Assembly (NCBI RefSeq): GCF_900491935.1
Contig: NZ_UEXK01000004.1
Coordinates: forward strand, 2,598,562 to 2,662,561
Origin: Klenkia terrae
Lineage (GTDB): Bacteria > Actinomycetota > Actinomycetes > Mycobacteriales > Geodermatophilaceae
DNA length: 64,000 nucleotides
Direction of reading: 5' to 3'
The notes beneath the pieces were generated by a model. It saw only the letters and a list, made by a program, of their open reading frames with translations, did no database searches and was not told the DNA's origin. Every line of letters begins with the position of its first letter. Within the stretch, counting starts at the first letter, position 1. Below, in pieces: positions 1-64,000 of the stretch. The translations under genes and the position numbers were made by a program.

Positions 1-15
1 CGACCCAGGTCTGAC

Positions 16-1416
16 TCAGCGACCAGAGATCTTGTCGGCAACGCGGGCGATCGGAGATGTTCGGGGAGCGCCGCCGAACTCCTGACGATCGGCCGCCCGG
101 TAGGCCACATAGAGGCTGCGGACGCCGATCCACCGCGCTGGCTCAGGCTCCCAGCCTCGCACCCGGCGATCCACCCACGGCAACTGCGCCAGGTCGGTGT
201 CTCGGCGCAGAACGAGGTCCCGCAATGTGCGACCGGCGAGGTTCGTGCCGGTGACTCCATGACCAACATAACCGCCGGCCCAACCAAGACCGGTCGTGTG
301 ATCGACAGACACACTTGCGCACCAATCGCGCGGGACGCCCAGGACGCCAGACCATGCATGGTCGAGGGCAGCGTCGGCAGCGGCTGGGAAGTACTGCCGC
401 AAGACAGCACGCAGCTGCTCCTGGGTGACACGATGGGTGTTGCCCCCGTCATCAGTACGAGAGCCGAAACGGTAGGGGATTCCGCGGCCGCCCAAGACGA
501 TCCGACCGTCCGCCGTGCGCTGCATGTAGCAGAACGAGTGCGCCCCATCCCCGACGAGCTCGGCTGAATCCCAGCCAATCTGCCCCCAGACGTCAGCTGG
601 GAGGGGCTCGGTGACGACCATGCTGCTGTTCATCGGCAACCAGACGCGCTTGGCGCCCTTGAGCTGGGCCGTGAACCCTTCAGTGGCGCGGATGACGTAA
701 TCAGCCGTGACCGTCCCCTGCGCGGTGACCGCTTCCCGTGGACGGATTTCCGTCACCCGGGTCTGCTCGAAGATGTCCACGCCGAGCCTCTCCACGACGT
801 CGGCCAATCCACTAGCCAGCTTGGCCGGCTGAATGCGCGCGCAGTGCGGGCTGAACTGCGATGACAGACCACCACCCAAACGGATCCGCTGAGCTGTCTC
901 AGTCGCCGTCAGCTCGATGAGGTCATCGGGCCCCCAGCCGGCCTTGCGCAGCGCCGGAAGGTGCTCGCGCAGGCGCTTCTCCTGAGCTCGATTAGTAGCG
1001 ACGTGCAGCAATCCGTCCTTCTGGATGTCGGCGTCGATACCCTCGGCTGCACAGACGTCGATCACCTCGTCGACGGCAGTGAACATCCGCTGCTGGAAGT
1101 CGACTGCGGCGGCCCAGCCATGCTGCGCGGCATACCGACGCAGCTGTCCCGGCGGCTCGGCGCTAAGCCACCCGCCGTTACGCCCCGACGCGCCGAAGCC
1201 CGCGAACTCGCTCTCAAGGATGGCAACCTGCAGGTCCGGCTGCGCCTTCTTCAAGTAGTAGGCCGTCCACAAGCCGGTGTAGCCAGCCCCCACAATGACT
1301 ACGTCATACCGGCGGTCTCCCGGCAGGGATGGCCGAGGCGTGGGCATTCCGGCTTGTCGGTGCCAGAAAGAGACGTTCCCGTTGACGAAATCGCGAGTGC
1401 GGGGCTGGGTTGTCAT
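16..1416 (-). CDS. FAD-dependent amine oxidoreductase (DAO / PuuB-like)
   Basis: The 466-residue protein has a dinucleotide-binding GAGYTG motif at residues 43-48 and an ASGRNGGW segment near 76-83, typical of the D-amino-acid oxidase (DAO) superfamily and of gamma-glutamylputrescine oxidase (PuuB)-like enzymes. It is predicted to be a cytoplasmic flavoprotein that oxidises an amine. Length is normal for the family. Neighbours are a PucR regulator, an aldehyde dehydrogenase, two cupins and an APC permease, a usual setting for amine catabolism. Because the next genes degrade nicotine, I infer that its substrate may be 4-methylaminobutyrate or 4-aminobutyrate from the nicotine side chain. pAO1 uses other oxidases for this step, so the substrate is a guess; the family call is firm. 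Confidence 0.8.
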   Translation of the reverse strand: MTTQPRTRDFVNGNVSFWHRQAGMPTPRPSLPGDRRYDVVIVGAGYTGLWTAYYLKKAQPDLQVAILESEFAGFGASGRNGGWLSAEPPGQLRRYAAQHGWAAAVDFQQRMFTAVDEVIDVCAAEGIDADIQKDGLLHVATNRAQEKRLREHLPALRKAGWGPDDLIELTATETAQRIRLGGGLSSQFSPHCARIQPAKLASGLADVVERLGVDIFEQTRVTEIRPREAVTAQGTVTADYVIRATEGFTAQLKGAKRVWLPMNSSMVVTEPLPADVWGQIGWDSAELVGDGAHSFCYMQRTADGRIVLGGRGIPYRFGSRTDDGGNTHRVTQEQLRAVLRQYFPAAADAALDHAWSGVLGVPRDWCASVSVDHTTGLGWAGGYVGHGVTGTNLAGRTLRDLVLRRDTDLAQLPWVDRRVRGWEPEPARWIGVRSLYVAYRAADRQEFGGAPRTSPIARVADKISGR

Positions 1417-1903
1417 AGCTTCCTACTCAGTTCGGAGGGACATCGCTGGTTCTGCTCGGCAGTCATCAGGCGTCGAGGGGTTGCGCCGCGGGCCGGGGCG
1501 ACTGCAAGCACGGCAGACCGGTGGCCAAGTCCGTCGGCCAAGGTGAGGCCGTGCCCTACCGAAGCGGAATGGACCCGAGGGTTGGGAGGATGAAGGGCTG
1601 GTCCGCCGACCCGAGCCACACGGTCATCGAGTTCGGGGCTCGGACCCCTTGCCACAGCTCCCAAGGTAGGGCGCAGAGCCTGGGAGCTGTATAAGCCTCC
1701 ACCACGAATAGTCGTTACTTGTTGTCCACCAGTACGAGCGACGGACGACCATCACCGTAGGAGCCGACGCTTGCCCTGCGGCTTTTCCGGGGGCTGGGAT
1801 CACGGGTGGTTGCCGGCCAGCGCGCGGCCCACGGACCCGGGGCAGATGAGAATCCGACCTCGCGGTGCATGTCCGGGCCAGGAGCTGGCCTCGGGGACAC
1901 CGC
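1417..1903. other. 487-bp intergenic region
   Basis: No convincing gene is present; the short frames are out-of-frame noise. It separates two genes on the minus strand (a PucR regulator upstream, the amine oxidoreductase downstream) and so should hold the oxidoreductase promoter. The only clear structure is the inverted repeat at 1654-1690. Confidence 0.5.
1654..1690. promoter_or_regulatory. 10-bp inverted repeat (terminator or operator)
   Basis: Perfect arms ACAGCTCCCA (1654-1663) and TGGGAGCTGT (1681-1690) flank a 17-base spacer. On the minus strand it lies after the PucR gene and before the amine oxidoreductase. It could therefore end PucR transcription or act as an operator for the oxidoreductase. 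No T-tract follows. Confidence 0.4.
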
Positions 1904-3319
1904 TTAGGAGCCGCCCGTGAGACGCCATGCTTGGAACGCAACCCAAGCTGCGGACAAGTCGGAGGAACGGCGCAGATCCAAACCGGTCAGGTCCTGTACG
2001 CGCTTCAGGCGATACGAGAGCGTCTGCCGATGAATCTGCAGTTCATCGGCCGTGTCTTGCCATCTTCTGTCGTTGCGCAGGTAAGCGAACAAGGTGGCCC
2101 GCAGCGAGCTGGACCGGTCATCATCGCCGGCCAGCGGTCCAAGCACTCTGCTGACGATGTCGTCAGCCTCCTTCTTCGACCGCGTCAACACCGATACTGA
2201 GGATCCTTCGTAGGCCGCCCAGCCCTTCGCCTCTTCTGCAGAGGTCAGTACTTTGCCTGCTTCGACCGCCGCGGCCCGTGCGTCCGCGATATCGGTGAAG
2301 ACCGAGCTGATCCCGGCGGTTGTCACCAGGACGTCCATAGCCCCTCGAAACGAACCCAGCTCATCCGCTGGCACAAGAGCTAGGTCATGAACCCTCCCGG
2401 GTCCGACCAAGACCGATAGCTGCAGGCAGGCGCTGGCCCTAGCCATGTGCGGCCCGACGGCCTTGCTGACGGCAACGAGATGAAACCCCTCAGAGAGCTC
2501 GTGGGGCGACAAGAAGCTTCGTAGAGCGCGCGCATCTGCAGTTCCGTTGAGGACTGCGTGCATGAGACGGGCCATCACCTCAGATCGCCTGTCCGCAGCG
2601 TCAAGGAGTCGGTCCACCGCACTGCGCAGGACCTGGAGCAAGTGGACTAGCAGGAAGCTGTCGAGAGGCTCCCCAGGGAACTCGCTCAGAACCACCTGCG
2701 CGCGGTGGCGACCCTCCAATGGGTAGGAACGGACCACGTCACGGATGCCATCCAGTGACCCCTCCGGCCTGGCCGATGTGAGCAAGGACAGGCCGGTGGT
2801 CTGGTCAAGGACGTCAATCCCGATATTGAGCTGAGCCGCCAGGTCAGCCACAAGCGAGGTGGCGTTGCCGTCTGCGGAGGCGGCCAGGTGGTACAGCTTG
2901 CTGAGCGCGAGGACCTGAAGGGTCTGATCGGTGGTATTCGCTGCTGCCACGTGCCGCGCGACCACCGCATACGACGTTCGTCGGCCCGCCAGGAGGATCG
3001 GGAAATGCCTGCGGTCGGCCTCTGCCAACATCCGGCCAGTGAGTTTGGGCGCGACGTCATGATCGCCGATGACCATCCCGGCTAGCCCGGCCTCATCTAG
3101 TCGCGCCACAAACTCGACTTGTTCAGCGGCCAGCCTGGGGACACACAACCCGACGGTCATCAGCAGCTCGTGCGGACCAAGCCACTCCACCGGATCGGCC
3201 ATCTCGCAGCTGTGGGCCCACAGAATCTCACGCATCTGCCCAAGCCCCCCAGCGAGGACACTGATGTCGAGGCTGTGTGCCCCCACGATGTCGGCCACTG
3301 TCAGGACACGTCCGCGCAT
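1904..3319 (-). CDS. PucR-family transcriptional regulator
   Basis: The 471-residue protein starts with a PucR-type N-terminal sensor region (residues about 1-125, opening LTVADIVGAHSLDISVLAGG). It ends with the PucR C-terminal helix-turn-helix (about 410-460; LQIHRQTLSYRLKRVQDLTG). PucR regulators respond to purines, amines or related metabolites and usually control adjacent catabolic genes. It sits between the amine oxidoreductase (same strand) and the divergent cupin and aldehyde dehydrogenase genes, so these are its likely targets. The ATG start at 3319 gives the full N-terminal domain. The inducer is unknown. Confidence 0.85.
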   Translation of the reverse strand: MRGRVLTVADIVGAHSLDISVLAGGLGQMREILWAHSCEMADPVEWLGPHELLMTVGLCVPRLAAEQVEFVARLDEAGLAGMVIGDHDVAPKLTGRMLAEADRRHFPILLAGRRTSYAVVARHVAAANTTDQTLQVLALSKLYHLAASADGNATSLVADLAAQLNIGIDVLDQTTGLSLLTSARPEGSLDGIRDVVRSYPLEGRHRAQVVLSEFPGEPLDSFLLVHLLQVLRSAVDRLLDAADRRSEVMARLMHAVLNGTADARALRSFLSPHELSEGFHLVAVSKAVGPHMARASACLQLSVLVGPGRVHDLALVPADELGSFRGAMDVLVTTAGISSVFTDIADARAAAVEAGKVLTSAEEAKGWAAYEGSSVSVLTRSKKEADDIVSRVLGPLAGDDDRSSSLRATLFAYLRNDRRWQDTADELQIHRQTLSYRLKRVQDLTGLDLRRSSDLSAAWVAFQAWRLTGGS

Positions 3320-3574
3320 GCCGCAAAGTTAGCCTCACGTATAGCTCGACGGTCAGATTCATAGCGTCTGCTAGTTCATCGGGTTCACTCCGCCCCCTAG
3401 CGTCTGGCCCGGCGAACCGCCGAGCCCCAGGGGCGCCGCGGACTGCCGCACAGTGAGGCGATGCCCGACCCTGGCTGATACGCCAGCCACCCATGTCTGA
3501 CCACGACAACGAGGTGTACAGATGACGCATTCAGCCCAACGCTCCGTGAGCGGAGCCCCGAGGACCCACTCCGT

Positions 3575-3943
3575 GTGCCAGGCGCGACGAGCATGACCAG
3601 CTTCGACGACGGCGACCTCGCATGGCCCCCGCCTCAGCCGGTCCCTTCAGAGCGGGTGCTGTCGGGAGACCCCCACATGAGCACGGTCCGCCATCACCAA
3701 ACCGAACACGCTGAGTTCGGGCGATGGACGGTGACCCCCGGGTCGTTCACCACAGTGAGGGACGGCCAGGACGAGTACATCTACGTCATCGACGGAGACG
3801 GCGACCTGGTCTCCGCCGACGGTGTCGTAACTCGTCTTGGGCCTGGGGTGTCGGCAGTGCTGGCTGATGGTTGGACTGGCCGATGGGACATACGCACCCC
3901 GCTCACCAAGGTCTACACCCTGATCAACACTGTCAAACGCTGA
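3575..3943 (+). CDS. small cupin-domain protein (DUF861-like)
   Basis: The 122-residue protein contains a single cupin barrel with the run EFGRWTVTPGSF and a Y-V-I-D-G-D-G turn, similar to the cupin_3/DUF861 group. Such cupins are common beside PuuB-like oxidases and aldehyde dehydrogenases, but their reactions are mostly unknown. It diverges from the PucR gene and precedes the aldehyde dehydrogenase by about 240 bases. The GTG start at 3575 has GAGG nine bases upstream; an ATG at 3593 is an alternative that would lose six residues. Confidence 0.65.
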   Translation: MPGATSMTSFDDGDLAWPPPQPVPSERVLSGDPHMSTVRHHQTEHAEFGRWTVTPGSFTTVRDGQDEYIYVIDGDGDLVSADGVVTRLGPGVSAVLADGWTGRWDIRTPLTKVYTLINTVKR

Positions 3944-4183
3944 AGGCAGCGCCACGCGGGCTCAACCGGGCCGACGTAACGCCCAGCAATTGCACCCTCA
4001 TCCTCAGCACTGCAGCCGAAGGCGAGCGGGTCGTCGGCTATCGGATACCGAGCGGCCCGCTCGAGGCCTCAGGCCAGCTGCGCGGATTGGATCTGTGGGC
4101 CGGCCTCGCCATGTCACCTTGCCCACCATCGCACTCGAGGGCCAGCCAGCAGCGCCTCATCTTCAATACCAGGAGGACAAGTG

Positions 4184-5617
4184 ATGGCTACGCCGTACTG
4201 GATCGCTGGCGAACCAAAACTAGGTGATGACCCCCTAGAGGTCTTCTCACCATATGACGGCCGGGCCGTCGGTCGCACCACGCTGGCGGTGCCGCAGGAT
4301 GTCGAGGCAGCCATCGCCACCGCTCATCAAGCCCAGGCCACCTGCGCCTCCGCCCCAGCGCATGTCCGTGCCGCTGCGTTGGACCACGTGTCGCGGGAGC
4401 TGTCGACGCGCGTCGAGGAGATCGCTGCAGTCCTGACCGCCGAATCAGGCAAACCGCTGAAGTGGGCCCGCATCGAGGTCGCCCGGGCATCCTCGACCTT
4501 TCGCTGGGGAGCCGAGGAAGCTCGCCGGTGGTCAGGCAGCGTCCAACGATTGGACACCGATCCGGCGGCAACCGGTCGCATGGCCCTCGTTCGCCGTGCG
4601 CCTCGCGGCCCTGTGCTGGGCATCGCGCCATTCAACTTTCCGCTGAACCTAGTCGCCCACAAGGTCGCGCCAGCCATCGCTGTGGGCACCCCAATCGTGC
4701 TCAAGCCCGCCCCGGCAACCCCACTTACGGCACTGCTGCTCGGCGAGATCCTGGCCGAGACCGACCTTCCGAAGGGGGCGTGGTCAATTCTCCCCGTCAC
4801 CAATGACGTGGCCAGCGTCATGGTGACCGATCCGCGACTACCCGTCGTGTCCTTCACCGGCTCGGTCCCCGTGGGCTGGGCGATACGCGACGCCGTTCCC
4901 CGCAAGCACGTCACCCTGGAGTTGGGGGGAAACGCTGCCGTGGTCGTAGCCCCCGACCAGGATGAAGACGACCTCGCCCATGCAGCAGCGCGTATTGCAA
5001 CCTTCGCCATGTACCAAGCCGGCCAGTCCTGCATCTCGGTGCAGCGCGTATTCGCCCACCGCGAGATCGCGGAACAGCTCACCACCAAGATCGTCGAGGT
5101 GGTGCAGCAGCTAGGTACCGGCGACCCCGCAGATGACAACACCGACGTAGGGCCCCTGATCGACGAGGTGGCCGCGTGCCGAGTCGAGGTATGGGTTGAG
5201 GAGGCAGTTGCAGCTGGCGCCACCCTCCTCACCGGTGGGACCAGGTCCGGCGCCGCCTACACCCCGACCGTGCTTACCGATGTGCCCCGGGACGCCAAGG
5301 TGTCCCGCGAGGAGATTTTCGGTCCTGTCGTCGTCGTGGAGACAGTCGACTCCATCGACGAGGCTTTCGACCGAGTCAACGACAGCCGCTTTGGACTGCA
5401 GGCCGGCGTTTTCACCCACGACCTCCAGTTGGCGTTCCGCGCCGCTCACGAGCTCGAGGTCGGAGGCGTGGTCATCGGTGACGTACCGAGTTTTCGGGCC
5501 GACCAGATGCCGTACGGCGGTCTCAAGGACTCCGGTACGGGCCGAGAAGGTGTACGTGCAGCCATGGAGGACCTCACCGAGGAACGGGTGCTCGTCCTAA
5601 CCGGGATCACTTTGTGA
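4184..5617 (+). CDS. aldehyde dehydrogenase (candidate succinate-semialdehyde dehydrogenase)
   Basis: The 477-residue protein is a full-length NAD(P)-dependent aldehyde dehydrogenase. It has the PFNFPLN segment, the cofactor loop FTGSVPVG, the catalytic glutamate in LELGGN and the catalytic cysteine in GQSCISVQR. The ATG at 4184 is preferred over the overlapping GTG at 4181 because AGGAGG (4171-4176) is then seven bases away. In this setting it probably oxidises the aldehyde released by the neighbouring amine oxidoreductase. If the amine is 4-methylaminobutyrate, this would be succinate semialdehyde, giving succinate for the TCA cycle. Family certain; substrate inferred. Confidence 0.85.
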   Translation: MATPYWIAGEPKLGDDPLEVFSPYDGRAVGRTTLAVPQDVEAAIATAHQAQATCASAPAHVRAAALDHVSRELSTRVEEIAAVLTAESGKPLKWARIEVARASSTFRWGAEEARRWSGSVQRLDTDPAATGRMALVRRAPRGPVLGIAPFNFPLNLVAHKVAPAIAVGTPIVLKPAPATPLTALLLGEILAETDLPKGAWSILPVTNDVASVMVTDPRLPVVSFTGSVPVGWAIRDAVPRKHVTLELGGNAAVVVAPDQDEDDLAHAAARIATFAMYQAGQSCISVQRVFAHREIAEQLTTKIVEVVQQLGTGDPADDNTDVGPLIDEVAACRVEVWVEEAVAAGATLLTGGTRSGAAYTPTVLTDVPRDAKVSREEIFGPVVVVETVDSIDEAFDRVNDSRFGLQAGVFTHDLQLAFRAAHELEVGGVVIGDVPSFRADQMPYGGLKDSGTGREGVRAAMEDLTEERVLVLTGITL

Positions 5618-5820
5618 ACTGTTGCTGCCTTCGCACCTGTGGGCGGTCCGCTGCCAGCTAGTCAGCCGTCGCGGCATTGGAACGAACACCCACTTCGGCA
5701 TCCCTCCTCTGGCACATGCATGCAAGACGGTGACCGGGTGTGGTTCCCGGACAGCGTCAGACAAATCGCTGCAGGGACCGTAGGGTTGAGGGCTCAGCTA
5801 CGACACGGAGAGGGCTAACC

Positions 5821-6018
5821 ATGAGCCTGGGACCAGAGTGGCACCGAGCCATCGGTACGTCTGTCATCCAGCTCAAGGAACCAGCCGCCCACTCGCAGGC
5901 TGCGGTCGATCTGATGCAGTGGACCCTGGACCAGATCGAACAAGCGCACCACGCCTCAGATGCCGGTGTGGCCGAGCTCCGCCGAGTTCTTGCTGAAGCG
6001 AGGTCATCCCAAGGGTAG
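5821..6018 (+). CDS. hypothetical small protein
   Basis: A 65-residue frame opens at ATG 5821 with GGAGAGG eight bases upstream. The product is predicted largely helical and amphipathic (for example AAVDLMQWTLDQIEQAHHA), without cysteines or a membrane segment. I do not recognise it. It lies alone between the aldehyde dehydrogenase and the converging cupin gene. The good ribosome-binding site is the main support; codon use is compatible with coding but the frame is short. Confidence 0.35.
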   Translation: MSLGPEWHRAIGTSVIQLKEPAAHSQAAVDLMQWTLDQIEQAHHASDAGVAELRRVLAEARSSQG

Positions 6019-6234
6019 GAGCGGACGGTCAACGCTCAGTTCCTAGATTGGCCGGCAACACGCCTGCACTGCCAAGGATACTGGACGATCCGGTCCATCC
6101 ACCGATCAACCGAGGCTGATCACGGCCGATGAGTTCGGATGACCACGTTCCAACAGCGCCGGGAACCTACGACCTGAGCCCGTTCGTGTCGGATCCGCGG
6201 CCCCCGTGACCGCGGATCCGCCTCGTGGAGAGGC

Positions 6235-6585
6235 TCAGTCAGCGAGCACCCAGAACTCGCGGAACCGGGTGTGGAACGTCCACGTCGACATATGCCCCTT
6301 GGGCAAGAAGGCGGCGTCGCCGGCCTTCACCTCGATGGCACTGCCGTCCTCGAGCTCAATCCGTGCCTCACCCTCAAGGACGTAGATCATCTCGTTCTCG
6401 GTGAGCTCATAAGTCGTCTTCGCCGGGTCGCACTCGAAGAATCCGCATCCTCGCGAGCCGTTGGTGTAGTCCTCGTGCAGGGTGAAGCCGCGCCCTGCGG
6501 GCTCTCCGCTGTGCACGATCACCCCCTCAGGCTGCCAGGTCTCGAACAAGGCTGAACCTGCGCTCGCCGACTTCAACTCGGCCAT
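6235..6585 (-). CDS. cupin-domain protein (DUF861 / EutQ-like)
   Basis: The 116-residue protein is a single cupin barrel: the motif regions GCGFFECDPAKTTY, EMIYVLEGEARIELEDG and GDAAFLPKGHMSTW match the cupin_3 group. The ATG at 6585 is chosen because GGAGG (6591-6595) lies five bases upstream; an upstream ATG at 6603 lacks this. It diverges from the permease gene at 7097. It is a second cupin in the amine module, with unknown reaction. The metal-ligand histidines of classic cupins are only partly present. Confidence 0.75.
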   Translation of the reverse strand: MAELKSASAGSALFETWQPEGVIVHSGEPAGRGFTLHEDYTNGSRGCGFFECDPAKTTYELTENEMIYVLEGEARIELEDGSAIEVKAGDAAFLPKGHMSTWTFHTRFREFWVLAD

Positions 6586-7096
6586 GTGGATCCTCCAGTT
6601 CATCGGGCGGGAGCCCCAATCCTGACCATCTCTGGACGTACTGGGATTGCGAAATCCGGCAACCTTGAGCCCGCGATTGCACCCTCGATGCAGGGTTCGG
6701 ACTGTCGGGCGGCAGATAGAAGCCCTTCACCCCATCGCTACGCGCAATGTCTGAGGCCGGCACCGGACCCTCAACCTAGGGCGGGGGAGAGGGCTGAGGG
6801 TCGGGCCCCATCGCGCGATGACCGAGATCGCCCCCATCGCTTGCGCGTGCCACCCCACGTGAGCTGGCTGCCTCCCACGACGCCTGACCACCTGAGTGGG
6901 TGCTTACGCGCGGCACCGTGAGCTGCGACTACGCCGTGCCAGCTACATCGAGCCGGGCCACGGGTGCGATCAGCCCCCCGCCGGCGGTTGCTGAGATGAG
7001 CAATCAAGAGCGCACATATTGCAGGGAAGAGGACATGTGGGGCCATGTGATCACTCTCATACTTCCCGCGCTGGCCACCGCTAACGAGGAGAAGAA
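6586..7096. other. 511-bp divergent intergenic region
   Basis: No gene is supported. The region separates the cupin (minus) and permease (plus) genes and must hold two promoters. A weak inverted repeat, ACCCTCA (near 6769) with TGAGGGT (near 6797), is visible. I cannot assign -35/-10 boxes with confidence. Confidence 0.4.
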
Positions 7097-8560
7097 ATGA
7101 CGTCAGACGTCACCGATGGTGCACGGGACGGCCACGAAGAAACCGGTCATGGGGAGCTGAGCGGCCTGCAGCAGGGCACGCTGAGTCTGCCCAAGGCCCT
7201 GGGTCTTGCGGTCGTCACCTTCAGTCCCGTACTCATGGCCGCCACCGCACCAGCTCTGGCTGGTCCGGTAGCGGGTTCCAGCGCCTGGTTGTCAGTCCTT
7301 GCCGGAACAGTTCTCGTCGCGTTCATCGGCCTGGCGATCGTGCCCTTCGCCCGGCGCTACGTGGTGTCTGGCGCGCTGTACTCCTACATCGACAACGTGC
7401 TCGGGGTAAAGGCCAGCACCCTGGCGGGGGCTTCGCTGGCCGTCGGTTACGCAGTCGGGGTGATTGTTTGCCTCCAGGTGTTCGGGGTGTACACCGGAAG
7501 CTTCATCGCCACCGTCTTCGACCTGCCCGCGGCCAACGGCCTGGGCGGTCAGACAGTCATCTACATCCTCACCATGCTCAGCATCACCTGGTTCGCCATC
7601 CGTGGGCTGGATACCTCCACCCGACTGAGCATTGGCCTCCTGTTCGTCTCCGCGCCCATTGTGGCCTTGGTCCTCATCGCGAACGTCTTCACCGACGGGT
7701 TCGCCTTCGGTGACCAGTTCACGTTCACCGACTTCACGTGGGGTGGGTTCTTCGCCGGCATCGTCCTGTCGGCCACCTTCTTCGTCGGCTTCGAATCCAG
7801 CGCAGCGACCGCTCTGGAGACCAAGAACCCGATGCGCACCATCCCCCGACTCATGACTTTGGTGCCGGTGATCGTCGGTGGCGTCGGGCTAGTCGCCACG
7901 CTCCTCACCGTGCCGGTCCTGCCGGCCATCGCCGACGCCACTGCGGCTGGTGAATCGCCCCTGTCGGCGATGGCAGACAACGCAGGGCTCGGCGTCCTGG
8001 CGCCGGTAGCTGACCTGTTCTTGGCCATCACCTGCTACGCGGTCGTTCTCGGGTTCATGAACTACGCGCCCCGTGTGTGGGCCACGATGGCCGTCGACGG
8101 GCTTCTCCCGACCGCCCTGGGACACGTCGATGAGAAGCGTCGGACCCCGGTCCGCGCGATCGTTGTCGTGTCCGTGATCTCCACGATCGTTCCGATCGTC
8201 CTAGCAGCTGTCAGCGGCGGCACTCCGCTCGACGTCTACGCCCACGTTGCCACGCTGTACCCGTACTACTGGGTCATCCCGTACATGCTGATCTGCGTCG
8301 GGGCGATCGTCATGCTCGGCCGCCGGCACGAGCTCAAGGCCGGAACGGCGATTGTCGCCGTCATCGGCGGGGCTGGCTTCGGCTACGTGTGGCTCAGTGC
8401 GGTTCTCAACCCCACCGGGACGTCGTTCGACGCCATGACATGGGCGGCTCCGATCACCATCGCCCTCGCATTGCTCATCGTCGTGCCCATGCGCATGAAG
8501 GCACATCGCGACACCAGCCGCACCCCTAAGAAGTACGCCGGACTTCACCAGGACGACTGA
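7097..8560 (+). CDS. APC-family amino acid/amine permease
   Basis: The 487-residue integral membrane protein has about twelve hydrophobic segments and the conserved first-helix region (LGLAVVTFSPVLMAATAPAL) of the amino acid-polyamine-organocation (APC) superfamily. GAGGAG lies a few bases before the ATG. It probably imports the substrate of the surrounding pathway at the cytoplasmic membrane. In this island that may be nicotine itself, a nicotine-derived amine, or an unrelated amino acid or polyamine. Substrate cannot be read from sequence. It is followed by a long hairpin at 8725-8767. Confidence 0.85.
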   Translation: MTSDVTDGARDGHEETGHGELSGLQQGTLSLPKALGLAVVTFSPVLMAATAPALAGPVAGSSAWLSVLAGTVLVAFIGLAIVPFARRYVVSGALYSYIDNVLGVKASTLAGASLAVGYAVGVIVCLQVFGVYTGSFIATVFDLPAANGLGGQTVIYILTMLSITWFAIRGLDTSTRLSIGLLFVSAPIVALVLIANVFTDGFAFGDQFTFTDFTWGGFFAGIVLSATFFVGFESSAATALETKNPMRTIPRLMTLVPVIVGGVGLVATLLTVPVLPAIADATAAGESPLSAMADNAGLGVLAPVADLFLAITCYAVVLGFMNYAPRVWATMAVDGLLPTALGHVDEKRRTPVRAIVVVSVISTIVPIVLAAVSGGTPLDVYAHVATLYPYYWVIPYMLICVGAIVMLGRRHELKAGTAIVAVIGGAGFGYVWLSAVLNPTGTSFDAMTWAAPITIALALLIVVPMRMKAHRDTSRTPKKYAGLHQDD

Positions 8561-9196
8561 ACACGACCGCAGACCCAAACGCGCCACGCCGGGAGACCCC
8601 GGGAGCGCCCCGGCTCATCGGCTGCCAGCGGCAACTGCCCGAACTTGCTGGCGACAGCAAGTCTGGGGCCCCTCAGTAGCCACCCTCCTCCACCGGAGGT
8701 GCCGTGGATGGGTTGCCCGTCACTGACCTCGGCTCGGCCACCACCTCGTGGTGGCCGAGCCGAGGTCCGTTCAGCCTGGTGCCCCAGCAGAACATCCGTT
8801 GCCTCGGCCACCCCCGATTGATTACGCGCCGCAGCAGCCCGGCGCCACCGACATCCTGCGCGAGCCCGGGCGATGCAAAGACCCCCGGCGCAGGTGGTGT
8901 AAATGGGGCATCCCGGTCGACTGCCGCTGCCATTGTGGCTCTCTACATATGGGGCAGCGGCCCATCGTTGCGCCGACCACCTATCGGCGGCGTCCGAAGC
9001 GTCGAGCCGGTCAGCCTCCTCGGAATCCGCAACCAAGACGACGTCTTTGTCTGCCGAGGGCAAGCCTGCAGAGCAGGTGGTCAATCGATACTTACGTCCA
9101 CACGCCTCGGATTCGGTGACGCCACGCCACTAGGCAGCGTCGCCGGGACAGTGCAGCGTGCCACGACCAGCGGTGAATTGTTCTGGAGAGGGCCTT
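8561..9196. other. 636-bp intergenic region
   Basis: No gene is supported here. It holds the 20-bp hairpin at 8725-8767. Its right part should hold the promoter of the hydrolase at 9197. Confidence 0.45.
8725..8767 (+). terminator. perfect 20-bp hairpin after the permease
   Basis: The left arm 8725-8744 (GACCTCGGCTCGGCCACCAC) is perfectly complementary to 8748-8767, with a 3-base CTC loop. It lies 164 bases after the permease stop. No T-tract follows, as is common for actinobacterial terminators. Because the arms are long and the loop tiny, a cruciform or regulatory role is also possible. Confidence 0.6.
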
Positions 9197-10273
9197 GTGA
9201 CGAACAACAGCGGTAGTGCGGTGCTGCAGCCGGAGCAGGAGATGCTCAATTGGGGGCGTCTCATCTTGGATGGAGTCCCCTACGCCGACCTGGTGAGCGC
9301 CCGGGATCGTGACCCGTCCGTGACGTGGTTCGAGCACTGGATGCAGACGGCTGCCAACTACGAGCGACTCGGCGAGACAGCCGAGTCCCGTGGGCACACC
9401 ATCAGCGCCGGCGAGTATTTCGTCCTGGGCTCGCTCGCTGCGCAGTACGCCCAGTTCCTGTGGTTCGACGACCGACGTCGAGCCGGACAGGAGCGCAAGG
9501 TCGAGCTCTACCGCCGCGCAGCCCCGCTGCTGAACCCGCCGGCGGATCGGTTCGAGGTCACCGTGGACGGTGCCACCGTCCCTGGCTACGTCCGAACCCC
9601 CTCGACGGGCGAGGGCCCGTTCCCCACCGCGGTGCTGCTGGGCGGTCTCGAGTCCACGAAGGAGGAGAGCTACCAGTTTGAGCAGCAGCTCCTGGCCCGC
9701 GGCATTGCCACGGTCACCTTCGACGGCCCCGGACAGGGCGAGATGTTCCCGGAGGTCCCGCTGCGCGGTGACTACGAGCGTTACACCTCCGCAGTGGTCG
9801 ACTACGCAGAGAAGCTCCCAGAGATCGATTCCTCGCGCATCGCCGTGGTCGGTCGCAGCCTCGGTGGGCACTACGCCCTGCGCAGCGCAGCCCTGGATGA
9901 CAGGTTCATCGCCTGCATCTCCTGGGGCGGGTTCGCCGACATGGATTCCTACGACGAAGAGACCCCGATGACGAAGGAGAGCTGGAAGTACGTCACCGCG
10001 TCATCAACGGATGAGGAGTCTCGCGAGCGGGTCATGACCCTCATGGACGTCCGCTCCGAGCTGCACAAGCTACGCGTCCCGACGTACATCCAGCACGGTA
10101 TGCACGACGAGGTTCCGGTGAGTGAGGTCGAGGTGGTCAAGCAGCTGGCGGTCGACGCCCCCCTGACCATCGTGATCGAGCCCGACGGGGACCACTGCTG
10201 CCACAACCTCGGGCCGCGTCCGCGCATCGAAATGGTCGACTGGCTCGAAGAGCAGCTCAAGCCGCGGTCCTGA
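9197..10273 (+). CDS. dhponh: 2,6-dihydroxypseudooxynicotine hydrolase-like alpha/beta hydrolase
   Basis: The 358-residue protein has a helical N-terminal part and an alpha/beta-hydrolase core. The nucleophile is Ser221 in GRSLGG, with Asp304 (HGMHDEVP) and His333 (DGDHCC) completing a triad. The spacing matches, with a constant offset of four, the triad I recall for the pAO1 enzyme (Ser217, Asp300, His329), which cleaves a C-C bond to give 2,6-dihydroxypyridine and 4-methylaminobutyrate. The pAO1 active-site Glu248 would align to Tyr252 here, with acidic residues at 253-255, so the exact site should be modelled. GTG 9197 is chosen because GGAGAGGG lies just upstream. A strong hairpin follows the gene. 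Confidence 0.72.
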   Translation: MTNNSGSAVLQPEQEMLNWGRLILDGVPYADLVSARDRDPSVTWFEHWMQTAANYERLGETAESRGHTISAGEYFVLGSLAAQYAQFLWFDDRRRAGQERKVELYRRAAPLLNPPADRFEVTVDGATVPGYVRTPSTGEGPFPTAVLLGGLESTKEESYQFEQQLLARGIATVTFDGPGQGEMFPEVPLRGDYERYTSAVVDYAEKLPEIDSSRIAVVGRSLGGHYALRSAALDDRFIACISWGGFADMDSYDEETPMTKESWKYVTASSTDEESRERVMTLMDVRSELHKLRVPTYIQHGMHDEVPVSEVEVVKQLAVDAPLTIVIEPDGDHCCHNLGPRPRIEMVDWLEEQLKPRS

Positions 10274-10588
10274 AGGGCCGCCGAGAGACCGCGCTGCCCT
10301 CCACCGCCGCTCGGGTGGAGGGCAGCGCCTTCATGCACGCCCACCCCGGCCGGCCGGCCAGTCCAGCGCTATGCCGCGCGCGTTGTCCGGCTGCTAACGG
10401 TCACCGGCCGCGCAGATCGTGGTCAACGCCTGCTGAGCGCTTCATGTGGTCGGCGACCGCGGGCTCATGCGCCCCGAGCCCCTTGATGGTCCGGCCCCGC
10501 CTGGTCAGCTTTCCTGTGCGGCGCGGTGGCAACCCGCCATTGCCACAGGTCCGGCGCTCAGTCGGGCGCAGCAGCCCGCGGTGACGGT
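10274..10588. other. 315-bp convergent intergenic region
   Basis: No gene is supported between the hydrolase (plus) and the GST-like gene (minus). The region holds the terminator hairpin at 10291-10328. Confidence 0.5.
10291..10328 (+). terminator. 15-bp terminator hairpin after the hydrolase
   Basis: Arms 10291-10305 (GCGCTGCCCTCCACC) and 10314-10328 are perfectly complementary around an 8-base loop, 17 bases after the hydrolase stop codon. It lies between convergent genes. Confidence 0.75.
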
Positions 10589-11611
10589 TCAGACGACGCC
10601 GTGACCGGGAGGTACTGCCTCACCGGCCGGGGCCGGTCCAGGGGCAGTCCCATCTCCGAACGGGCGGCCTCCGAGGGCTTCCCGGCCGTGCGGAGTGAAC
10701 CAATTGCTCAGATCGGGTCCGTTGGGCACGACCCCCGATGGGTTGATGTGAGCATGCACGAGATAGAAGTGCTGCTTGGCTTCGAGGAAGTCCACCGTGT
10801 CACCGAACCCCGGAGTCTGGAAGAGATCGCGGCAATATGCCCACAGGACCGGCAGCTCAGTCAGCTTGTGGCGGTTACATTTGAAGTGACCATGGTAGAC
10901 AGCGTCGAACCGAACCAACGTGACGAATAGCCGCACATCGCTTTCAGTGACCGATCCACCCATGAGATACCTGTTCGTGGCCAAGCGTTCGGACAACCAA
11001 TCCAACGCGCTGAAAAGACGCTCGTAGGCGCGTTCGTAGGCCTGCTGCGACTGCGCAAAGCCACATCGGTAGACCCCGTTGTTCACGTCGCTGAAGATGC
11101 GCTGCATGACAGCGTCCATCTCGTCCCGGAGCGGCTCGGGATAGAGGTCGGGAGCCCCAGCGCGGTGCAGCCCTGTCCACTGTGTAGAGAAGTCCAACGT
11201 CAGCTGTGCAAAGTCGTTGGTCACCACGGCAGCAGACGGGACATCGACCAGCGCCGGCACAGTGATGCCCTGGTCGTAGTCGGGAAACCTAGCCAGATAG
11301 GCCTGCTGCAGTCGCTCATAGCCCAGCACAGGATCCAGGTCCCCTGCGTGCGAGCCGAACGTCCAGCTGCGCGAGTCATGAGTGGGCGCGCACGCCGCCA
11401 GGGAGATAGCATTCTCCAGGCCAAGCAGTCGACGAACGATGATGGCCCGGTTTGCCCACGGACATGCTCGAGCGACGACCAGCCGGTAGCGACCCGCCTC
11501 TACCGGCCAGTCTCCGGAACCATCTGCAGTGATCCGGTCAGTGATGTAGGTGGACTTGCGGCGAAACTCCAGCTCGTCGCGAACGGGTTCGCCCTGCGGT
11601 TCGGTGGTCAT
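10589..11611 (-). CDS. glutathione S-transferase-like (quinone-reductase class) protein
   Basis: The 340-residue protein has a thioredoxin-like N-terminal half with the CPWA motif (RACPWANRAIIVRRLLGLE) and an all-helical C-terminal GST domain. This is the pattern of Xi-class S-glutathionyl-hydroquinone reductases. The ATG at 11611 is chosen for the GAGG upstream; an earlier in-frame start exists at 11701. Actinobacteria generally use mycothiol, so the thiol partner is unclear. In a nicotine cluster it could act on quinone forms of trihydroxypyridine, which otherwise dimerise to nicotine blue. That role is inference. Confidence 0.7.
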   Translation of the reverse strand: MTTEPQGEPVRDELEFRRKSTYITDRITADGSGDWPVEAGRYRLVVARACPWANRAIIVRRLLGLENAISLAACAPTHDSRSWTFGSHAGDLDPVLGYERLQQAYLARFPDYDQGITVPALVDVPSAAVVTNDFAQLTLDFSTQWTGLHRAGAPDLYPEPLRDEMDAVMQRIFSDVNNGVYRCGFAQSQQAYERAYERLFSALDWLSERLATNRYLMGGSVTESDVRLFVTLVRFDAVYHGHFKCNRHKLTELPVLWAYCRDLFQTPGFGDTVDFLEAKQHFYLVHAHINPSGVVPNGPDLSNWFTPHGREALGGRPFGDGTAPGPAPAGEAVPPGHGVV

Positions 11612-11879
11612 GTCCCTACCTCGATCCGCTCGTTTGGTCATCGTCGAACAGCACCTGGAGCAGCGGGTGTGCGCGGCCGGCCACAGCGGCGCCAGCGCCA
11701 TATGAATGCCGCCAGCGTTCAGCTCGCAGCCGTGCGCAAAGCGCCCTGCGCGCGGTGGGGTTGCCTAGCTGTGGGCAGCAAGCAGCGCCGCGGTGCCAGG
11801 CAAGGTCGCCGACACAAGTGAGGCGGAGGCCTGGCCTACACCCGGTGTGCAGCCCCCATCACCGCGCACCCCTCAGCCA

Positions 11880-14309
11880 TCAGTCGTCGGTTGCCGGAGT
11901 CCCCAGGTGAATCTGCAACGCGGTCGTATCCGATTCCGCGACGTCGTCCACGGCGGTACCTTCCTGCCCCGCCATGGCCTGGCGAGCCATCGTGAACAAA
12001 GCCTGCGGATGGACAGGGACGCGTTGAACGCGGAACTCACCGCCGAGTGCATCATCAATAGCACCAGCGACCGCCGCGCCCACCGCGATCAGCCCCACTT
12101 CCCCCAGGCCCTTGGCGCCGAACGGGTTGTTCGGGGTTGGGGCGTCCTCGGTGATGAAGTAATCCACGCGTGGGATCACCTCAGCGGTGGGAATCAGGTA
12201 GTCCATGAACGACGTCGACAGTGGTTGCCCAGCCTCGTCGTACAGGAATTCCTCAAATAGGGCCCCGCCGATGCCCTGGGCAGCGGCCCCGATGATCTGC
12301 CCCTCCGTGGTGAGGTGATTGATGACCTTCCCAGCTTCGGTGCTGACAAAGAAGCGGCGGATGGTGTGACCCCCCGTAGTGGGGTCGACCTCGATCTGAA
12401 CAAGCGTGATGCCATAGGGGTAGTTCATGTGGTCATCGAGATAAACGGCGTCGGCCCCCAGCCCGGGCTCCTTGCCGGCCAGCCGGGCAGTGAAGTTGTC
12501 GAAACGCTGCGCAATCTCCCCCAGGCTCAATGATGTGCCCGGTGACCCCACCACCTGAACTCGACCCTCGGTGAGCTCCAAATCAGCGACGTCAGCCTCG
12601 AGCATCTCACTGGCCAACTCCAAGGCCTTTTCGCGAGTCTTGATCGCCGCGATGCGTGCTGCACCGCCGGCAAGCACCGTGGACCTACTCGACCATGAAC
12701 CGACCCCATCGGGCACTAGGTCGGTGTCTCCGTGCAACACGTCGATCACATCGGGATTGATGCTGAGTTGGTCGGCGACAATCTGAGCCAACACCGTCTC
12801 GATGCCCTGACCCACCGAAGATGCGCCGGTCAAGATTCGGACACGACCGGCCTCATCGACTTCGACGGACCCCGTCTCGTAGAGACCCAGGCCAGCCTTG
12901 TCCATCAGCAGACCAACACCGTTGCCCACCAGACGCCCCTCGGCACGCGCTGCTGCGGCCTCTTCCCGCCACGCGTCGTAGTCGGCGGCTGCCAGAGCCT
13001 TCTGCACGTGGTCCAGTACGTCACCGGAATTGAAGGAGTACGGCTCGAATGCGATCTCCAGGCCCGGCTCCCAAGGCAAGTCAGCAGCAGTCAGAAGGTT
13101 GCGGAGCCTGATGGTGACCGGGTCGATACCCATCTCCTTCGCCGCGAGGTCGAACAGCCTCTCCCGAGCGAACGTCCCCTCAAAGCGACCCGGCCCCCGG
13201 TAGGCCGCCAGCGGAGTCTTGTTCGTCAAGACCGCATGCAACTCCGCGGACAACGCAGGAATTCGGTACGGGCCCACGATCATGCCCGCGGTGATGTCGC
13301 TGACCAGCGGCTCAGCTTGGCGCATGAAGGCACCATGGTTGTGCCAGATCTCATCGCGGAGCGCGAGGATTTTGCCCTCAGCATCGAAGGCACCCGAGAT
13401 GTGGTGGACCTGCTCGCGGGCATGAGAGATGCCCACCATGTGCTCGACTCGGTCCTCGATCCACTTCACGGGCTCGCCAAGAATCCGCGCGGCGTGGGCC
13501 ACCAGGATGTACTCAGGAAATGCGCCGCCTCGGACGCCGAAGTTGCCGCCGACGTCGGTGTGACGCATCCGCATGCTGCTCTGCGGCATACCCAGCACCT
13601 TGGCCATGACACGACGGGAGTCGTGCACATGGACCGGACCCCACATCCACAGCTCATCACGAGCCGGGTTCGGCTCTACGACACAACCCCGCGTCTCCAT
13701 CGGGATCCCCGTGTGACGGCCGATCTCGAACTCCCCCGTGACCACATGCGCAGCCGCGGCGAAAGCTGCCTCGACATCGCCGTACTCCTTGACGAACCGT
13801 GCCGGCTCGTTGCCACCCGCATGCAGCGGGGTGCTGAAGCCGGCGGCCTCAACGGGGTTCAACAACACAGGAAGGTCGTCGTAGTCGACGCTCACGAGCT
13901 CAGCAGCGTCCTCGGCCAGGTAGGGATCCTCGGCCACCACCACGGCGACCGGCTGGCCCACGTAGAGGACCTTGTCCACGGCCAGCACGGGGTGACCAAA
14001 CGTGTCCAACTCAGGGAAGCCTTCGTGGTACCCGATCTCTTCGATGGGGATCACACCCAAATGCCGGGTGTCCTCACCGGTCAGCACCAGCCGAACGCCA
14101 GGCAGCGAGCGAGCCGCTTCCGTGTCGATGGCAGAAATGGTCGCGTGAGCGCTCGTCGCCCGGACAACCCGCATCGCCAGCGCACCAGCCAGGTGCACGT
14201 CATCGACGTAGTAACCCTTACCCCGCAGGAGTCGACGGTCCTCGATCCGTGGCGTCCGGCCCCCGACGTGCGGGACCTGCGGGGCAGGGCTGGAGCTGGT
14301 GGCAGTCAT
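11880..14309 (-). CDS. kdhL: molybdopterin-binding large subunit, probable 6-hydroxypseudooxynicotine (ketone) dehydrogenase
   Basis: The 809-residue protein is a xanthine-oxidase-family large subunit. It has a hammerhead N-terminal domain, the cofactor segments VGGNFG (near 251) and AYRGPGR (near 367), and the catalytic glutamate in KGLGEVG (near 730). The CO-dehydrogenase loop AYXCSFR is absent, so it is not a CO dehydrogenase. No FAD or Fe-S subunit gene is next to it; a matching M-S pair lies 3.3 kb away on the other strand. In pAO1 the ketone dehydrogenase large subunit is likewise separated from its M and S genes, as I recall, which is why I assign this one to ketone dehydrogenase. GGAAGG precedes the start. 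Confidence 0.68.
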   Translation of the reverse strand: MTATSSSPAPQVPHVGGRTPRIEDRRLLRGKGYYVDDVHLAGALAMRVVRATSAHATISAIDTEAARSLPGVRLVLTGEDTRHLGVIPIEEIGYHEGFPELDTFGHPVLAVDKVLYVGQPVAVVVAEDPYLAEDAAELVSVDYDDLPVLLNPVEAAGFSTPLHAGGNEPARFVKEYGDVEAAFAAAAHVVTGEFEIGRHTGIPMETRGCVVEPNPARDELWMWGPVHVHDSRRVMAKVLGMPQSSMRMRHTDVGGNFGVRGGAFPEYILVAHAARILGEPVKWIEDRVEHMVGISHAREQVHHISGAFDAEGKILALRDEIWHNHGAFMRQAEPLVSDITAGMIVGPYRIPALSAELHAVLTNKTPLAAYRGPGRFEGTFARERLFDLAAKEMGIDPVTIRLRNLLTAADLPWEPGLEIAFEPYSFNSGDVLDHVQKALAAADYDAWREEAAAARAEGRLVGNGVGLLMDKAGLGLYETGSVEVDEAGRVRILTGASSVGQGIETVLAQIVADQLSINPDVIDVLHGDTDLVPDGVGSWSSRSTVLAGGAARIAAIKTREKALELASEMLEADVADLELTEGRVQVVGSPGTSLSLGEIAQRFDNFTARLAGKEPGLGADAVYLDDHMNYPYGITLVQIEVDPTTGGHTIRRFFVSTEAGKVINHLTTEGQIIGAAAQGIGGALFEEFLYDEAGQPLSTSFMDYLIPTAEVIPRVDYFITEDAPTPNNPFGAKGLGEVGLIAVGAAVAGAIDDALGGEFRVQRVPVHPQALFTMARQAMAGQEGTAVDDVAESDTTALQIHLGTPATDD

Positions 14310-14705
14310 GCAGGCGCCGACCTTCCGCTAAGTGGGCTGAACCTCAATATTGACCGCCGAGCAGGGTCAGCTGCTTGCTGCAAACCGAAAGCCCAAGCTC
14401 AGGATTGCCCGGCCTCGACAAGCGTGCCGCCCGCACGAGACAGCCGGCCCACGAGCCGGGACCGCCGCTGATACTGACGCCGCCGATCCGTGGGGCGGGC
14501 GATCAGGGTGCGGCCATGCAGATCAGGACGAGGACGGTCCACGGGACCGGTGACAGCTCACCGTGCCGTGCGGGAAGGCACAAGCGGGACCGCTGCCTTT
14601 GCCGGAACGCGAACAGTCGTCCCACCCCGCATGTCCGGATACTCCACCCATCCCAAGCCTCGGAGCCGGGAACACCGCAGCTGCAGCCGTTCGAAGGAGA
14701 ACCCA
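14310..14705. other. 396-bp divergent promoter region
   Basis: This stretch separates the ketone dehydrogenase large subunit (minus) from the 6-hydroxynicotine oxidase gene (plus) and should contain both promoters. A longer in-frame extension of the oxidase reaches back to 14490, but its N-terminus has no family similarity and is rejected. I see no clear operator. Confidence 0.5.
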
Positions 14706-16031
14706 GTGGCATACGACGTCATCGTTGTCGGCGGAGGATTCGCTGGATTACGAGCCGCCCGGGATCTTGCAGCTGCGGGCTCCTCGGTGGTCCTCTTCGA
14801 GGGGGGGCATCGCCTGGGTGGTCGGGCCTACACCCGGGCGTCTGAACTGTTCCCCGAGGTCCAGGTCGAGATCGGTGGCACCTACCTGGAACGGCACCAC
14901 CACCCGCGGTTGGCCGGGGAACTGGACCGCTACAGCGTCCCCACAGCACCCGCCCCCGAGGCCACCCACTTCCGCAACCGCCTGGGATCGGGTGACTACG
15001 ACCGGGCCTTCCCGGTCCCTGGTGAGGAAGCGACATCGGTCGAGACCGGCTCCTACCGGATGCTTCGGGATGCACACCGCATCGACATCACGGCTGGCCT
15101 GGAGAACCAGAACCTCGACGACTTGGACATCCCGCTCACCGACTACGTAGAGACGCTCGGTCTGGGCCCGGTCGCCAAGCAGTTGGTGCTTTCGTGGAGT
15201 TGGAACATGCTGGGGCAGCACCCCTCCAAGTCCTCCGCACTGTGGGCTCTGCAGCAGGTGGCCGCCCACGGATACAGCGTGCTCGGCGTCGTCTTGTCCC
15301 TCGACGAGATCGTTCCCGCCGGCATGAACGAACTGGTAGCGGCCATGGCCGCTGACGTGCCCCAGATCGTTCAGGGGGCACTGGTCACGGAGGTCACTCG
15401 GCAAGAGGACGGCACCTACGAGGTGCTCGTCGAGCGCGCGGGGGAGCGGGAGCGCCACCGCACTACTCACGTGGTGATCGCGACCCCGTTCAACACCTGG
15501 CGCAACATCACACTGGAGCCCGCGCTGCCATCCAGGAGGGCAGCTGCCGTGGCCCGAGGCCATGCCTGCCGTGGACTCAAGCTCATCATCCACGTCACGG
15601 GTGTGCCAGCAGGGTTGTCGTGCACCGGTGATGGCGTGTTCCCCACCGTCTATGACTACATGGCAACCCCAGACGGCGGGCGGTTCCTCGTCGCGTTCAC
15701 CGATTCAGACTCCTTCGACCCCACCGACGAGGTCGCCGTGGCCGCCGCAGTCCACCACTACGTCCCCGAGGCTGTAGTGCACGGCGTGGAATACCACGAC
15801 TGGGCGGCCGACCCGCTGTTCGGTGGCCCCTGGGTATCGCCCTACATCGGGCAGTTCAGCCAGATCCACAAGGGCCTGGGGGAGCCGCACGGCAGGGTCC
15901 ACTTCATCGGTTCCGACGTGTCGCTGCAGTTCCCCGGCTACATCGAAGGCGCCCTGGAGACAGCAGACAATGCAGTAACCAGCATCCTGAGCGGCGCCCC
16001 CGAGCGGCCCGGTCCGGCCCACCACGCATGA
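14706..16031 (+). CDS. 6hlno: 6-hydroxynicotine oxidase (flavin amine oxidase)
   Basis: The 441-residue protein is a monoamine-oxidase-fold flavoenzyme. The N-terminus VIVVGGGFAGLRAARDLA binds FAD, and the C-terminal GSDVSLQFPGYIEGALETA closes the flavin site. From memory, long stretches match the 6-hydroxy-L-nicotine oxidase of pAO1, for example NLDDLDIPL, SWNMLGQ, LGVVLSLDE and HDWAADPLF. The enzyme oxidises 6-hydroxynicotine at the pyrrolidine ring, giving 6-hydroxypseudooxynicotine after hydrolysis. The GTG at 14706 has AAGGAGA five bases upstream and gives the family length. This is the strongest single marker of the pathway in the window. Confidence 0.92.
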   Translation: MAYDVIVVGGGFAGLRAARDLAAAGSSVVLFEGGHRLGGRAYTRASELFPEVQVEIGGTYLERHHHPRLAGELDRYSVPTAPAPEATHFRNRLGSGDYDRAFPVPGEEATSVETGSYRMLRDAHRIDITAGLENQNLDDLDIPLTDYVETLGLGPVAKQLVLSWSWNMLGQHPSKSSALWALQQVAAHGYSVLGVVLSLDEIVPAGMNELVAAMAADVPQIVQGALVTEVTRQEDGTYEVLVERAGERERHRTTHVVIATPFNTWRNITLEPALPSRRAAAVARGHACRGLKLIIHVTGVPAGLSCTGDGVFPTVYDYMATPDGGRFLVAFTDSDSFDPTDEVAVAAAVHHYVPEAVVHGVEYHDWAADPLFGGPWVSPYIGQFSQIHKGLGEPHGRVHFIGSDVSLQFPGYIEGALETADNAVTSILSGAPERPGPAHHA

Positions 16032-16203
16032 CTGGTGAAACCTGCTGCGAGGACCGCTGCAAGCCGCGTGCAGTGCAGCGCCACCCACCCACCCCACGGC
16101 GCCGGGCCACTGCCCTCCGGTGCTCGGCGCTGGCGGCAGGAAGGCTGCCGATGAGGCGATCCAGGCACCGGACGACTGACGTGGTTGCTCGTACGCTCGG
16201 CAA

Positions 16204-17430
16204 GTGACACTCGAAGACGACCTGCAGGCCGTGGCCGACGGGGTACGGGAACGGTTGCCCGAACTCACCACGAGGATCGCACGTCGTCTGCGCGATGAGA
16301 TCCCGGAGTTCTACCTGCGTGACAACCCGGCGTTGAGGGCCGGGGAGACCGAATCCATCAGCAGCTCCATCCGAGACATCCTCGATGGAGTGACCGAGGA
16401 ACGGCCTCCTCCCGAGCGTGCCTCGGATGCGCGCCTGCGCGAGGCACGGCTAGCGGCCCAAGCCGACGTCGACCTGCACGCACTGCTGCGAACCTCGCGG
16501 GTCGGCCAGGCCCTGACCTGGGACTGCATCCTCGAGGTAGCAGATGAGCTGATGCCCCAATCGTCGCAGCGCCTGCCGGTATTGCGACACATCAGCCAGT
16601 ACCAGTTCATCTGGAACGACCGGGTCAACGCCTCCATCATCGAGGCATACCAACAGGAATACCGCGCCTTCTATCTGCAGGGACGGGACCGTAAACGGCG
16701 GGCGCTGGTCCGCGACCTGCTCGCTGGTATCCCCGTGGATGAGTCCGCACTCGGGTACTCGTTGCGCGGACGGCACGTCAGCGTGATCGCTTGGGGGACC
16801 GCGCCCGAGGCCGCCATCAAGAAGGCCGCAGCATCCTTGGGTTGGCAATCACTCACTGTCTCCGGTGCGGCCGGCACCGTCGTGGGATGGCTCGGCAGGC
16901 CCAATACCAAAATATCCTCCGATGAGGACCTGTCTGCCCTGGAGACAGCTCCCGAGACGTTCCTGGCCGTTGGCCAGTACGGCGACAACCTGGATGGGAT
17001 GCAGCGCTCCTACCGGCAGGCGTGGCAGGCATACCGGGTCGCTCAGATCCACCCGCAGCCAGTGACCCGGTACACCTCGGTCGCGCTGGAGGCACTGGTT
17101 CTGCGAGACCTCCCGGCTGTCCGCGACTTCATCGTGGAGCAGTTGGGCCCTCTCTACCGCGCCGACGAGCGAGCCAAGGTCCTACGAGAGACCCTCAGTG
17201 CCTACTTCGCCAGTGGGCAGAACGCCGCATCCACGGCATCGGTCATCGGCGTGCACGAGCGAACGGTGGCCTACCGACTCAGGTCCGCCGAGAAAATCCT
17301 GGACAGGTCGATCGCCACCTCGCGAGATGAACTGTCCATCGCTTTGCGCATGTACGCGCTCCTGCAAGAGCAGGAGCGCGCAGACCTCGTCGCATTGCAG
17401 GACCAGGTTCTCGGACCCGCTCCGTTGTGA
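16204..17430 (+). CDS. PucR-type helix-turn-helix transcriptional regulator
   Basis: The 408-residue protein has an N-terminal RsbRD/CdaR-like helical region, a middle GGDEF-like linker and a C-terminal PucR helix-turn-helix (VIGVHERTVAYRLRSAEKIL, near 345-365). It differs in its N-terminal sensor from the regulator at 1904. It starts with GTG at 16204, 172 bases after the oxidase, and precedes the ketone dehydrogenase M-S genes. Likely targets are the nicotine genes on both sides. pAO1 uses unrelated regulators, so control has been replaced here. The inducer is not known; a nicotine intermediate is a reasonable guess. Confidence 0.8.
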   Translation: MTLEDDLQAVADGVRERLPELTTRIARRLRDEIPEFYLRDNPALRAGETESISSSIRDILDGVTEERPPPERASDARLREARLAAQADVDLHALLRTSRVGQALTWDCILEVADELMPQSSQRLPVLRHISQYQFIWNDRVNASIIEAYQQEYRAFYLQGRDRKRRALVRDLLAGIPVDESALGYSLRGRHVSVIAWGTAPEAAIKKAAASLGWQSLTVSGAAGTVVGWLGRPNTKISSDEDLSALETAPETFLAVGQYGDNLDGMQRSYRQAWQAYRVAQIHPQPVTRYTSVALEALVLRDLPAVRDFIVEQLGPLYRADERAKVLRETLSAYFASGQNAASTASVIGVHERTVAYRLRSAEKILDRSIATSRDELSIALRMYALLQEQERADLVALQDQVLGPAPL

Positions 17431-17621
17431 TCTCCCTGCGGAATCCTGACGACGGTGCGTGCGGCTTGTCCGAGAGCAGAGACATCACACCGGAGCCCGC
17501 CAGGGAAGGTTGAACCTGCCCCACACATGACGCCCCCTCGTTGCGTCTGCTGCGGGCGAGTGAGAAGGAGCCGCCAAGTGCAGGACACGGTGCATGACGT
17601 AGAAGATCCGGAGGGGCGGTC

Positions 17622-18512
17622 ATGAAGCCTCCAGCGTTTGAGTACGAGGCACCCTCCACGGTGGAGGACGCCGCCCAGTTGCTCGCCGACGGTGGTGACG
17701 ACGCAAAGTTGCTGGCAGGCGGGCAGAGCCTTATCCCCTTGCTCAACCTTCGGTTCGCGGCGCCGTCGTTGCTCGTCGACCTCAACGGCGTCGCCGAGCT
17801 GGCCCACATCCACGACGCTGCGGGGGAGCTGCGGATAGGAGCCCTTGTCCGGCACAGCACCGTCGCCGGCCATGCCCTGGTCGCCGAACGCCACCCACTG
17901 CTGACCGAGGCCTTGGGATACGTCGCGCATCCGCAAATTCGCAACCGAGGAACCATCGGCGGTACGACGGCTCACTCCGACCCTGCCGCCGAAGTACCCG
18001 TCGTCCTGCTCATGAGCGATGCCCGAGTCGTCGCCCGCTCGACCCGCGGACAACGTGAGGTTGCAGTGGACGACCTGTTCGTGTCGATCTTCACGACCAG
18101 CCTCGAGCCAGACGAGATCATCACCGAGGTGATCATCCCGGACCGTCACTCCGAACCGGGAACGATCACCGGGGCCTCTTTCCAGGAGTTCGCCCGCCGG
18201 CACGGTGACTACGCCATCGGCGGCGGTGCAGCGATCGTCGAGCTGGACGCCGAAGGTGTCTGTCGGAGCGCCCGGGTCGGGCTGCTAGGAGCGGGAATGC
18301 GCCCCGAGGAGTCCAAGGCCGCGGCCGCCGTGCTCGAGAACAGCACCCTCGCCGAGGACACAGTCCGCGAAGCCGCCCGGGTTGCCACAGCCGACATCAG
18401 CCCCCTGGGGAATGTGCACGGCGACGTGCAGTACCGACGTGACGTCATTCGTGAGATGACCTTCCGTGCGGTGATGACAGCAGCAAACAAGGCAAAGGCG
18501 GGGACCGCGTGA
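17622..18512 (+). CDS. kdhM: FAD-binding middle subunit, probable ketone dehydrogenase
   Basis: The 296-residue protein is a CoxM/xanthine-dehydrogenase FAD subunit. It carries the flavin motifs AGGQSLIPLLNLRFA (residues about 29-43) and TIGGTTAHSDPAAE (about 110-123). It passes electrons from the Fe-S subunit to an acceptor. The gene overlaps the Fe-S subunit by four bases (GTGA), so they are translated together. No large subunit follows; the nearest unpaired one is at 11880-14309. Confidence 0.85.
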   Translation: MKPPAFEYEAPSTVEDAAQLLADGGDDAKLLAGGQSLIPLLNLRFAAPSLLVDLNGVAELAHIHDAAGELRIGALVRHSTVAGHALVAERHPLLTEALGYVAHPQIRNRGTIGGTTAHSDPAAEVPVVLLMSDARVVARSTRGQREVAVDDLFVSIFTTSLEPDEIITEVIIPDRHSEPGTITGASFQEFARRHGDYAIGGGAAIVELDAEGVCRSARVGLLGAGMRPEESKAAAAVLENSTLAEDTVREAARVATADISPLGNVHGDVQYRRDVIREMTFRAVMTAANKAKAGTA

Positions 18513-18997
18513 AGCGCGACATCGAAGTCGAGGTCAACGGCAACCGATACCGGCGGTCGGTGGAGCCGCGGATGCTCCTAACGGATTTCATCCGTCATGA
18601 ACTGCGGCTAACCGGAACCCATGTTGGCTGCGAGCACGGCGTCTGTGGCGCATGCACCATCCACTTCGACGGGGAGCCGGTGCGTGCCTGCGTCATGCTC
18701 GCCGTCCAGGCTGATGGACACAGCTTGCGTACTGTCGAGAGTCTCGCTGAGGACGGGCAGCTCAACCGACTGCAGCGTGCCTTCAACGAATGCCACGGAC
18801 TGCAATGTGGGTTCTGCACCCCTGGCTTCCTGATGACCTTGCAGCCGGTCGTCGACGCCGGTGAGCAGCTCAGCGATGGAGAGATCCGAGATGCGATCTC
18901 CGGAAATCTGTGTCGCTGCACCGGCTACCAACAGATCGTGGACGCCGTCAGCGCGGCACTCACCCCCCCGCAGCCCGAGGACCACGCCACCAGCTGA
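18509..18997 (+). CDS. kdhS: [2Fe-2S] small subunit, probable ketone dehydrogenase
   Basis: The 162-residue protein has the two cluster sites of this family: a plant-type site with cysteines in CEHGVCGAC plus a later cysteine (VRAC), and a helical site in CGFCTPGF and CRCTGY. It relays electrons from the molybdenum site to FAD. The GTG start overlaps the stop of the M gene. A hairpin at 19019-19060 ends the two-gene unit. Confidence 0.87.
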   Translation: MKRDIEVEVNGNRYRRSVEPRMLLTDFIRHELRLTGTHVGCEHGVCGACTIHFDGEPVRACVMLAVQADGHSLRTVESLAEDGQLNRLQRAFNECHGLQCGFCTPGFLMTLQPVVDAGEQLSDGEIRDAISGNLCRCTGYQQIVDAVSAALTPPQPEDHATS

Positions 18998-19018
18998 CCT
19001 CAGGGCTGCAGGACCCCT

Positions 19019-19060
19019 CGGCGGGGTCGGACTCCGGTTACCCGGAGCCCGACCCCGCCG
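19019..19060 (+). terminator. 19-bp hairpin after the M-S genes
   Basis: Arms 19019-19037 and 19042-19060 pair along 19 positions with one mismatch around a TTAC loop and are followed by GTTTG. It lies 22 bases after the small-subunit stop. It separates that transcript from the next operon. Confidence 0.75.
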
Positions 19061-19209
19061 GTTTGCTACCAGGCAACAGCTGGGTTGCGCGATTGCGACA
19101 AGCCCGCGCCCAGTTGTGCGAAGGATGCAATAGGACCCAGCAACAGCTCCTCGCAGACTTCATCTTGCCGCCAGCAACTGGCGGAGTCGCGAACCTCGAG
19201 GAGTGCAGC

Positions 19210-19506
19210 ATGATCCGGCACGTTTTCATGTGGCAGGTCGCCGAAGGCAACGACCCCGATGAGGTCATCAGCCTGCTCAACACGCTGAAGGGCATGTCCA
19301 GCATCCGCAGCTGGGAGCTGGGCAAGCACACCGGCGACCCGGGCGAAAACGGGACGCCCTGGGATGGCGTGCTGATCAACGACTTCGACGATTGGGCCGG
19401 TCTCGAGGAGTACTCGGTCGACCCCTTCCACGCCGAGGTCGTCGGCAAGCTACTGCCCAAGCTCGCCGCCCGAGCGGTCGTCGACTTCGAGCGAGAGACC
19501 CGATGA
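19210..19506 (+). CDS. Dabb-like small alpha/beta-barrel protein
   Basis: The 98-residue protein begins IRHVFMWQVAEG and matches the stress-responsive A/B barrel (Dabb) fold, a dimeric ferredoxin-like barrel also used by cofactor-free monooxygenases and cyclases. GAGGAG lies five bases before the ATG. It is the first gene of a five-gene, translationally coupled unit with the cyclase-family hydrolase, the dihydroxypyridine hydroxylase, a CoxG-like protein and the omega-amidase. That position makes it a candidate for a step in the opening of trihydroxypyridine, but no catalytic residue can be named. Confidence 0.7.
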   Translation: MIRHVFMWQVAEGNDPDEVISLLNTLKGMSSIRSWELGKHTGDPGENGTPWDGVLINDFDDWAGLEEYSVDPFHAEVVGKLLPKLAARAVVDFERETR

Positions 19507-20444
19507 CCGACGCGCCAGCTCGCGCGAACATCAAGGTCACGACAAGCCCGTGGGGACCGGAAGACCAGCTCGGTGCCCTGAACTACCTGGACCCCGCCCG
19601 CGCCGCCCACGTGCTTGCTCGAGCAGATGGTCGACGCGTCTATGACCTCAGCATCGACTACTTCGTCGGCATGCCCAGCTTCCAGGCCGCCGGCGACCCG
19701 GCCTACCAGCTGTTCATGAGCCACACCCCGCAGGGAACGGTCGTAGACAACCTCAACGGCGTGGGATCCGAGGTGAACCGACACGTCTGCTACTCGGGGG
19801 ATGTCGTGTTCATGTACACCCACACCGGCACCCACATCGACGCGCTCAACCACTTCGGTGTCGACGGCGAGATCTACAACAACTTCAAGGTCGATGAGCA
19901 CCTGGGCAGCCGGAACTGGACCCGTGGTGGCGCCGAGCAGATCCCCCCGATCGTCACCCGCGGGGTGCTGTTCGACGTGGCTGGGCTCAAGGGCGTGGAT
20001 TGCCTCGACCCGTCCTACGCGATTTCCATCGAGGACCTGCAGGGGTGCCTCGAGCGAATCGGGACCGAGCTGCAGGCCGGCGACGTGGCCTTGATCCGCA
20101 CCGGACGCATGGCCTTCTGGCCCGACGGCAGCAAGGTGCTGGGCAACCCCCCTGGGGTGGGGCTGGCAGCGGCCAGGTGGTTGACCGAGCAGAAGATCGC
20201 CGCCGTCGCCGCCGACCAGGAATGCGTCGAGGTCGGACCTTCAGAGCAGGAAGACAACTGGCTGCCCGGGCACTGCCACTTCCTCGCCGAAGCAGGCGTC
20301 CCGATGATCGAACTGATCGACCTGGAGGAGCTTGCCCGCGACGGCGTCAACGAGTGTGCCTTCATCGCCGCCCCCATCCGGCTCCGCGGCGCTAGCGGTG
20401 CCCCCCTGCGGCCGCTAGCGATCCCCTTCCACCCGACGACATGA
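19503..20444 (+). CDS. cyclase-family metal hydrolase (kynurenine formamidase fold), candidate ring-opening enzyme
   Basis: The 313-residue protein has the signature HTGTHID (residues 107-113) of the cyclase family (Pfam Cyclase, kynurenine formamidase-like), which binds a divalent metal and hydrolyses amide-type bonds. Its start overlaps the Dabb gene and its end overlaps the dihydroxypyridine hydroxylase gene, each by four bases (ATGA). In this context it may hydrolyse the C-N bond of an oxidised trihydroxypyridine, on the way to alpha-ketoglutaramate. As I recall, a cyclase-like gene has also been noted in other nicotine clusters. The family is clear; the role is inferred. Confidence 0.8.
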   Translation: MTDAPARANIKVTTSPWGPEDQLGALNYLDPARAAHVLARADGRRVYDLSIDYFVGMPSFQAAGDPAYQLFMSHTPQGTVVDNLNGVGSEVNRHVCYSGDVVFMYTHTGTHIDALNHFGVDGEIYNNFKVDEHLGSRNWTRGGAEQIPPIVTRGVLFDVAGLKGVDCLDPSYAISIEDLQGCLERIGTELQAGDVALIRTGRMAFWPDGSKVLGNPPGVGLAAARWLTEQKIAAVAADQECVEVGPSEQEDNWLPGHCHFLAEAGVPMIELIDLEELARDGVNECAFIAAPIRLRGASGAPLRPLAIPFHPTT

Positions 20445-21646
20445 CCATCCCCAGCGGACGGACCACCAGCACGCGGGTCGCCGTCGTCGGAGGGTCGATC
20501 GGAGGAATGACAGCCGCCGGGCTGCTCCGAGACGCCGGCTACCAGGTCGATGTCTATGAGCGTTCCCCCGGTCCTCTTTCGGGTCTAGGCACGGGCATCG
20601 TCGTACAACCGGAGCTCGTCCGATTTCTCCTGGAGAGGACCACGACAACTCTGGAGGACATCAGCGTCCCCTCGTCGTCCATGAGATACGTCGACGCCTC
20701 CAGCGGTGCGCTGATCGGTGCGACCGATGACAGCTGGCGATTCACCTCCTACAATGCTCTCTACCATCGGCTGCTAGAGAACTTCGGCCTAGAGCGCTAC
20801 CACTTCTCCTGCAACCTGGAGCGCTTGGTCGACCACGGGGACCAGGTCGACCTCACCTTCAGCAGTGGGGAAACGGCCCAGGCCGATCTCGTTGTACTCG
20901 CCGACGGCGGAGCATCTGCCGGCCGTCGTCAGTTGCTCGGGATCACCCCCGAGTACGCGGGCTACGTGACCTGGCGTGGTCTAGCAGAGCTGGACGCGCT
21001 GTCGGCCTCCACCCGCGCTTTCTTCGACGACACGTTCACCTACGGCCTCCTGGACGACGGGCATCTGATCGCCTACCCCATCCCGGTAGTCGATGCAGAC
21101 GGGCACACCAGGAGGGCACTGAACTACCAGTGGTACTGGAACGTCCCCGCTGGGCCCGAACTGGACGAGCTGATGACCGACCGCAACGGGGTGCGCCGAC
21201 CGACCTCGGTCCACCACCACGACCTGCGGCCAGAACTGCTCGCCGAGTTCCACTCTCGAGCAAGCGAGCGACTGACTAACACCTTCGTGGAGCTGCTGCA
21301 CGCCGCCGAAGAACCCTTCGTCACGGTCATCGCCGATGCAGACGTGCCTCAGATGCGCGTGGGCAGGTGCGTGCTGATCGGCGACGCGGCTGTCACCCCG
21401 CGGCCGCACGCAGCAGCTGGAGGGGCGAAGGCCGCCGCCGACGCCTGGGCCCTGGTTGCTGCGCTAACTGATGGCGGGGACGACCTTGATGAGGCACTTA
21501 ACCGGTGGGAAGCCCAGCAGCTACCCGTTGGACGCGCTTACCTGCAGAAGGTCCGGCGCATGGCCGACGTCCTGCAGCACGGCGGCAGCTTCACACCTGG
21601 TGACCCCGCCAATCGATTCGGCCTGCCCACCGTCGTCGCGGGTTGA
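20441..21646 (+). CDS. dhpH: 2,6-dihydroxypyridine 3-monooxygenase
   Basis: The 401-residue protein is a class A FAD monooxygenase with the N-terminal VAVVGGSIGGMTAAGLLRD motif and the second FAD motif GDAAVTPRPHAAAGGAK (near 312). From memory, it matches the pAO1 dihydroxypyridine hydroxylase in several long runs, including FTYGLLDDGHLIAYPIP and LQHGGSF. The enzyme uses NADH and oxygen to turn 2,6-dihydroxypyridine into 2,3,6-trihydroxypyridine. It is coupled by ATGA overlap to the upstream hydrolase. Together with the oxidase at 14706 it makes the nicotine assignment firm. Confidence 0.93.
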   Translation: MTIPSGRTTSTRVAVVGGSIGGMTAAGLLRDAGYQVDVYERSPGPLSGLGTGIVVQPELVRFLLERTTTTLEDISVPSSSMRYVDASSGALIGATDDSWRFTSYNALYHRLLENFGLERYHFSCNLERLVDHGDQVDLTFSSGETAQADLVVLADGGASAGRRQLLGITPEYAGYVTWRGLAELDALSASTRAFFDDTFTYGLLDDGHLIAYPIPVVDADGHTRRALNYQWYWNVPAGPELDELMTDRNGVRRPTSVHHHDLRPELLAEFHSRASERLTNTFVELLHAAEEPFVTVIADADVPQMRVGRCVLIGDAAVTPRPHAAAGGAKAAADAWALVAALTDGGDDLDEALNRWEAQQLPVGRAYLQKVRRMADVLQHGGSFTPGDPANRFGLPTVVAG

Positions 21647-21688
21647 GCCTGCTGTGTCCCGACCCCAGACCAGAGATGAGCGTTGACA

Positions 21689-22402
21689 ATGCAGTTGACC
21701 AATGAGTTCGACGTGTCCGTGCCGGTAGATGAGGCCTGGCGGCTGCTCTCGGACCTAGAGAAGGTCGGGCCCTGCCTGCCCGGTGCCTCCATCACCGGAC
21801 GCGATGGCGATGACTACCTCGGCCAGGCCAAGATCAAGGTTGGTCCGATCACCGCCAACTACAAGGGCACTGCCCGATTCCTTGAGCTCGACGAGGGCGA
21901 GTACCGCGCTGTGCTGAGCGCGAAGGGCCGAGAAGCTCGCGGAGGTGGTGACGCGCAGGCCCTGGTCACTGCGACCCTGCTGGACAAGGGGGACGTAACT
22001 CACGTCACGGTGATCACCGACCTCAACCTGTCGGGCAAGATTGCGCAGTTCGGGCGCGGCGTCATCACCGACGTCAGCGCCGCTCTGCTCAAGACATTCG
22101 CCACCCGCCTGGAAGCTATGGTGCAGCAGGACCAGACCGGCGATCAGGACGCGACGGCGACCACGCCGCCAGCGACCGCTACCGGCGGGCTGCCCTCGGG
22201 CGAGGGTAAGCCGCAACTGGTGACGTCGTCTGTGCCCACCGAGGTGCCCCACGCAGCACCCGTGGCAGACGAGGACGACGCACTGGCCATCCTCCCGCTC
22301 GCACGCAGCATCGCGCTGAGCAAGCTGCAGCAGCCGGTCCCGTTGTTCGCGGTCGTACTCGGCGCCGCCATCGCATTCCTCTTGGGGAGGCGAAGGGCTT
22401 GA
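21689..22402 (+). CDS. CoxG-like SRPBCC protein with C-terminal membrane anchor
   Basis: The 237-residue protein has an SRPBCC/CoxG domain (residues about 1-145; the LSDLEKVGPCLPGA segment is typical). A low-complexity Thr/Ala/Pro linker follows, and a C-terminal hydrophobic helix ends in Arg residues (FAVVLGAAIAFLLGRRRA). CoxG tethers CO dehydrogenase to the membrane and links it to quinones. By analogy this protein may bring one or both molybdenum hydroxylases of the cluster to the membrane. The ATG at 21689 is preferred to an in-frame TTG at 21683. Its stop overlaps the next start. Confidence 0.8.
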   Translation: MQLTNEFDVSVPVDEAWRLLSDLEKVGPCLPGASITGRDGDDYLGQAKIKVGPITANYKGTARFLELDEGEYRAVLSAKGREARGGGDAQALVTATLLDKGDVTHVTVITDLNLSGKIAQFGRGVITDVSAALLKTFATRLEAMVQQDQTGDQDATATTPPATATGGLPSGEGKPQLVTSSVPTEVPHAAPVADEDDALAILPLARSIALSKLQQPVPLFAVVLGAAIAFLLGRRRA

Positions 22403-23211
22403 GCGGCTCGCCGCCGGCCTCGACCGATATTCGATTATTGCAGGTCGCCTATGGCGATGAGGAACCTCTAGCTCGACGCGTCGAGCGGGTGGCGAATCTA
22501 GTTCGGCAGCAGCAAGGCGCTGATCTGGTGGTGTTGCCCGAGCTGTGGGCTCACGGCGGCTTCTCCTATCAGTCATGGCAGGAGGAGGCTGAGCCGCTGA
22601 CGGGACCAACAATCTCCGCGCTGCGCGAGGCGGCCCGTGACGCACAGGTGGTTCTCCACGGCGGATCCGTAATCGAACGCCCAGCTGACTCGAGTGCCCT
22701 GTACAACACCGCTGTAGTGATCGACCGCCACGGCGAGATCACAGCGACATACCGCAAAATGCACCGGTTCGGCTTCAGCGAGGGGGAGCCTCAGCTGCTC
22801 ACCGCGGGGGACCAGGTAGCCACCGTGGAGCTTGACCTGGCGGGTCGGTCGGTGCCAACCGGATTGGCTACCTGCTACGACCTCCGGTTCCCCGAACTAT
22901 TCCGCATGCTGACCTACAACGGAATGCAGGTGCTGTTCCTTGTCGCGGCGTGGCCCAAAGCGCGCGTCGACCACTGGCGGGTCCTCGCGCAGGCACGGGC
23001 AGTGGAAAACCAAGTGGTTGTCCTGGCGTGCAATACCGCCGGCACACACGCCGGGGTCACGATGGGCGGACACAGCATGATCGTCGATGCCCAAGGTCGT
23101 GTGCTGGCCGAAGCCGGCGACACCGAGGAGGTCCTCAGCATGGTCTTAGACCTCGGCGGAGTCGACACTGCACGCGCGAGCTTCCCCGTGCTACTCGACC
23201 GCCGGTTCTAA
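22399..23211 (+). CDS. nit: omega-amidase-like carbon-nitrogen hydrolase
   Basis: The 270-residue protein is a nitrilase-superfamily amidase with the catalytic triad Glu48 (VLPELW), Lys120 (TYRKMHRF) and Cys159 (ATCYDLRFPELFR). Length is typical of Nit2/omega-amidase enzymes. The pAO1 homologue hydrolyses alpha-ketoglutaramate to 2-oxoglutarate and ammonia, the last step of the pyridine branch. A TTG start at 22399 overlaps the stop of the CoxG-like gene. The position at the end of the ring-degradation operon fits that reaction well. Confidence 0.85.
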   Translation: MSGSPPASTDIRLLQVAYGDEEPLARRVERVANLVRQQQGADLVVLPELWAHGGFSYQSWQEEAEPLTGPTISALREAARDAQVVLHGGSVIERPADSSALYNTAVVIDRHGEITATYRKMHRFGFSEGEPQLLTAGDQVATVELDLAGRSVPTGLATCYDLRFPELFRMLTYNGMQVLFLVAAWPKARVDHWRVLAQARAVENQVVVLACNTAGTHAGVTMGGHSMIVDAQGRVLAEAGDTEEVLSMVLDLGGVDTARASFPVLLDRRF

Positions 23212-23504
23212 TCACGGCAGCCACGACCCCGGGGCCGGCGGTGCACGCACGACCCCGGCGCCGGGTAGTCCGATCACTCACTGACACCGCACGAGCCGAG
23301 CGCCGCCAACAACCACGCCTGCAACCCCCAGGCAGGTAGGGGCACTTCAGGCCAACGGCCACCGCAACCCTCAGCCGTTTACGGATTCCGGGTGATGCGG
23401 GTCACCAACGTCTGTCATCTGAACGTCGATAGCTGTGTTGCCGGATTTACTGTCGGATTTCCGGGCCCGACGGACACGCGTTGCCGCCCACTGGAGGTGT
23501 GAGA

Positions 23505-24359
23505 GTGAAGTCCCCCGTATTTGCCTATGCCGCGCCGAACACCGTGGCTGAGGCATGCAGCCTGCTCGCCGATGACGAGGACGCGAAGCTGCTCGCAGGC
23601 GGGCAGAGCCTCGTACCCCTGCTCGCATTGCGTCTTGCCGCACCGACGACCCTGGTCGACCTGCGGCTAGTGCCCGCCCTGACAGGTATCACCCACGACC
23701 AGGGCGTTCTCCGGCTCGGGGCCATGACGACCCATAGATCCATCGAGCGCTCCCCGCTGGTTCAAGATGTAGCGCCGGCGATCGCCGAGGCCGCCGCGTT
23801 GATCGCCCATCCCCAGGTTCGGACCCGCGGCACGATCGGCGGCGCAGTGGCCCATGCCGATGCGGCAGCCGAGTGGCCCGCAGTCCTGCTCGCCATGGAC
23901 GGCCACGTCGAGGTCACCGGCACCGGAGGTAGCCGGTCCATCTCCGCCGGCGACCTCTTCATGGGCCCATTCATGACCTCCCTGGAACCGGATGAGGTCA
24001 TCACCTCGGTGTCACTGCCCATCGACGGACGCGAGATCTGGGTGGATGAGCACCAGCGTCGCCACGGTGACTACGGACTGTCCATCCTGGCGATGACCTA
24101 CCAGCTGTCAGATGGGCTTATCACCGATGTCCGACTCGCTGTCGCAGGGGCCACCGGCAGCGTCACCCGTGCCCCCGAAGCCGAGGCAGCACTGGAAGGA
24201 CGTGCCCCCGCCGACAGCAACGACGCGATCACTGCTCTGGCAGCTGAGCTGTCCTACACCTCGGACATCCACGGATCAGCCGACTACCGGCGAGACATCA
24301 CCACCACATTGTTCCAGCGCGCCCTGCGGGCCGCGGGGGAGAGGTCCGGTCAGGCATGA
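23505..24359 (+). CDS. ndhM: FAD-binding middle subunit, probable nicotine dehydrogenase
   Basis: The 284-residue protein repeats the flavin motifs AGGQSLVPLLALRLA and TIGGAVAHADAAAE of the xanthine-dehydrogenase FAD subunit. GTG 23505 has GGAGG seven bases upstream, and an upstream extension to 23481 is less likely. It opens a contiguous M-S-L operon in which every gene overlaps the next by four bases. It is related to but clearly diverged from the subunit at 17622. Assignment to nicotine dehydrogenase rests on the contiguous gene order, as in pAO1. Confidence 0.83.
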   Translation: MKSPVFAYAAPNTVAEACSLLADDEDAKLLAGGQSLVPLLALRLAAPTTLVDLRLVPALTGITHDQGVLRLGAMTTHRSIERSPLVQDVAPAIAEAAALIAHPQVRTRGTIGGAVAHADAAAEWPAVLLAMDGHVEVTGTGGSRSISAGDLFMGPFMTSLEPDEVITSVSLPIDGREIWVDEHQRRHGDYGLSILAMTYQLSDGLITDVRLAVAGATGSVTRAPEAEAALEGRAPADSNDAITALAAELSYTSDIHGSADYRRDITTTLFQRALRAAGERSGQA

Positions 24360-24838
24360 CGCAACCAGCCGAGCACGTCTCAGTCCAGGTCGAGGTCAAC
24401 GGGCGTCGTTATCAGCGCAGCGTCATGGCACGCCTGACGCTGTCGGATTTCCTGCGTGACGAGCTGGGGCTCACCGGCACCAAGGTCGGGTGCGAGCACG
24501 GCGTGTGCGGAGCCTGCACGATCCTCATCGACGACGAACCGGCTCGCTCCTGCCTGATGCTCACCGTCCAAGCCGACGGCAAGAAGATCCGCACGGTGGA
24601 AAGCCTGGCGAGCGGGCGGGAGATGAGTCCCCTGCAAGCGTGCTTTCAAAAGCACCATGCCTTGCAGTGCGGTTTCTGCACAGCGGGCTTCCTCATGAGC
24701 GCAACAGCGCTGCTGGAGGAAGGCCAGCCGACGCGGGAGGACATCGTTGAGACGCTGTCCGGCCACTACTGCCGGTGCACCGGCTACTCCCCGATCATCG
24801 ATGCGGTCGAAGAGGCCGCGGCCAAGGAGCCGTCATGA
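24356..24838 (+). CDS. ndhS: [2Fe-2S] small subunit, probable nicotine dehydrogenase
   Basis: The 160-residue protein carries the plant-type cluster site (CEHGVCGAC, then ARSC) and the helical site (CGFCTAGF, CRCTGY). It is the electron relay between molybdenum and FAD subunits. The ATG overlaps the M-gene stop and its own stop overlaps the large-subunit start. Confidence 0.86.
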   Translation: MTQPAEHVSVQVEVNGRRYQRSVMARLTLSDFLRDELGLTGTKVGCEHGVCGACTILIDDEPARSCLMLTVQADGKKIRTVESLASGREMSPLQACFQKHHALQCGFCTAGFLMSATALLEEGQPTREDIVETLSGHYCRCTGYSPIIDAVEEAAAKEPS

Positions 24839-27195
24839 GCTTCCCGCACTCTCAGTCGCCCTCTATCGCCGCCCGGAGCATCGGCGCCCGCGTCCCCCGA
24901 GGGGACGATCCGCGACTGCTGACTGGTCGCGGGCAGTACTTGGCCGACATCGTTCTGCCCGGTGAACTGCACGCCTGCTTCGTTCGTAGCTCTGCTGCTC
25001 ATGCCCGCATCACGCGGGTCACCACCGACGAGGCCCGTGCGCTCGACGGGGTCGTCGCGGTATGGACCGGAGAAGATGCCGCGAAGTTCTGCGAAGGCAT
25101 CGTCGGGGAGCTGGAAGTCGAAGGATGTTTCGCCACCACGATGCCGTTGCTCGCCCGAGACATCGTCCGCTACGTGGGGGAACCCGTCGCAGTGGTCGTC
25201 GCGGAAAGCAGGTACGTGGCCGAGGACGGTTGCGACCTCGTCGATGTGGACTACGAGCCGCTTGAGCCGGTTCTGCACCCGCGGTCGGCGTTGGAAGGCG
25301 GCCCGTCCGCCAACGAGGAGCTGCCCGACAACGTCGCCCTCCGGGGAGGCAAGGTCCTCGGTGATGTCGAAGGCGCATTCAACGACGCCGCACGCGTCAT
25401 CGAAGCGACCTTCCACAGCGGTCGCCTGTCGGCTGGGCCCATGGAAACCCGTGGGGTCATCGCCAGCTACGACTGGACCAGTCGCCGGCTGCGCCTGTGG
25501 ACCGGCTCGCAGATGCCCCACTACATCAAGTACTGCCTCACCGCGTACCTCGGCTTCCCGGAGAACGAGTGCGAGGTGCTGACACCTGACACCGGCGGTG
25601 GGTTCGGACAGAAGGCCCACATCTTCCCGGAGGAGATGCTGCTGCCGCTGCTGGCCCGCGAGCTTGACCGGCCGGTGAAGTGGGTCGAGGACCGTCGCGA
25701 AAACCTGATGACTGCTACCCACGCCCACGAGCAGTTCATCGACATCGCCTACGCCTTCGACTCCGACGCACGGGCCACAGGTGTGCGAATTCGCGCAACC
25801 GGCGACGGGGGGGCCTACCACCAGCCACCGTGGTCGATGGGCGTCGAGCCATGGTGCACGGCGATGGTCACCCCCACAGGGGTGTACGACATCCCCGCAG
25901 CCGATCTCACCTACGAAGCCGCCGCCACGAACAAGACCCCCATCGGGGCCTACCGCGGTGTGGGATACATGGCCGGCACCCTCGTCCGTGAATGCCTCAT
26001 GGACGACGCAGCCAGGGCGTTCAAGCTCTCCCCCTTCGACATCCGCCGGCGCAGTGTGGTGCGCGAGTTCCCGTGGACCAACCCGCAGGGAATCGTGTAC
26101 GACGAAGGCAGCTGGCTGCAGACCATCGACGAACTCGAGCGCATGGTCGACTACCCGGCCTTCCTCGAGCGTCAGGCTGCGCTCCGCGCCGAGGGCCGCT
26201 TCATCGGGCTCGGATTGAGCGTCTTCGTCGAAAGCAGCGGCGAAAGCACGGCGATGGGCAAGGCCCACGACCTCGGGGGCATCTACCACGACACCGCCAC
26301 AGTGAAGATGGAGCCCAACGGCAGCGTGACCGTCACCATCGGGCTTACCACCCAAGGTCAGGGTCACCGCACGACGATGGCCCAGGTCGTTGCCGACTCG
26401 CTGGGTGTGCCACTTGAAGCCATCACCGTTCGAGCCGCTGAATCCACAACCTACGGCTGGGGGAGCGGCACGGTGGGCAGTCGCGGTGCGGTCATCGCCG
26501 GTGGAGCAGTCCTACGAGCATCCAACGTCATCCGCACCAAGCTCGTTGCGCTAGCGGCGAGCATGCTCGAGGCGGACCCCGCCGACATCGACCTGGTCGA
26601 CGGTGCGGCCGTGGTGCTGGGCGTGCCCGGGTCCTCGGTGTCCATCATCGACCTGGCCACCGCGGTCTACTTCGACCAGAGCGCCTGGCCCGCGGACTTC
26701 GACCCCACCCTGGAAGCCACCCTCGCCTACGACCCTGCGCGGCCGATCTTCTCCAACGGCGGCCACGCCATGATCGTCGAGGTCGCGCCAGAGACCGGTT
26801 TTGTGACTGTGGAGAAGGTTTTCTCGGTCGAGGACTGTGGCACGGTAATCAACCCAGACATCGTCGAGGGCCAGATACGCGGGGGCGTCGTCCAGGGCAT
26901 CGGGGCGGCGCTGCTCGAGCGCCTTGTCTATGACGATTCCGGTCAGCTGGTCACCACCACCCTGCTGGACTACCACATGCCGAGCATGGACTTCTCGCCC
27001 CCTTTCGAGATCCACCACCTGGAGACGCCCTCCTCCCATACGCCCGGCGGCATCAAGGGCATGGGAGAGTCCGGCCTGATCGCGGCACCCGCCGCCGTAC
27101 TCAACGCCGTCAATGACGCCCTGTCCCACACCGGCACGGTGCTGCACGACATCCCCATCACCCCCGAGCAGGTGCTTCGCGCCTTGCGCGGATGA
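24835..27195 (+). CDS. ndhL: molybdopterin-binding large subunit, probable nicotine dehydrogenase
   Basis: The 786-residue protein is a xanthine-oxidase-family molybdenum subunit with TGGGFGQK (near 252), AYRGVGY (near 372) and the catalytic glutamate in KGMGESG (near 740). The CO-dehydrogenase AYXCSFR loop is absent. It hydroxylates an N-heteroaromatic ring next to nitrogen using water. As part of the contiguous M-S-L set it is assigned to the first step, nicotine to 6-hydroxynicotine; exchange of roles with the set at 11880/17622 cannot be ruled out without alignment. ATG 24835 is chosen from the ATGA overlap; the longer in-frame extension overlaps the small subunit. Confidence 0.72.
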   Translation: MSFPHSQSPSIAARSIGARVPRGDDPRLLTGRGQYLADIVLPGELHACFVRSSAAHARITRVTTDEARALDGVVAVWTGEDAAKFCEGIVGELEVEGCFATTMPLLARDIVRYVGEPVAVVVAESRYVAEDGCDLVDVDYEPLEPVLHPRSALEGGPSANEELPDNVALRGGKVLGDVEGAFNDAARVIEATFHSGRLSAGPMETRGVIASYDWTSRRLRLWTGSQMPHYIKYCLTAYLGFPENECEVLTPDTGGGFGQKAHIFPEEMLLPLLARELDRPVKWVEDRRENLMTATHAHEQFIDIAYAFDSDARATGVRIRATGDGGAYHQPPWSMGVEPWCTAMVTPTGVYDIPAADLTYEAAATNKTPIGAYRGVGYMAGTLVRECLMDDAARAFKLSPFDIRRRSVVREFPWTNPQGIVYDEGSWLQTIDELERMVDYPAFLERQAALRAEGRFIGLGLSVFVESSGESTAMGKAHDLGGIYHDTATVKMEPNGSVTVTIGLTTQGQGHRTTMAQVVADSLGVPLEAITVRAAESTTYGWGSGTVGSRGAVIAGGAVLRASNVIRTKLVALAASMLEADPADIDLVDGAAVVLGVPGSSVSIIDLATAVYFDQSAWPADFDPTLEATLAYDPARPIFSNGGHAMIVEVAPETGFVTVEKVFSVEDCGTVINPDIVEGQIRGGVVQGIGAALLERLVYDDSGQLVTTTLLDYHMPSMDFSPPFEIHHLETPSSHTPGGIKGMGESGLIAAPAAVLNAVNDALSHTGTVLHDIPITPEQVLRALRG

Positions 27196-27304
27196 CCGTT
27201 GGTCATGATGGATCGCGCGGGGGAGCTCACCCACCGGTCGTCGCACAAGCAGCTCGCAGCCATGGACACTGTGCGCACCTGATGATCGGTGAGGGCGGCC
27301 TCCG

Positions 27305-28102
27305 ATGACATCGCACACCGCGGTGCTCGGCTCAGTCGCCCGGCTGGATATCGCCACAACCAAAGGGTTCGCGCTCAGTCAGGTACCTGCAGTCCACGTG
27401 GCATCCACCGGCATCGTCGGCAACCGGGAGTTCTTCCTCGTCGACATCGACGAGCGGCTCTACTCGGTCCCCAGAGACCCTGCCTTTCTTGGCTATTGGA
27501 CTTCCTATGACCACTCCAGTGGCGTCTTCTCACTGGGCAGCGGTGACACAACAGAATGCTCGGCCACGGTCCACCACGTGGGGGACGTTCGACCGTTCGA
27601 GTTCGACGAACGCATGGTCGAGGGCCGGTGGGCGCCGGGACCGTGGGATGAGGTGCTCTCAGACGTCGCCGGACGACACGTGCGCCTAGTGCACTGCGCC
27701 GTTGCAGGTGGTGGACATGACGTCCACCCGGTGACGCTGCAGTCCACAGCCTCCCTGGCTGCACTCGGCACCGAACTAAACGGACATCCACTGGACCGTC
27801 GCCGGTTCCGGCTCAACCTCACCCTCGACCTAGGCTCTGTCCCGTTCATTGAGGACAGCTGGGACGGCATCTTGGCCGTGGGGTCCTGTCGGCTTCGACT
27901 GCGCGGCGGGGTGCCCCGCTGCATAGCTGTGGAATACCGGCCAGAGGACGGTCATCGCGGCCTGCTCGTGCAGCAGCGCATCAGCAGACTGCGCGGGCCG
28001 ATGATCAGCGACTGGGGCCCGGGGGTGCTGTACGGGACCTACGCCGATGTCCTGGACCCCGGCCCCATAGCCGTCGGCGACCCGGTCGCCGTGCAGACCT
28101 AA
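27305..28102 (+). CDS. MOSC-domain protein
   Basis: The 265-residue protein has an N-terminal MOSC beta-barrel region (residues about 10-65) and a MOSC domain with the conserved cysteine in GVPRCIAVEYRP (near 204). MOSC proteins bind molybdenum cofactor or carry sulfur for it. Lying 109 bases after the nicotine dehydrogenase large subunit, it may help sulfurate or insert the cofactor of the two molybdenum hydroxylases. Other MOSC proteins reduce N-hydroxylated compounds, which is an alternative. Confidence 0.8.
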   Translation: MTSHTAVLGSVARLDIATTKGFALSQVPAVHVASTGIVGNREFFLVDIDERLYSVPRDPAFLGYWTSYDHSSGVFSLGSGDTTECSATVHHVGDVRPFEFDERMVEGRWAPGPWDEVLSDVAGRHVRLVHCAVAGGGHDVHPVTLQSTASLAALGTELNGHPLDRRRFRLNLTLDLGSVPFIEDSWDGILAVGSCRLRLRGGVPRCIAVEYRPEDGHRGLLVQQRISRLRGPMISDWGPGVLYGTYADVLDPGPIAVGDPVAVQT

Positions 28103-28245
28103 GAGCAGACGGCGCCACCAACATCACCACCTCGTCGGGAACGGTAGCCGGCAGCCAGGCTAGCTATTCGCCACCGCACGAAGGCCACCGCACCGCATCA
28201 ACCAAGAACTCACGACAGGTAACGGTGCCACCAAGGGGGACACGC

Positions 28246-29910
28246 ATGACCTTCGTCATCACCCAGGCTTGCTGTGACGACGCCTCTTGTGTCCCGGTGT
28301 GCCCCGTGCAATGCATCCACCCACGCCCGGGGGACCCAGAGTTCACCACCACCGAGCAGCTCTACATCGACCCGAGCACATGCATCGATTGCGGGAATTG
28401 CGCCTTTGCCTGCCCCGTGGAGGCCATCGTCCACGAAGCTGACCTTTCACCGTCGCAGGCGGAATTCCGGGCCATCAACGCCGACTACTTCACCGCTCAC
28501 CCACTGAAGGACGTGCAACCGCTTCCGATTGAGCGGCGCCGGCTGCCACAGCCACAACAGAACCTCAAAGTTGCGATCGTGGGAGCGGGACCATCGGCGC
28601 TCTACGCCGCAGGGCAGCTCAGTGAGATCCCGGGCGTCTCCGTCACCATTGTTGAAAAGACACCCATGGCGCACGGGCTGGTCCGCACCGGCGTCGCACC
28701 CGACCACGACCAGACCAAGCTCATCGGCGACACCTTCGATCGAGTCCTCCGCCGGCCGAATGTCACCAGCTATCTCAACGTTGAAGTCGGGCGAGACATC
28801 TCCGTCGAGGAACTGCAGCGTCACCACCACGCCGTCATCTGGGCTGCAGGAGCATCAGAGGATCGCCGACTTGGCATACCGGGGGAGGGTCTTGCGGGGT
28901 CGGTGACCGCACGGGAATTCATCTCTTGGTACAACGGCCACCCCGATTACGCCGAACACGAGTTCAACCTGTCCGGGCCCACAGCCGTGGTTATCGGAAA
29001 CGGCAACGTCGCGCTCGACGCAGCACGCCTCCTCACCCAGCCGACCACTCTGCTGTCAAAGACATCAATATCGGACCGGGCGCTCGCGTCAATGCGGACC
29101 AGTGGCATCGAAGAAGTCATAGTCATCGGACGGAGAGGGCCCGCCGACGCCGCCTACAGCACCGCAGAGCTGCTCGCCTTGTCCCATCTTCCTCAGGTCG
29201 ATCTAGTCACCAACCCTGCAGATTTTTCTGACCCAGAATACAAACCCACCACGTCCCGAATCGCGCAGGCGGCCGACTTCGCGCGCCGGCGCGCAATCCT
29301 GCTGCAGGCAACCCGGCGCACCGGCACCGCCCCCCGGCGGATCGTGATGCGATACCGGCTCACCCCCACCCGGCTGATCGGCGAGCGGGCAGTCTCAGAG
29401 ATCGTGCTGTCCCACCCCGACGGCACCTCACAGTCCATCAAGACGTCCCTTGTCATCAGCGCCATAGGCTTCCGCGGACGCGCAGTGCCCGGCATGCCCT
29501 TCGACCACGCCGCCGGCGTCATCCCCCACGACCGTGGGCGAGTCGTCGATGCCAAAACGGGTCTCCCCTTGCCGGGGCTTTATTGCACAGGCTGGATCAA
29601 ACGAGGCCCAACCGGTGTCATCGGCACCAACCGCTCCGACGCCGCCGAGACCATCGCCTCCCTGCTCAGCGATATCGACGGGCCCGGCCTTCCGACCCCC
29701 GTCCAAGACCCAGCACAACTGGCGCAGCTGCTCAGGCAACGTCAGCCCGACCTGATCACCGCCGAAGGATGGCGGCGCATCAATGAGGCAGAACGAAGTG
29801 CTGGACGAGTTGCCGGGCGCCCCCGGGTCAAGCTGCTCACCTCAGCGGACTTCCTTCGGGTAGCAGCGCAGCACGACGAGACCTCGGCTGCTGTGCTCAC
29901 CGATGAGTGA
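28246..29910 (+). CDS. ferredoxin-NADP+ reductase with fused ferredoxin domain
   Basis: The 554-residue protein starts with a bacterial ferredoxin domain (cysteines in CCDDASCVPVCPVQC and CIDCGNCAFACPVEAI, residues about 7-65). An adrenodoxin-reductase-like flavoprotein follows, with an FAD site VGAGPSALYAAGQL (near 108) and an NADP site VIGNGNVALDAARLL (near 250). This FprB-type fusion moves electrons between NAD(P)H and iron-sulfur partners. The ATG at 28246 has AAGGGGGA upstream. As the last gene of the nicotine cluster it might exchange electrons with the molybdenum hydroxylases, or simply be a general redox protein. Confidence 0.87.
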   Translation: MTFVITQACCDDASCVPVCPVQCIHPRPGDPEFTTTEQLYIDPSTCIDCGNCAFACPVEAIVHEADLSPSQAEFRAINADYFTAHPLKDVQPLPIERRRLPQPQQNLKVAIVGAGPSALYAAGQLSEIPGVSVTIVEKTPMAHGLVRTGVAPDHDQTKLIGDTFDRVLRRPNVTSYLNVEVGRDISVEELQRHHHAVIWAAGASEDRRLGIPGEGLAGSVTAREFISWYNGHPDYAEHEFNLSGPTAVVIGNGNVALDAARLLTQPTTLLSKTSISDRALASMRTSGIEEVIVIGRRGPADAAYSTAELLALSHLPQVDLVTNPADFSDPEYKPTTSRIAQAADFARRRAILLQATRRTGTAPRRIVMRYRLTPTRLIGERAVSEIVLSHPDGTSQSIKTSLVISAIGFRGRAVPGMPFDHAAGVIPHDRGRVVDAKTGLPLPGLYCTGWIKRGPTGVIGTNRSDAAETIASLLSDIDGPGLPTPVQDPAQLAQLLRQRQPDLITAEGWRRINEAERSAGRVAGRPRVKLLTSADFLRVAAQHDETSAAVLTDE

Positions 29911-31053
29911 CGGGGACGGGGCACCTGCCCCAAGAACCGCACCCAGGCATTCCCCCGAGAAAGCAGCTGTGACCTGGTGGCGTCGATGGCCACGCCGCCC
30001 AAGCGCTGCTGATCCACCGCCCCCGATCCAGGCACCCGCCAAAGCCGACGCAACAAGTGCATGGCTCACCGCGTGGGGTGCCGCAGCCGACACGATGTTT
30101 CTCACCGCACCTATCAGCGAACCTGGCGGCCGGTCAGCACCACCTGCCCCGACATCGTGACCCCCCACGAGATTCGTCGTCAGATATGAACAACGCCCAC
30201 CCGCAGCCGGAATGGAGACGATCGGCTCGACGAGCCGGCTCGTCCCGCCCCAGCGAGCTCCGCTGGAATCCGGCAAATTGTGCTCCAAGGTTAGCCATTT
30301 CGGATAACACCGTTCACCGCTGGTAAGCCGCAGCCATAGACCTAGACGCAGCAGGGCGCCTGTGGTTTCTGTCACCTTCCTGCGCAGTGGACGTCGCATA
30401 ATCCGAAACCGTTCGAAGGTGACTCGACCGGCAATTGTCGACATGGCAACCCGGTTCGGTCCATGAATGTGATCGGCGCCAAGACGGCCGTCGATTATGG
30501 GCTCCTGAGCTGCATGTTTGGCCGAACCGTTAATCGCTGGACTGCTCGTCGATTAAGTGTCAGGGGACGCCTGTTTGTCGTAGACGGCGCGGTCCAGTGA
30601 ACCCGAGAAACGGTCTGTTTCGGTGCATCTCGGCTCAACCATGACTCGCTGGTTGCCGTTAATGGTGGGGTAGGCCAAAAGCGCTGATCGCGAATGGAGT
30701 GGCAAGCGTGTCGCCAACCCGAGCGTCGTCGAAGACAACCCGCCGTTCAATCCCACGAAGGGTTCTCTACTGAGTGTGAGGTCCTGGCCAGCGGCACCCG
30801 GCCCGCCAGCAAGTATTGGCCGACAGTCGGAACAGTCATGCGACCCCACAGAGCGTCTCAAGGCGCTGTAAGGGATGCACCTTAACCGTCGCCTGCTTCC
30901 GGACGCGCTGCACGCCCCAGGTGGCATTCATCGCAGATGGATCTGTGCCGCCGGTGACCGAGCAGAACCTCACATCGCAGCCCTCGCACCGGGTGGCCAC
31001 ACGCGACCCGTCCCGCTCCCCTTCACCCCTACGCGCCCCAAAGGATCTCCGTC
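29911..31053. other. 1.1-kb region without recognisable genes
   Basis: All frames here are short and carry no known motif. Base composition is more AT-rich around 30300-30700 than in the neighbouring genes, and several TTAATC/GATTA-like words occur. The chemoreceptor promoter should lie near the right end. It may contain decayed sequence left by element rearrangement. Confidence 0.4.
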
Positions 31054-31538
31054 ATGTCAGACCGCACTGTTTCCCGATCCCGGAGGGTCATGGGTGTGCG
31101 CACGCAGGTCCTCGCCGTTGGAGCTCTCGGCATGGCTGCGGCGCTGGCCGTCGGGGCCGCGGCCTTCCAGGGGCTGGCTGCCTCGGAACGCAGCCTGAAC
31201 GTAGTCAGCGAGCTCCAGGAGGCCCGGCTGATCGCACAGCAGATCCGCACCGCCAACGGTGACATCGGCGCCTGGCAGACCGCCTATGTCTGGGACAGGC
31301 GTCGACTGGGCCTGGCCGCAGCCGTTGCGCCGGATAACGTCACACGGGCCGGGTTCTTGGTCGCCGGACAAGACCTCCAGCCGCTGCTGGACAGCATGCC
31401 GAGGGCTCTGCTCACCGCCTCCGAGAAGGACACGTTCGACCAGTTGAACCAGTCATGGATGGACTTCTTCGCCATCGATGACCAGATCGTGGACAACTAC
31501 GCCCTCGACACCCCAGCTGGGCTAGCCGCCGGCGACGC

Positions 31539-31544
31539 CCTAGT
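31539..31544. repeat. left target-site duplication CCTAGT
   Basis: CCTAGT directly precedes the left end of the IS481-family element and is repeated at 32674-32679. Confidence 0.9.
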
Positions 31545-32673
31545 TGTTGCGGTGCATGAGGTTGTTGACAGCGGGGCGGTAGGGGCCGGGACGTAGGACG
31601 GGTCCCCGGCGGCAGGATGTGAAGCGCTGACCACACGTCCTGACCGACCCGGAGACCCGTCTTGTCCCACGCTAACGCGCCCTTGACCCCTGCTGGCCGG
31701 CTGCGGTTGATCGACCGGTGCGCTACCCGTCCGATCGCGCACATCGCTGCTGAGGCCGGTGTGTCCCGGCAGTGCCTGTCCAAGTGGAAGAACCGCTACG
31801 ACGCCCTTGGCGAGGTCGGGCTGCTGGACCGCTCCAGCGCCCCGCACGCCAGCCCCACCCAGACCGAAGGCGAGGTGGTAGCCCGCATCGAGGCGCTGCG
31901 GCGGGAGAAGAAGTGGTCCGCGCGGTTGATCACCGCCGAGCTCAACGGCGACGGTGTGGACATCAGCGCCGCCACCGTCGGACGGTGGCTGGCCCGACTG
32001 GGCATCAACCGCCGCCGCTTCCTGGACCCCGACGGGGACAACAACCGCGCCCCAGGCAAGATCACCGCCCGCTACCCCGGGCACATGATCCACGTCGATG
32101 TGAAGAAGGTCGGCCGCATCCCCGACGGCGGCGGATGGCGCGCCCACGGCCGCGGCAGCGACGGTGACCGCGCCGCCGCACGCGCCAAGACCGCCGCGGC
32201 CAAGACCGGCCAGAAGGCCGGCTACGTCTACCTGCACTCGGCCATCGACGGGTTCTCCCGACTGGCCTACACCGAACCCCTGGCCAACGAGACCGCCAAG
32301 ACCGCCATCGCGTTCTTCGCCCGCGCCCGCGCGTTCTTCCGCGCCCACGGCATCGGCCGCATCACCCGGGTCATCACCGACAACGGGTCCTGCTACCGCG
32401 CCGGGGCGTTCACCAGGTCACTGTTCGACGCCAGCCGCCACCAGCGGACCCGGCCGTTCACGCCCAAGCACAACGGCAAGGTCGAGCGCTACCAGCGGAT
32501 CCTGGCCGAGGAGCTGCTCTACGCCCGCACCTGGACATCCGAAGCCCAACGAGCCCAGGCGATCGCGGTCTGGACCGTGCACTACAACTACCACCGACCA
32601 CACACCGCCGCCGGGAACCGACCACCCGCCTCACGCCTCCACGCCGGCGTCACCAACGTCATGACGAGCAACA
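31545..32673 (+). mobile_element. IS481-family insertion sequence, 1129 bp
   Basis: The ends are imperfect inverted repeats of about 25 bases beginning TGTTGC. The left end reads TGTTGC....CATGA.GTTG.TGAC, and the reverse complement of the right end agrees at 19 of the first 25 positions. Both flanks show CCTAGT. One transposase gene fills most of the element. Confidence 0.92.
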
Positions 32674-32678
32674 CCTAG
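31662..32678 (+). CDS. IS481-family transposase
   Basis: The 338-residue protein has an N-terminal helix-turn-helix ([20 protein letters not shown]) and an rve-type DDE catalytic core: first Asp in MIHVDVKK, second in [10 protein letters not shown], and Glu in [11 protein letters not shown]. It appears intact, so the element may still be mobile. The stop codon TAG (32676-32678) lies outside the right inverted repeat, within the duplicated target CCTAGT, so the flanking site supplies the terminator of the gene. Confidence 0.9.
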
Positions 32679-32679
32679 T
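32674..32679. repeat. right target-site duplication CCTAGT
   Basis: Second copy of the duplication found at 31539-31544; it also supplies the transposase stop codon. Confidence 0.9.
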
Positions 32680-33816
32680 ACTGGGACCAACCCAGGACGT
32701 CTTCTACGCCGTGGCCGAACAGACCGCAGCACTTAACGACTCGTTGGCGACACGGGTCGAGCAGGCTCAAAATGTCGCCGACTCCCAGCGCTCGCGCAGC
32801 TTGGTCCTAGTCACAGGAGTCCTCCTGCTGGCCCTAGCGGCTGTCTTGACCCTGGCCTTGCGTACCGCACGGCGGCTGCTGCGTCAGCTGCAGACGGTCC
32901 GTGATGCTGCCGTTGCTCTGGCGGCCGGGGACCTCACGGTGTGCACCGAGGTGACCTCACGCGATGAGGTCGGACAGACTGCGGCCGCCCTCAATGGCGC
33001 ACTTGGTTCTCTGCGGAAGGTGATGACCGCAGTCGCTGCCTCGGCTGAGGCAGTGGCTGCCTCCAGCGAGGAACTGTCGGCATCCTCGGCCCAGATCTCG
33101 GCCTCTGCGGAGGAAACGAGCGTGCAATCCACGGTGGTCACCGGCGCCGCCGACGAGGTGTCCCGCTCGGTGGCGACAGTCGCCGCGGGTGCGGAGCAGA
33201 TGTCGGCCTCGATCCGGGAGATCGCGCAGAACGCCAACGAGGCCGCCCGCGTCGCCGCCGGCGCGGTGACCGAGGCCGAGGCAACCAACCAGACAATCCA
33301 GAAACTGGGGCTGTCCTCCAAGGAGATCGGCGACGTCGTGAAGGTCATCACGAGCATCGCCGAGCAGACCAACCTGTTGGCGCTCAACGCCACCATCGAG
33401 GCCGCTCGGGCCGGTGAGGCCGGCAAGGGCTTCGCAGTCGTGGCCAACGAGGTCAAGGAGCTGGCCCAGGAGACCGCCCGCGCCACCGAGGACATCGCCC
33501 GCCGGGTGGAGACGATCCAGGCAGACACCGGTGGGGCCGTGGCCGCGATCGGCCGCATCGGCACGGTGATCGGGCAGATCAACGACTACCAGTTGACCAT
33601 CGCCTCGGCGGTGGAGGAGCAGACCGCCACCACTAACGAGATGTCGCGCAGCGTGGCGGAGGCCGCGGGCGGCACGACGGAGATCGCCGCCAACATCACC
33701 GGGGTTTCAACTGCTGCCGGCACCACTACGCAGATCCTCAGTCAAAGCCGAGTCGCCGTCGATGAACTTGCCCGCATGGCCGCCGACCTGCGCACAACTG
33801 TCAGCACCTTCACCTA

Positions 33817-33855
33817 CTGACCAGGCAGGAGGCCAAATGCCTCCTGCCTGGTCAG
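33817..33855 (+). terminator. 17-bp terminator hairpin after the chemoreceptor
   Basis: Arms 33817-33833 and 33839-33855 are perfectly complementary around a CAAAT loop. The chemoreceptor stop codon lies inside the left arm. Confidence 0.8.
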
Positions 33856-34315
33856 CTGGACGGCTTGACGACCCGAGGCCTTTGGTCAAGCCGCCGACGA
33901 TCTGCCAGTCCACAACTACACACCGCGCCTCGGTGTATGCAGCTGAGCAATCGGTGCAGATGAGGGGTCCTGCGGCGCTGGTGACTGGCTGTCGGGAAGA
34001 TGCGGCGGTGTCCCCAGCGGCGTGAGGAGCACGACGCGCACGTCACCGGCGGCCGATGCACCTGGTGTCGAGCCGGAGAACCTGCCCGTCAGCTCGAGCT
34101 TTCAGGACGATCACGGGGCGTGTCGTCCTCGCCGTCCTCGCCAGCACCATCGCTCAGGACCTCCGCGGTATTTGCCCCATCATCAGCGGGCCCGCCGCTG
34201 CCATGAGAGCGACCATCATCGGCGTCGTCGATCGGAACCAGGCTGTGCGTCATGTCTTCATCTCCATGTCTGCTGTCGTGCGCGTCGAGAGCGCTGATTC
34301 GCGCCCCGGTTACTG
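33856..34315. other. 460-bp region without recognisable genes
   Basis: Short frames only, none with a family motif. It lies between the chemoreceptor terminator and a thioesterase remnant and looks like decayed island DNA. Confidence 0.4.
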
Positions 34316-34577
34316 CTATCTCAGTTCGGCGCTCCTAGCACTCCATGCGACCTCCATCGAGGTCCGCCCAGTGCGATTCACACTTGCTTCGAATGTGACC
34401 AGCTCCCCGCATGAATCGGCTCCGGGAAGACACCCTGGTCCACTGACAGTGTGACCGCGTAATTTCTGGCGTACCGGGTTGCGCAGGTGTTGCGACCTGG
34501 TCGAGGTACTTCAGCAAGGTGCCGCCATGGACGTCGCCGGCGAAATTTGACATGTCCGGGGTCATGAGAATGGTCAT
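34316..34577 (-). pseudogene. frameshifted, truncated acyl-CoA thioesterase (hotdog fold)
   Basis: Reading from ATG 34577 the first frame gives TPDMSNFAGDVHGGTLLKYL, the active-site start of YciA-like thioesterases. A frameshift then moves the family sequence to a second frame (CATRYARNYAVTLSVDQGVF), and a further shift to a third frame (GELVTFEASVNRTGRTSMEV). The match ends there, so the C-terminal third is missing. At least two indels make this a non-functional remnant. Confidence 0.75.
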
Positions 34578-35062
34578 GGACGGTCGATGACGGTCGTCGC
34601 CCATCGCACGCTCCTCGCGTCCACGCGGCGGGTTCGGGAACCGACGACCTTCGTCGGCTGCGGAGCTGGCGACGGTGTGCCGCGCAGGGCCGCCTACCTG
34701 GCTTGTTAGGCCCTGCGTGGGCAGCGCAACCACAGTAAGGACGAGGCGGTCGGTGGCCTTTGCAGTGGAACGCTAGCGACAGAACGCCGGCCAGGCCTGT
34801 GCCGCATCCGACCAATTCAGGCGTGAATTGCCCGGAATCGGGCACGCCGTCGTGCACGGGGGCAGGCAGGCGCGGCTGCGGAGCAGTGCGTCGACGGCAG
34901 GACCGACACCCGGGCTGATCGTGACGCCCGAGCTTGCGCCGATGAGACAACCCGGTGCCGTTTTAGGCGGACAACGTCAAAGTCCGGCTTTGCATCACGT
35001 CCTACGTTCAACCTGGCCAAAGTGTTGGCTGTGAGGGCAACGGAGAGGGACTGAGGGCGTTG
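34578..35062. other. 485-bp region without recognisable genes
   Basis: No frame here has recognisable coding character. The right end should contain the promoter of the SMR gene; GAGAGGGACTGAGGG lies shortly before its start. Confidence 0.4.
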
Positions 35063-35395
35063 ATGGTGACCTACGGTCTTCTCGCGCTGGCCATCACGGT
35101 CGAGATCGTGGCCACCTTGTTCCTGAGAGTGACCGAGGGCTTCACGCGCCTGCTGCCCAGCCTATTTGTGGTCGTGGGCTATGCGTTGTCCTTCTTTCTG
35201 CTCTCTCACGTGCTGAAACGGGGGCTGGATGTTGCCGTCGTCTACGCCCTGTGGTCGGCAGTGGCGATTGTTGCCATCTCAGTCATCGGAGCCGTCTTCC
35301 TGAACGAACGCCTGACGGCCATCCAGATCCTGGGAATGGCGCTCATCGTCATCGGAGTACTCGTGCTGAAGATGGGCGCCAGCACCGCGACCTGA
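35063..35395 (+). CDS. small multidrug resistance (SMR) family efflux protein
   Basis: The 110-residue protein has four hydrophobic helices and the membrane-embedded glutamate in the first (AITVEIVATLFL), as in EmrE/QacE. SMR proteins work as antiparallel dimers that export cationic compounds in exchange for protons. pAO1 uses an SMR pair in nicotine catabolism to export a side-chain product, so a similar role here is possible, but only one gene is present and it stands 5 kb from the catabolic genes. A TTG at 35060 is an alternative start. Confidence 0.85.
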   Translation: MVTYGLLALAITVEIVATLFLRVTEGFTRLLPSLFVVVGYALSFFLLSHVLKRGLDVAVVYALWSAVAIVAISVIGAVFLNERLTAIQILGMALIVIGVLVLKMGASTAT

Positions 35396-35990
35396 CCCGA
35401 CCCAGCCGGTTTCCTCGGCCCACCAGCAGGCTGTCTCCTGCCCCGGGTGAGGGCAGCTACGGGGTCCGCTTCGTGCTGATGAGGCCCATGCAGAGCTCGC
35501 CCCCGACGAGGCAGTTAGCGGGGCCCGTGTCCACGGTGCACTGCACACCGCTACCAACAGCGGCTACAGGGCTCGGGTGGACCGCCCCGCCATGTGACGG
35601 CTGCTGAGGATCTTGACGGGCGCGCCTACCTAGACGAGGGGTCGAAGGCGGACACCTTGAACCCGGTGACCAGGTGACGGGTCTGCTGCACCGACTGAAC
35701 CCCGGGCATGGTTGACCTGGGCGGTCTCGTCGAGGCGGGCAGGTGGAGCCGGCCGGGCGCCCGTCGCCGCTGATGTCGGGTCAGGACCGATCAGCGACGA
35801 TGCTGTCACGGGTGTCCCGGGCGCTATCGGGCCAGTCGGAGGTTGCCCGAGAGTCCCGCGAGCTCGCTCAGGAACTTGTCACCAGACCTGACCGGACACC
35901 TTCGACCAAGCCTGTGAGTGCATAGCGCACCGATGCAAGGGCCAGACCGGAATCGTGGGCGCCGAGTTCGCAGCCGTGGCCTTGGCTATT
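35396..35990. other. 595-bp region without recognisable genes
   Basis: The only frame of note (35743-35925, 60 residues) has no family likeness or good ribosome-binding site and is not called. The region ends at the left repeat of the IS3-family element. Confidence 0.4.
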
Positions 35991-36023
35991 AGGGACTGCT
36001 GCACGGATAGGTGACAGTTCGGG

Positions 36024-36923
36024 TTAAGCGGCCTGAGCCGCCGGTGTGTGGTCGATCATCTCGCATTCGATGGGTGTGAGGCGGCCGAGGGCGGCTTGCC
36101 GCCGTCGGCGGTGGTAGGTGCGCTCGATCCAGGTGACGATCGCGATCCGCAGCTGCTGGCGGGTGGCCCAGCGCTGGCGGTCCAGGACGTTCTTCTGCAG
36201 CAGCGCGAAGAAGGACTCCATCGCCGCGTTGTCCCCGGCAGCGCCCACCCGGCCCATCGATCCGACCAGCCCGTGCGCGCCCAGAGCGTGAACGTAGCGC
36301 CGAGATCGGAACTGCGACCCGCGGTCGGAGTGGACGATGCAGCCGGCGACGTCGGCACCTGCAGTCGCGCGCCGGGCGACCGCGGACTCCAGCGCCGTGA
36401 CGGCCAGCCGGGACTGCATCCGGGCGTCCATGGCGTAGCCGACGATGCGGTTGGAGTGCACGTCCTTGATCGCGCAGAGGTAGAGCTTGCCCTCGGCGGT
36501 GGGGTGCTCGGTGATGTCGGTCAGCCACAGCCTGTTCGGCTGGTCGGCGGTGAACACGCGCTGGACGCGGTCGTCGTGCACCGGCGGTCCGGGACGGCCG
36601 GCCTTGCCGCGGCGGGGCTTGCCGAACGCTGACCACCAGCTCATCGACGAGCACAGCGCCCAGGCCGTGCGCTCGGCCATCGGCTGCCCGGCCGTGGCGG
36701 CCTCGGTGGCTAGGTACCGGTAGCCGAACTCGGGGTCATCGCGGTGGGCGTCGTACAGGGCGTTGGCCCGGTAGGCCGACTCGAGCTCAGCGGCGCTGAT
36801 GGGGTCGGCCAACCACCGGTAGTAGGGCTGGCGGGCGATCTTCAGGACCCGGCACGTCACCGCGACCGGCACCCGCACACGGGCACCGACAGCGGCCAAC
36901 TCACGGACGAGCGGGTACATCAT
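36024..36923 (-). CDS. IS3-family transposase OrfB
   Basis: The 299-residue protein has the rve integrase core with DDE residues in WLTDITEH, CIVHSDRGSQF and DNAAMESFF. Its ATG overlaps the OrfA stop by four bases next to an A-rich run (GGGAAAATGATG), fitting coupled translation or programmed frameshifting as in other IS3 elements. Sequence appears intact. Confidence 0.9.
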   Translation of the reverse strand: MMYPLVRELAAVGARVRVPVAVTCRVLKIARQPYYRWLADPISAAELESAYRANALYDAHRDDPEFGYRYLATEAATAGQPMAERTAWALCSSMSWWSAFGKPRRGKAGRPGPPVHDDRVQRVFTADQPNRLWLTDITEHPTAEGKLYLCAIKDVHSNRIVGYAMDARMQSRLAVTALESAVARRATAGADVAGCIVHSDRGSQFRSRRYVHALGAHGLVGSMGRVGAAGDNAAMESFFALLQKNVLDRQRWATRQQLRIAIVTWIERTYHRRRRQAALGRLTPIECEMIDHTPAAQAA

Positions 36924-37213
36924 TTTCCCGGCAAATTCGCCTGTGACAGGTAGGCCGCCGCCCGGCGCAGCACCTCGTTCTCCTGCTCCAGCAGCCGGAT
37001 CCGCCGGCGCGCATCACGCAGCTCGGTGTTCTCCGCCGTGGTGCTGCCCGGCTTGACGCCGTCCTCGACATCGGCGGCCTTCAGCCAGTTCGTCAGGCAG
37101 GACTCGCTGATCCCGAAGTCGGCCGCGATCTGCTTGAGGTGGGTGCCGGGCTCACGGCTGCGGGCGACGTTCACCACGTCGTCCCGGAACTCCTTGGGGT
37201 AGGGCTTGGGCAC
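36920..37213 (-). CDS. IS3-family transposase OrfA (helix-turn-helix)
   Basis: The 97-residue protein (from GTG 37213, with GGAAGG nine bases upstream) has the IS3 OrfA helix-turn-helix (HLKQIAADFGISESCLTNWL) and a leucine-zipper-like end (RRIRLLEQENEVLRRAAAYL). It binds the element ends and joins with OrfB to make active transposase. Confidence 0.88.
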   Translation of the reverse strand: MPKPYPKEFRDDVVNVARSREPGTHLKQIAADFGISESCLTNWLKAADVEDGVKPGSTTAENTELRDARRRIRLLEQENEVLRRAAAYLSQANLPGK

Positions 37214-37283
37214 GATCAACATCCTTCCAGCGGCACCTCTCGGCACCACAGATCAGATGTCACCTACTCGTGCAGCAGTCCCT

Positions 37284-37695
37284 CACCCCCCTGCGGACGC
37301 AACGAGCGGTGGTCCGCGTACTGGCCCGTCGTCCCTAGCGGGGAGTGCTATCGCTGTCGCCCCCATTGGGGTGACGTACGCGAGGAGGGTGCTGGGTGAC
37401 GGCGGTTTGTGTTCCGCGCTGCAGCTTCTCGAGCACCGCGGGTCGCGAGCTTGGCGTGATTGCTCCGAGCTTGGCCAACGGCTCCGAGTCGTGCCCCCGC
37501 CGCGAGGATGCGTCACCCCATCCTCAAGGACGTATGTGCTGGTCAAGAGCTGTTCAACCGCACGTGCTTCGTGCCCGCTACGTGCCCGTAGCGACGGCGA
37601 ATGTGGGTCATGAGCGGTGATGGGCGGTGACTCTCGTGACGCTCTGAGCTGCGGTTATGCGATTTCGTGCAGGTCGCGTCAGAGGCACCAGCATT
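37284..37695. other. 412-bp region before the att site
   Basis: No gene is supported and no integrase frame is found on either strand. A small hairpin, CGCTAC/GTAGCG, lies near 37576-37593. The region is the extreme end of the inferred island. Confidence 0.45.
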
Positions 37696-37750
37696 CTTGA
37701 AAACCGCTAGGGGTTAGCGCTCCTCGAGGGTTCGAATCCCTCGCCCTCCG
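37696..37750 (+). repeat. att site: 3' fragment of tRNA-Ser(UGA)
   Basis: The sequence runs from the anticodon loop CTTGAAA through the 3' anticodon arm and a pairing variable arm (AGGGG with CTCCT). It continues through the T arm GAGGGTTCGAATCCCTC to the acceptor strand GCCCTCC and discriminator G. The bases before CTTGAAA do not pair with the 3' anticodon arm and no D arm or 5' acceptor strand exists, so this is not a gene. Tyrosine integrases often cross over in tRNA anticodon loops and leave such a copy at the far end of an island. Confidence 0.85.
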
Positions 37751-37768
37751 CTCGCCGGTGCCGCCCGT

Positions 37769-38500
37769 TCACGACGAGGGCGGCCCACCGAGGTCGGGGA
37801 TGACCAGTTCCCCGCTCAGCACGCGGTTGGCGGTGGTCTCCAGGTCCAGCCCCAGGGTGAAGGCGGCGCCCCGGAGCAGGGACAGGGCGTCGCTGGTGGT
37901 CAGCGCGCGCTGCCCGCTGATGTGCCCGACGGCCAGCCACACCCGGTGGCGCTCGACGATCGGCAGGGCACGGAAGGACCGGGGTAGCCCCAGCACGATG
38001 TCCTCCTCGCCGGCCAGGTCGTCGGCCAGGACCTCCCCGACCAGCTCGGCGACGGCCGCCACGTCGGCCAGCGTCCCCGCCGTGGGGGTGCCCGGGTCCC
38101 GGAGGTACAGGTCGAGGGCGGCGACCCCGGCCAGCGCACCGCCCACGGGCAGGGCGACGACGCACCGGTAGGGGGTGTGGGCCACGAGCTGGACGGCGAA
38201 CAGCGGCCACCCGCCCTTCAGCTCCTCCAGCGGTGCGACCACCACGCCGCGGATCTGCTGCGCGGTCAGGCACGGACCCTCGCCCGTGGCGTACTGCAGC
38301 CGCTCGGCGGCCGCCGCCTGCAGGTCGCTGGCCCCCAGGGGGAGTCGCCGGTCGGGCAGCAGCGTGTAGCTCAGGCTCGCGCCGTCCACCGGCAGCGCAG
38401 CCACGCAGGCCGCGGCGACCTGGTCGGGCAGCAGGTCGTCCCGGTCCGGTTCGCCGACCAGTCGGGCCAGGACCTCCGTGAACCTGCTCGCCGCGGTCAT
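37769..38500 (-). CDS. GAF-ANTAR domain protein
   Basis: The 243-residue protein has a GAF-like sensor domain (residues about 25-160, with GEGPCLTAQQ) and a C-terminal ANTAR RNA-binding domain (about 185-235; ALTTSDALSLLRGAAFTLGL). ANTAR proteins bind paired RNA hairpins and control termination. It is the first chromosomal gene to the right of the att site. Targets cannot be named. Confidence 0.78.
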   Translation of the reverse strand: MTAASRFTEVLARLVGEPDRDDLLPDQVAAACVAALPVDGASLSYTLLPDRRLPLGASDLQAAAAERLQYATGEGPCLTAQQIRGVVVAPLEELKGGWPLFAVQLVAHTPYRCVVALPVGGALAGVAALDLYLRDPGTPTAGTLADVAAVAELVGEVLADDLAGEEDIVLGLPRSFRALPIVERHRVWLAVGHISGQRALTTSDALSLLRGAAFTLGLDLETTANRVLSGELVIPDLGGPPSS

Positions 38501-38647
38501 CGCGACCGACCGCGCTGCGGGCAGGCGGGTCGTCGGGGGAGCACTGGATCTCCGGGCGGCTAGCGGTGCTGGCCGCAGGGATCACGACGTCGGTGCGCGG
38601 GGCGCACGACCGGAACGTACCCGATCGCGCACCCGGTGACCGGTCGC

Positions 38648-39220
38648 TCAGCTCGTCGTGATGGGGAGCAGGACGAGGTCGACCATCTGCTCGACCTCGG
38701 CCGTCGTGGACGCGGGTCGGTTGCTGGTGTACCGCTGCCACCACATCGACTGCACGACGACGACCAGGAGTCGGACCTGCACCCCGGTGAGGACGTCGGC
38801 GCGGGCTGCGTGCCGGTCGGTGATCCGGGTGACGGCCGCGGCCAACGGCTGCACCACGCCGCGCTCCAGCACCTCGTCCAGGACGGTGCCCCGGCCCGCG
38901 TGGCCGAGCAGTGCCGAGGCCGCGCGCTCGCAGCGGTCCAGCGGGTGGGTCCACGGGTCGAGCAGGGCCACCAGGTCACCCCGGAGCGAGCCGGTGTCGG
39001 TCACGTCCGGGACCAGCGTGCAGGTCCGCAGGGCGTCCACCACGAGTTCCTGGGCCGACGGCCACCGGCGGTAGATGGCGGACTTGCCGGCCTGGGCCCG
39101 CGCCGCGACGACGTCGGTGGTGATCCTCCCCAGCCCGTCCTGCGCCAGGATCTCGAGCGTGCAGTCCAGCAGGGTGACGGTGAGCGCGCCGTCGAGCGGT
39201 CGGCCGGATCTGGCGGCCAC
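38648..39220 (-). CDS. TetR-family transcriptional regulator
   Basis: The 190-residue protein has a TetR helix-turn-helix (ITTDVVAARAQAGKSAIYRR, near 32-51) and a TetR C-terminal ligand domain. GTG 39220 with GGGAGG upstream is preferred to GTG 39247, which adds nine residues. A close relative lies at 40540, so the two may be an old duplication flanking the GAF gene. Target unknown; divergence from the gene at 39459 suggests control of that promoter. Confidence 0.82.
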   Translation of the reverse strand: MAARSGRPLDGALTVTLLDCTLEILAQDGLGRITTDVVAARAQAGKSAIYRRWPSAQELVVDALRTCTLVPDVTDTGSLRGDLVALLDPWTHPLDRCERAASALLGHAGRGTVLDEVLERGVVQPLAAAVTRITDRHAARADVLTGVQVRLLVVVVQSMWWQRYTSNRPASTTAEVEQMVDLVLLPITTS

Positions 39221-39458
39221 GACGCCTCCCTGATCTCGTAGGTGCACCTGGGCGCACCGAGGTGATGGGCACCCGGATGTGCTGACTGAGCATTACCTAA
39301 CTGGGGAAGGTCCAACCGGTGGGGCCCTGTCTGTGACGTGACTCACCCGGTGACGACGATCGCACCACCCGCTGCCGGGTTCGACTGCAACTGAGACGTG
39401 TCGGTGCCGATGAAGCCACCACTTGCGATACATGTCGTACCGGAACTGAGGAGTTGCT

Positions 39459-40508
39459 GTGACGTCGTCGGCCACCGACTTCCTGGACGAGCTGACCCAC
39501 GGCATCCACACCGCACCCACCGTGCAGGTGCTGTCCGCCCGGGCGACCACCCCGCAGCCGAGGCCGGTCCCGCCGCCGTCGGCCGGCGCGATGCCCGGCG
39601 ACCGGGCGGCCCTGACGCTGCTGGGCTCCGTGGTCGGCGTCGACGCCTGGGCGATCACCCGGACCACCGAGGACACCTGGACCTGCCTGGTCCTGCAGAC
39701 CACCGCCCGCGCCGCCGAGCCCGGGTCGGCGTGGGCGGCCACCCCCGCCGCGCGCTACCCGGTCGGCACGCCCATCGCGCTGGACCGGTCGCTGTGCCAC
39801 CACCTGCTGACCGGCCCGGCGGCCACGGTCGTCGGTGACCTCGGCCGCGGGAGGGAGCCCGCCCTGCGGCGGATCGCGGACAGCTGGGGGGTGCGCGGCT
39901 ACCTAGGCATCGCGCTCACCGCCCCGGACGGCGCGCGGCTGGGCTCCCTCGTCGGGCTCAGCGCAGCGCCGCTGCAGGCGCAGGACCGGGACTGGTCCGC
40001 GATGCTCGAGGTCCAGGCCACCGCCCTGCAGGCGTCCCTGGCCGGCCAGGTCGCTGCTCTGGCCGGTGTCCGCCGGGAGGCCTACGAGCGCAGCGCGGCG
40101 AACCTCGACGCGGTCAGCCGGCTGCCCAACCGCCGCGGGTGGGCCGGGCTGCTCCTCGCCGAGGAGGAGGCGTCGGTGCCGGTCGGCGACCCGGTGGGCC
40201 TGGCGCTGGTCGACCTGGGGGTGGTCCGCACGGCACGCTCGCTGCGCCGCGCGGTGGCCGTGGTCCGCGAGGCGGCCGGCGACGTCCAGCTCGCCCGGGT
40301 CGGTCCCCGGCAGCTCGGCATCCTGGCCGGCGGTCTGCAGACCTCGCAGGTGACCCGGACGGCCGCCCTGGTCCAGGCCAAGCTCGAGGGCGCCGGGTTC
40401 ACCACGGCCACCGCCCACAGCATGCGCGCGGGGCTCGAGCCGCTGGCCGCGACCTGGCTGCGGGTGGAGAACGCCCTGGTGGTGGCCCGTCGGGACGGCG
40501 CCCGCTGA
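39459..40508 (+). CDS. GAF domain protein with degenerate GGDEF domain
   Basis: The 349-residue protein has a GAF-type sensor (residues about 50-195) followed by a GGDEF-like module. The opening SRLPNRRGWAGLLLAEEE resembles the start of a diguanylate cyclase domain, but the GGDEF signature itself is replaced (GPRQLGIL). It should not make cyclic di-GMP and may act as a sensor or binding protein. GTG 39459 has GAGGAG upstream. TetR genes flank it on both sides. Confidence 0.7.
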   Translation: MTSSATDFLDELTHGIHTAPTVQVLSARATTPQPRPVPPPSAGAMPGDRAALTLLGSVVGVDAWAITRTTEDTWTCLVLQTTARAAEPGSAWAATPAARYPVGTPIALDRSLCHHLLTGPAATVVGDLGRGREPALRRIADSWGVRGYLGIALTAPDGARLGSLVGLSAAPLQAQDRDWSAMLEVQATALQASLAGQVAALAGVRREAYERSAANLDAVSRLPNRRGWAGLLLAEEEASVPVGDPVGLALVDLGVVRTARSLRRAVAVVREAAGDVQLARVGPRQLGILAGGLQTSQVTRTAALVQAKLEGAGFTTATAHSMRAGLEPLAATWLRVENALVVARRDGAR

Positions 40509-40539
40509 TCAGCACGGCGGGCCGTCGGCGGTCCGCCGG

Positions 40540-41145
40540 TCAGGTGCTGCGCACGACCGGGAGCAGCGCCCGGTCGACCATCTCCGCGACGACGGTGTCG
40601 GTGGTGGCCGCGGGTTCGGACACGTAGCGCTCCCACCACAGGGCGAGCAGGAGCCGGCCGAGCAGCACGCGCCCCGCCGCCGGCACCTCGTGGCCGCGGG
40701 CGACGTGCCGGTCGACCGCGGTCGCGACCGCGGCGTCCAGCGGGTGCACCACGGCGGCCTCCAGGCCGGCGCGCAGGGCAGGGCTGTGCCGGGCCCGCCC
40801 CAGCACCGTGGCCACGAGCCGCTCGTCGCGGTCCAGCGCGCGCGTCCAGGGCTCGAGCAGGCCGACCAGGTCACCGCGCAGGGACCCGGTGTCCGGGATG
40901 GCGGGCACGGGGCGGCAGCGGGTGACGATCTCCGCGAGCAGTGCTGCGGTGTCCGGCCAGCGCCGGTAGATCGCGGCCCGGCTGACCCCGGTGACGGCCG
41001 CCAGCGCATCGGCGCTCAGCCGGTCCGGACCCTGCTCGATCACGACGTCCTGGGCTCCGGACAGCACCCGGTCGGTCAGTGCCCCGTCCCGGGGGCGACC
41101 GAGCCGCGGGCCGTCGGACCCGGGCGACTCGGTGGAGGGGTTCAC
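40540..41145 (-). CDS. TetR-family transcriptional regulator
   Basis: The 201-residue protein has the TetR helix-turn-helix (LSADALAAVTGVSRAAIYRR) and a C-terminal domain very similar in layout to the regulator at 38648 (shared DTGSLRGDLV and WERYVS/WQRYTS stretches). The GTG at 41145 gives a normal length. It lies between the GAF gene and the end of the homogentisate operon, converging with the former. Target unknown. Confidence 0.82.
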   Translation of the reverse strand: MNPSTESPGSDGPRLGRPRDGALTDRVLSGAQDVVIEQGPDRLSADALAAVTGVSRAAIYRRWPDTAALLAEIVTRCRPVPAIPDTGSLRGDLVGLLEPWTRALDRDERLVATVLGRARHSPALRAGLEAAVVHPLDAAVATAVDRHVARGHEVPAAGRVLLGRLLLALWWERYVSEPAATTDTVVAEMVDRALLPVVRST

Positions 41146-41243
41146 GGCACCGTTCCCCGGGCGCGTGCGCACCCCGTCAGGAGGGGGCTGTCCCCCTCTC
41201 GACGCCGGGTCCGGGGCGCCCCGGACGAGCCGGTGCCCGCACG

Positions 41244-42470
41244 CTACCCGGTCACCGGGGGTGCGACCTCGAGAGCGGGGACGACGGTGCCGGTGACCTC
41301 CCCGAAGGAGATCCGGGTGCCGCCGGGACCCGGCGCGGTGGCGGTGACGGCGACCTCGTCGCCGTCCTCCAGGAAGGTGCGCGGAGTGCCGTCGGCGAGG
41401 GCGAACGGTTCGGCCCCGCCCCAGGACAGCTCCAGGAACGACCCGCGCTGGTCCCGCCCCGGCCCGGAGACGGTGCCGGAGGCGAAGAGGTCGCCGGTCC
41501 GGACCGCAGCGCCGTTGACCGTGAGGTGCGCCAGCTGCTGGGCCGGCGTCCAGTACATCTGGTCGAAGGGCGGGGTGGCGACCAGTTCGCCGCCCAGGCG
41601 GACCTCCAGGGTGAGGTCCAGGCCCCACCGCAGCCCGGCGTCGTCCAGGTAGGGGAGGACGGCGGTCCCGCGGGCCGGCGGGTCGGTGCGCGCGGCCTCC
41701 AGCGCGGCCAGCGGCACCACCCACGGCGACACGGAGGTCAGGAAGGACTTGCCGAGGAAGGGGCCCAGCGGCACGTACTCCCAGGCCTGCAGGTCGCGGG
41801 CGGACCAGTCGTTGACCAGGCACACCCCGAAGACGTGGTCGGCGAACGCGCCCACAGGCACCGGGGTGCCCGGGGTGGACGGGACGCCGACGACGAACCC
41901 GACCTCGGCCTCGATGTCCAGCCGCGTGCTGGGCCCGAAGGTGGGCAGGTCATCGGCGGGGGCCTTGCGCTGACCCCGCGGGCGGACCACCGGGGTGCCC
42001 GACACGGCCAGCGAGCCGGCCCGGCCGTGGTAGCCGATCGGCAGGTGCTCCCAGTTCGGGGTCAGCGGGGCGGAGCCGGGTCGGAAGATGCGGCCGACGT
42101 TCTCGGCGTGGTGCCGGGAGCTGTAGAAGTCGACGTAGTCACCGACCTGGACCGGCAGGTGCATCGTGACGTCGGCGCGGGGGACGAGGTGCGGCTGCAC
42201 GTGGTCCCGGTGGGCGGGGTCGGTGAGCCAGTCGGTGACCTGCGCCCGCAGGGCGGCCCACGCCGGCGGGCCGGCGGCCAGGAAGGCGTTCAGCGTGCCG
42301 GTGGTGTGCACCGGGTCCCCGGTCGCCCCGGCCAGGTCCAGTACCCAGCCGCCCACCGCGATGCCGGTCCGCGGGGCCCGGTCGGCGGTGGAGAAGATGC
42401 CGTGCGGCAGGTTCTCCAGGCCGAACCCGGTGTCGTCGGCCAGGTCCAGCCAGGAGCCGGAGTGGCTCAC
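41244..42470 (-). CDS. fahA: fumarylacetoacetase
   Basis: The 408-residue protein has the N-terminal SH3-like domain and the catalytic core of fumarylacetoacetate hydrolase. Visible are the metal/active-site segment DFYSSRHHAENVGRIFRP and the EAEVGFVVG metal-binding region. It splits fumarylacetoacetate to fumarate and acetoacetate, the last step of homogentisate catabolism. GTG 42470 overlaps the dioxygenase stop. No maleylacetoacetate isomerase gene is seen in this operon. Confidence 0.92.
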   Translation of the reverse strand: MSHSGSWLDLADDTGFGLENLPHGIFSTADRAPRTGIAVGGWVLDLAGATGDPVHTTGTLNAFLAAGPPAWAALRAQVTDWLTDPAHRDHVQPHLVPRADVTMHLPVQVGDYVDFYSSRHHAENVGRIFRPGSAPLTPNWEHLPIGYHGRAGSLAVSGTPVVRPRGQRKAPADDLPTFGPSTRLDIEAEVGFVVGVPSTPGTPVPVGAFADHVFGVCLVNDWSARDLQAWEYVPLGPFLGKSFLTSVSPWVVPLAALEAARTDPPARGTAVLPYLDDAGLRWGLDLTLEVRLGGELVATPPFDQMYWTPAQQLAHLTVNGAAVRTGDLFASGTVSGPGRDQRGSFLELSWGGAEPFALADGTPRTFLEDGDEVAVTATAPGPGGTRISFGEVTGTVVPALEVAPPVTG

Positions 42471-43657
42471 GCGCCGGGTCCGCGGCCGGACCACGTCCAG
42501 GCGTACTTCCCGTCGTCCGAGGCGCGGCCGCCCTCGCCCAGCCCGAGCGGCCGGAAGGTGTCGACCATGACGGCGAGCTCGTCGAAGTACTCGGCCCCCA
42601 GGGAGCCCTCGATGGCGGCGGGCTGCGGGCCGTGGCTGTGCCCGCCGGGGTGCAGGGTGATCGAGCCCTTGCCGATGCCGGACCCCTTGCGGGCCTCGTA
42701 GTCGCCGTCGACGTAGAACATGACCTCGTCGCTGTCGACGTTGGAGTGGTAGTAGGGCACCGGGATCGCCAGCGGATGGTAGTCGACCTTGCGCGGCACG
42801 AAGTTGCAGATGACGAAGTTGGCGCCCTCGAACACCTGGTGCACCGGCGGGGGCTGGTGCACCCGGCCGGTGATCGGCTCGAAGTCGCTGATGTTGAAGG
42901 CGTAGGGGTAGAGGCAGCCGTCCCAGCCGACCACGTCGAAGGGGTGCTCGGGGACGACGTGCACGGTGCCGGCCAGCCCGACCGGGCCGTCGCCGCGGTG
43001 CTTGACGTAGACCTCGACGTCGGTGCCCTCGACCAGCAGCGGCTCCGCCGGCCCCCGCAGGTCGCGCTCGCAGTAGGGCGCGTGCTCCAGCAGCTGGCCG
43101 TACTTCGAGAGGTACCGCTTGGGCGGTGCGATGTGGCTGTTGGCCTCCACGGCGTAGGTGCGCAGCTCGCCGTCGGGCACCCACCGGTGCGTGGTGGCCC
43201 GTGGGATGACGACGTAGTCGCCGGGGCCGACGCTCAGCGCCCCGAACACGGTCTCGACGACCGCGGTGCCGCGCTCGACGTAGACGCACTCGTCGCCGGT
43301 GGCGTTGCGGTAGTACGGCGACGTCTGGGAGGACACCGCGTAGGAGATCCGGACGTCGGCGTTGCCCAGCACCAGCCGCCGGCCGAGCACCGGGTCCCGG
43401 GCGGCGTCGGTGAACAGGTCGTGCAGCTTCAGGTGCCGGGGGACCAGCGGGGTGTTCGCCACCAGTGACTGGTCGGGCAGCTCCCAGGTCCGGGCGTCGA
43501 CCAGCGAGCTGGGGACGCCGGAGTGGTAGAGCAGCGAGGAGTCCGAGGAGAAGCCTTCCTCGCCCATCAGCTCCTCGCGGTACAGGGCGCCCTCGGGGGA
43601 GCGGTGCTGGGTGTGCCGCTTGGGTGGGACGCTGCCCACCTGCCGGTAGAACGCCAT
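42467..43657 (-). CDS. hmgA: homogentisate 1,2-dioxygenase
   Basis: The 396-residue protein matches homogentisate dioxygenases through its length. It has the iron-ligand regions YYHSNVDSDEVMFYVDG and HPGGHSHGP, and the YRNATGDE segment. It opens the homogentisate ring to maleylacetoacetate using iron and oxygen. The ATG at 43657 overlaps the stop of the monooxygenase gene and the stop overlaps the fumarylacetoacetase start. Confidence 0.93.
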   Translation of the reverse strand: MAFYRQVGSVPPKRHTQHRSPEGALYREELMGEEGFSSDSSLLYHSGVPSSLVDARTWELPDQSLVANTPLVPRHLKLHDLFTDAARDPVLGRRLVLGNADVRISYAVSSQTSPYYRNATGDECVYVERGTAVVETVFGALSVGPGDYVVIPRATTHRWVPDGELRTYAVEANSHIAPPKRYLSKYGQLLEHAPYCERDLRGPAEPLLVEGTDVEVYVKHRGDGPVGLAGTVHVVPEHPFDVVGWDGCLYPYAFNISDFEPITGRVHQPPPVHQVFEGANFVICNFVPRKVDYHPLAIPVPYYHSNVDSDEVMFYVDGDYEARKGSGIGKGSITLHPGGHSHGPQPAAIEGSLGAEYFDELAVMVDTFRPLGLGEGGRASDDGKYAWTWSGRGPGA

Positions 43658-45234
43658 CAGACGAGCTCCATGTTCTGGGTGACGATGCGGCCGAGGGCCG
43701 CGGCCAGGTCGGCGGGGTCGGTGAGGACGGCGGCCACGTGCGCGTCCGGGCGCAGCAACCAGATCTCGCCGGGGCGGGCGCCGAGGATCCCGGCCAGCAC
43801 ACCGCTGGGGTCCAGGTCGGCCAGCCGGTGGACCGCCACCGGCGCCCCGCCGTCGTCCGCCCGGCCCGTGGGTGCGGGGGCGTCGTCGGCGAGGAGGACG
43901 GTCAGGCCGTCCCGGGCGAGCTGGCGCAACCGAGTGAGGTCGGGGCGACCGGCGACCGTGACCGGGCAGTCGGGCACCAGCACCCCGGGTGCGGCCGGGG
44001 GCGCCTCCCCACGCGGCGGGCGACCGGCGAAGGGGCGGCCGGGGTCCGGGGTGGTGAGCGGGGACTCCACGTACCAGAACGGCTCGGCCAGCCGGCCGCT
44101 GTCGACCTGCGCCCGGGCGGCCGGGTCGGTCGTCGCCCGCTGGAGGGCGTCGACCCGGTGCGCGGCCTCCTCCGCGGGGCCCGGCACCAGGAAGCGCATG
44201 GTGGCCGCGGTGACGTCCAGGTTCTCCACGGCCGCGGCGTGCCGCTCGGCGGAGTAGCTGTCCAGCAGGTCGTCCCCGGCCCAGCCCCGCCGGACGAAGG
44301 CGATCTTCCAGGCCGCGTTCTCCGCGTCGAGCACCCCGGAGTTCAGGCCGCGGGCGCCGAAGGGGGAGACGAGGTGGGCCGCGTCGCCGGCGACCAGCAC
44401 CCGGCCGACGCGCATCCGGTCGACCACGCGGGAGTGGAAGCGGTAGACCGACTTCCAGACGACCTCGTAGGGCCGGTCGCCGATGACCTGGCGGATCTTG
44501 GCGTCCAGCCCGCCGGAGGCCTCCTCGGTCGCCAGGTCGAAGTCCGGCGGCACCTGCCAGTCGATCCGGAAGGTGGAGTCCGGGCACGGGTGGATGAGCA
44601 CCTGGCGGCCCGGGTTCCAGACCGGGTCGAAGTAGAACCGGCGCTCGGTCTCCCAGCCGGGCAGCTCCGTGCGGATGTCGCAGATGAGGAACTGGTCGCC
44701 GAAGGTCTGGCCGTCGAAGGTCAGGTCCAGGGCCCGGCGCAGCACGTCGGCGCGCGGTCCGCCGCAGACCACGGCGTGGCTGCCGCGGTGCTCGCTGCCG
44801 TCCGCGCAGCGCACGGTGACGCCGTCGTCGTCCTGGGCGAGGTCGGTGACCTCGTGGTCCCAGCGGACGTCGACCAGCGGCTGGTCGGCGATCGCGGCGT
44901 CCAGCAGCTCCTCGGTCAGGCACTGGCTGACGTTGACGAACGGCGGGAAGGGGGAGCGACCCCGGTCGACGAAGTCGAAGCTGAACACCTCGTGGTCGCG
45001 GTGGAACGTGCGCGCGGTGGTCCAGGTGACCCCCTGCCGGGCGACCTCCGCGCCGACGCCGACGGCGTCCCAGACGTCGAGGACGTCGCGCTGCTGGCAG
45101 ATGGCCTTGGACCCGACGAGGTCGCGCCGGGGCCGGCTGTCCAGCACGACCACCGGGATGCCCCAGCGGGCCAGCAGCAGGGCGGTGGTCTGGCCGACCG
45201 GTCCGCAGCCGACGACCAGTACGGGCTCGGTCAT
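43657..45234 (-). CDS. FAD-dependent aromatic monooxygenase (candidate 3-hydroxyphenylacetate 6-hydroxylase)
   Basis: The 525-residue protein is a class A flavin monooxygenase with GCGPVGQT near the N-terminus, the conserved GDAAHLVSPFGARGLNSG motif and a C-terminal thioredoxin-like region, as in MhpA/PheA-type enzymes. Lying directly before homogentisate dioxygenase with a 4-base overlap, it probably makes homogentisate from a hydroxyphenylacetate. 3-(3-hydroxyphenyl)propionate hydroxylase is the other well-known member with similar sequence. Family sure, substrate inferred. Confidence 0.85.
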   Translation of the reverse strand: MTEPVLVVGCGPVGQTTALLLARWGIPVVVLDSRPRRDLVGSKAICQQRDVLDVWDAVGVGAEVARQGVTWTTARTFHRDHEVFSFDFVDRGRSPFPPFVNVSQCLTEELLDAAIADQPLVDVRWDHEVTDLAQDDDGVTVRCADGSEHRGSHAVVCGGPRADVLRRALDLTFDGQTFGDQFLICDIRTELPGWETERRFYFDPVWNPGRQVLIHPCPDSTFRIDWQVPPDFDLATEEASGGLDAKIRQVIGDRPYEVVWKSVYRFHSRVVDRMRVGRVLVAGDAAHLVSPFGARGLNSGVLDAENAAWKIAFVRRGWAGDDLLDSYSAERHAAAVENLDVTAATMRFLVPGPAEEAAHRVDALQRATTDPAARAQVDSGRLAEPFWYVESPLTTPDPGRPFAGRPPRGEAPPAAPGVLVPDCPVTVAGRPDLTRLRQLARDGLTVLLADDAPAPTGRADDGGAPVAVHRLADLDPSGVLAGILGARPGEIWLLRPDAHVAAVLTDPADLAAALGRIVTQNMELV

Positions 45235-46193
45235 GACTGCAGCTGGTCCCACACCTGGCGGTCGCGCTCGGCGGTCCAGATGACCGGTCGCTCGACGCCG
45301 GAGAACTCGTCCCACAGCCGGGAGACGTCGAAGGGCAGGCAGTGCTCGAAGATCGGCCAGTGCCCGAAGGTGGGGGCCAGCGCGGCGTGGGTGGCGTCGA
45401 AGGCGTCCTTCAGGGTGCCGCCGGCGCGGTGCGCGGTGCCGACCGTGTCGTGCATGGTGGTGAGGAACGAGCGGGTCTGCTCGACGGCGGCGTCCACCTC
45501 GTCCCGGCCCCGGGCGATCTTCCCGCGACCGCCGACCAGCTGCTCGGCGCCGAAGGCCTTGACCCGGTCCAGGGTGCCGGCGGCCCAGTCGAAGTGGAAA
45601 GCGTCGCCGGTGTAGAGCGCGGCCTGGGACTCGACGAGGTCCCCGGCGAACATGATCTTGTGCTGGGGCAGCCAGGCGACGATGTCGCCCTCGGTGTGGC
45701 CGCGGCCGACGTGCTCGAGGACCAGGTCGCCGCGGTCCCCGCCCAGGTCGATGGTGAGCTTGTCCCGGAAGGTCATCGTGGGCCAGGTCAGCCCGGGGAT
45801 GGACTCGGGCTCCTCGAACAGCCGGGGCATCCGGCCGTACTCGGACTCCCAGTCCTGCTGGCCGCGCTCGGCGATCAGCCCCTTGGTCTGCTCGCTGGAG
45901 ACGATGACCTCGGCGTCGAACGCGGAGGCGCCCAGCACGCGGACGGCGTGGTAGTGGCTGAGCACCAGGTAGCGGACCGGCTTGTCGGTGTGCTCGCGCA
46001 GCTTGGCCAGCCAGCGGCGGGCGGCGACCGGGGTGGCCAGGGCCTCGAAGCAGACCAGGAAGTCCTCGCCCTCGATCGCGCCGAGGTTGGGGTCGCCCTC
46101 GGCCGTCAGGGCGTAGACGCCGTCGGCCAGGACCTCGAGGGTCTGCTCCTTGACGCCCAGGTCGGCGGACGAGGCGAACGACTTCGCGGCCAC
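45231..46193 (-). CDS. metallo-beta-lactamase-fold hydrolase with altered metal motif
   Basis: The 320-residue protein has the MBL fold order: VLSHYHAVRVLG (first motif), GRGHTEGD and MFAGDLVES. The usual HxHxDH is HYHAVR here, so the second-site Asp and His are missing and metal binding must differ. It is the first gene of the four-gene homogentisate operon and overlaps the monooxygenase gene. A thioester or lactone hydrolase role in aromatic degradation is possible. GTG 46193 has GGAGT upstream, which lies within an RNA hairpin (see 46195-46243). Confidence 0.8.
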   Translation of the reverse strand: MAAKSFASSADLGVKEQTLEVLADGVYALTAEGDPNLGAIEGEDFLVCFEALATPVAARRWLAKLREHTDKPVRYLVLSHYHAVRVLGASAFDAEVIVSSEQTKGLIAERGQQDWESEYGRMPRLFEEPESIPGLTWPTMTFRDKLTIDLGGDRGDLVLEHVGRGHTEGDIVAWLPQHKIMFAGDLVESQAALYTGDAFHFDWAAGTLDRVKAFGAEQLVGGRGKIARGRDEVDAAVEQTRSFLTTMHDTVGTAHRAGGTLKDAFDATHAALAPTFGHWPIFEHCLPFDVSRLWDEFSGVERPVIWTAERDRQVWDQLQS

Positions 46194-46194
46194 A

Positions 46195-46243
46195 GGTCAC
46201 TCCTGATCCATATGCGAGCACGATGCTCGCCTTGGGAGTGACC
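46195..46243 (-). promoter_or_regulatory. nested inverted repeats covering the ribosome-binding site of the homogentisate operon
   Basis: Outer arms GGTCACTCC (46195-46203) and GGAGTGACC (46235-46243) enclose inner arms GCGAGCA (46214-46220) and TGCTCGC (46224-46230). In the minus-strand RNA the outer stem would bury the GGAGU ribosome-binding site of the MBL gene. The inner palindrome could alternatively be a protein-binding operator. Confidence 0.55.
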
Positions 46244-46363
46244 GTAGAGCTGTGTGAGCCGGGGCACAAGACCCGTCGTCTTCGCCCGGGGTTCCCCTGC
46301 CGGTCACCTCCGCCGCGCAGGGTGACCCGGGTCGATGTCCCCCCAGCGTTCGGAGCCCGACCC

Positions 46364-47794
46364 ATGACGACGTCCGACGAAGCCACCCGCTCGGTCTCCC
46401 GCCGCGGCTTCATCTCCCGCACCGCGGTGACCGGCCTGGGCATCGCCCTCGTGGGCAGCGTGGACACCCTGTTCGGCGCCGGCAGCGCGGCCGCGGCCCC
46501 CGGCGGCGTCCCCGGCCGGCCCGGCACCCCCGGCCCGGGGACCGGGTACGGCCCGCTCGTGGCCGACCCGCGCGGGATCCTCGCGCTGCCCCGCGGCTTC
46601 AGCTACACCGTCGTCGCCCAGGCCGGCGTGACGACGATGGAGGGCGGCGTGGTCACGCCCTCGGACCCCGACGGCACCGCGGCCTTCACCCGCCCCGGCG
46701 GCCGCGGCGCGGTGCTGGTCAACAACCACGAGATCGGCGGCGACGAGCCCTACCGGGTCCCCGCGGTGCCGGGCCTGACCTACGACCCCGGCGCCGGGGG
46801 CGGGACGACGACCATCGAGGTCGACCAGCAGGGCCGCCGGGTCGCCGAGCGGGTCAGCCTGGCCGGGACGCACAACAACTGCGCCGGCGGCCGCACCCCC
46901 TGGAACACCTGGGTCTCGTGCGAGGAGACCGAGGCCGTGCCGACCGCGACCAACGGCCTGACCCAGCGGCACGGCTACTGCTTCGAGGTCGACCCCTACG
47001 ACCAGGCCGCCAACCGCGATCCGCGCCCGATCAAGGCCCTGGGCCGCTTCGCCCACGAGGCGGTGGTCGTCGACCCGGACACCTCCGAGCTCTACCTGAC
47101 CGAGGACGCCGCCAACCCCAACGGTCTGCTCTACCGCTGGACGCCGCCGGCCGCCGCGCTCCCGCTCGGCAAGGGGTCGCTGCGGCGGCTGGGTCCCACC
47201 GACGGCACGCTGGCCGCGCTGCGGGCCACCCGGGACGGCGTGCTCGTGCCGGACCTGAACCAGGCCACCGAGATCGGCACCACCTACGCCACGGAGTGGG
47301 TCACGGTGCCCGACCGGGACGCCGCGACCATGTCGACCCGGCTGCAGGCCTACGCCCAGCCGATCACCCGGGCCCGCAAGCTCGAGGGCATGTGGTGGGG
47401 CGACGGCGGTGTGTACTTCGTGTCGTCGTTCGACCGCTCCCTGGACGCCCCGCACGACGGCCAGGTGTGGTTCCTCGACCCGCTGGCCGACACGATCCGG
47501 CTCACGCTGCGGTTCGCCTACACCCCGGCCGACCAGGACTCCGACGTCGACGGGCCGGACAACATCACCGTCTCGCCCTACGGCGGGCTGATCATCGCCG
47601 AGGACGGCGAGGGCAAGCAGCACCTGGTCGGGTCCAACTCCGCCGGGGAGACGTTCTTCTTCGCCCGCAACGACCTCAGCGGGTCCGAGCTGGCCGGGCC
47701 GACCTTCTCCCCGGACCGGAAGACGCTGTTCGTCGGGATCCAGGAGGAGGGCTACGTGCTCGCCATCCAGGGCCCGTTCGCCCGCCAGCACTGA
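46364..47794 (+). CDS. Tat-exported PhoX-like (DUF839) protein
   Basis: The 476-residue protein has a twin-arginine signal (SRRGFISRTAVTGLG, residues about 12-26, cleavage after an Ala-rich region) and the DUF839 beta-propeller of PhoX-type phosphatases. HEIGGDEPY and VSCEETE are conserved metal-site segments, and EDAANPNGLLYRW is typical. It is probably a secreted or cell-wall calcium/iron-dependent phosphatase. ATG 46364 with CGGAG upstream places the signal peptide correctly; the longer frame to 46223 is rejected. A strong terminator follows. Confidence 0.85.
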   Translation: MTTSDEATRSVSRRGFISRTAVTGLGIALVGSVDTLFGAGSAAAAPGGVPGRPGTPGPGTGYGPLVADPRGILALPRGFSYTVVAQAGVTTMEGGVVTPSDPDGTAAFTRPGGRGAVLVNNHEIGGDEPYRVPAVPGLTYDPGAGGGTTTIEVDQQGRRVAERVSLAGTHNNCAGGRTPWNTWVSCEETEAVPTATNGLTQRHGYCFEVDPYDQAANRDPRPIKALGRFAHEAVVVDPDTSELYLTEDAANPNGLLYRWTPPAAALPLGKGSLRRLGPTDGTLAALRATRDGVLVPDLNQATEIGTTYATEWVTVPDRDAATMSTRLQAYAQPITRARKLEGMWWGDGGVYFVSSFDRSLDAPHDGQVWFLDPLADTIRLTLRFAYTPADQDSDVDGPDNITVSPYGGLIIAEDGEGKQHLVGSNSAGETFFFARNDLSGSELAGPTFSPDRKTLFVGIQEEGYVLAIQGPFARQH

Positions 47795-47799
47795 CCGCA

Positions 47800-47836
47800 C
47801 CGACGCGCCCCGGGTGCAGCACCCGGGGCGCGTCGG
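47800..47836. terminator. 17-bp bidirectional terminator
   Basis: Arms 47800-47816 (CCGACGCGCCCCGGGTG) and 47820-47836 are perfectly complementary around a CAG loop. It lies between the convergent PhoX-like and helicase genes. Confidence 0.85.
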
Positions 47837-47837
47837 G

Positions 47838-49766
47838 TCAGCGTGCCCCGGTGGGGCCGCCGGCCGAGCGGCCGCGACGGCGGTGCTTGGGGCGCGCCGA
47901 GTCGCTGCGCGGCGGACCGGCGTCCGAGCCACGGCCGCGGGCGGCCCGGTCGTGCGCCTGCGGGTCCTGCCGGCCGCCCGCGCCGACGTCGGACTTGCGC
48001 GGCTTGCGCCCGCCGGCCCCGCGCCCCCCGGCGGACGACCCCGACGACGACGGGGCCTGGGACCGACCCGCGCCGGCCCGGGGCGGACGGCGGTCGGACG
48101 ACGGGCGCCCGCTCGGCCGGGTGCCGCAGTCCCGGCAGGTGGTGAACCACGGCGCGATGCCGGTGCCGCAGCCGGTGCACCGGGCCGCGGTGGACAGGCT
48201 GATCGCCTCCGGCAGCAGCTCGGTGATCTTGTTGGCGCAGCGCTCCTCGACCTCGGCCGCGTCGGCCGAGGTGAGCCCGGCGACGCCGGGGAACGAGCGC
48301 AGCAGGGTCTGCGCCTCGCGGGCCTGCGCCGCGGCCTGCTCGTAGTCCTGCACCGTCGAGCTGCGCGGCACGGCCGGCAGCACCAGCTCCCGGGACACCG
48401 CCAGCCCGGCCTCGTGCTGCAGGGCGGCGCGGGCCAGCGCCAGCCAGCGCACCTTGCGCGGCGGGTCGTGGTCGATCGCCAGGTTGATCAGCCGCCACAC
48501 CGTCCACAGGTCGGTGGCCAGCGGGCCGCGCAGCATCGGCAGCAGGGCGTGCACCCGCAGCACCAGGCCGCTGACGTCGTCGGGCACCATCGCCTCGGTC
48601 TTCGTGGCGGTGCGCGCCCACATCGACCACCGGGTCAGCGCCTCGGGCAGGTCGACGGCCTCGAAGGCGCCCAGGTCGTCGAGCTCGGGGCGCAGCCGCG
48701 GCTTGCGGTTGGGCAGGTCGCTCATCACGTCGCCGCGGGCGACGGCGGCACCGGCGGCGACCAGCGAGGCGAACGGCTTGAGCCCGGCGATCCCGCCCAG
48801 GACGCCGACCTGGCCGTGCCCGGTCAGCCCGTACCGCCCGGCCCGGCCGGCGATCTGCGCGGCCTCCCAGGTGCGCAGCGGGCGCATCTCGGTGCCGTCG
48901 AACTTCTGCGTCTCGGCGAACAGCACCGTCGTGGCCGGCACGTTGATGCCGTGCCCGATGACGTCGGTGGTCACGAGCACCTCGAGCTCGCCGCGGGTGA
49001 ACCGGGCGATGACGTCGCGGCGGGTGGCCGGGGGGAGCGCGCCGTAGAGGACGCCGACCTTGCCGCGCCTGTGCGGGTCGAGCTGCGCGGCGACGGCGTA
49101 GACGGTCTTGCGGGAGAACGCGACGACCAGCGTCTGCTCGCGGACCTGCGAGGGCTTCACCGGCGCGGGCAGCACGTCCAGCCGGGACAGCCGCTTGTGG
49201 TTGACGACGACGACCTGCTCGGCGTCGGCGACCAGCGGCTTGAGCAGCAGCAGCGCCTCGGCCGCGGAGATCAGGTGCATCTCGCGGTACTCACCGGTCA
49301 GCAGCAGCCGGGCCCAGTGGTGGCCGCGATCGGGGTCGGCGACCCAGTGCGACTCGTCGAGCACCAGCATCTCCCCGCGCGGCGGGGCCTTCTCCACCGT
49401 GCAGCAGACGATCGGCGCGTGCGGGTCGATCTCCTCCTCGCCGGTGGACAGCCCGACGGTGCCCGGGGGCAGCTGGGCGGAGAGCTTGGCGTAGGCCTCG
49501 TGCGCGAGCTGGCGCAGCGGGGCGGCGTAGACCCCGGAGCCGGCGGCGGCCAGCGCCTGCAGCGACTCGTAGGTCTTGCCGGAGTTCGTCGGGCCGAGGT
49601 GGAAGACCACGTGCTCGGGGCGGGTGGTGCGCACCGGCAGGGCGGGCTCGGCGCCGTCGACCCAGGTCTGCTGGGCGCGGCGCTCGTCGCGGCTGCGGGT
49701 GGAGGCGTCGGTCGTCCGCTGCGCCGGGCTGCGGACCCGGCGGCGGGAGGTGGGGGAGTCGGTCAC
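47838..49766 (-). CDS. SUV3-like DExH RNA helicase with zinc-ribbon tail
   Basis: The 642-residue protein has the Walker A GPTNSGKT (near 60) typical of SUV3 helicases, a DESH motif II, and the C-terminal helicase motifs TTDVIGHGINVP and QIAGRAGRYG. A zinc-ribbon follows (CTGCGTGIAPWFTTCRDCG, near 545-565), then a disordered Arg/Gly/Ser-rich tail that probably binds RNA. GTG 49766 has GAAGGA upstream; the longer frame is spurious. SUV3 acts in mitochondrial RNA decay, so RNA turnover is likely, but the bacterial role is not established. Confidence 0.82.
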   Translation of the reverse strand: MTDSPTSRRRVRSPAQRTTDASTRSRDERRAQQTWVDGAEPALPVRTTRPEHVVFHLGPTNSGKTYESLQALAAAGSGVYAAPLRQLAHEAYAKLSAQLPPGTVGLSTGEEEIDPHAPIVCCTVEKAPPRGEMLVLDESHWVADPDRGHHWARLLLTGEYREMHLISAAEALLLLKPLVADAEQVVVVNHKRLSRLDVLPAPVKPSQVREQTLVVAFSRKTVYAVAAQLDPHRRGKVGVLYGALPPATRRDVIARFTRGELEVLVTTDVIGHGINVPATTVLFAETQKFDGTEMRPLRTWEAAQIAGRAGRYGLTGHGQVGVLGGIAGLKPFASLVAAGAAVARGDVMSDLPNRKPRLRPELDDLGAFEAVDLPEALTRWSMWARTATKTEAMVPDDVSGLVLRVHALLPMLRGPLATDLWTVWRLINLAIDHDPPRKVRWLALARAALQHEAGLAVSRELVLPAVPRSSTVQDYEQAAAQAREAQTLLRSFPGVAGLTSADAAEVEERCANKITELLPEAISLSTAARCTGCGTGIAPWFTTCRDCGTRPSGRPSSDRRPPRAGAGRSQAPSSSGSSAGGRGAGGRKPRKSDVGAGGRQDPQAHDRAARGRGSDAGPPRSDSARPKHRRRGRSAGGPTGAR

Positions 49767-50082
49767 GGTGTCCTTCGGGAGCTGGGGATTCGGGGGTCGG
49801 CGCAGTGCTGCGCTCGGGACCTCACCAGGGGGAACAGCGGCCGGTGCCGATCTGTGCCCGGCTCCACGGTCCCACACCCCCACCCCAAGGGGTGGCCGCG
49901 CGGCACGACGCGCACAGCTGGTCACCGCGGCGGTCGATGTCCTGGTCGTGCCCCCCGCTGCGTCCCTGCGTGACCGCGGCCCGACCCCGGTCGGTGCCCG
50001 CGGGCCGTCGGCGACCCCGTCGGCAGCCCGCGGCCGGGGACCGCGGTGGTCGCAGCCCGTCCGGCCGGGGCTGACCCGGTTG
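49767..50082. other. 316-bp divergent region, start of next gene uncertain
   Basis: The GGDEF frame stays open through this whole stretch, so part of it may be coding. The translated sequence here has no domain likeness and no good start codon, so I place the start at 50083. Promoters for the helicase and GGDEF genes should lie here. Confidence 0.4.
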
Positions 50083-51087
50083 GTGGCCGCACCGCTGCTG
50101 CTCAGCGGCGCCGGGCTGCTGGCGGTCGCGCTCGTCGTGCTGCCCCCGGCCGCGGGCTCGGCCATCGGCTGGGCCCTGGCCGGAGCACTCGTGGTGCACG
50201 CCGCGGTCGTCTGGCTGGTGCCGGTGCGCACCCGGGCCGGCGACCTCGCGGCGGCGACGGCGGCGCTCACCGCGGTCGCCGCGGTCACCGTGAGCACGGT
50301 GCTGGTCGCCGCCGGGCTGCACGCCTGGGCGATCCTGCTCGCGCTGCCGGTCCTCTACGCGACCAGCATGTTCACCCGGCCCGCCGCGGTGGCCGTCACC
50401 GCGCTGACCTGCCTGGGCGGCTCGCTGGTCCTGCTGCTCACCGGGACCCCGGGCGAGGGGGTGCAGGTCGCGGTGGACGTGCTGCTGGTCTGCGGCTGCC
50501 TGGTGATCCTGGCCGTCTTCGTGGTGCACGGCATGGAGCACATGGCCGCGCTGGTCGCCGAGCTCGAGCGGGTGGCCGCCGTCGACGGGCTCACCGGCCT
50601 GGTCACCCGGCGGGTGCTGGACGACGCGATGGCCGCCTCCCTCACCACCGCCCGCTCGGCCACCGGCACCGCGCTCGTGCTGGTCGACCTCGACCACTTC
50701 ACGTCCGTCAACGACGTCCACGGCCACCCGGTCGGCGACGCCGTCCTGCAGCACGTCGGCGCCGTGCTCACCGCGGCCGTGCGCAGCACCGACGCCGTGG
50801 TCAGCCGGCTGGGCGGCGACGAGCTGGCGGTGCTGCTCCCCGGCTGCCCGGTCGAGGTCGCCGCCGGCCGTGCCGCGGACCTGGTGGACGCCGTCCGCAG
50901 CACCCCGCTGCTGCTGGCCGACGGCACCCCGCTCCGGCTGACCGTCAGCGTGGGGGTGGCGCACGCGCCGGACCACGCGGCCGACGTCCGGGCCCTGTAC
51001 GCGGTTGCCGACGCGGCCCTGTACTCGGCGAAGCGGGCCGGGCGCGACGGGTTCGCCGTGGCGGGTGCGCCTGCCCACCTCGGGTGA
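50083..51087 (+). CDS. membrane GGDEF-domain protein (diguanylate cyclase)
   Basis: The protein (334 residues from GTG 50083; start uncertain) has about six N-terminal hydrophobic helices and a C-terminal GGDEF domain. The domain has DGLTGLVTRRVLDDAM, LVDLDHFTSVNDVHGHPVGD and the signature RLGGDELAVLLPG. The signature is GGDEL, not GGDEF; the catalytic GGDE core is kept, so cyclase activity is plausible. It probably makes cyclic di-GMP at the membrane. A second, similar gene follows at once. Confidence 0.78.
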   Translation: MAAPLLLSGAGLLAVALVVLPPAAGSAIGWALAGALVVHAAVVWLVPVRTRAGDLAAATAALTAVAAVTVSTVLVAAGLHAWAILLALPVLYATSMFTRPAAVAVTALTCLGGSLVLLLTGTPGEGVQVAVDVLLVCGCLVILAVFVVHGMEHMAALVAELERVAAVDGLTGLVTRRVLDDAMAASLTTARSATGTALVLVDLDHFTSVNDVHGHPVGDAVLQHVGAVLTAAVRSTDAVVSRLGGDELAVLLPGCPVEVAAGRAADLVDAVRSTPLLLADGTPLRLTVSVGVAHAPDHAADVRALYAVADAALYSAKRAGRDGFAVAGAPAHLG

Positions 51088-51128
51088 GGGGGTCTGCGGC
51101 CGGGTCGCGCCCCGGCCGATGGTCAGGT

Positions 51129-52169
51129 GTGCGAGCACCCCAGGGACTCCGAGCCCGCGAGCCGGTCGCGGCGGCGCGGGCAGCGGCGACGTTGACCGGC
51201 TTCAGCGGGCTGCTCCTGCTGCCGTGGACGCTGTTCCTGCCGCCCCGGCTGGCGCCGCTGCAGATGGCCGGCTGCCTCCTGGTGGCCCTGCTGCTCATCG
51301 GGACCTCGGTGGCCCTGGTGCGGGGCGGGGCCGACCGGTTCGACCGCGCCGGCGTGCTCTTCGCCGTCCCCGCGCTGGGCTCGGTGACCGTCGGGGTGAC
51401 CAACCTGGTCACCGCGGACACCTCCGCGGCGGCCCAGATCTTCCTGGTCGTGCCGGTCCTGCTCGCCGCCACCCAGCTGCGCCGCGCCGGCGCGCTGCTC
51501 GCCGCCGGCGTCGGCGTGGTGGGCAGCGGTCTGGCCACGGTGGTGGTCGACCCCACGGCGCAGGGCTTCACCGACGCCGTCGTCGTGGGGACGGCGATGC
51601 TGGCCGTCACCGTCGTGCTCGTCCGGTCGGCCGACCGCCGGGACCGGGCCTTCGAGGTCGTGCACCGGCAGGCCACCGCCGACGGCCTGACCGGCCTGCT
51701 CCGGCGCGGGGCGGTCGACGCCGCGCTGGCCGACGCGGTCGCCCGGGGCCAGGTCGCCGTGCTCATGGTCGACGTGGACGGCTTCAAGCGGATCAACGAC
51801 GTGCACGGGCACCTGGTCGGGGACGAGGCGCTGGTCCACCTGGCCGACGTGGTGCGCGGCCAGGTCCGGCACACCGACTGCGTGGTCGGCCGGCTCGGCG
51901 GCGACGAGCTGGTCATGGTGCTGCCCGGGTGCACCCGCGAGGGCCTGGCCGGGCGTGCCGCCGACCTGGTCGCCGCCGTCCGGACGGCCCCGCTCCCGCT
52001 GGCCGACGGCCGGCTGCTGCCGCTGACCGTCAGCGTCGGCGGCGCGCACTCGCCGTCGGACGCGGACGACCCGAAGGGGCTCTACGGCGCCGCGGACGCG
52101 GCGCTCTACGCGGCCAAGCGGGCCGGCCGGGACCGGTTCAGCACCGCGGCCGGGGCGCGCGTCGGCTGA
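51129..52169 (+). CDS. second membrane GGDEF-domain protein
   Basis: The protein (346 residues from GTG 51129; start uncertain) has five or six hydrophobic N-terminal helices and a GGDEF domain with DGLTGLLRRGAVDAAL, MVDVDGFKRINDVHGHLVGD and RLGGDELVMVLPG. It again ends the signature in GGDEL. Its catalytic domain is very like that of the gene upstream, so the pair is a tandem duplication. The last 32 bases overlap the convergent flavoprotein gene. Confidence 0.78.
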   Translation: MRAPQGLRAREPVAAARAAATLTGFSGLLLLPWTLFLPPRLAPLQMAGCLLVALLLIGTSVALVRGGADRFDRAGVLFAVPALGSVTVGVTNLVTADTSAAAQIFLVVPVLLAATQLRRAGALLAAGVGVVGSGLATVVVDPTAQGFTDAVVVGTAMLAVTVVLVRSADRRDRAFEVVHRQATADGLTGLLRRGAVDAALADAVARGQVAVLMVDVDGFKRINDVHGHLVGDEALVHLADVVRGQVRHTDCVVGRLGGDELVMVLPGCTREGLAGRAADLVAAVRTAPLPLADGRLLPLTVSVGGAHSPSDADDPKGLYGAADAALYAAKRAGRDRFSTAAGARVG

Positions 52170-53265
52170 GCGAGGCGACCGCCGACCCCAGGGTGCGGGC
52201 GGTCAGCCGCCCGTCGGCCAGGCCCAGCGCGACCACGTCGTCGAAGACCCGCTGGTCGGCGGCCGCGGCCCCGAAGGCGGCGTCCATCAACCAGGGCCGG
52301 CTGCTGAGCCGGGAGGCCGCGGCGGTGTGCTGCAGGTGCCGGCCCAGCCGGCGCTGCAGCGCGGTGCGGAACACCCGCCCGGCGTCCGCGCCGTGCGCCG
52401 CCGCGGCACCGGCGAGCGCCCCGGACAGCACGGCGTAGAAGATGCCCTCGCCGGTCATCGGGTTGATCAGGGAGACCGCGTCCCCGGCCAGCAGCACCCG
52501 GCCGTCGGGCTGGCGGGGCCGGCCGGTGGACAGCGGCAGCCGGTGGGCCCGGAGCTGCTCCGGTGCGGTGCCGGGCAGCAGCCGGTGCAGGCCCTCGAGC
52601 AGCCCGGCGCGGGTCGCCCCGCCGCTGACCAGCTCGCCGTAGCCCACGTTGGCCCGGCCGTCGCCGATCGGGAAGGACCAGGCGTAGGCCGGCCAGCGCT
52701 GGTCGGTCGTGGTGATCACCTGCACGCCGGGGTCCCCGGCCGGCGCGTAGCCGCGGATCGCGATGGCCAGCCGGTCCGGGCGGTTGGGTCCGATCCCCAG
52801 CGCCCGCCGGACGACGGACTCCGCGCCGTCCGCCCCGATGAGCACCCCGGCGGTGAGCACGCCGTCCACGTCGACGCCGGCGGGACCGGTGGTGACCCGG
52901 CGGACGGTGTGCCGGCGGAACTGCGCACCGGCGTCCAGCGCCGCGGCGAGCACCCGGCCGTCCAGCACCGCCCGGGGGACGACGACGGCCGGCCGGTGCA
53001 TGGCCCGCTCCACGGTGCGGCCCGACGGCGACGTCAGCCGCAGCCGCGGGACGGCGGGGTACCCCGCGGTGACCGCGTCGACGTCCACCCCGAGGGCGGC
53101 CAGCACGTCCAGCGCCTCGGGGGCGATGCCGTCGCCGCACACCTTGTCCCGCGGGAAGTCCGACCGGTCCAGGACCAGCACCGATGCCCCGTGCCGCCGG
53201 GCGGCCAGGGCCGCGGCCGCGCCGGCGGGACCGCCCCCGACCACGACGACGTCCCAGGACTCCAC
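52138..53265 (-). CDS. geranylgeranyl reductase-family flavoprotein
   Basis: The 375-residue protein has the FAD motif VVVVGGGPAGAAAALAARR, the family motif DRSDFPRDKVCGDGI (near 34-48) and GDAVSLINPMTGEGIFYAV (near 275). These enzymes reduce isoprenoid double bonds, for example in menaquinone or lipid chains, but the family is broad. It converges on the GGDEF gene with a 32-base overlap. Confidence 0.83.
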   Translation of the reverse strand: MESWDVVVVGGGPAGAAAALAARRHGASVLVLDRSDFPRDKVCGDGIAPEALDVLAALGVDVDAVTAGYPAVPRLRLTSPSGRTVERAMHRPAVVVPRAVLDGRVLAAALDAGAQFRRHTVRRVTTGPAGVDVDGVLTAGVLIGADGAESVVRRALGIGPNRPDRLAIAIRGYAPAGDPGVQVITTTDQRWPAYAWSFPIGDGRANVGYGELVSGGATRAGLLEGLHRLLPGTAPEQLRAHRLPLSTGRPRQPDGRVLLAGDAVSLINPMTGEGIFYAVLSGALAGAAAAHGADAGRVFRTALQRRLGRHLQHTAAASRLSSRPWLMDAAFGAAAADQRVFDDVVALGLADGRLTARTLGSAVASLSRRAPRPRC

Positions 53266-53324
53266 GCGCCCGACGGTAGGTGGTGGGGCTTCCGCCCGCG
53301 GCCCGACCGGGCCAGGGTGGGGTC

Positions 53325-53825
53325 GTGGACGAGCACGAGCTGTGGTTGCGGTCGATCGCCGACCAGCGGGCCGCCTTCCGGGCCGCGGTGTCGGGCCTCA
53401 CCGAGGAGCAGGCGCGGGCGGTGCCCAGCGCCAGCGCGCTGTCGCTGGCGGTGCTGGTGAAGCACGCCGTCTGGGGGGAGGACACCTGGGTGGGCGCGCG
53501 GGTGGGCGGGGGCGTCCCCGACGAGGGCCCGGCCGGGTGGGTGGCGGGCTTCGAGCTGACCCCCGAGGACACGGTGGCCTCGCTGCTGGCCCGGTGGGAC
53601 GTCGTCGCCGGGCGCACCGAGCAGGTGGTCCGGGCCGAGCCGGACCTGGGCCGGCCGGTGCCGTTGAGCGCGGAGACCCGGCAGTACGTCGCCGCCGACG
53701 TCGAGCCCACCGTCCGCTGGGTGCTGCTGCACCTGGTCGAGGAGCTGGCGCGGCACGCCGGGCACGCCGACGTCGTGCGCGAGACGGTCGACGGCAAGGG
53801 CGCCCAGGAGCTGGCTCAGCCCTGA
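53325..53825 (+). CDS. DinB / mycothiol-dependent-type four-helix protein
   Basis: The 166-residue protein has the DinB/MDMPI four-helix layout: an N-terminal LWLRSIADQRAAFRAAVSGL helix, the segment LAVLVKHAVWGEDTWVGARV and a C-terminal VRWVLLHLVEELARHAGHAD with the usual histidines for a metal. Family members are mycothiol-dependent transferases or isomerases. Its end overlaps the convergent LOG gene by ten bases. Confidence 0.75.
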   Translation: MDEHELWLRSIADQRAAFRAAVSGLTEEQARAVPSASALSLAVLVKHAVWGEDTWVGARVGGGVPDEGPAGWVAGFELTPEDTVASLLARWDVVAGRTEQVVRAEPDLGRPVPLSAETRQYVAADVEPTVRWVLLHLVEELARHAGHADVVRETVDGKGAQELAQP

Positions 53826-54388
53826 GGCGGCTTCCGCCACTTCCGCTCGGGGTGCCGGTAGCCGGACACGAACTCCAGCAGGCCGTCGGCGGTGTGCACC
53901 ACACCGAGGGCGTCCAGGCGGCGGCCGTCGAGGTACCCGTCGTCGACCATCCGGTGCAGCTGGGTGAGCAGCGGCTGCCAGAAGTCGTCGACGTCCAGCA
54001 GCAGCGTCGGCTTGGCGTGCAGGCCGAGCATGCCCCAGGTCCAGGCCTCGAAGAGCTCCTCCAGGGTGCCGGCGGCACCGGGCAGGGCGACGAAGGCGTC
54101 GGACAGGTCGGCCATCGCGGCCTTGCGCTCGTGCATGGTCTGCACGACCCGCAGGTCGGTCAGCCCGGGGTGGGCGAGCTCGTCGTCGACCAGGTGCTGC
54201 GGGATCACCCCGACCACCTCGCCGCCGGCGGCCAGCGCGGCGTCGGCCACCGTGCCCATCATCCCGACCCGGCCACCGCCGTAGACGATGCCGACGCCGG
54301 CCCGGGCGAGGGACTCGGCGAACCCGGCCGCGGCGTGCTGGTGGGACGGCGGGCCGGCCTGCGACCCGGTGAAGACGGCGATGCGCAT
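53816..54388 (-). CDS. LOG-family nucleotide phosphoribohydrolase
   Basis: The 190-residue protein has the LOG/TIGR00730 fold: VFTGSQAG start, YGGGRVGMMG loop and LPGAAGTLEELFE. The usual signature PGGxGTxxE is PGAAGTLEE here, with one Gly changed to Ala. Members release free cytokinin-like bases from nucleotide monophosphates. The ATG 54388 is preferred to an upstream start at 54424. Confidence 0.83.
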   Translation of the reverse strand: MRIAVFTGSQAGPPSHQHAAAGFAESLARAGVGIVYGGGRVGMMGTVADAALAAGGEVVGVIPQHLVDDELAHPGLTDLRVVQTMHERKAAMADLSDAFVALPGAAGTLEELFEAWTWGMLGLHAKPTLLLDVDDFWQPLLTQLHRMVDDGYLDGRRLDALGVVHTADGLLEFVSGYRHPERKWRKPPQG

Positions 54389-54420
54389 GCCCGGCACCCT
54401 GTCACGCCCCGCCCGGGCAG

Positions 54421-54479
54421 GCATGGGAGCCCATGCACCCGGGGACGGGGCCCGTGACCGGGTGCATGGGCTCCCATGC
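54421..54479. terminator. 22-bp inverted repeat between MaoC and LOG genes
   Basis: Arms 54421-54442 and 54458-54479 are perfectly complementary around a 15-base loop that is itself partly palindromic (ACGGG/CCCGT). Each arm also contains the near-palindrome CATGGGAGCCCATG. It lies just after the MaoC stop on the minus strand and probably ends the acyl-CoA operon. Confidence 0.7.
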
Positions 54480-54493
54480 CGTCGTGTGCGGGG

Positions 54494-54961
54494 TCAGGAG
54501 GCGGGTGCGCCGTACGCGCGGGTGACCCACTCGGCGATGCAGACCGGCTTGTCGGCGCCCTCGCGCTCGATGACGACGGCGATGGTGTTCTGCACCCCGC
54601 CGGCGACCTCCTCGACCGACTTCAGCGTGGTCGTCGCGCGCACCCGCGAGCCGACCGGGACCGGGGCGGGGAAGCGGACCTTGTTGAGGCCGTAGTTCAC
54701 GCCCATCACCGCGTCGCTGATCGTGTACGTCGCGGTGGCGAGCGGGACGGCCAGCGAGAGGGTCATGAACCCGTGGGCGATCGGGCCGCCGAAGGGGCTC
54801 TCGGCCTTGGCCCGCTCGACGTCGACGTGGATCCACTGGTGGTCACCGGTGGCGTCGGCGAAGGTGTTGACCGCCTCCTGGGTGATCTCGTACCAGTCGC
54901 TGGTGCCCAGCTCGGTGCCCTGGAGGCCGGCGATCTCGGCGATCGTCGTGGTGGTGGTCAT
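54494..54961 (-). CDS. MaoC-family enoyl-CoA hydratase
   Basis: The 155-residue protein is a single hotdog MaoC domain with the hydratase active-site pattern FADATGDHQWIHVD and the helix FGGPIAHGFMTLSL. It hydrates an enoyl-CoA. It is the last gene of the SDR-amidohydrolase-ligase-MaoC operon, and its ATG overlaps the ligase stop. It probably acts on the CoA ester made by the ligase. Confidence 0.88.
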   Translation of the reverse strand: MTTTTTIAEIAGLQGTELGTSDWYEITQEAVNTFADATGDHQWIHVDVERAKAESPFGGPIAHGFMTLSLAVPLATATYTISDAVMGVNYGLNKVRFPAPVPVGSRVRATTTLKSVEEVAGGVQNTIAVVIEREGADKPVCIAEWVTRAYGAPAS

Positions 54962-56499
54962 GCGTCACTCCTCGGTGAGTACGTGGATCTCAGGTCGGGC
55001 TTGCGGATCTTGCCGGTGGCGGTCTTGGGCAGCTCGGTCACGAACCGCACCTGCTTGGGCACCTTGAACCCGGCCAGCTTCTCCCGCAGCGCGGCGCGCA
55101 GCGCCTCGGCGTCCTGCACCGCCCCGGGGGTCGGGACGACGACGGCCAGGCCGACCTCGCCCCAGTGCGGGTCCGGGACACCGATGACGGCGACCTCGGA
55201 CACCTCGGGCAGCTCCAGCATCGTGGACTCCACCTCGGCCGGGTACACGTTCTCCCCGCCGGAGATGATCATGTCCTTGTACCGGTCGCGGATGTAGAGG
55301 TAGCCGTCCTCGTCGGTGGAGCCGGCGTCCCCGGAGTGGTACCAGCCGTCGACGATCGCCGCGGCGGTGGCCTCCGGTGCGTTCCAGTAGCCGGCCATGA
55401 TGTTCGGCCCGGACAGCACGATCTCGCCGACCTCGCCGGGCGGGCAGGTCGTCCCGTCCGGTCGCACGACCTTGACGTCGGTGAAGAACTGCGGCTTGCC
55501 GGCCGACCCGACGTGGTCCGCCGCGTCGGCGCTGTCCAGCGCGGTGCCGGCCGGCGCCGACTCGGTCATCCCGTACGCCTGCTGCACGGTGATCCCCCGG
55601 TCCAGCCAGGTGCGCAGCAGCGGCAGCGGCAGCGGCGCCCCGGCCGCGCCGATGGTGCGCAACGCCGACAGGTCGAGGGTGGCGAAGTCCGGCTGGCGGC
55701 TGAGCGCGTCGAGCATCGTGGGGACGGCGAAGAACGACGTCACCCGCTGCTCGGCGATGACCGCCAGGGTCGCCGGCGGGTCGAAACCACGCACCAGCAC
55801 GCCGCAGCCGCCGCGCATGAGCGTGGGGTTGAGCGTCCCGTTCAGCCCGCCGATGTGGAACAGCGGCGCCAGCGCGAGGGTCCGCTCGTCCGGGGCGAAG
55901 TCGAAGCCGAGCACCTGGCTCATGCACGACCAGGTCATGTTCCCGTGGGTCAGGACCGCGCCCTTGGGCCGGCCGGTGGTCCCGGAGGTGTACATGATCA
56001 GGCAGACGTCGTCGAGGGTGACCGGCTCGTCCCGCTGCACCGGCTCGGCACCGGCGAGCAGCTGCTGCCAGTCCAGCGAGTCGGCGCCGCCGGCCAGCGG
56101 GGTCTCACCGGCCACCCAGGTGCGGACGGCGGGGAGCGCCTCGCGGAGGGCGTCGGCCGTCGTCCCGTGCTCCCGCCCGTGCACGACCAGCGTGGCGCCG
56201 GAGTGCTCGAGCACGTACTTCGCCTCGGGCGGGGTGAGCCGGGCGTTGACCGGCACCCAGATCGCCCCGAGCTGGCCGCAGGCGTAGAGGGTCTCCAGGC
56301 CGGCCGGGTGGTTGGCGCCGAGCCAGGCCACCCGGTCACCGCGCTGGACGCCGAGCCCGGCCAGCGCCGCCGCGGCGCGGCGCACCCGCAGCGCGAACTC
56401 GCCGTGCGTCGTCGTCGTGCCCTCGAACCACAGAGCCGGCTTGTGCGCGGAGCTGCGCAGGTGCCGCTCGGGCCACGAGCCCAGGCCGGCATTCCTCAC
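54958..56499 (-). CDS. AMP-forming acyl-CoA synthetase
   Basis: The 513-residue protein has the adenylate-forming signature MYTSGTTGRPKGAVLTHGN (near 170), the YHSGDAG motif and the C-terminal lysine region KTATGKIRKP. It activates a carboxylic acid to a CoA thioester with ATP. The substrate is unknown; the operon suggests a fatty or aromatic acid. Its start overlaps the amidohydrolase stop by four bases. Confidence 0.9.
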   Translation of the reverse strand: MRNAGLGSWPERHLRSSAHKPALWFEGTTTTHGEFALRVRRAAAALAGLGVQRGDRVAWLGANHPAGLETLYACGQLGAIWVPVNARLTPPEAKYVLEHSGATLVVHGREHGTTADALREALPAVRTWVAGETPLAGGADSLDWQQLLAGAEPVQRDEPVTLDDVCLIMYTSGTTGRPKGAVLTHGNMTWSCMSQVLGFDFAPDERTLALAPLFHIGGLNGTLNPTLMRGGCGVLVRGFDPPATLAVIAEQRVTSFFAVPTMLDALSRQPDFATLDLSALRTIGAAGAPLPLPLLRTWLDRGITVQQAYGMTESAPAGTALDSADAADHVGSAGKPQFFTDVKVVRPDGTTCPPGEVGEIVLSGPNIMAGYWNAPEATAAAIVDGWYHSGDAGSTDEDGYLYIRDRYKDMIISGGENVYPAEVESTMLELPEVSEVAVIGVPDPHWGEVGLAVVVPTPGAVQDAEALRAALREKLAGFKVPKQVRFVTELPKTATGKIRKPDLRSTYSPRSDA

Positions 56500-57371
56500 C
56501 TCAGCCCCAGGGCGCGGATCGCGTTCTCCTTGAAGATCAGCGGCTTGACCTCGGGCTTGATGTCGAGGGTCTCGAAGTCGGCCATCCAGCGCTCGGGCTT
56601 GAGCAACGGGTAGTCCGACCCGAAGAGCACCTTGCGCTTGAGCAGGCCGTTGGCGGCCTTGACCAGCTGCGGCGGGAAGTACTTCGGCGACCAGCCGGAC
56701 AGGTCGATGTAGACGTTGGCCTTGTGCGTGGCGATCGAGATCGCGGAGTCCTGCCAGGGCACCGAGGGGTGCGCCATGATGATCGTCAGCCCGGGGAAGT
56801 CGGCGGCGACGTCGTCCAGCAGCATCGGGTCGGAGTAGCGCAGCTTGATGCCGCGCCCGCCGGGCAGGCCGGCGCCGATCCCGGTCTGGCCGGTGTGGAA
56901 CAGCGCCGGGACGCCGAGGTTCTGCAGCTCCTCGTAGAGGGGGTAGACCGCGCGGTCGTTGGGCTCGAAGGCCTGGATCGACGGGTGGAACTTGAACCCG
57001 CGGACGTCGTGCTCGGTCACCAGCTTCCGGGCCAGCGCGATGCCCTTGGCGCCGCGGGCGGGGTCGACCGACCCGAACGGGATCAGGACGTCGGGGTGCT
57101 GGGCGGCGAGGTCGGCGATCTCCTCGTTGCTCAGCGCCGGGTGGCCGGTGGCGTGCTCGATGTCCACGGTGAACACGACCGCGGCCATGTTCTTGGCCCG
57201 GTAGTCCGCGGCGATGTCCGGGACGGTGGGGTCGTAGGGGTCGCCCTTGAAGTACTTCGCGGCCGCGGCGTTGAGCTCGTCGTCCAGCGCCAGGTGGCCG
57301 TGGGTGTCGGCGTGCACGTGGGTGTGCACGTCGATGGCGACCAGGGCGTCCAGGTCCAGCTGCAGGGCCAT
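56496..57371 (-). CDS. amidohydrolase (amidohydrolase_2 family)
   Basis: The 291-residue protein begins DVHTHVHADTHGHL, the metal-binding HxH of the amidohydrolase_2/ACMSD-like family. It keeps the later histidines in FKFHPS, FHTGQTG and AHPS and the aspartate in FGSDYPLL. Members hydrolyse or decarboxylate cyclic or aromatic acids. It lies directly between the SDR and ligase genes. Confidence 0.87.
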   Translation of the reverse strand: MALQLDLDALVAIDVHTHVHADTHGHLALDDELNAAAAKYFKGDPYDPTVPDIAADYRAKNMAAVVFTVDIEHATGHPALSNEEIADLAAQHPDVLIPFGSVDPARGAKGIALARKLVTEHDVRGFKFHPSIQAFEPNDRAVYPLYEELQNLGVPALFHTGQTGIGAGLPGGRGIKLRYSDPMLLDDVAADFPGLTIIMAHPSVPWQDSAISIATHKANVYIDLSGWSPKYFPPQLVKAANGLLKRKVLFGSDYPLLKPERWMADFETLDIKPEVKPLIFKENAIRALGLR

Positions 57372-57372
57372 C

Positions 57373-58278
57373 TCAGGACTCCGGCTCGAACTGCTGGCCG
57401 ACGGTCTGCTTCGAGGCCTCGAACGTGGGGCCCCAGGCGTCGGCGATGGCCTCGGCCGACCAGCCGGTGCCGTCGGCGAACTCCACGACGGTCTCGACCG
57501 GGTGGGTCCACAGCGCCAGCCGGTCGCCGCCGATGCCGATGGCCTGGCCGGTGATGCCGGCGGCCTCGTCGGAGGCGAGGAAGGCGATCAGCCCGGCGAC
57601 GTCCTGCGCCGACCCGAAGCCCAGCTGCTTGCGGGCGTAGGGCGGCAGTGGGTCGCCGTTCTTCAGCGCGGTGACGTAGGGCTCCAGGAAGGGCACCGTC
57701 TCGGTCATCGCGGTGGCGGCCACCGGGACGACGGCGTTCACGGTGATCTGCGCCCGGGCCAGCTCCATCGCCCAGGTGCGCACCATGCCGACGATGCCGG
57801 CCTTGGCCGCGGCGTAGTTGGTCTGGCCGAAGTTGCCGACCTGGCCGGTGGGGGAGCCGATGCAGATGATCCGGCCGCCCTCGCCCTGCTCGCGCAGCTT
57901 GACCGCGGCGGCGCGGGTGCAGGTGAAGGTGCCGCGCAGGTGGGTGGTGATGACCGCGTCGAACTGCTCGTCGGTCATCTTCCACAGCGTGGTGTCGCGC
58001 AGGATGCCGGCGTTGTTGACCAGCACGTCCAGCCGGCCGAACTCGGCGACGGCGCGGTCGACCAGGGCCTGGGCGGCCTCGCTGGACCCGACGGGCACGA
58101 CCTCGGCGACGGCGCTGCCCCCGTCGGCGGTGATCGCGTCGACGGCGGCCTGCGCGACCTCGGCGTCCACGTCGTTGACCACGACGGCTGCGCCGCGGCG
58201 GGCCAGCTCCTGGGCGTAGGCGAGGCCGAGGCCCCGGCCGGATCCGGTGACGACGGCGACCTTGCCGGTCAGCTCCAC
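57373..58278 (-). CDS. short-chain dehydrogenase/reductase
   Basis: The 301-residue protein has the NAD-binding TGSGRGLG, the NNAG motif and the catalytic Ser...YAAAK (GSPTGQVGNFGQTNYAAAK). It resembles the dehydrogenase part of peroxisomal-type multifunctional enzymes, so a 3-hydroxyacyl-CoA is a likely substrate. GTG 58278 with GAGGAG upstream is preferred to the longer frame from 58356, which would run through the promoter. Confidence 0.87.
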   Translation of the reverse strand: MELTGKVAVVTGSGRGLGLAYAQELARRGAAVVVNDVDAEVAQAAVDAITADGGSAVAEVVPVGSSEAAQALVDRAVAEFGRLDVLVNNAGILRDTTLWKMTDEQFDAVITTHLRGTFTCTRAAAVKLREQGEGGRIICIGSPTGQVGNFGQTNYAAAKAGIVGMVRTWAMELARAQITVNAVVPVAATAMTETVPFLEPYVTALKNGDPLPPYARKQLGFGSAQDVAGLIAFLASDEAAGITGQAIGIGGDRLALWTHPVETVVEFADGTGWSAEAIADAWGPTFEASKQTVGQQFEPES

Positions 58279-58310
58279 GGGTTCTCCTCGGTGCAGGGGG
58301 TGGTGCCCGG

Positions 58311-58340
58311 ACCGTAGGTCGGTATCATGGAGGTTGTCAA
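58311..58340 (-). promoter_or_regulatory. promoter of the SDR operon
   Basis: On the minus strand TTGACA (58340-58335) is followed after 18 bases by TACGGT (58316-58311), a good sigma-70-type pair 33 bases before the SDR start. It overlaps the start region of the divergent MarR gene. Confidence 0.6.
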
Positions 58341-58354
58341 CGATGGAGGTGTTC

Positions 58355-58783
58355 ATGGGTCACCCGCTGACCGACGACCTGGGGTTCCTGCTCTCCCGCG
58401 CCAGCGGCGCCGTCGTCCGGGCGACCAACGCCGCGCTCACCTCGCACGGGCTGCGGGTGCGCCAGTACTCGGTGCTGGTGCTGGCTTGCGACGCCGCGGA
58501 CGGGGTGACCCAGCGCGAGCTGGCCGACGTCCTGGGGCTGGACCCGTCCCAGGTGGTGCTGCTGGTCGACGAGCTGGCCGGTGCCGGGCTGGTCGAGCGC
58601 CGGCCGTCCGAGGCCGACCGGCGCACCCGGCTGGTGGTGGCCACCGACGCCGGCCGGCGGGTGCGGGCCGACGCCGAGCGCGCGGCGACCGAGGCGGTCG
58701 AGGTGCCGCTGGGCCTGCTCGCCGAGGCCGAGCGCGAGCGGCTGCGGGACATGCTCACCCGCATCTGGACCGCGGCCGGCTGA
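58355..58783 (+). CDS. MarR-family transcriptional regulator
   Basis: The 142-residue protein has the MarR winged helix (QRELADVLGLDPSQVVLLVDEL and the wing RPSEADRRTRLVVAT). ATG 58355 has GGAGG five bases upstream; ATG 58343 would add four residues. It diverges from the SDR operon whose promoter lies right beside it. Control of that operon, released by a pathway acid or CoA ester, is the likely role. Confidence 0.87.
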   Translation: MGHPLTDDLGFLLSRASGAVVRATNAALTSHGLRVRQYSVLVLACDAADGVTQRELADVLGLDPSQVVLLVDELAGAGLVERRPSEADRRTRLVVATDAGRRVRADAERAATEAVEVPLGLLAEAERERLRDMLTRIWTAAG

Positions 58784-58815
58784 CCCGGGGCCGGCGGGGA
58801 CGCTCCTATGGTTCG

Positions 58816-59868
58816 TCAAGCCGCAGCCGGTGCTGATTCCAGGCGTCGGAAGAGTTCTCGGGCGATGTAGCGCTTGAGGCAGCGTTTGATCTCCCGGTCG
58901 GTCTTGCCTTGGGCTCGGCGGCGGTCGGCGTAGGCGCGGGTGCGCTCGTCCCGTTGCAGGCGGCTGAGGGCCACGGTGTGCAGGGCGCGGTTGAGTTGGC
59001 GGTCCCCGGAGCGGTTGAGCCGGTAGCGCACCGTCTTGCCCGAAGACGCGGGGATCGGTGCGGTGCCGGCGAGCATCGCGAAGGCGGCGTCGCTGCGGCA
59101 ACGCCCCGGGTGGGACCAGGCGGTGAGCACTGTGGCGGCCACGATGGGGCCGACCCCGCTGACCTCGAGCAGGTCCGGTCGCCAGGAGCGCACGACGGCC
59201 CGGATCGCCTTCTCGTGCTCGAGCGCTTCGGCTTCGAGGAACCGGACGCGGCGGGCCAGGTCCCGCAGCACCGTCAGCGCGGTGAGCACGTCGATGGCGC
59301 CACTGCTGGCACCTGGTCGTAGCGCTGCGGCGGTGGTGATCATGGTGCGAGTGGACTGGCCGCGGAACCGGGCGCGCACGACCTCTGGTGCGGTGATGAC
59401 CATGGCAAGCAGTTGCCGGCCGGCGTCGGTGGCGGCTTGGACTGCCATCCGTCGGGCGGTCAGCCGCATCTGCAGCGCGGCCCGCTCGGGGCCGGTCTTG
59501 GGTGCGGCCAGCTGGGTACGGGCCAGCGCGTCCCGGGCGGCGCGCTCGGCGTCGATGGGGTCGGACTTGGCCCCGGCACGCCGCGCCGGGCGCTTGGGGC
59601 GGTCCAGCTCCACCACCCACTCACCGACCTCGGCCAGGTGGCGGGCCAGGCCGGCGCCGTAGCCGCCGGCTCCTTCCATCGCCCAGGCCCGCAGGCCCGG
59701 GTGCTGCTCGGCCAGGGCGAGCAGTTCGGCGTAGCCGTCGGGGTCGGCGGGCACCGTGGCCCGGGCCAGCACCCCGCCGGTGGCCACCTCGACAACGGCG
59801 GCGGTGTGGGTCTGGCTGTGGGTGTCGACGCCGATGACGACCTCGACCAGTTCTGCCAACATGGACAT
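58816..59868 (-). CDS. IS110-family transposase
   Basis: The 350-residue protein has the N-terminal RuvC-like DEDD domain (VVIGVDTHSQTHTAAVVEVA) and the C-terminal transposase_20 domain (VSGVGPIVAATVLTAWSHPG) with the conserved Ser region. ATG 59868 has GGAG eight bases upstream. The protein appears intact. It splits the MarR region from the PaaX-like gene. Such elements lack terminal inverted repeats. Confidence 0.9.
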   Translation of the reverse strand: MSMLAELVEVVIGVDTHSQTHTAAVVEVATGGVLARATVPADPDGYAELLALAEQHPGLRAWAMEGAGGYGAGLARHLAEVGEWVVELDRPKRPARRAGAKSDPIDAERAARDALARTQLAAPKTGPERAALQMRLTARRMAVQAATDAGRQLLAMVITAPEVVRARFRGQSTRTMITTAAALRPGASSGAIDVLTALTVLRDLARRVRFLEAEALEHEKAIRAVVRSWRPDLLEVSGVGPIVAATVLTAWSHPGRCRSDAAFAMLAGTAPIPASSGKTVRYRLNRSGDRQLNRALHTVALSRLQRDERTRAYADRRRAQGKTDREIKRCLKRYIARELFRRLESAPAAA

Positions 59869-60122
59869 GCGTTGTTCTCCTTGACCGGGGCGACGCGTGC
59901 AGGTCCCGGTCCGGTGCGGAGATGGCAGGACTGTGATGAGACACGCCAGCGTCAACTGGCGGTCAAGCTCCTGATCAGGCCAACGTCTCCGGCCGGGCCG
60001 GTGCCGGCAGCAGCAGACGGACAAGTCCCGTCGAAGGCACGAAGCCAGTCAGGCGAAGGGTCACGCCCACTGCTGCCAGCCATCAGCCCATCACCGATGA
60101 GCCGACCCTGCCAGCCTCACAG
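59869..60122 (-). mobile_element. non-coding end of the IS110 element (possible bridge RNA)
   Basis: About 250 bases without a gene lie upstream of the IS110 transposase. In IS110-group elements this end encodes the bridge RNA that guides target choice. The stretch has several short complementary segments such as GCCAGTTGACGCTGGC (59947-59962). The exact ends of the element are not visible. Confidence 0.45.
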
Positions 60123-60950
60123 TCAGGCGACGCGGCCGGTGGCGCGCAGGCTGCGCTCCAGCGCGGCCCGGGCGGCCGGCTCCAGCGCGGTGCGGGCGCG
60201 CCGGTAGGTGGCGGCGCTGGCCGCGGCGGGCCAGTCCGGGCCCAGGTTCTGCGCCGGCAACCCGGGGTCGGCCTGCAGCAGGTCCAGCCAGTCCGCGCCG
60301 AGCAGGGTCAGCTGGGCCATCGAGCCCGCGACCGGGGGCGGACCGCCCCAGGTCTCGGTGAAGCGCAGGTGCGCGGCGCGCACCGCGGGGACGTCCCAGG
60401 CCCGCCGCACCATCCCGTCGACGTCGGTGCCCGGCAGGGGACGGGCGCCGAACGCGTCGGCCAGCCCGGTCGCCTCGGCCAGCCCCCGGTCGCCGAGGAC
60501 GGCGGCCACGTCGACGGTGCCCGGGGCGATCCACAGGCCGTCGCGCAGCCCGCCGAACCCGGCCCAGGCCAGCGCGCCGCGCACCCGGTGCCGCAGCACC
60601 CGCTGGGTCTCGGGCACCGAGTAGCTGAGCAGCGTCCACTCCCCGGGCGGGTGCTCGAACGGGGTCGGGGAGCTGACCCGGCGGTCGGCCCGGCGCAGCA
60701 CCGCCTCGATCCGCGGGGTCAGCGAGTACTCCGCCGTCCGGCCGACCTGGCCGCGGGCGAGCAGGCCGCGCTGGACCATCCGCTGCAGCGTCGCCCGCCC
60801 GGCCGCCTCGGCCACGCCGAGGTCGGCGAGCACGTCCAGCAGCGTGGACGACGGCAGCGGCGGCAGGTCGGCGTCGAGCACCTGGGAGCCCAGGAAGTTC
60901 AGCAGGAGCGCCTGCGGGCGGTGCGCCGCCCCCGGCCCGGGCCCGTCCAT
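60123..60950 (-). CDS. PaaX-family transcriptional regulator
   Basis: The 275-residue protein has the PaaX N-terminal winged helix (LLNFLGSQVL and GRATLQRMVQRGLLARGQVG) and the PaaX C-terminal region (WTLLSYSVPETQRVLRHRVR). PaaX represses phenylacetate genes and is released by phenylacetyl-CoA. Relatives regulate other aromatic or acyl pathways. ATG 60950 has GAGGAGG upstream. It diverges from the ABC transporter operon and probably controls it. Confidence 0.85.
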   Translation of the reverse strand: MDGPGPGAAHRPQALLLNFLGSQVLDADLPPLPSSTLLDVLADLGVAEAAGRATLQRMVQRGLLARGQVGRTAEYSLTPRIEAVLRRADRRVSSPTPFEHPPGEWTLLSYSVPETQRVLRHRVRGALAWAGFGGLRDGLWIAPGTVDVAAVLGDRGLAEATGLADAFGARPLPGTDVDGMVRRAWDVPAVRAAHLRFTETWGGPPPVAGSMAQLTLLGADWLDLLQADPGLPAQNLGPDWPAAASAATYRRARTALEPAARAALERSLRATGRVA

Positions 60951-61015
60951 GTGCCTCCTCGGTCCCGCAGATCCCAGCACAGCTGCACCAGGTCCGACGA
61001 AAGGTAGACAACTTC

Positions 61016-61044
61016 TTGACGGACGTAGAGGTTTTCTCTAGCTT
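61016..61044 (+). promoter_or_regulatory. promoter of the ABC transporter operon
   Basis: TTGACG (61016-61021) and TAGCTT (61039-61044) are separated by 17 bases, 43 bases before the start at 61087. The stretch is AT-rich for this genome. Confidence 0.65.
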
Positions 61045-61086
61045 TCTCGTGACCTGGAACACCCCAGTCGATCGTGAAGGACATCG

Positions 61087-62649
61087 ATGTCCGCACCGCT
61101 GCTGTCCGTCGAGCACCTCGACGTCGTCTACGACGGGACGATCACCGCGCTGTCCGACGTCTCGCTGACCGTCGCGCCCGGGCAGGTCGTCGCCGTCCTG
61201 GGGTCCAACGGGGCCGGCAAGACCTCGCTGCTGCGGGCGGTCTCCCGGTCGCTGCAGCCCTACGGCGGCGCGGTCACCGGCGGCACGATCACCTTCGCCG
61301 GGCAGGACCTCGCCGGGGCCGACGCCGCGGACGTCGTCCGGCGCGGGCTGGTCCAGGTGCCCGAGGGACGGCGGATCTTCCGCGACCTGACCGTGGCCGA
61401 GAACCTCCGGGCCGGCGGGTACACCGTGCGGGACAAGGCGGCCCGCGCCGAGGCCTGCGACCGGGTGTTCGACCTGTTCCCGATCCTGGCCGAGCGCCGC
61501 GACCAGCCCGGTGGCCTGCTGTCCGGCGGCCAGCAGCAGATGCTGGCGATGGGCCGGGCGCTCATGGCCTCGCCGCAGCTGCTGCTGCTCGACGAGCCGA
61601 GCCTGGGCCTGGCCCCGCTGCTGGTCGACCAGATCGGCGAGATCGTCACCGAGATCAACCGGCAGGGCACCGCCGTCCTGCTGATCGAGCAGAACGCGGT
61701 GATGGGCCTGCGGGTCGCGCACGCCGCCTCGGTGCTGGAGATCGGCCGGGTCACCGCGTCGGGGACGGCGGACGAGCTGGCCGCCAGCGACGACGTGCAG
61801 GAGCGGTACCTGGGCGTCGCCGTCCCCGTGGTGGCCACCGAGGTGGTCGAGAGCGAGCCGGCGATCCCCACCGCCGAGCCGCCGCAGCGGCTGCGGGTCG
61901 AGGGCCTGACCGTGCGGTTCGGCGGCATCACCGCGCTCAGCGAGGTCTCCTTCACCGTCGAGCCCGGCACCGTGCACGCGCTGATCGGGCCCAACGGCGC
62001 GGGCAAGTCCACGCTGGTCAACGTGCTGGGCGGCACCTACCGGGCCACCGAGGGCGCCGTGCACTACGGGGACGCCGAGCTGACCGCGCTGCGGCCGGAC
62101 CGGGTCGCCGGGCTGGGCGTGGCCCGGACCTTCCAGAACATCTCGCTGGCCCTCGAGGACACCGTCGAGGACAACCTGCTGGTCGGCCGGCACCGGCTGA
62201 TGCGCCGTGGCCTGGTGCCCGGCATGCTCCGGCTCCCCGGTGCCCGGCGCGAGGAGCGCGAGCACCGCGAGACCGTCGGCGGGATCGCCGAGATGCTGGG
62301 GATCGCGCACCTGCTGCGCACCCCGGTGCACACGCTGGCCTACGGCGACCGCAAGCGGGTCGAGATGGGCCGGGCCCTGGCCGCGCGGCCCTCGCTGCTG
62401 CTGCTCGACGAGCCGGTCGCCGGCATGACCCACGGGGAGTCGCAGGAGATGGCCGAGACCATCCGCCAGGTCCGCCGGGACCTCGGGCTGTCGATCGTGC
62501 TGGTCGAGCACGACATGCCCTTCGTCATGGGGCTGGCCGAGCAGGTCACCGTCCTGGACTTCGGGAAGAAGATCGCCGAGGGGACGCCGGCCGCCGTGCA
62601 GCGCGACCCCGAGGTGCTCCGGGCCTACCTGGGAGCGGCCGCCGCATGA
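61087..62649 (+). CDS. fused LivF-LivG ABC transporter ATPase
   Basis: The 520-residue protein contains two ABC ATPase domains. The first (residues about 1-240) is LivF-like: GSNGAGKTS, RRIFRDLTVAENL, LSGGQQQ and LLLLDEPSLGL. The second (about 265-520) is LivG-like: GPNGAGKST, VARTFQNISL, the family's LAYGDRKR signature and LLLLDEPVAG. These are usually two genes. It powers import with the LivH and LivM permeases that follow. The stop overlaps the LivH start. Confidence 0.92.
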   Translation: MSAPLLSVEHLDVVYDGTITALSDVSLTVAPGQVVAVLGSNGAGKTSLLRAVSRSLQPYGGAVTGGTITFAGQDLAGADAADVVRRGLVQVPEGRRIFRDLTVAENLRAGGYTVRDKAARAEACDRVFDLFPILAERRDQPGGLLSGGQQQMLAMGRALMASPQLLLLDEPSLGLAPLLVDQIGEIVTEINRQGTAVLLIEQNAVMGLRVAHAASVLEIGRVTASGTADELAASDDVQERYLGVAVPVVATEVVESEPAIPTAEPPQRLRVEGLTVRFGGITALSEVSFTVEPGTVHALIGPNGAGKSTLVNVLGGTYRATEGAVHYGDAELTALRPDRVAGLGVARTFQNISLALEDTVEDNLLVGRHRLMRRGLVPGMLRLPGARREEREHRETVGGIAEMLGIAHLLRTPVHTLAYGDRKRVEMGRALAARPSLLLLDEPVAGMTHGESQEMAETIRQVRRDLGLSIVLVEHDMPFVMGLAEQVTVLDFGKKIAEGTPAAVQRDPEVLRAYLGAAAA

Positions 62650-63539
62650 GCTACCTCCTCGAGCAGGTGCTGAACGGGCTGTCCTACGGCCTGGTGCTCA
62701 GCCTCATCGCCGCCGGGTTCGCGATCGTGTTCACCTCGACCGGGGTGCTCAACTTCGCGCACGGCTCGATCGTGCTGCTGGGCGCCTACCTGGTCGCCGT
62801 GCTGCACGACAGCATCGGGTTCTGGCCCGCGGTGCTGGTCGGGCTGGCCGGGGCCGCGCTCGTCGGGGTGGCCATCAACGCCGTCCTGGTGCGCAACCTG
62901 GCGGACAAGAAGCCCGACACCGCGGCGATCCTCATGCTCGGCGTGGACATCGTGCTGCTCACCGAGCTGACCCGGCGGATCGGCAACCAGGTGCTCACCC
63001 TGGGCGCGCCGTGGGGTGCCTCGGTGGTCCGGTTCGGCGACGTCTCCCTGCCCACCGGACGCGTGCTCGCCGCCGGCGTCACGGTGGTCGCCTTCGGTGC
63101 GCTCTGGTACCTGTTCTCCCGCACCGACCTGGGCGTGGGCATGCGGGCCGCGGCCGCCGACGGGCCGACCGCCTCCCTCATGGGCATCCGGCTGTCCCGC
63201 ACCGCGGCCACCGGGTGGGCGCTGGCCGGGGTGCTGGCCGCCGTCGCCGGCATCTTCCTCACCTCCTTCCCGGCCCCCGGCGTGGCGCCGACCGTCGCGC
63301 TCAGCGCCTTCGCGGCCATCCCGGCCTGGGTGCTCGGCGGCTTCGACTCGGTGCCCGGCGCGGTCATCGGCGGGCTGCTCATCGGGCTCACCAGCGCGCT
63401 GGTCACCGGCTACGAGTCCGACCTGGAGCCCTTCCTGGGGTCCGGGTTCGGCGAGGTCGCCCCGTACGTCGTCATGATCGTCGTCCTGCTCGTGCGGCCC
63501 TCGGGCCTGCTGGGCAGCAAGGAGGCCGTCCGTGTCTGA
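62646..63539 (+). CDS. livH: branched-chain-type ABC transporter permease LivH
   Basis: The 297-residue membrane protein has about eight helices and the LivH signatures LNGLSYGLVLSLIAAGFAIV, TGVLNFAHGS and VLGGFDSVPGAVIGGLLIG. It forms the membrane channel with LivM. ATG 62646 overlaps the ATPase stop, and its stop overlaps the LivM start. With the PaaX-like regulator, the cargo may be an aromatic or fatty acid and not an amino acid. Confidence 0.92.
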   Translation: MSYLLEQVLNGLSYGLVLSLIAAGFAIVFTSTGVLNFAHGSIVLLGAYLVAVLHDSIGFWPAVLVGLAGAALVGVAINAVLVRNLADKKPDTAAILMLGVDIVLLTELTRRIGNQVLTLGAPWGASVVRFGDVSLPTGRVLAAGVTVVAFGALWYLFSRTDLGVGMRAAAADGPTASLMGIRLSRTAATGWALAGVLAAVAGIFLTSFPAPGVAPTVALSAFAAIPAWVLGGFDSVPGAVIGGLLIGLTSALVTGYESDLEPFLGSGFGEVAPYVVMIVVLLVRPSGLLGSKEAVRV

Positions 63540-64000
63540 CCTCCCTCGCCGGATCAGCGGGCTGGTGCTCCTGCTCGTCGCCCTGGCCCTGCCGCTGGTC
63601 ATGAGCGACTTCTGGCTGCAGACCGGCCTGTTCGTCATGGCCACCGCCATCGGTGCGGTCGGGCTGACCCTGCTGGTGGGCGTGGCCGGCCAGCTGTCCC
63701 TGGGCCACGCCGCCTTCGCCGCGATCGGGGCCTACGTGTTCGCCTGGTCCACCGGGGAGTCGACGACGTCGGTCTCCGGCCTCGGCCTGCCCCCGGTGCT
63801 GGGCCTGGTGCTCGCCGCCGTGGTCAGCGCCGGCGTCGGTGCGGCGTTCTCCCCGATCGCGGGGCGGCTGCGCGGCATCTACCTGGGCCTGGCCACCCTC
63901 GGGCTGGTCTTCGTCGTCCGGCACCTGCTGGTGAACCTGGACCAGTGGACCGGCGGGTTCGTCGGCCGCTCGGTGGAGCCCTTCGCGGTCCTGGGCTTCA
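63532..64000 (+). CDS. livM: branched-chain-type ABC transporter permease LivM (partial)
   Basis: From GTG 63532, overlapping the LivH end by eight bases, an open frame runs off the window. The visible 156 residues contain the LivM signature VGVAGQLSLGHAAFAAIGAY and RGIYLGLATLGLVF. The C-terminal half and the substrate-binding protein gene are expected downstream. Confidence 0.88.
   Translation, partial: MSDLPRRISGLVLLLVALALPLVMSDFWLQTGLFVMATAIGAVGLTLLVGVAGQLSLGHAAFAAIGAYVFAWSTGESTTSVSGLGLPPVLGLVLAAVVSAGVGAAFSPIAGRLRGIYLGLATLGLVFVVRHLLVNLDQWTGGFVGRSVEPFAVLGF

Follow-up and report, generated by a model that had tools for sequence, protein, structure and literature searches.

The window, a 64,000-nucleotide stretch of the Klenkia terrae chromosome, opens among genes predicted to serve nicotine degradation, leaves at position 37753 a 42,052-bp span closed at both ends by the same direct repeat, and continues into DNA of host-like composition (Table 1). 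The right-hand copy of the repeat, attR, corresponds to the 3′ part of a tRNA-Ser(UGA) gene, with the anticodon beginning at tRNA position 35 and the discriminator base at window 37751. Its left-hand partner, found by searching the host assembly, is 100% identical over 59 bp (E 7.4e-24) and sits 4.3 kb left of the window within an intact tRNA-Ser(UGA) called by ARAGORN, which finds no complete tRNA in the 64-kb window. A tRNA 3′-end direct repeat, identical over 59 bp, therefore stands at both ends, and the tRNA is intact at one of them. GC content is 74.2% over the 9 kb preceding the tRNA on the left, drops to 66.3% within the element and stands at 74.4–74.9% to its right. The first-pass annotation had placed a tRNA-Ser(UGA) 3′ fragment at 37696–37750; the fragment is present, each end having been set one base off (the tRNA part runs from 37695 to the discriminator base at 37751, the repeat to 37753). 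That annotation also expected a GC shift at the fragment, a matching intact tRNA-Ser(UGA) to the left, an integrase beyond the left window edge and nicotine genes inside the island, and all of these were found. Site-specific integration into the tRNA-Ser gene, which it had proposed, is supported by the repeat, the intact tRNA, the adjoining integrase and the GC shift.

Table 1. Features of the element and its surroundings. Coordinates without prefix are window positions; L003 denotes the locus stretch that extends to the left, and C4 the host contig.
Feature	Coordinates	Strand	Remarks
Left copy of 59-bp direct repeat	C4:2594204-2594262		within intact tRNA-Ser(UGA)
Intact tRNA-Ser(UGA)	L003:9174-9261		ARAGORN
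Element part left of window	L003:9205-13562		4,358 bp; tRNA 3′ end, integrase, HTH, 213-aa protein, truncated parA, RHH
Left 21-bp motif	C4:2594328-2594348		67 bp inside tRNA end
Tyrosine integrase, 387 aa	L003:9316-10479	-	~50 bp inside tRNA end; Phage_integrase PF00589 5.6e-18, SAM-like and central domains
Small HTH_17 protein, then 213-aa protein without family	left of window, inward of integrase		
parA-like frame	L003:11626-12450		93.6% over 264 aa to ParA of G002 contig C9
In-window part of 42,052-bp element	1..37753	.	repeat-to-repeat span
Nicotine block	1..30040, start at window -183	.	93.7% nucleotide identity over 30.3 kb to K. brasiliensis C7
FAD-dependent amine-oxidase-like protein	16..1416	-	
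PmfR-type regulator	1904..3319	-	NCBIfam 3e-156, below its cut-off; 46% to pAO1 PmfR
APC-type permease	7097..8560	+	36% to a pAO1 permease
2,6-Dihydroxypseudooxynicotine hydrolase	9197..10273	+	PDB 2jbw 3.8e-137; 59% to pAO1
KdhC-like large subunit, ketone (6-hydroxypseudooxynicotine) dehydrogenase	11880..14309	-	62% to pAO1
6-Hydroxy-L-nicotine oxidase	14700..16031, start uncertain	+	PDB 3k7t 1.5e-168; 59% to pAO1
KdhA- and KdhB-like subunits	17622..18997	+	48% and 60% to pAO1
2,6-Dihydroxypyridine 3-monooxygenase DhpH	20465..21646, start uncertain	+	PDB 2vou 4.8e-130; 58% to pAO1
Carbon-nitrogen hydrolase	22426..23211, start uncertain	+	46% to pAO1 amidase
NdhA-, NdhB-, NdhC-like nicotine dehydrogenase subunits	23505..27195	+	48%, 61%, 63% to pAO1
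Segment absent from K. brasiliensis copy	30041..33432	.	nucleotide comparison
IS481-family transposase	31761-32678		within K. brasiliensis-absent segment
Methyl-accepting-chemotaxis-type protein	32711-33820		mostly within K. brasiliensis-absent segment
SMR-family efflux protein	35063..35395	+	common to K. brasiliensis (94%) and Blastococcus (74%)
IS3-family insertion sequence	35991..37283	-	26-bp inverted repeats (92%); right edge of nicotine block
Right end of element	37558..37752	+	77–81% conserved at second tRNA-fragment copies of G002, G006, G007
Right 21-bp motif CGTGCCCGCTACGTGCCCGTA, putative integrase arm site	37570..37590	+	104 bp inside repeat
attR, right copy of 59-bp direct repeat	37695..37753	+	tRNA-Ser(UGA) positions 32–88 plus 2 bp
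Second non-core segment	37754..47833	.	GC 74.4%, host-like; absent from relatives' tRNA-to-helicase stretches read
Conserved Suv3-like helicase gene	47838-49766		core synteny with relatives resumes at ~window 47.83 kb

The integrase gene is transcribed towards the tRNA, and an alignment of seven sequences shows its R, H-x-x-R, H and Y positions to be conserved, columns that we take to be the catalytic ones; the small HTH_17 protein inward of it belongs to a type that is often an excisionase. Matches to the integrase at E <= 1e-60 occur in 38 of the 112 Geodermatophilaceae genomes, the host's own included. The integrase group is tied to the tRNA-Ser(UGA) site: an ARAGORN check of 23 of the loci returned placed this tRNA beside the integrase at all 15 loci with at least 68% identity (the host's and 14 others) and at none of the eight examined with 59% or less, and a BLAST search with the att sequence gave no match at the remaining loci, those of the 40–46% class. 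We conclude with high confidence that the 42,052-bp span is an integrative element lodged in a chromosomal tRNA-Ser(UGA) gene of Klenkia, within the gene's 3′ half, and most likely inserted by its own tyrosine integrase. A circular form would most likely have recombined with the tRNA gene through that integrase, within the 59 bp that the two share. Since a tRNA 3′ half travels with the element, this copy would have restored the tRNA at the left, and the displaced host 3′ half would have become the right-hand fragment.

The two ends are also paired by a 21-bp motif, CGTGCCCGCT[A/G]CGTGCCCGTA. The host genome has two exact copies of the 21-mer, one inside each element end; in 20 simulated first-order Markov sequences, a mean of 0.05 places in 117 kb matched with three or fewer mismatches. 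Across the family the exact 21-mer was found at 38 places in 25 of 112 genomes, and a reversed control pattern in 0 of 112. Thirty of the 38 places were examined: 14 lie by an intact tRNA-Ser(UGA), nine by a 3′ fragment and seven by neither; the motif thus also occurs away from this site. Its spacing is fixed within narrow limits, ~66–69 bp on the tRNA side and 104–107 bp on the fragment side. The arm sites of phage-type integrases are direct motifs that come in pairs, each at a set distance from the crossover, and by analogy the paired 21-bp motifs are probably arm sites of the integrase. The seven loci with an exact 21-mer and no tRNA-Ser nearby (L197, L201, L207, L211, L213, L215 and L216) may represent relatives of the integrase that use the motif at other sites, or remnants. 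Among the eight other Klenkia genomes, G007 alone has the exact 21-mer; G002 and G004 each hold a single copy that differs from it at one base, and the stretches of G001, G003, G005, G006 and G008 yielded no copy even with three mismatches allowed. G006 lacks the exact 21-mer despite having a close integrase.

Outside Klenkia, all ten genomes with close integrases that were searched, from three genera, have the tRNA end with the att sequence. Six of them (G022, G049, G059, G084, G087 and G100) have a second att copy on the same contig, in direct orientation and 9.8–18.6 kb away; in G027, G050 and G052 it lies on another contig, and G060 has one copy. Five of the six same-contig elements carry the exact motif near each end, and in the sixth, G100, the left copy is exact and the right one has a single mismatch. 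At one locus (L188, G087 C1:340501-359800), three att copies and four 21-bp motifs (three exact, one with a single mismatch) follow one another, and an integrase remnant lies behind the second att; we read this array as two tandem elements at one tRNA-Ser(UGA). Several of the sister elements carry relaxase genes. In G022, G049 and G059 the integrase is accompanied by two small HTH-like proteins, as judged by eye, and a TrwC-type relaxase; the relaxase of G084 is shortened; and in the Klenkia genome G006 the integrase is followed by a 1726-aa protein with 68% identity to the K. brasiliensis relaxase. No type IV secretion (T4SS) family was found among the proteins scanned besides the relaxases (three of G022 and five each of G049 and G059, small frames being outside the scan). 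Between the att copies of the last three elements (L187, L189 and L190) lie TIR, CAP12/Pycsar-type TIR and FRG-domain proteins, and so possibly defence genes. The K. terrae element belongs to a tRNA-Ser(UGA) integrase group that extends across the Geodermatophilaceae, with a MobF relaxase in several members. Like canonical integrative and mobilizable elements (IMEs; PMC5704250), the G022, G049 and G059 elements combine an integrase and a relaxase with no T4SS family among the proteins scanned; they differ in that their relaxase is of the MobF type, which according to the available text of that source was present in no canonical IME known by 2017, while the island in the window has no relaxase that we could find. 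MobF relaxases are discussed on plasmids in the accessible part of PMC8190616.

The island's cargo is, by homology, the pyridine pathway of nicotine degradation. Among 33 protein queries from pAO1, the nicotine dehydrogenase (Ndh), 6-hydroxy-L-nicotine oxidase, ketone dehydrogenase (Kdh), 2,6-dihydroxypseudooxynicotine hydrolase and DhpH all have counterparts in the island at 48–63% identity over 92–100% of their length, and a cyclase-family protein reaches 74%; the five molybdenum-cofactor proteins, the three molybdate-transport proteins and nicotine-blue reductase have no match there. The amine-oxidase-like protein at the left window edge might, at a guess, be gamma-N-methylaminobutyrate oxidase, and a host carrying this set of genes would presumably grow on nicotine. 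Gene starts come from a codon-usage-based caller and may be off, and for some genes longer frames were used in the searches. The family scan took in the element's 34 called genes, 30 with NCBIfam and four with Pfam, uncalled stretches of up to 1.2 kb lying outside it. Among these genes there is no relaxase, coupling protein, T4SS component, FtsK/TraB protein or replication initiator, and no recombinase of the types that frame the pAO1 nic cluster (Tn554-like and others), the only recombination functions being the tRNA-Ser integrase and the IS481 and IS3 transposases.

Comparison with K. brasiliensis (G001) indicates that the island is a mosaic. Beyond the segment missing from the K. brasiliensis copy, homology resumes at window 33433–34353 and 34522–35838. 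In K. brasiliensis the nicotine block (C7:67955-100683) interrupts the transfer region of a conjugative element of the MobF/T4SS kind: a TrwC relaxase, TrbL and a coupling protein of the TraG type lie to one side of it, and a T2SSE ATPase lies to the opposite side. No tRNA was found in C7:6001-166000. The same transfer region, lacking the nicotine block, is found on contig C207 of G006 and contig C6 of G008, where two neighbours that stand 37 kb apart in K. brasiliensis are separated by 3.3 and 2.2 kb, respectively. The K. terrae chromosome has a more distant relative of this region at C4:661-693 kb. To the left of the block, L003 11704-13376 (window -1858 to -186) is 82% identical to contig C9 of G002, an 81-kb contig that looks plasmid-like by eye and encodes a ParB-type protein (71%) and two transfer proteins (27–29%) related to those of K. 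brasiliensis. Judged by BLAST ends, this homology stops 3 bp before homology to K. brasiliensis begins, at 13379. The parA frame of the island starts inside the gene and, aligned with the G002 C9 homologue, is missing the N-terminal P-loop part; we therefore rejected the parA/RHH pair as a working partition module and regard the truncated gene, from its alignment, as a recombination scar. Beside the K. brasiliensis block are possible last codons of the RHH gene, a weak match (31 of 37 bases, pairwise E 0.008). No clear inverted-repeat pair was found that would make the nicotine block one transposon, either around the IS3 element or at 29900–33500, where the pairs look like background. Nicotine genes ~70–84% identical in DNA, with wider gaps between them, are present in Blastococcus saxobsidens and B. 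litoris (L083 and L084); a location of the Blastococcus genes (G018 and G034) at tRNA-Ser was rejected, as no tRNA-Ser lies within the stretches scanned.

These junctions argue that the nicotine block has moved separately at least once. On the simplest reading, a plasmid or conjugative element bearing the RHH and nicotine genes would have fused with the tRNA-Ser element, bringing in a plasmid-derived piece (the 5′-truncated parA and the RHH gene) joined to the block; the K. brasiliensis block rides on its MobF/T4SS element. The order and direction of these events are our inference. The first-pass view that all DNA to the left of the fragment is one mobile island thus holds for the bounded 42,052-bp element and needs amending in that the element is a mosaic, with a block that appears to have travelled on its own and no transfer genes found. 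A related account, to which we give even odds, is that the tRNA-Ser element was a landing platform only: a small element integrated, and the nicotine block entered later, in place, by transposition or plasmid recombination. It draws on the presence of the block at 93.7% identity in a quite different K. brasiliensis element, on the occurrence of that T4SS element without the block in G006 and G008, on the plasmid-type homology that stops 3 bp short of K. brasiliensis homology, and on the size of the six same-contig sister elements, 9.8–18.6 kb rather than 42 kb. Later entry of the cargo would leave the att evidence for the outer boundary untouched, and no transposase is seen to frame the block on both sides, IS3 standing at the right edge only and the left edge having been inspected by alignment.

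The same chromosomal site can be followed in the other Klenkia genomes. The tRNA-Ser region is matched in all eight, at full length in seven and in parts only in G007. The pathway hydrolase, used as a marker at E <= 1e-50, occurs among them only in K. brasiliensis, at another site, and no nicotine genes follow the tRNA in the stretches read (those of G005, G006 and G007 are broken by contig ends). One att copy is present in G001, G003 and G008, genomes in which no integrase was found at E <= 1e-60; a second is present in G002, G004, G005, G006 and G007. The first-pass annotation had held that the same fragment in relatives without the nicotine genes would speak against integration. Such copies do exist in G002, G006 and G007; because they share the inner right-end arm of the K. 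terrae element, we interpret them as belonging to sister elements that carry other cargo, and by this conservation they appear to be right ends. The annotation had also looked to relatives for an empty site: the same tRNA without nicotine genes behind it was found, and the exact unoccupied junction was not, in a search with the right flank of nine Klenkia and 112 family genomes, the host's own included in both. The sites of G001, G003 and G008 are not exact empty sites, since their right flank differs. In G003, part of the DNA after the tRNA matches DNA that starts 1.8 kb past the second att copy of G002 (80% over 1.0 kb), which would make it close to an empty site for the G002 element.

Non-core DNA does not stop at attR. 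The fragment ends the 42,052-bp element, as the first pass had supposed of its island, and DNA outside the conserved core extends as far as ~47.8 kb of the window. In those relatives whose post-tRNA DNA was readable, the sequence that immediately follows attR here does not adjoin tRNA-Ser. It is conceivable, and in our judgement unlikely, that the fragment closes off an older element and that the whole 52 kb forms one island with its right boundary near window 47.8 kb. Core synteny resumes only at ~47.83 kb, and 37754–47833 is absent from the tRNA-to-helicase intervals read, as that account would have it; however, the GC content steps from 66% to 74% at the fragment, the 21-bp motif sits just left of 37695, and no further att copy above chance occurs to the right of 37753 up to window 104000 (66 kb). 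Moreover, the gene at 39459–40508, ~1.8 kb past attR, has 73–78% matches at other chromosomal places in six of the eight other Klenkia, so that the segment looks like host-type DNA (the first gene right of attR has only 66–72% matches elsewhere), and among relatives the distance between the last att copy and the helicase gene varies independently, from ~0.4 kb in G004 to 27 kb in G008. The segment's genes include TetR, FAA hydrolase, homogentisate-dioxygenase-like, FAD monooxygenase, metallo-beta-lactamase-fold and PhoX-type members. These comparisons show the 3′ side of this tRNA-Ser(UGA) to be a variable hot spot in Klenkia. Different cargo occupies the interval from the tRNA-Ser to its second copy in other Klenkia: judged by eye, metal-transport-type genes in G002 C7 and TerD-like, tellurium-type genes in G004 C1. 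In the right-hand core an IS110-family transposase lies at window 58819–59868, and core homology breaks there in G001, G002 and G008.

Phages, too, use tyrosine integrases at tRNA genes, and the element could in principle be a prophage or phage satellite instead of a conjugation-type element; we consider this very improbable, as scans of its 34 called genes with NCBIfam or Pfam turned up no family of phage structure or packaging and sister elements carry TrwC relaxases. Partial tRNA copies can arise without integration, but a chance or decayed partial duplication is refuted here for practical purposes by the perfect identity over 59 bp, the integrase beside the other copy, the motif found in the genome only at both ends and the same architecture in sister elements of other genera; the repeat is not the product of chance.

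As an integrated element, the nicotine island is of an ordinary tRNA-integrated catabolic type; more unusual are the two vehicles for one pathway and the paired motif. With tRNA-targeted islands of the ICE/IME class it shares an integrase by the intact tRNA, low-GC catabolic cargo and, at the opposite end, a direct repeat of the tRNA's 3′ half, and it differs from them in its mosaic make-up, which includes a plasmid fragment, in the 21-bp motif at both ends and in having no relaxase, coupling protein or T4SS that we found. The nic cluster of pAO1 is described in the accessible text of a 2023 survey (PMC10494377) as a putative 49-kb catabolic transposon, flanked by integrases and with Tn554-like recombinases; it occurs on plasmids and chromosomes and, so far as that text goes, has been reported only from Paenarthrobacter, Arthrobacter, Rhodococcus and Nocardioides. 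The Klenkia island resembles it in the pyridine-pathway genes, in a GC content low for the host and in residence on different replicons, and differs in being a tRNA-Ser element, in that the named enzymes are 46–63% identical and in that the molybdenum-cofactor proteins (five queries) are unmatched. On the genomic island of Agrobacterium tumefaciens S33 (PMC5500553), nicotine genes likewise lie amid partition and conjugation genes; there, however, the pathway is a hybrid one and the host a proteobacterium, and the available portion of the report mentions no tRNA att pair. Actinomycete AICEs and T4SS-type ICEs, as treated in the accessible part of PMC3218068, share site-specific integration in actinobacteria, with TrwC-type relaxases among the ICEs, whereas the 34 called genes of the Klenkia island include no FtsK/TraB, replication initiator or T4SS. 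In the literature searched, short of most subscription journals, we found no published description of this island.

We infer a capacity of the element for excision and for transfer in trans; it has two insertion sequences, its parA is truncated and transfer genes were not found in it, so that it may now be immobile. A wider proposal, which we offer tentatively and hold to be somewhat less probable than its opposite, is that the tRNA-Ser(UGA) elements of the Geodermatophilaceae form a distinct family of integrative elements. Its members would share a single group of integrases and, at either end, 21-bp arm sites at a fixed spacing; several would carry a MobF relaxase, none would have its own transfer machinery, and all would freely exchange cargo, drawing it from co-resident MobF/T4SS conjugative elements. 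The nicotine pathway would in this way change vehicle between species of one genus, and the K. terrae element could be re-mobilised in trans by the related MobF/T4SS system of its host.

The K. terrae locus provides a nicotine island whose two ends are defined by a 59-bp repeat and whose host family lies outside the four genera named in the accessible text of the 2023 nic survey (PMC10494377). The 21-bp motif offers a handle with which one group of integrative elements can be found and delimited across this soil actinobacterial family. K. terrae and K. brasiliensis, for their part, form a natural pair with the same pathway in two different mobile elements, and the change of vehicle of a long catabolic pathway thereby becomes testable.
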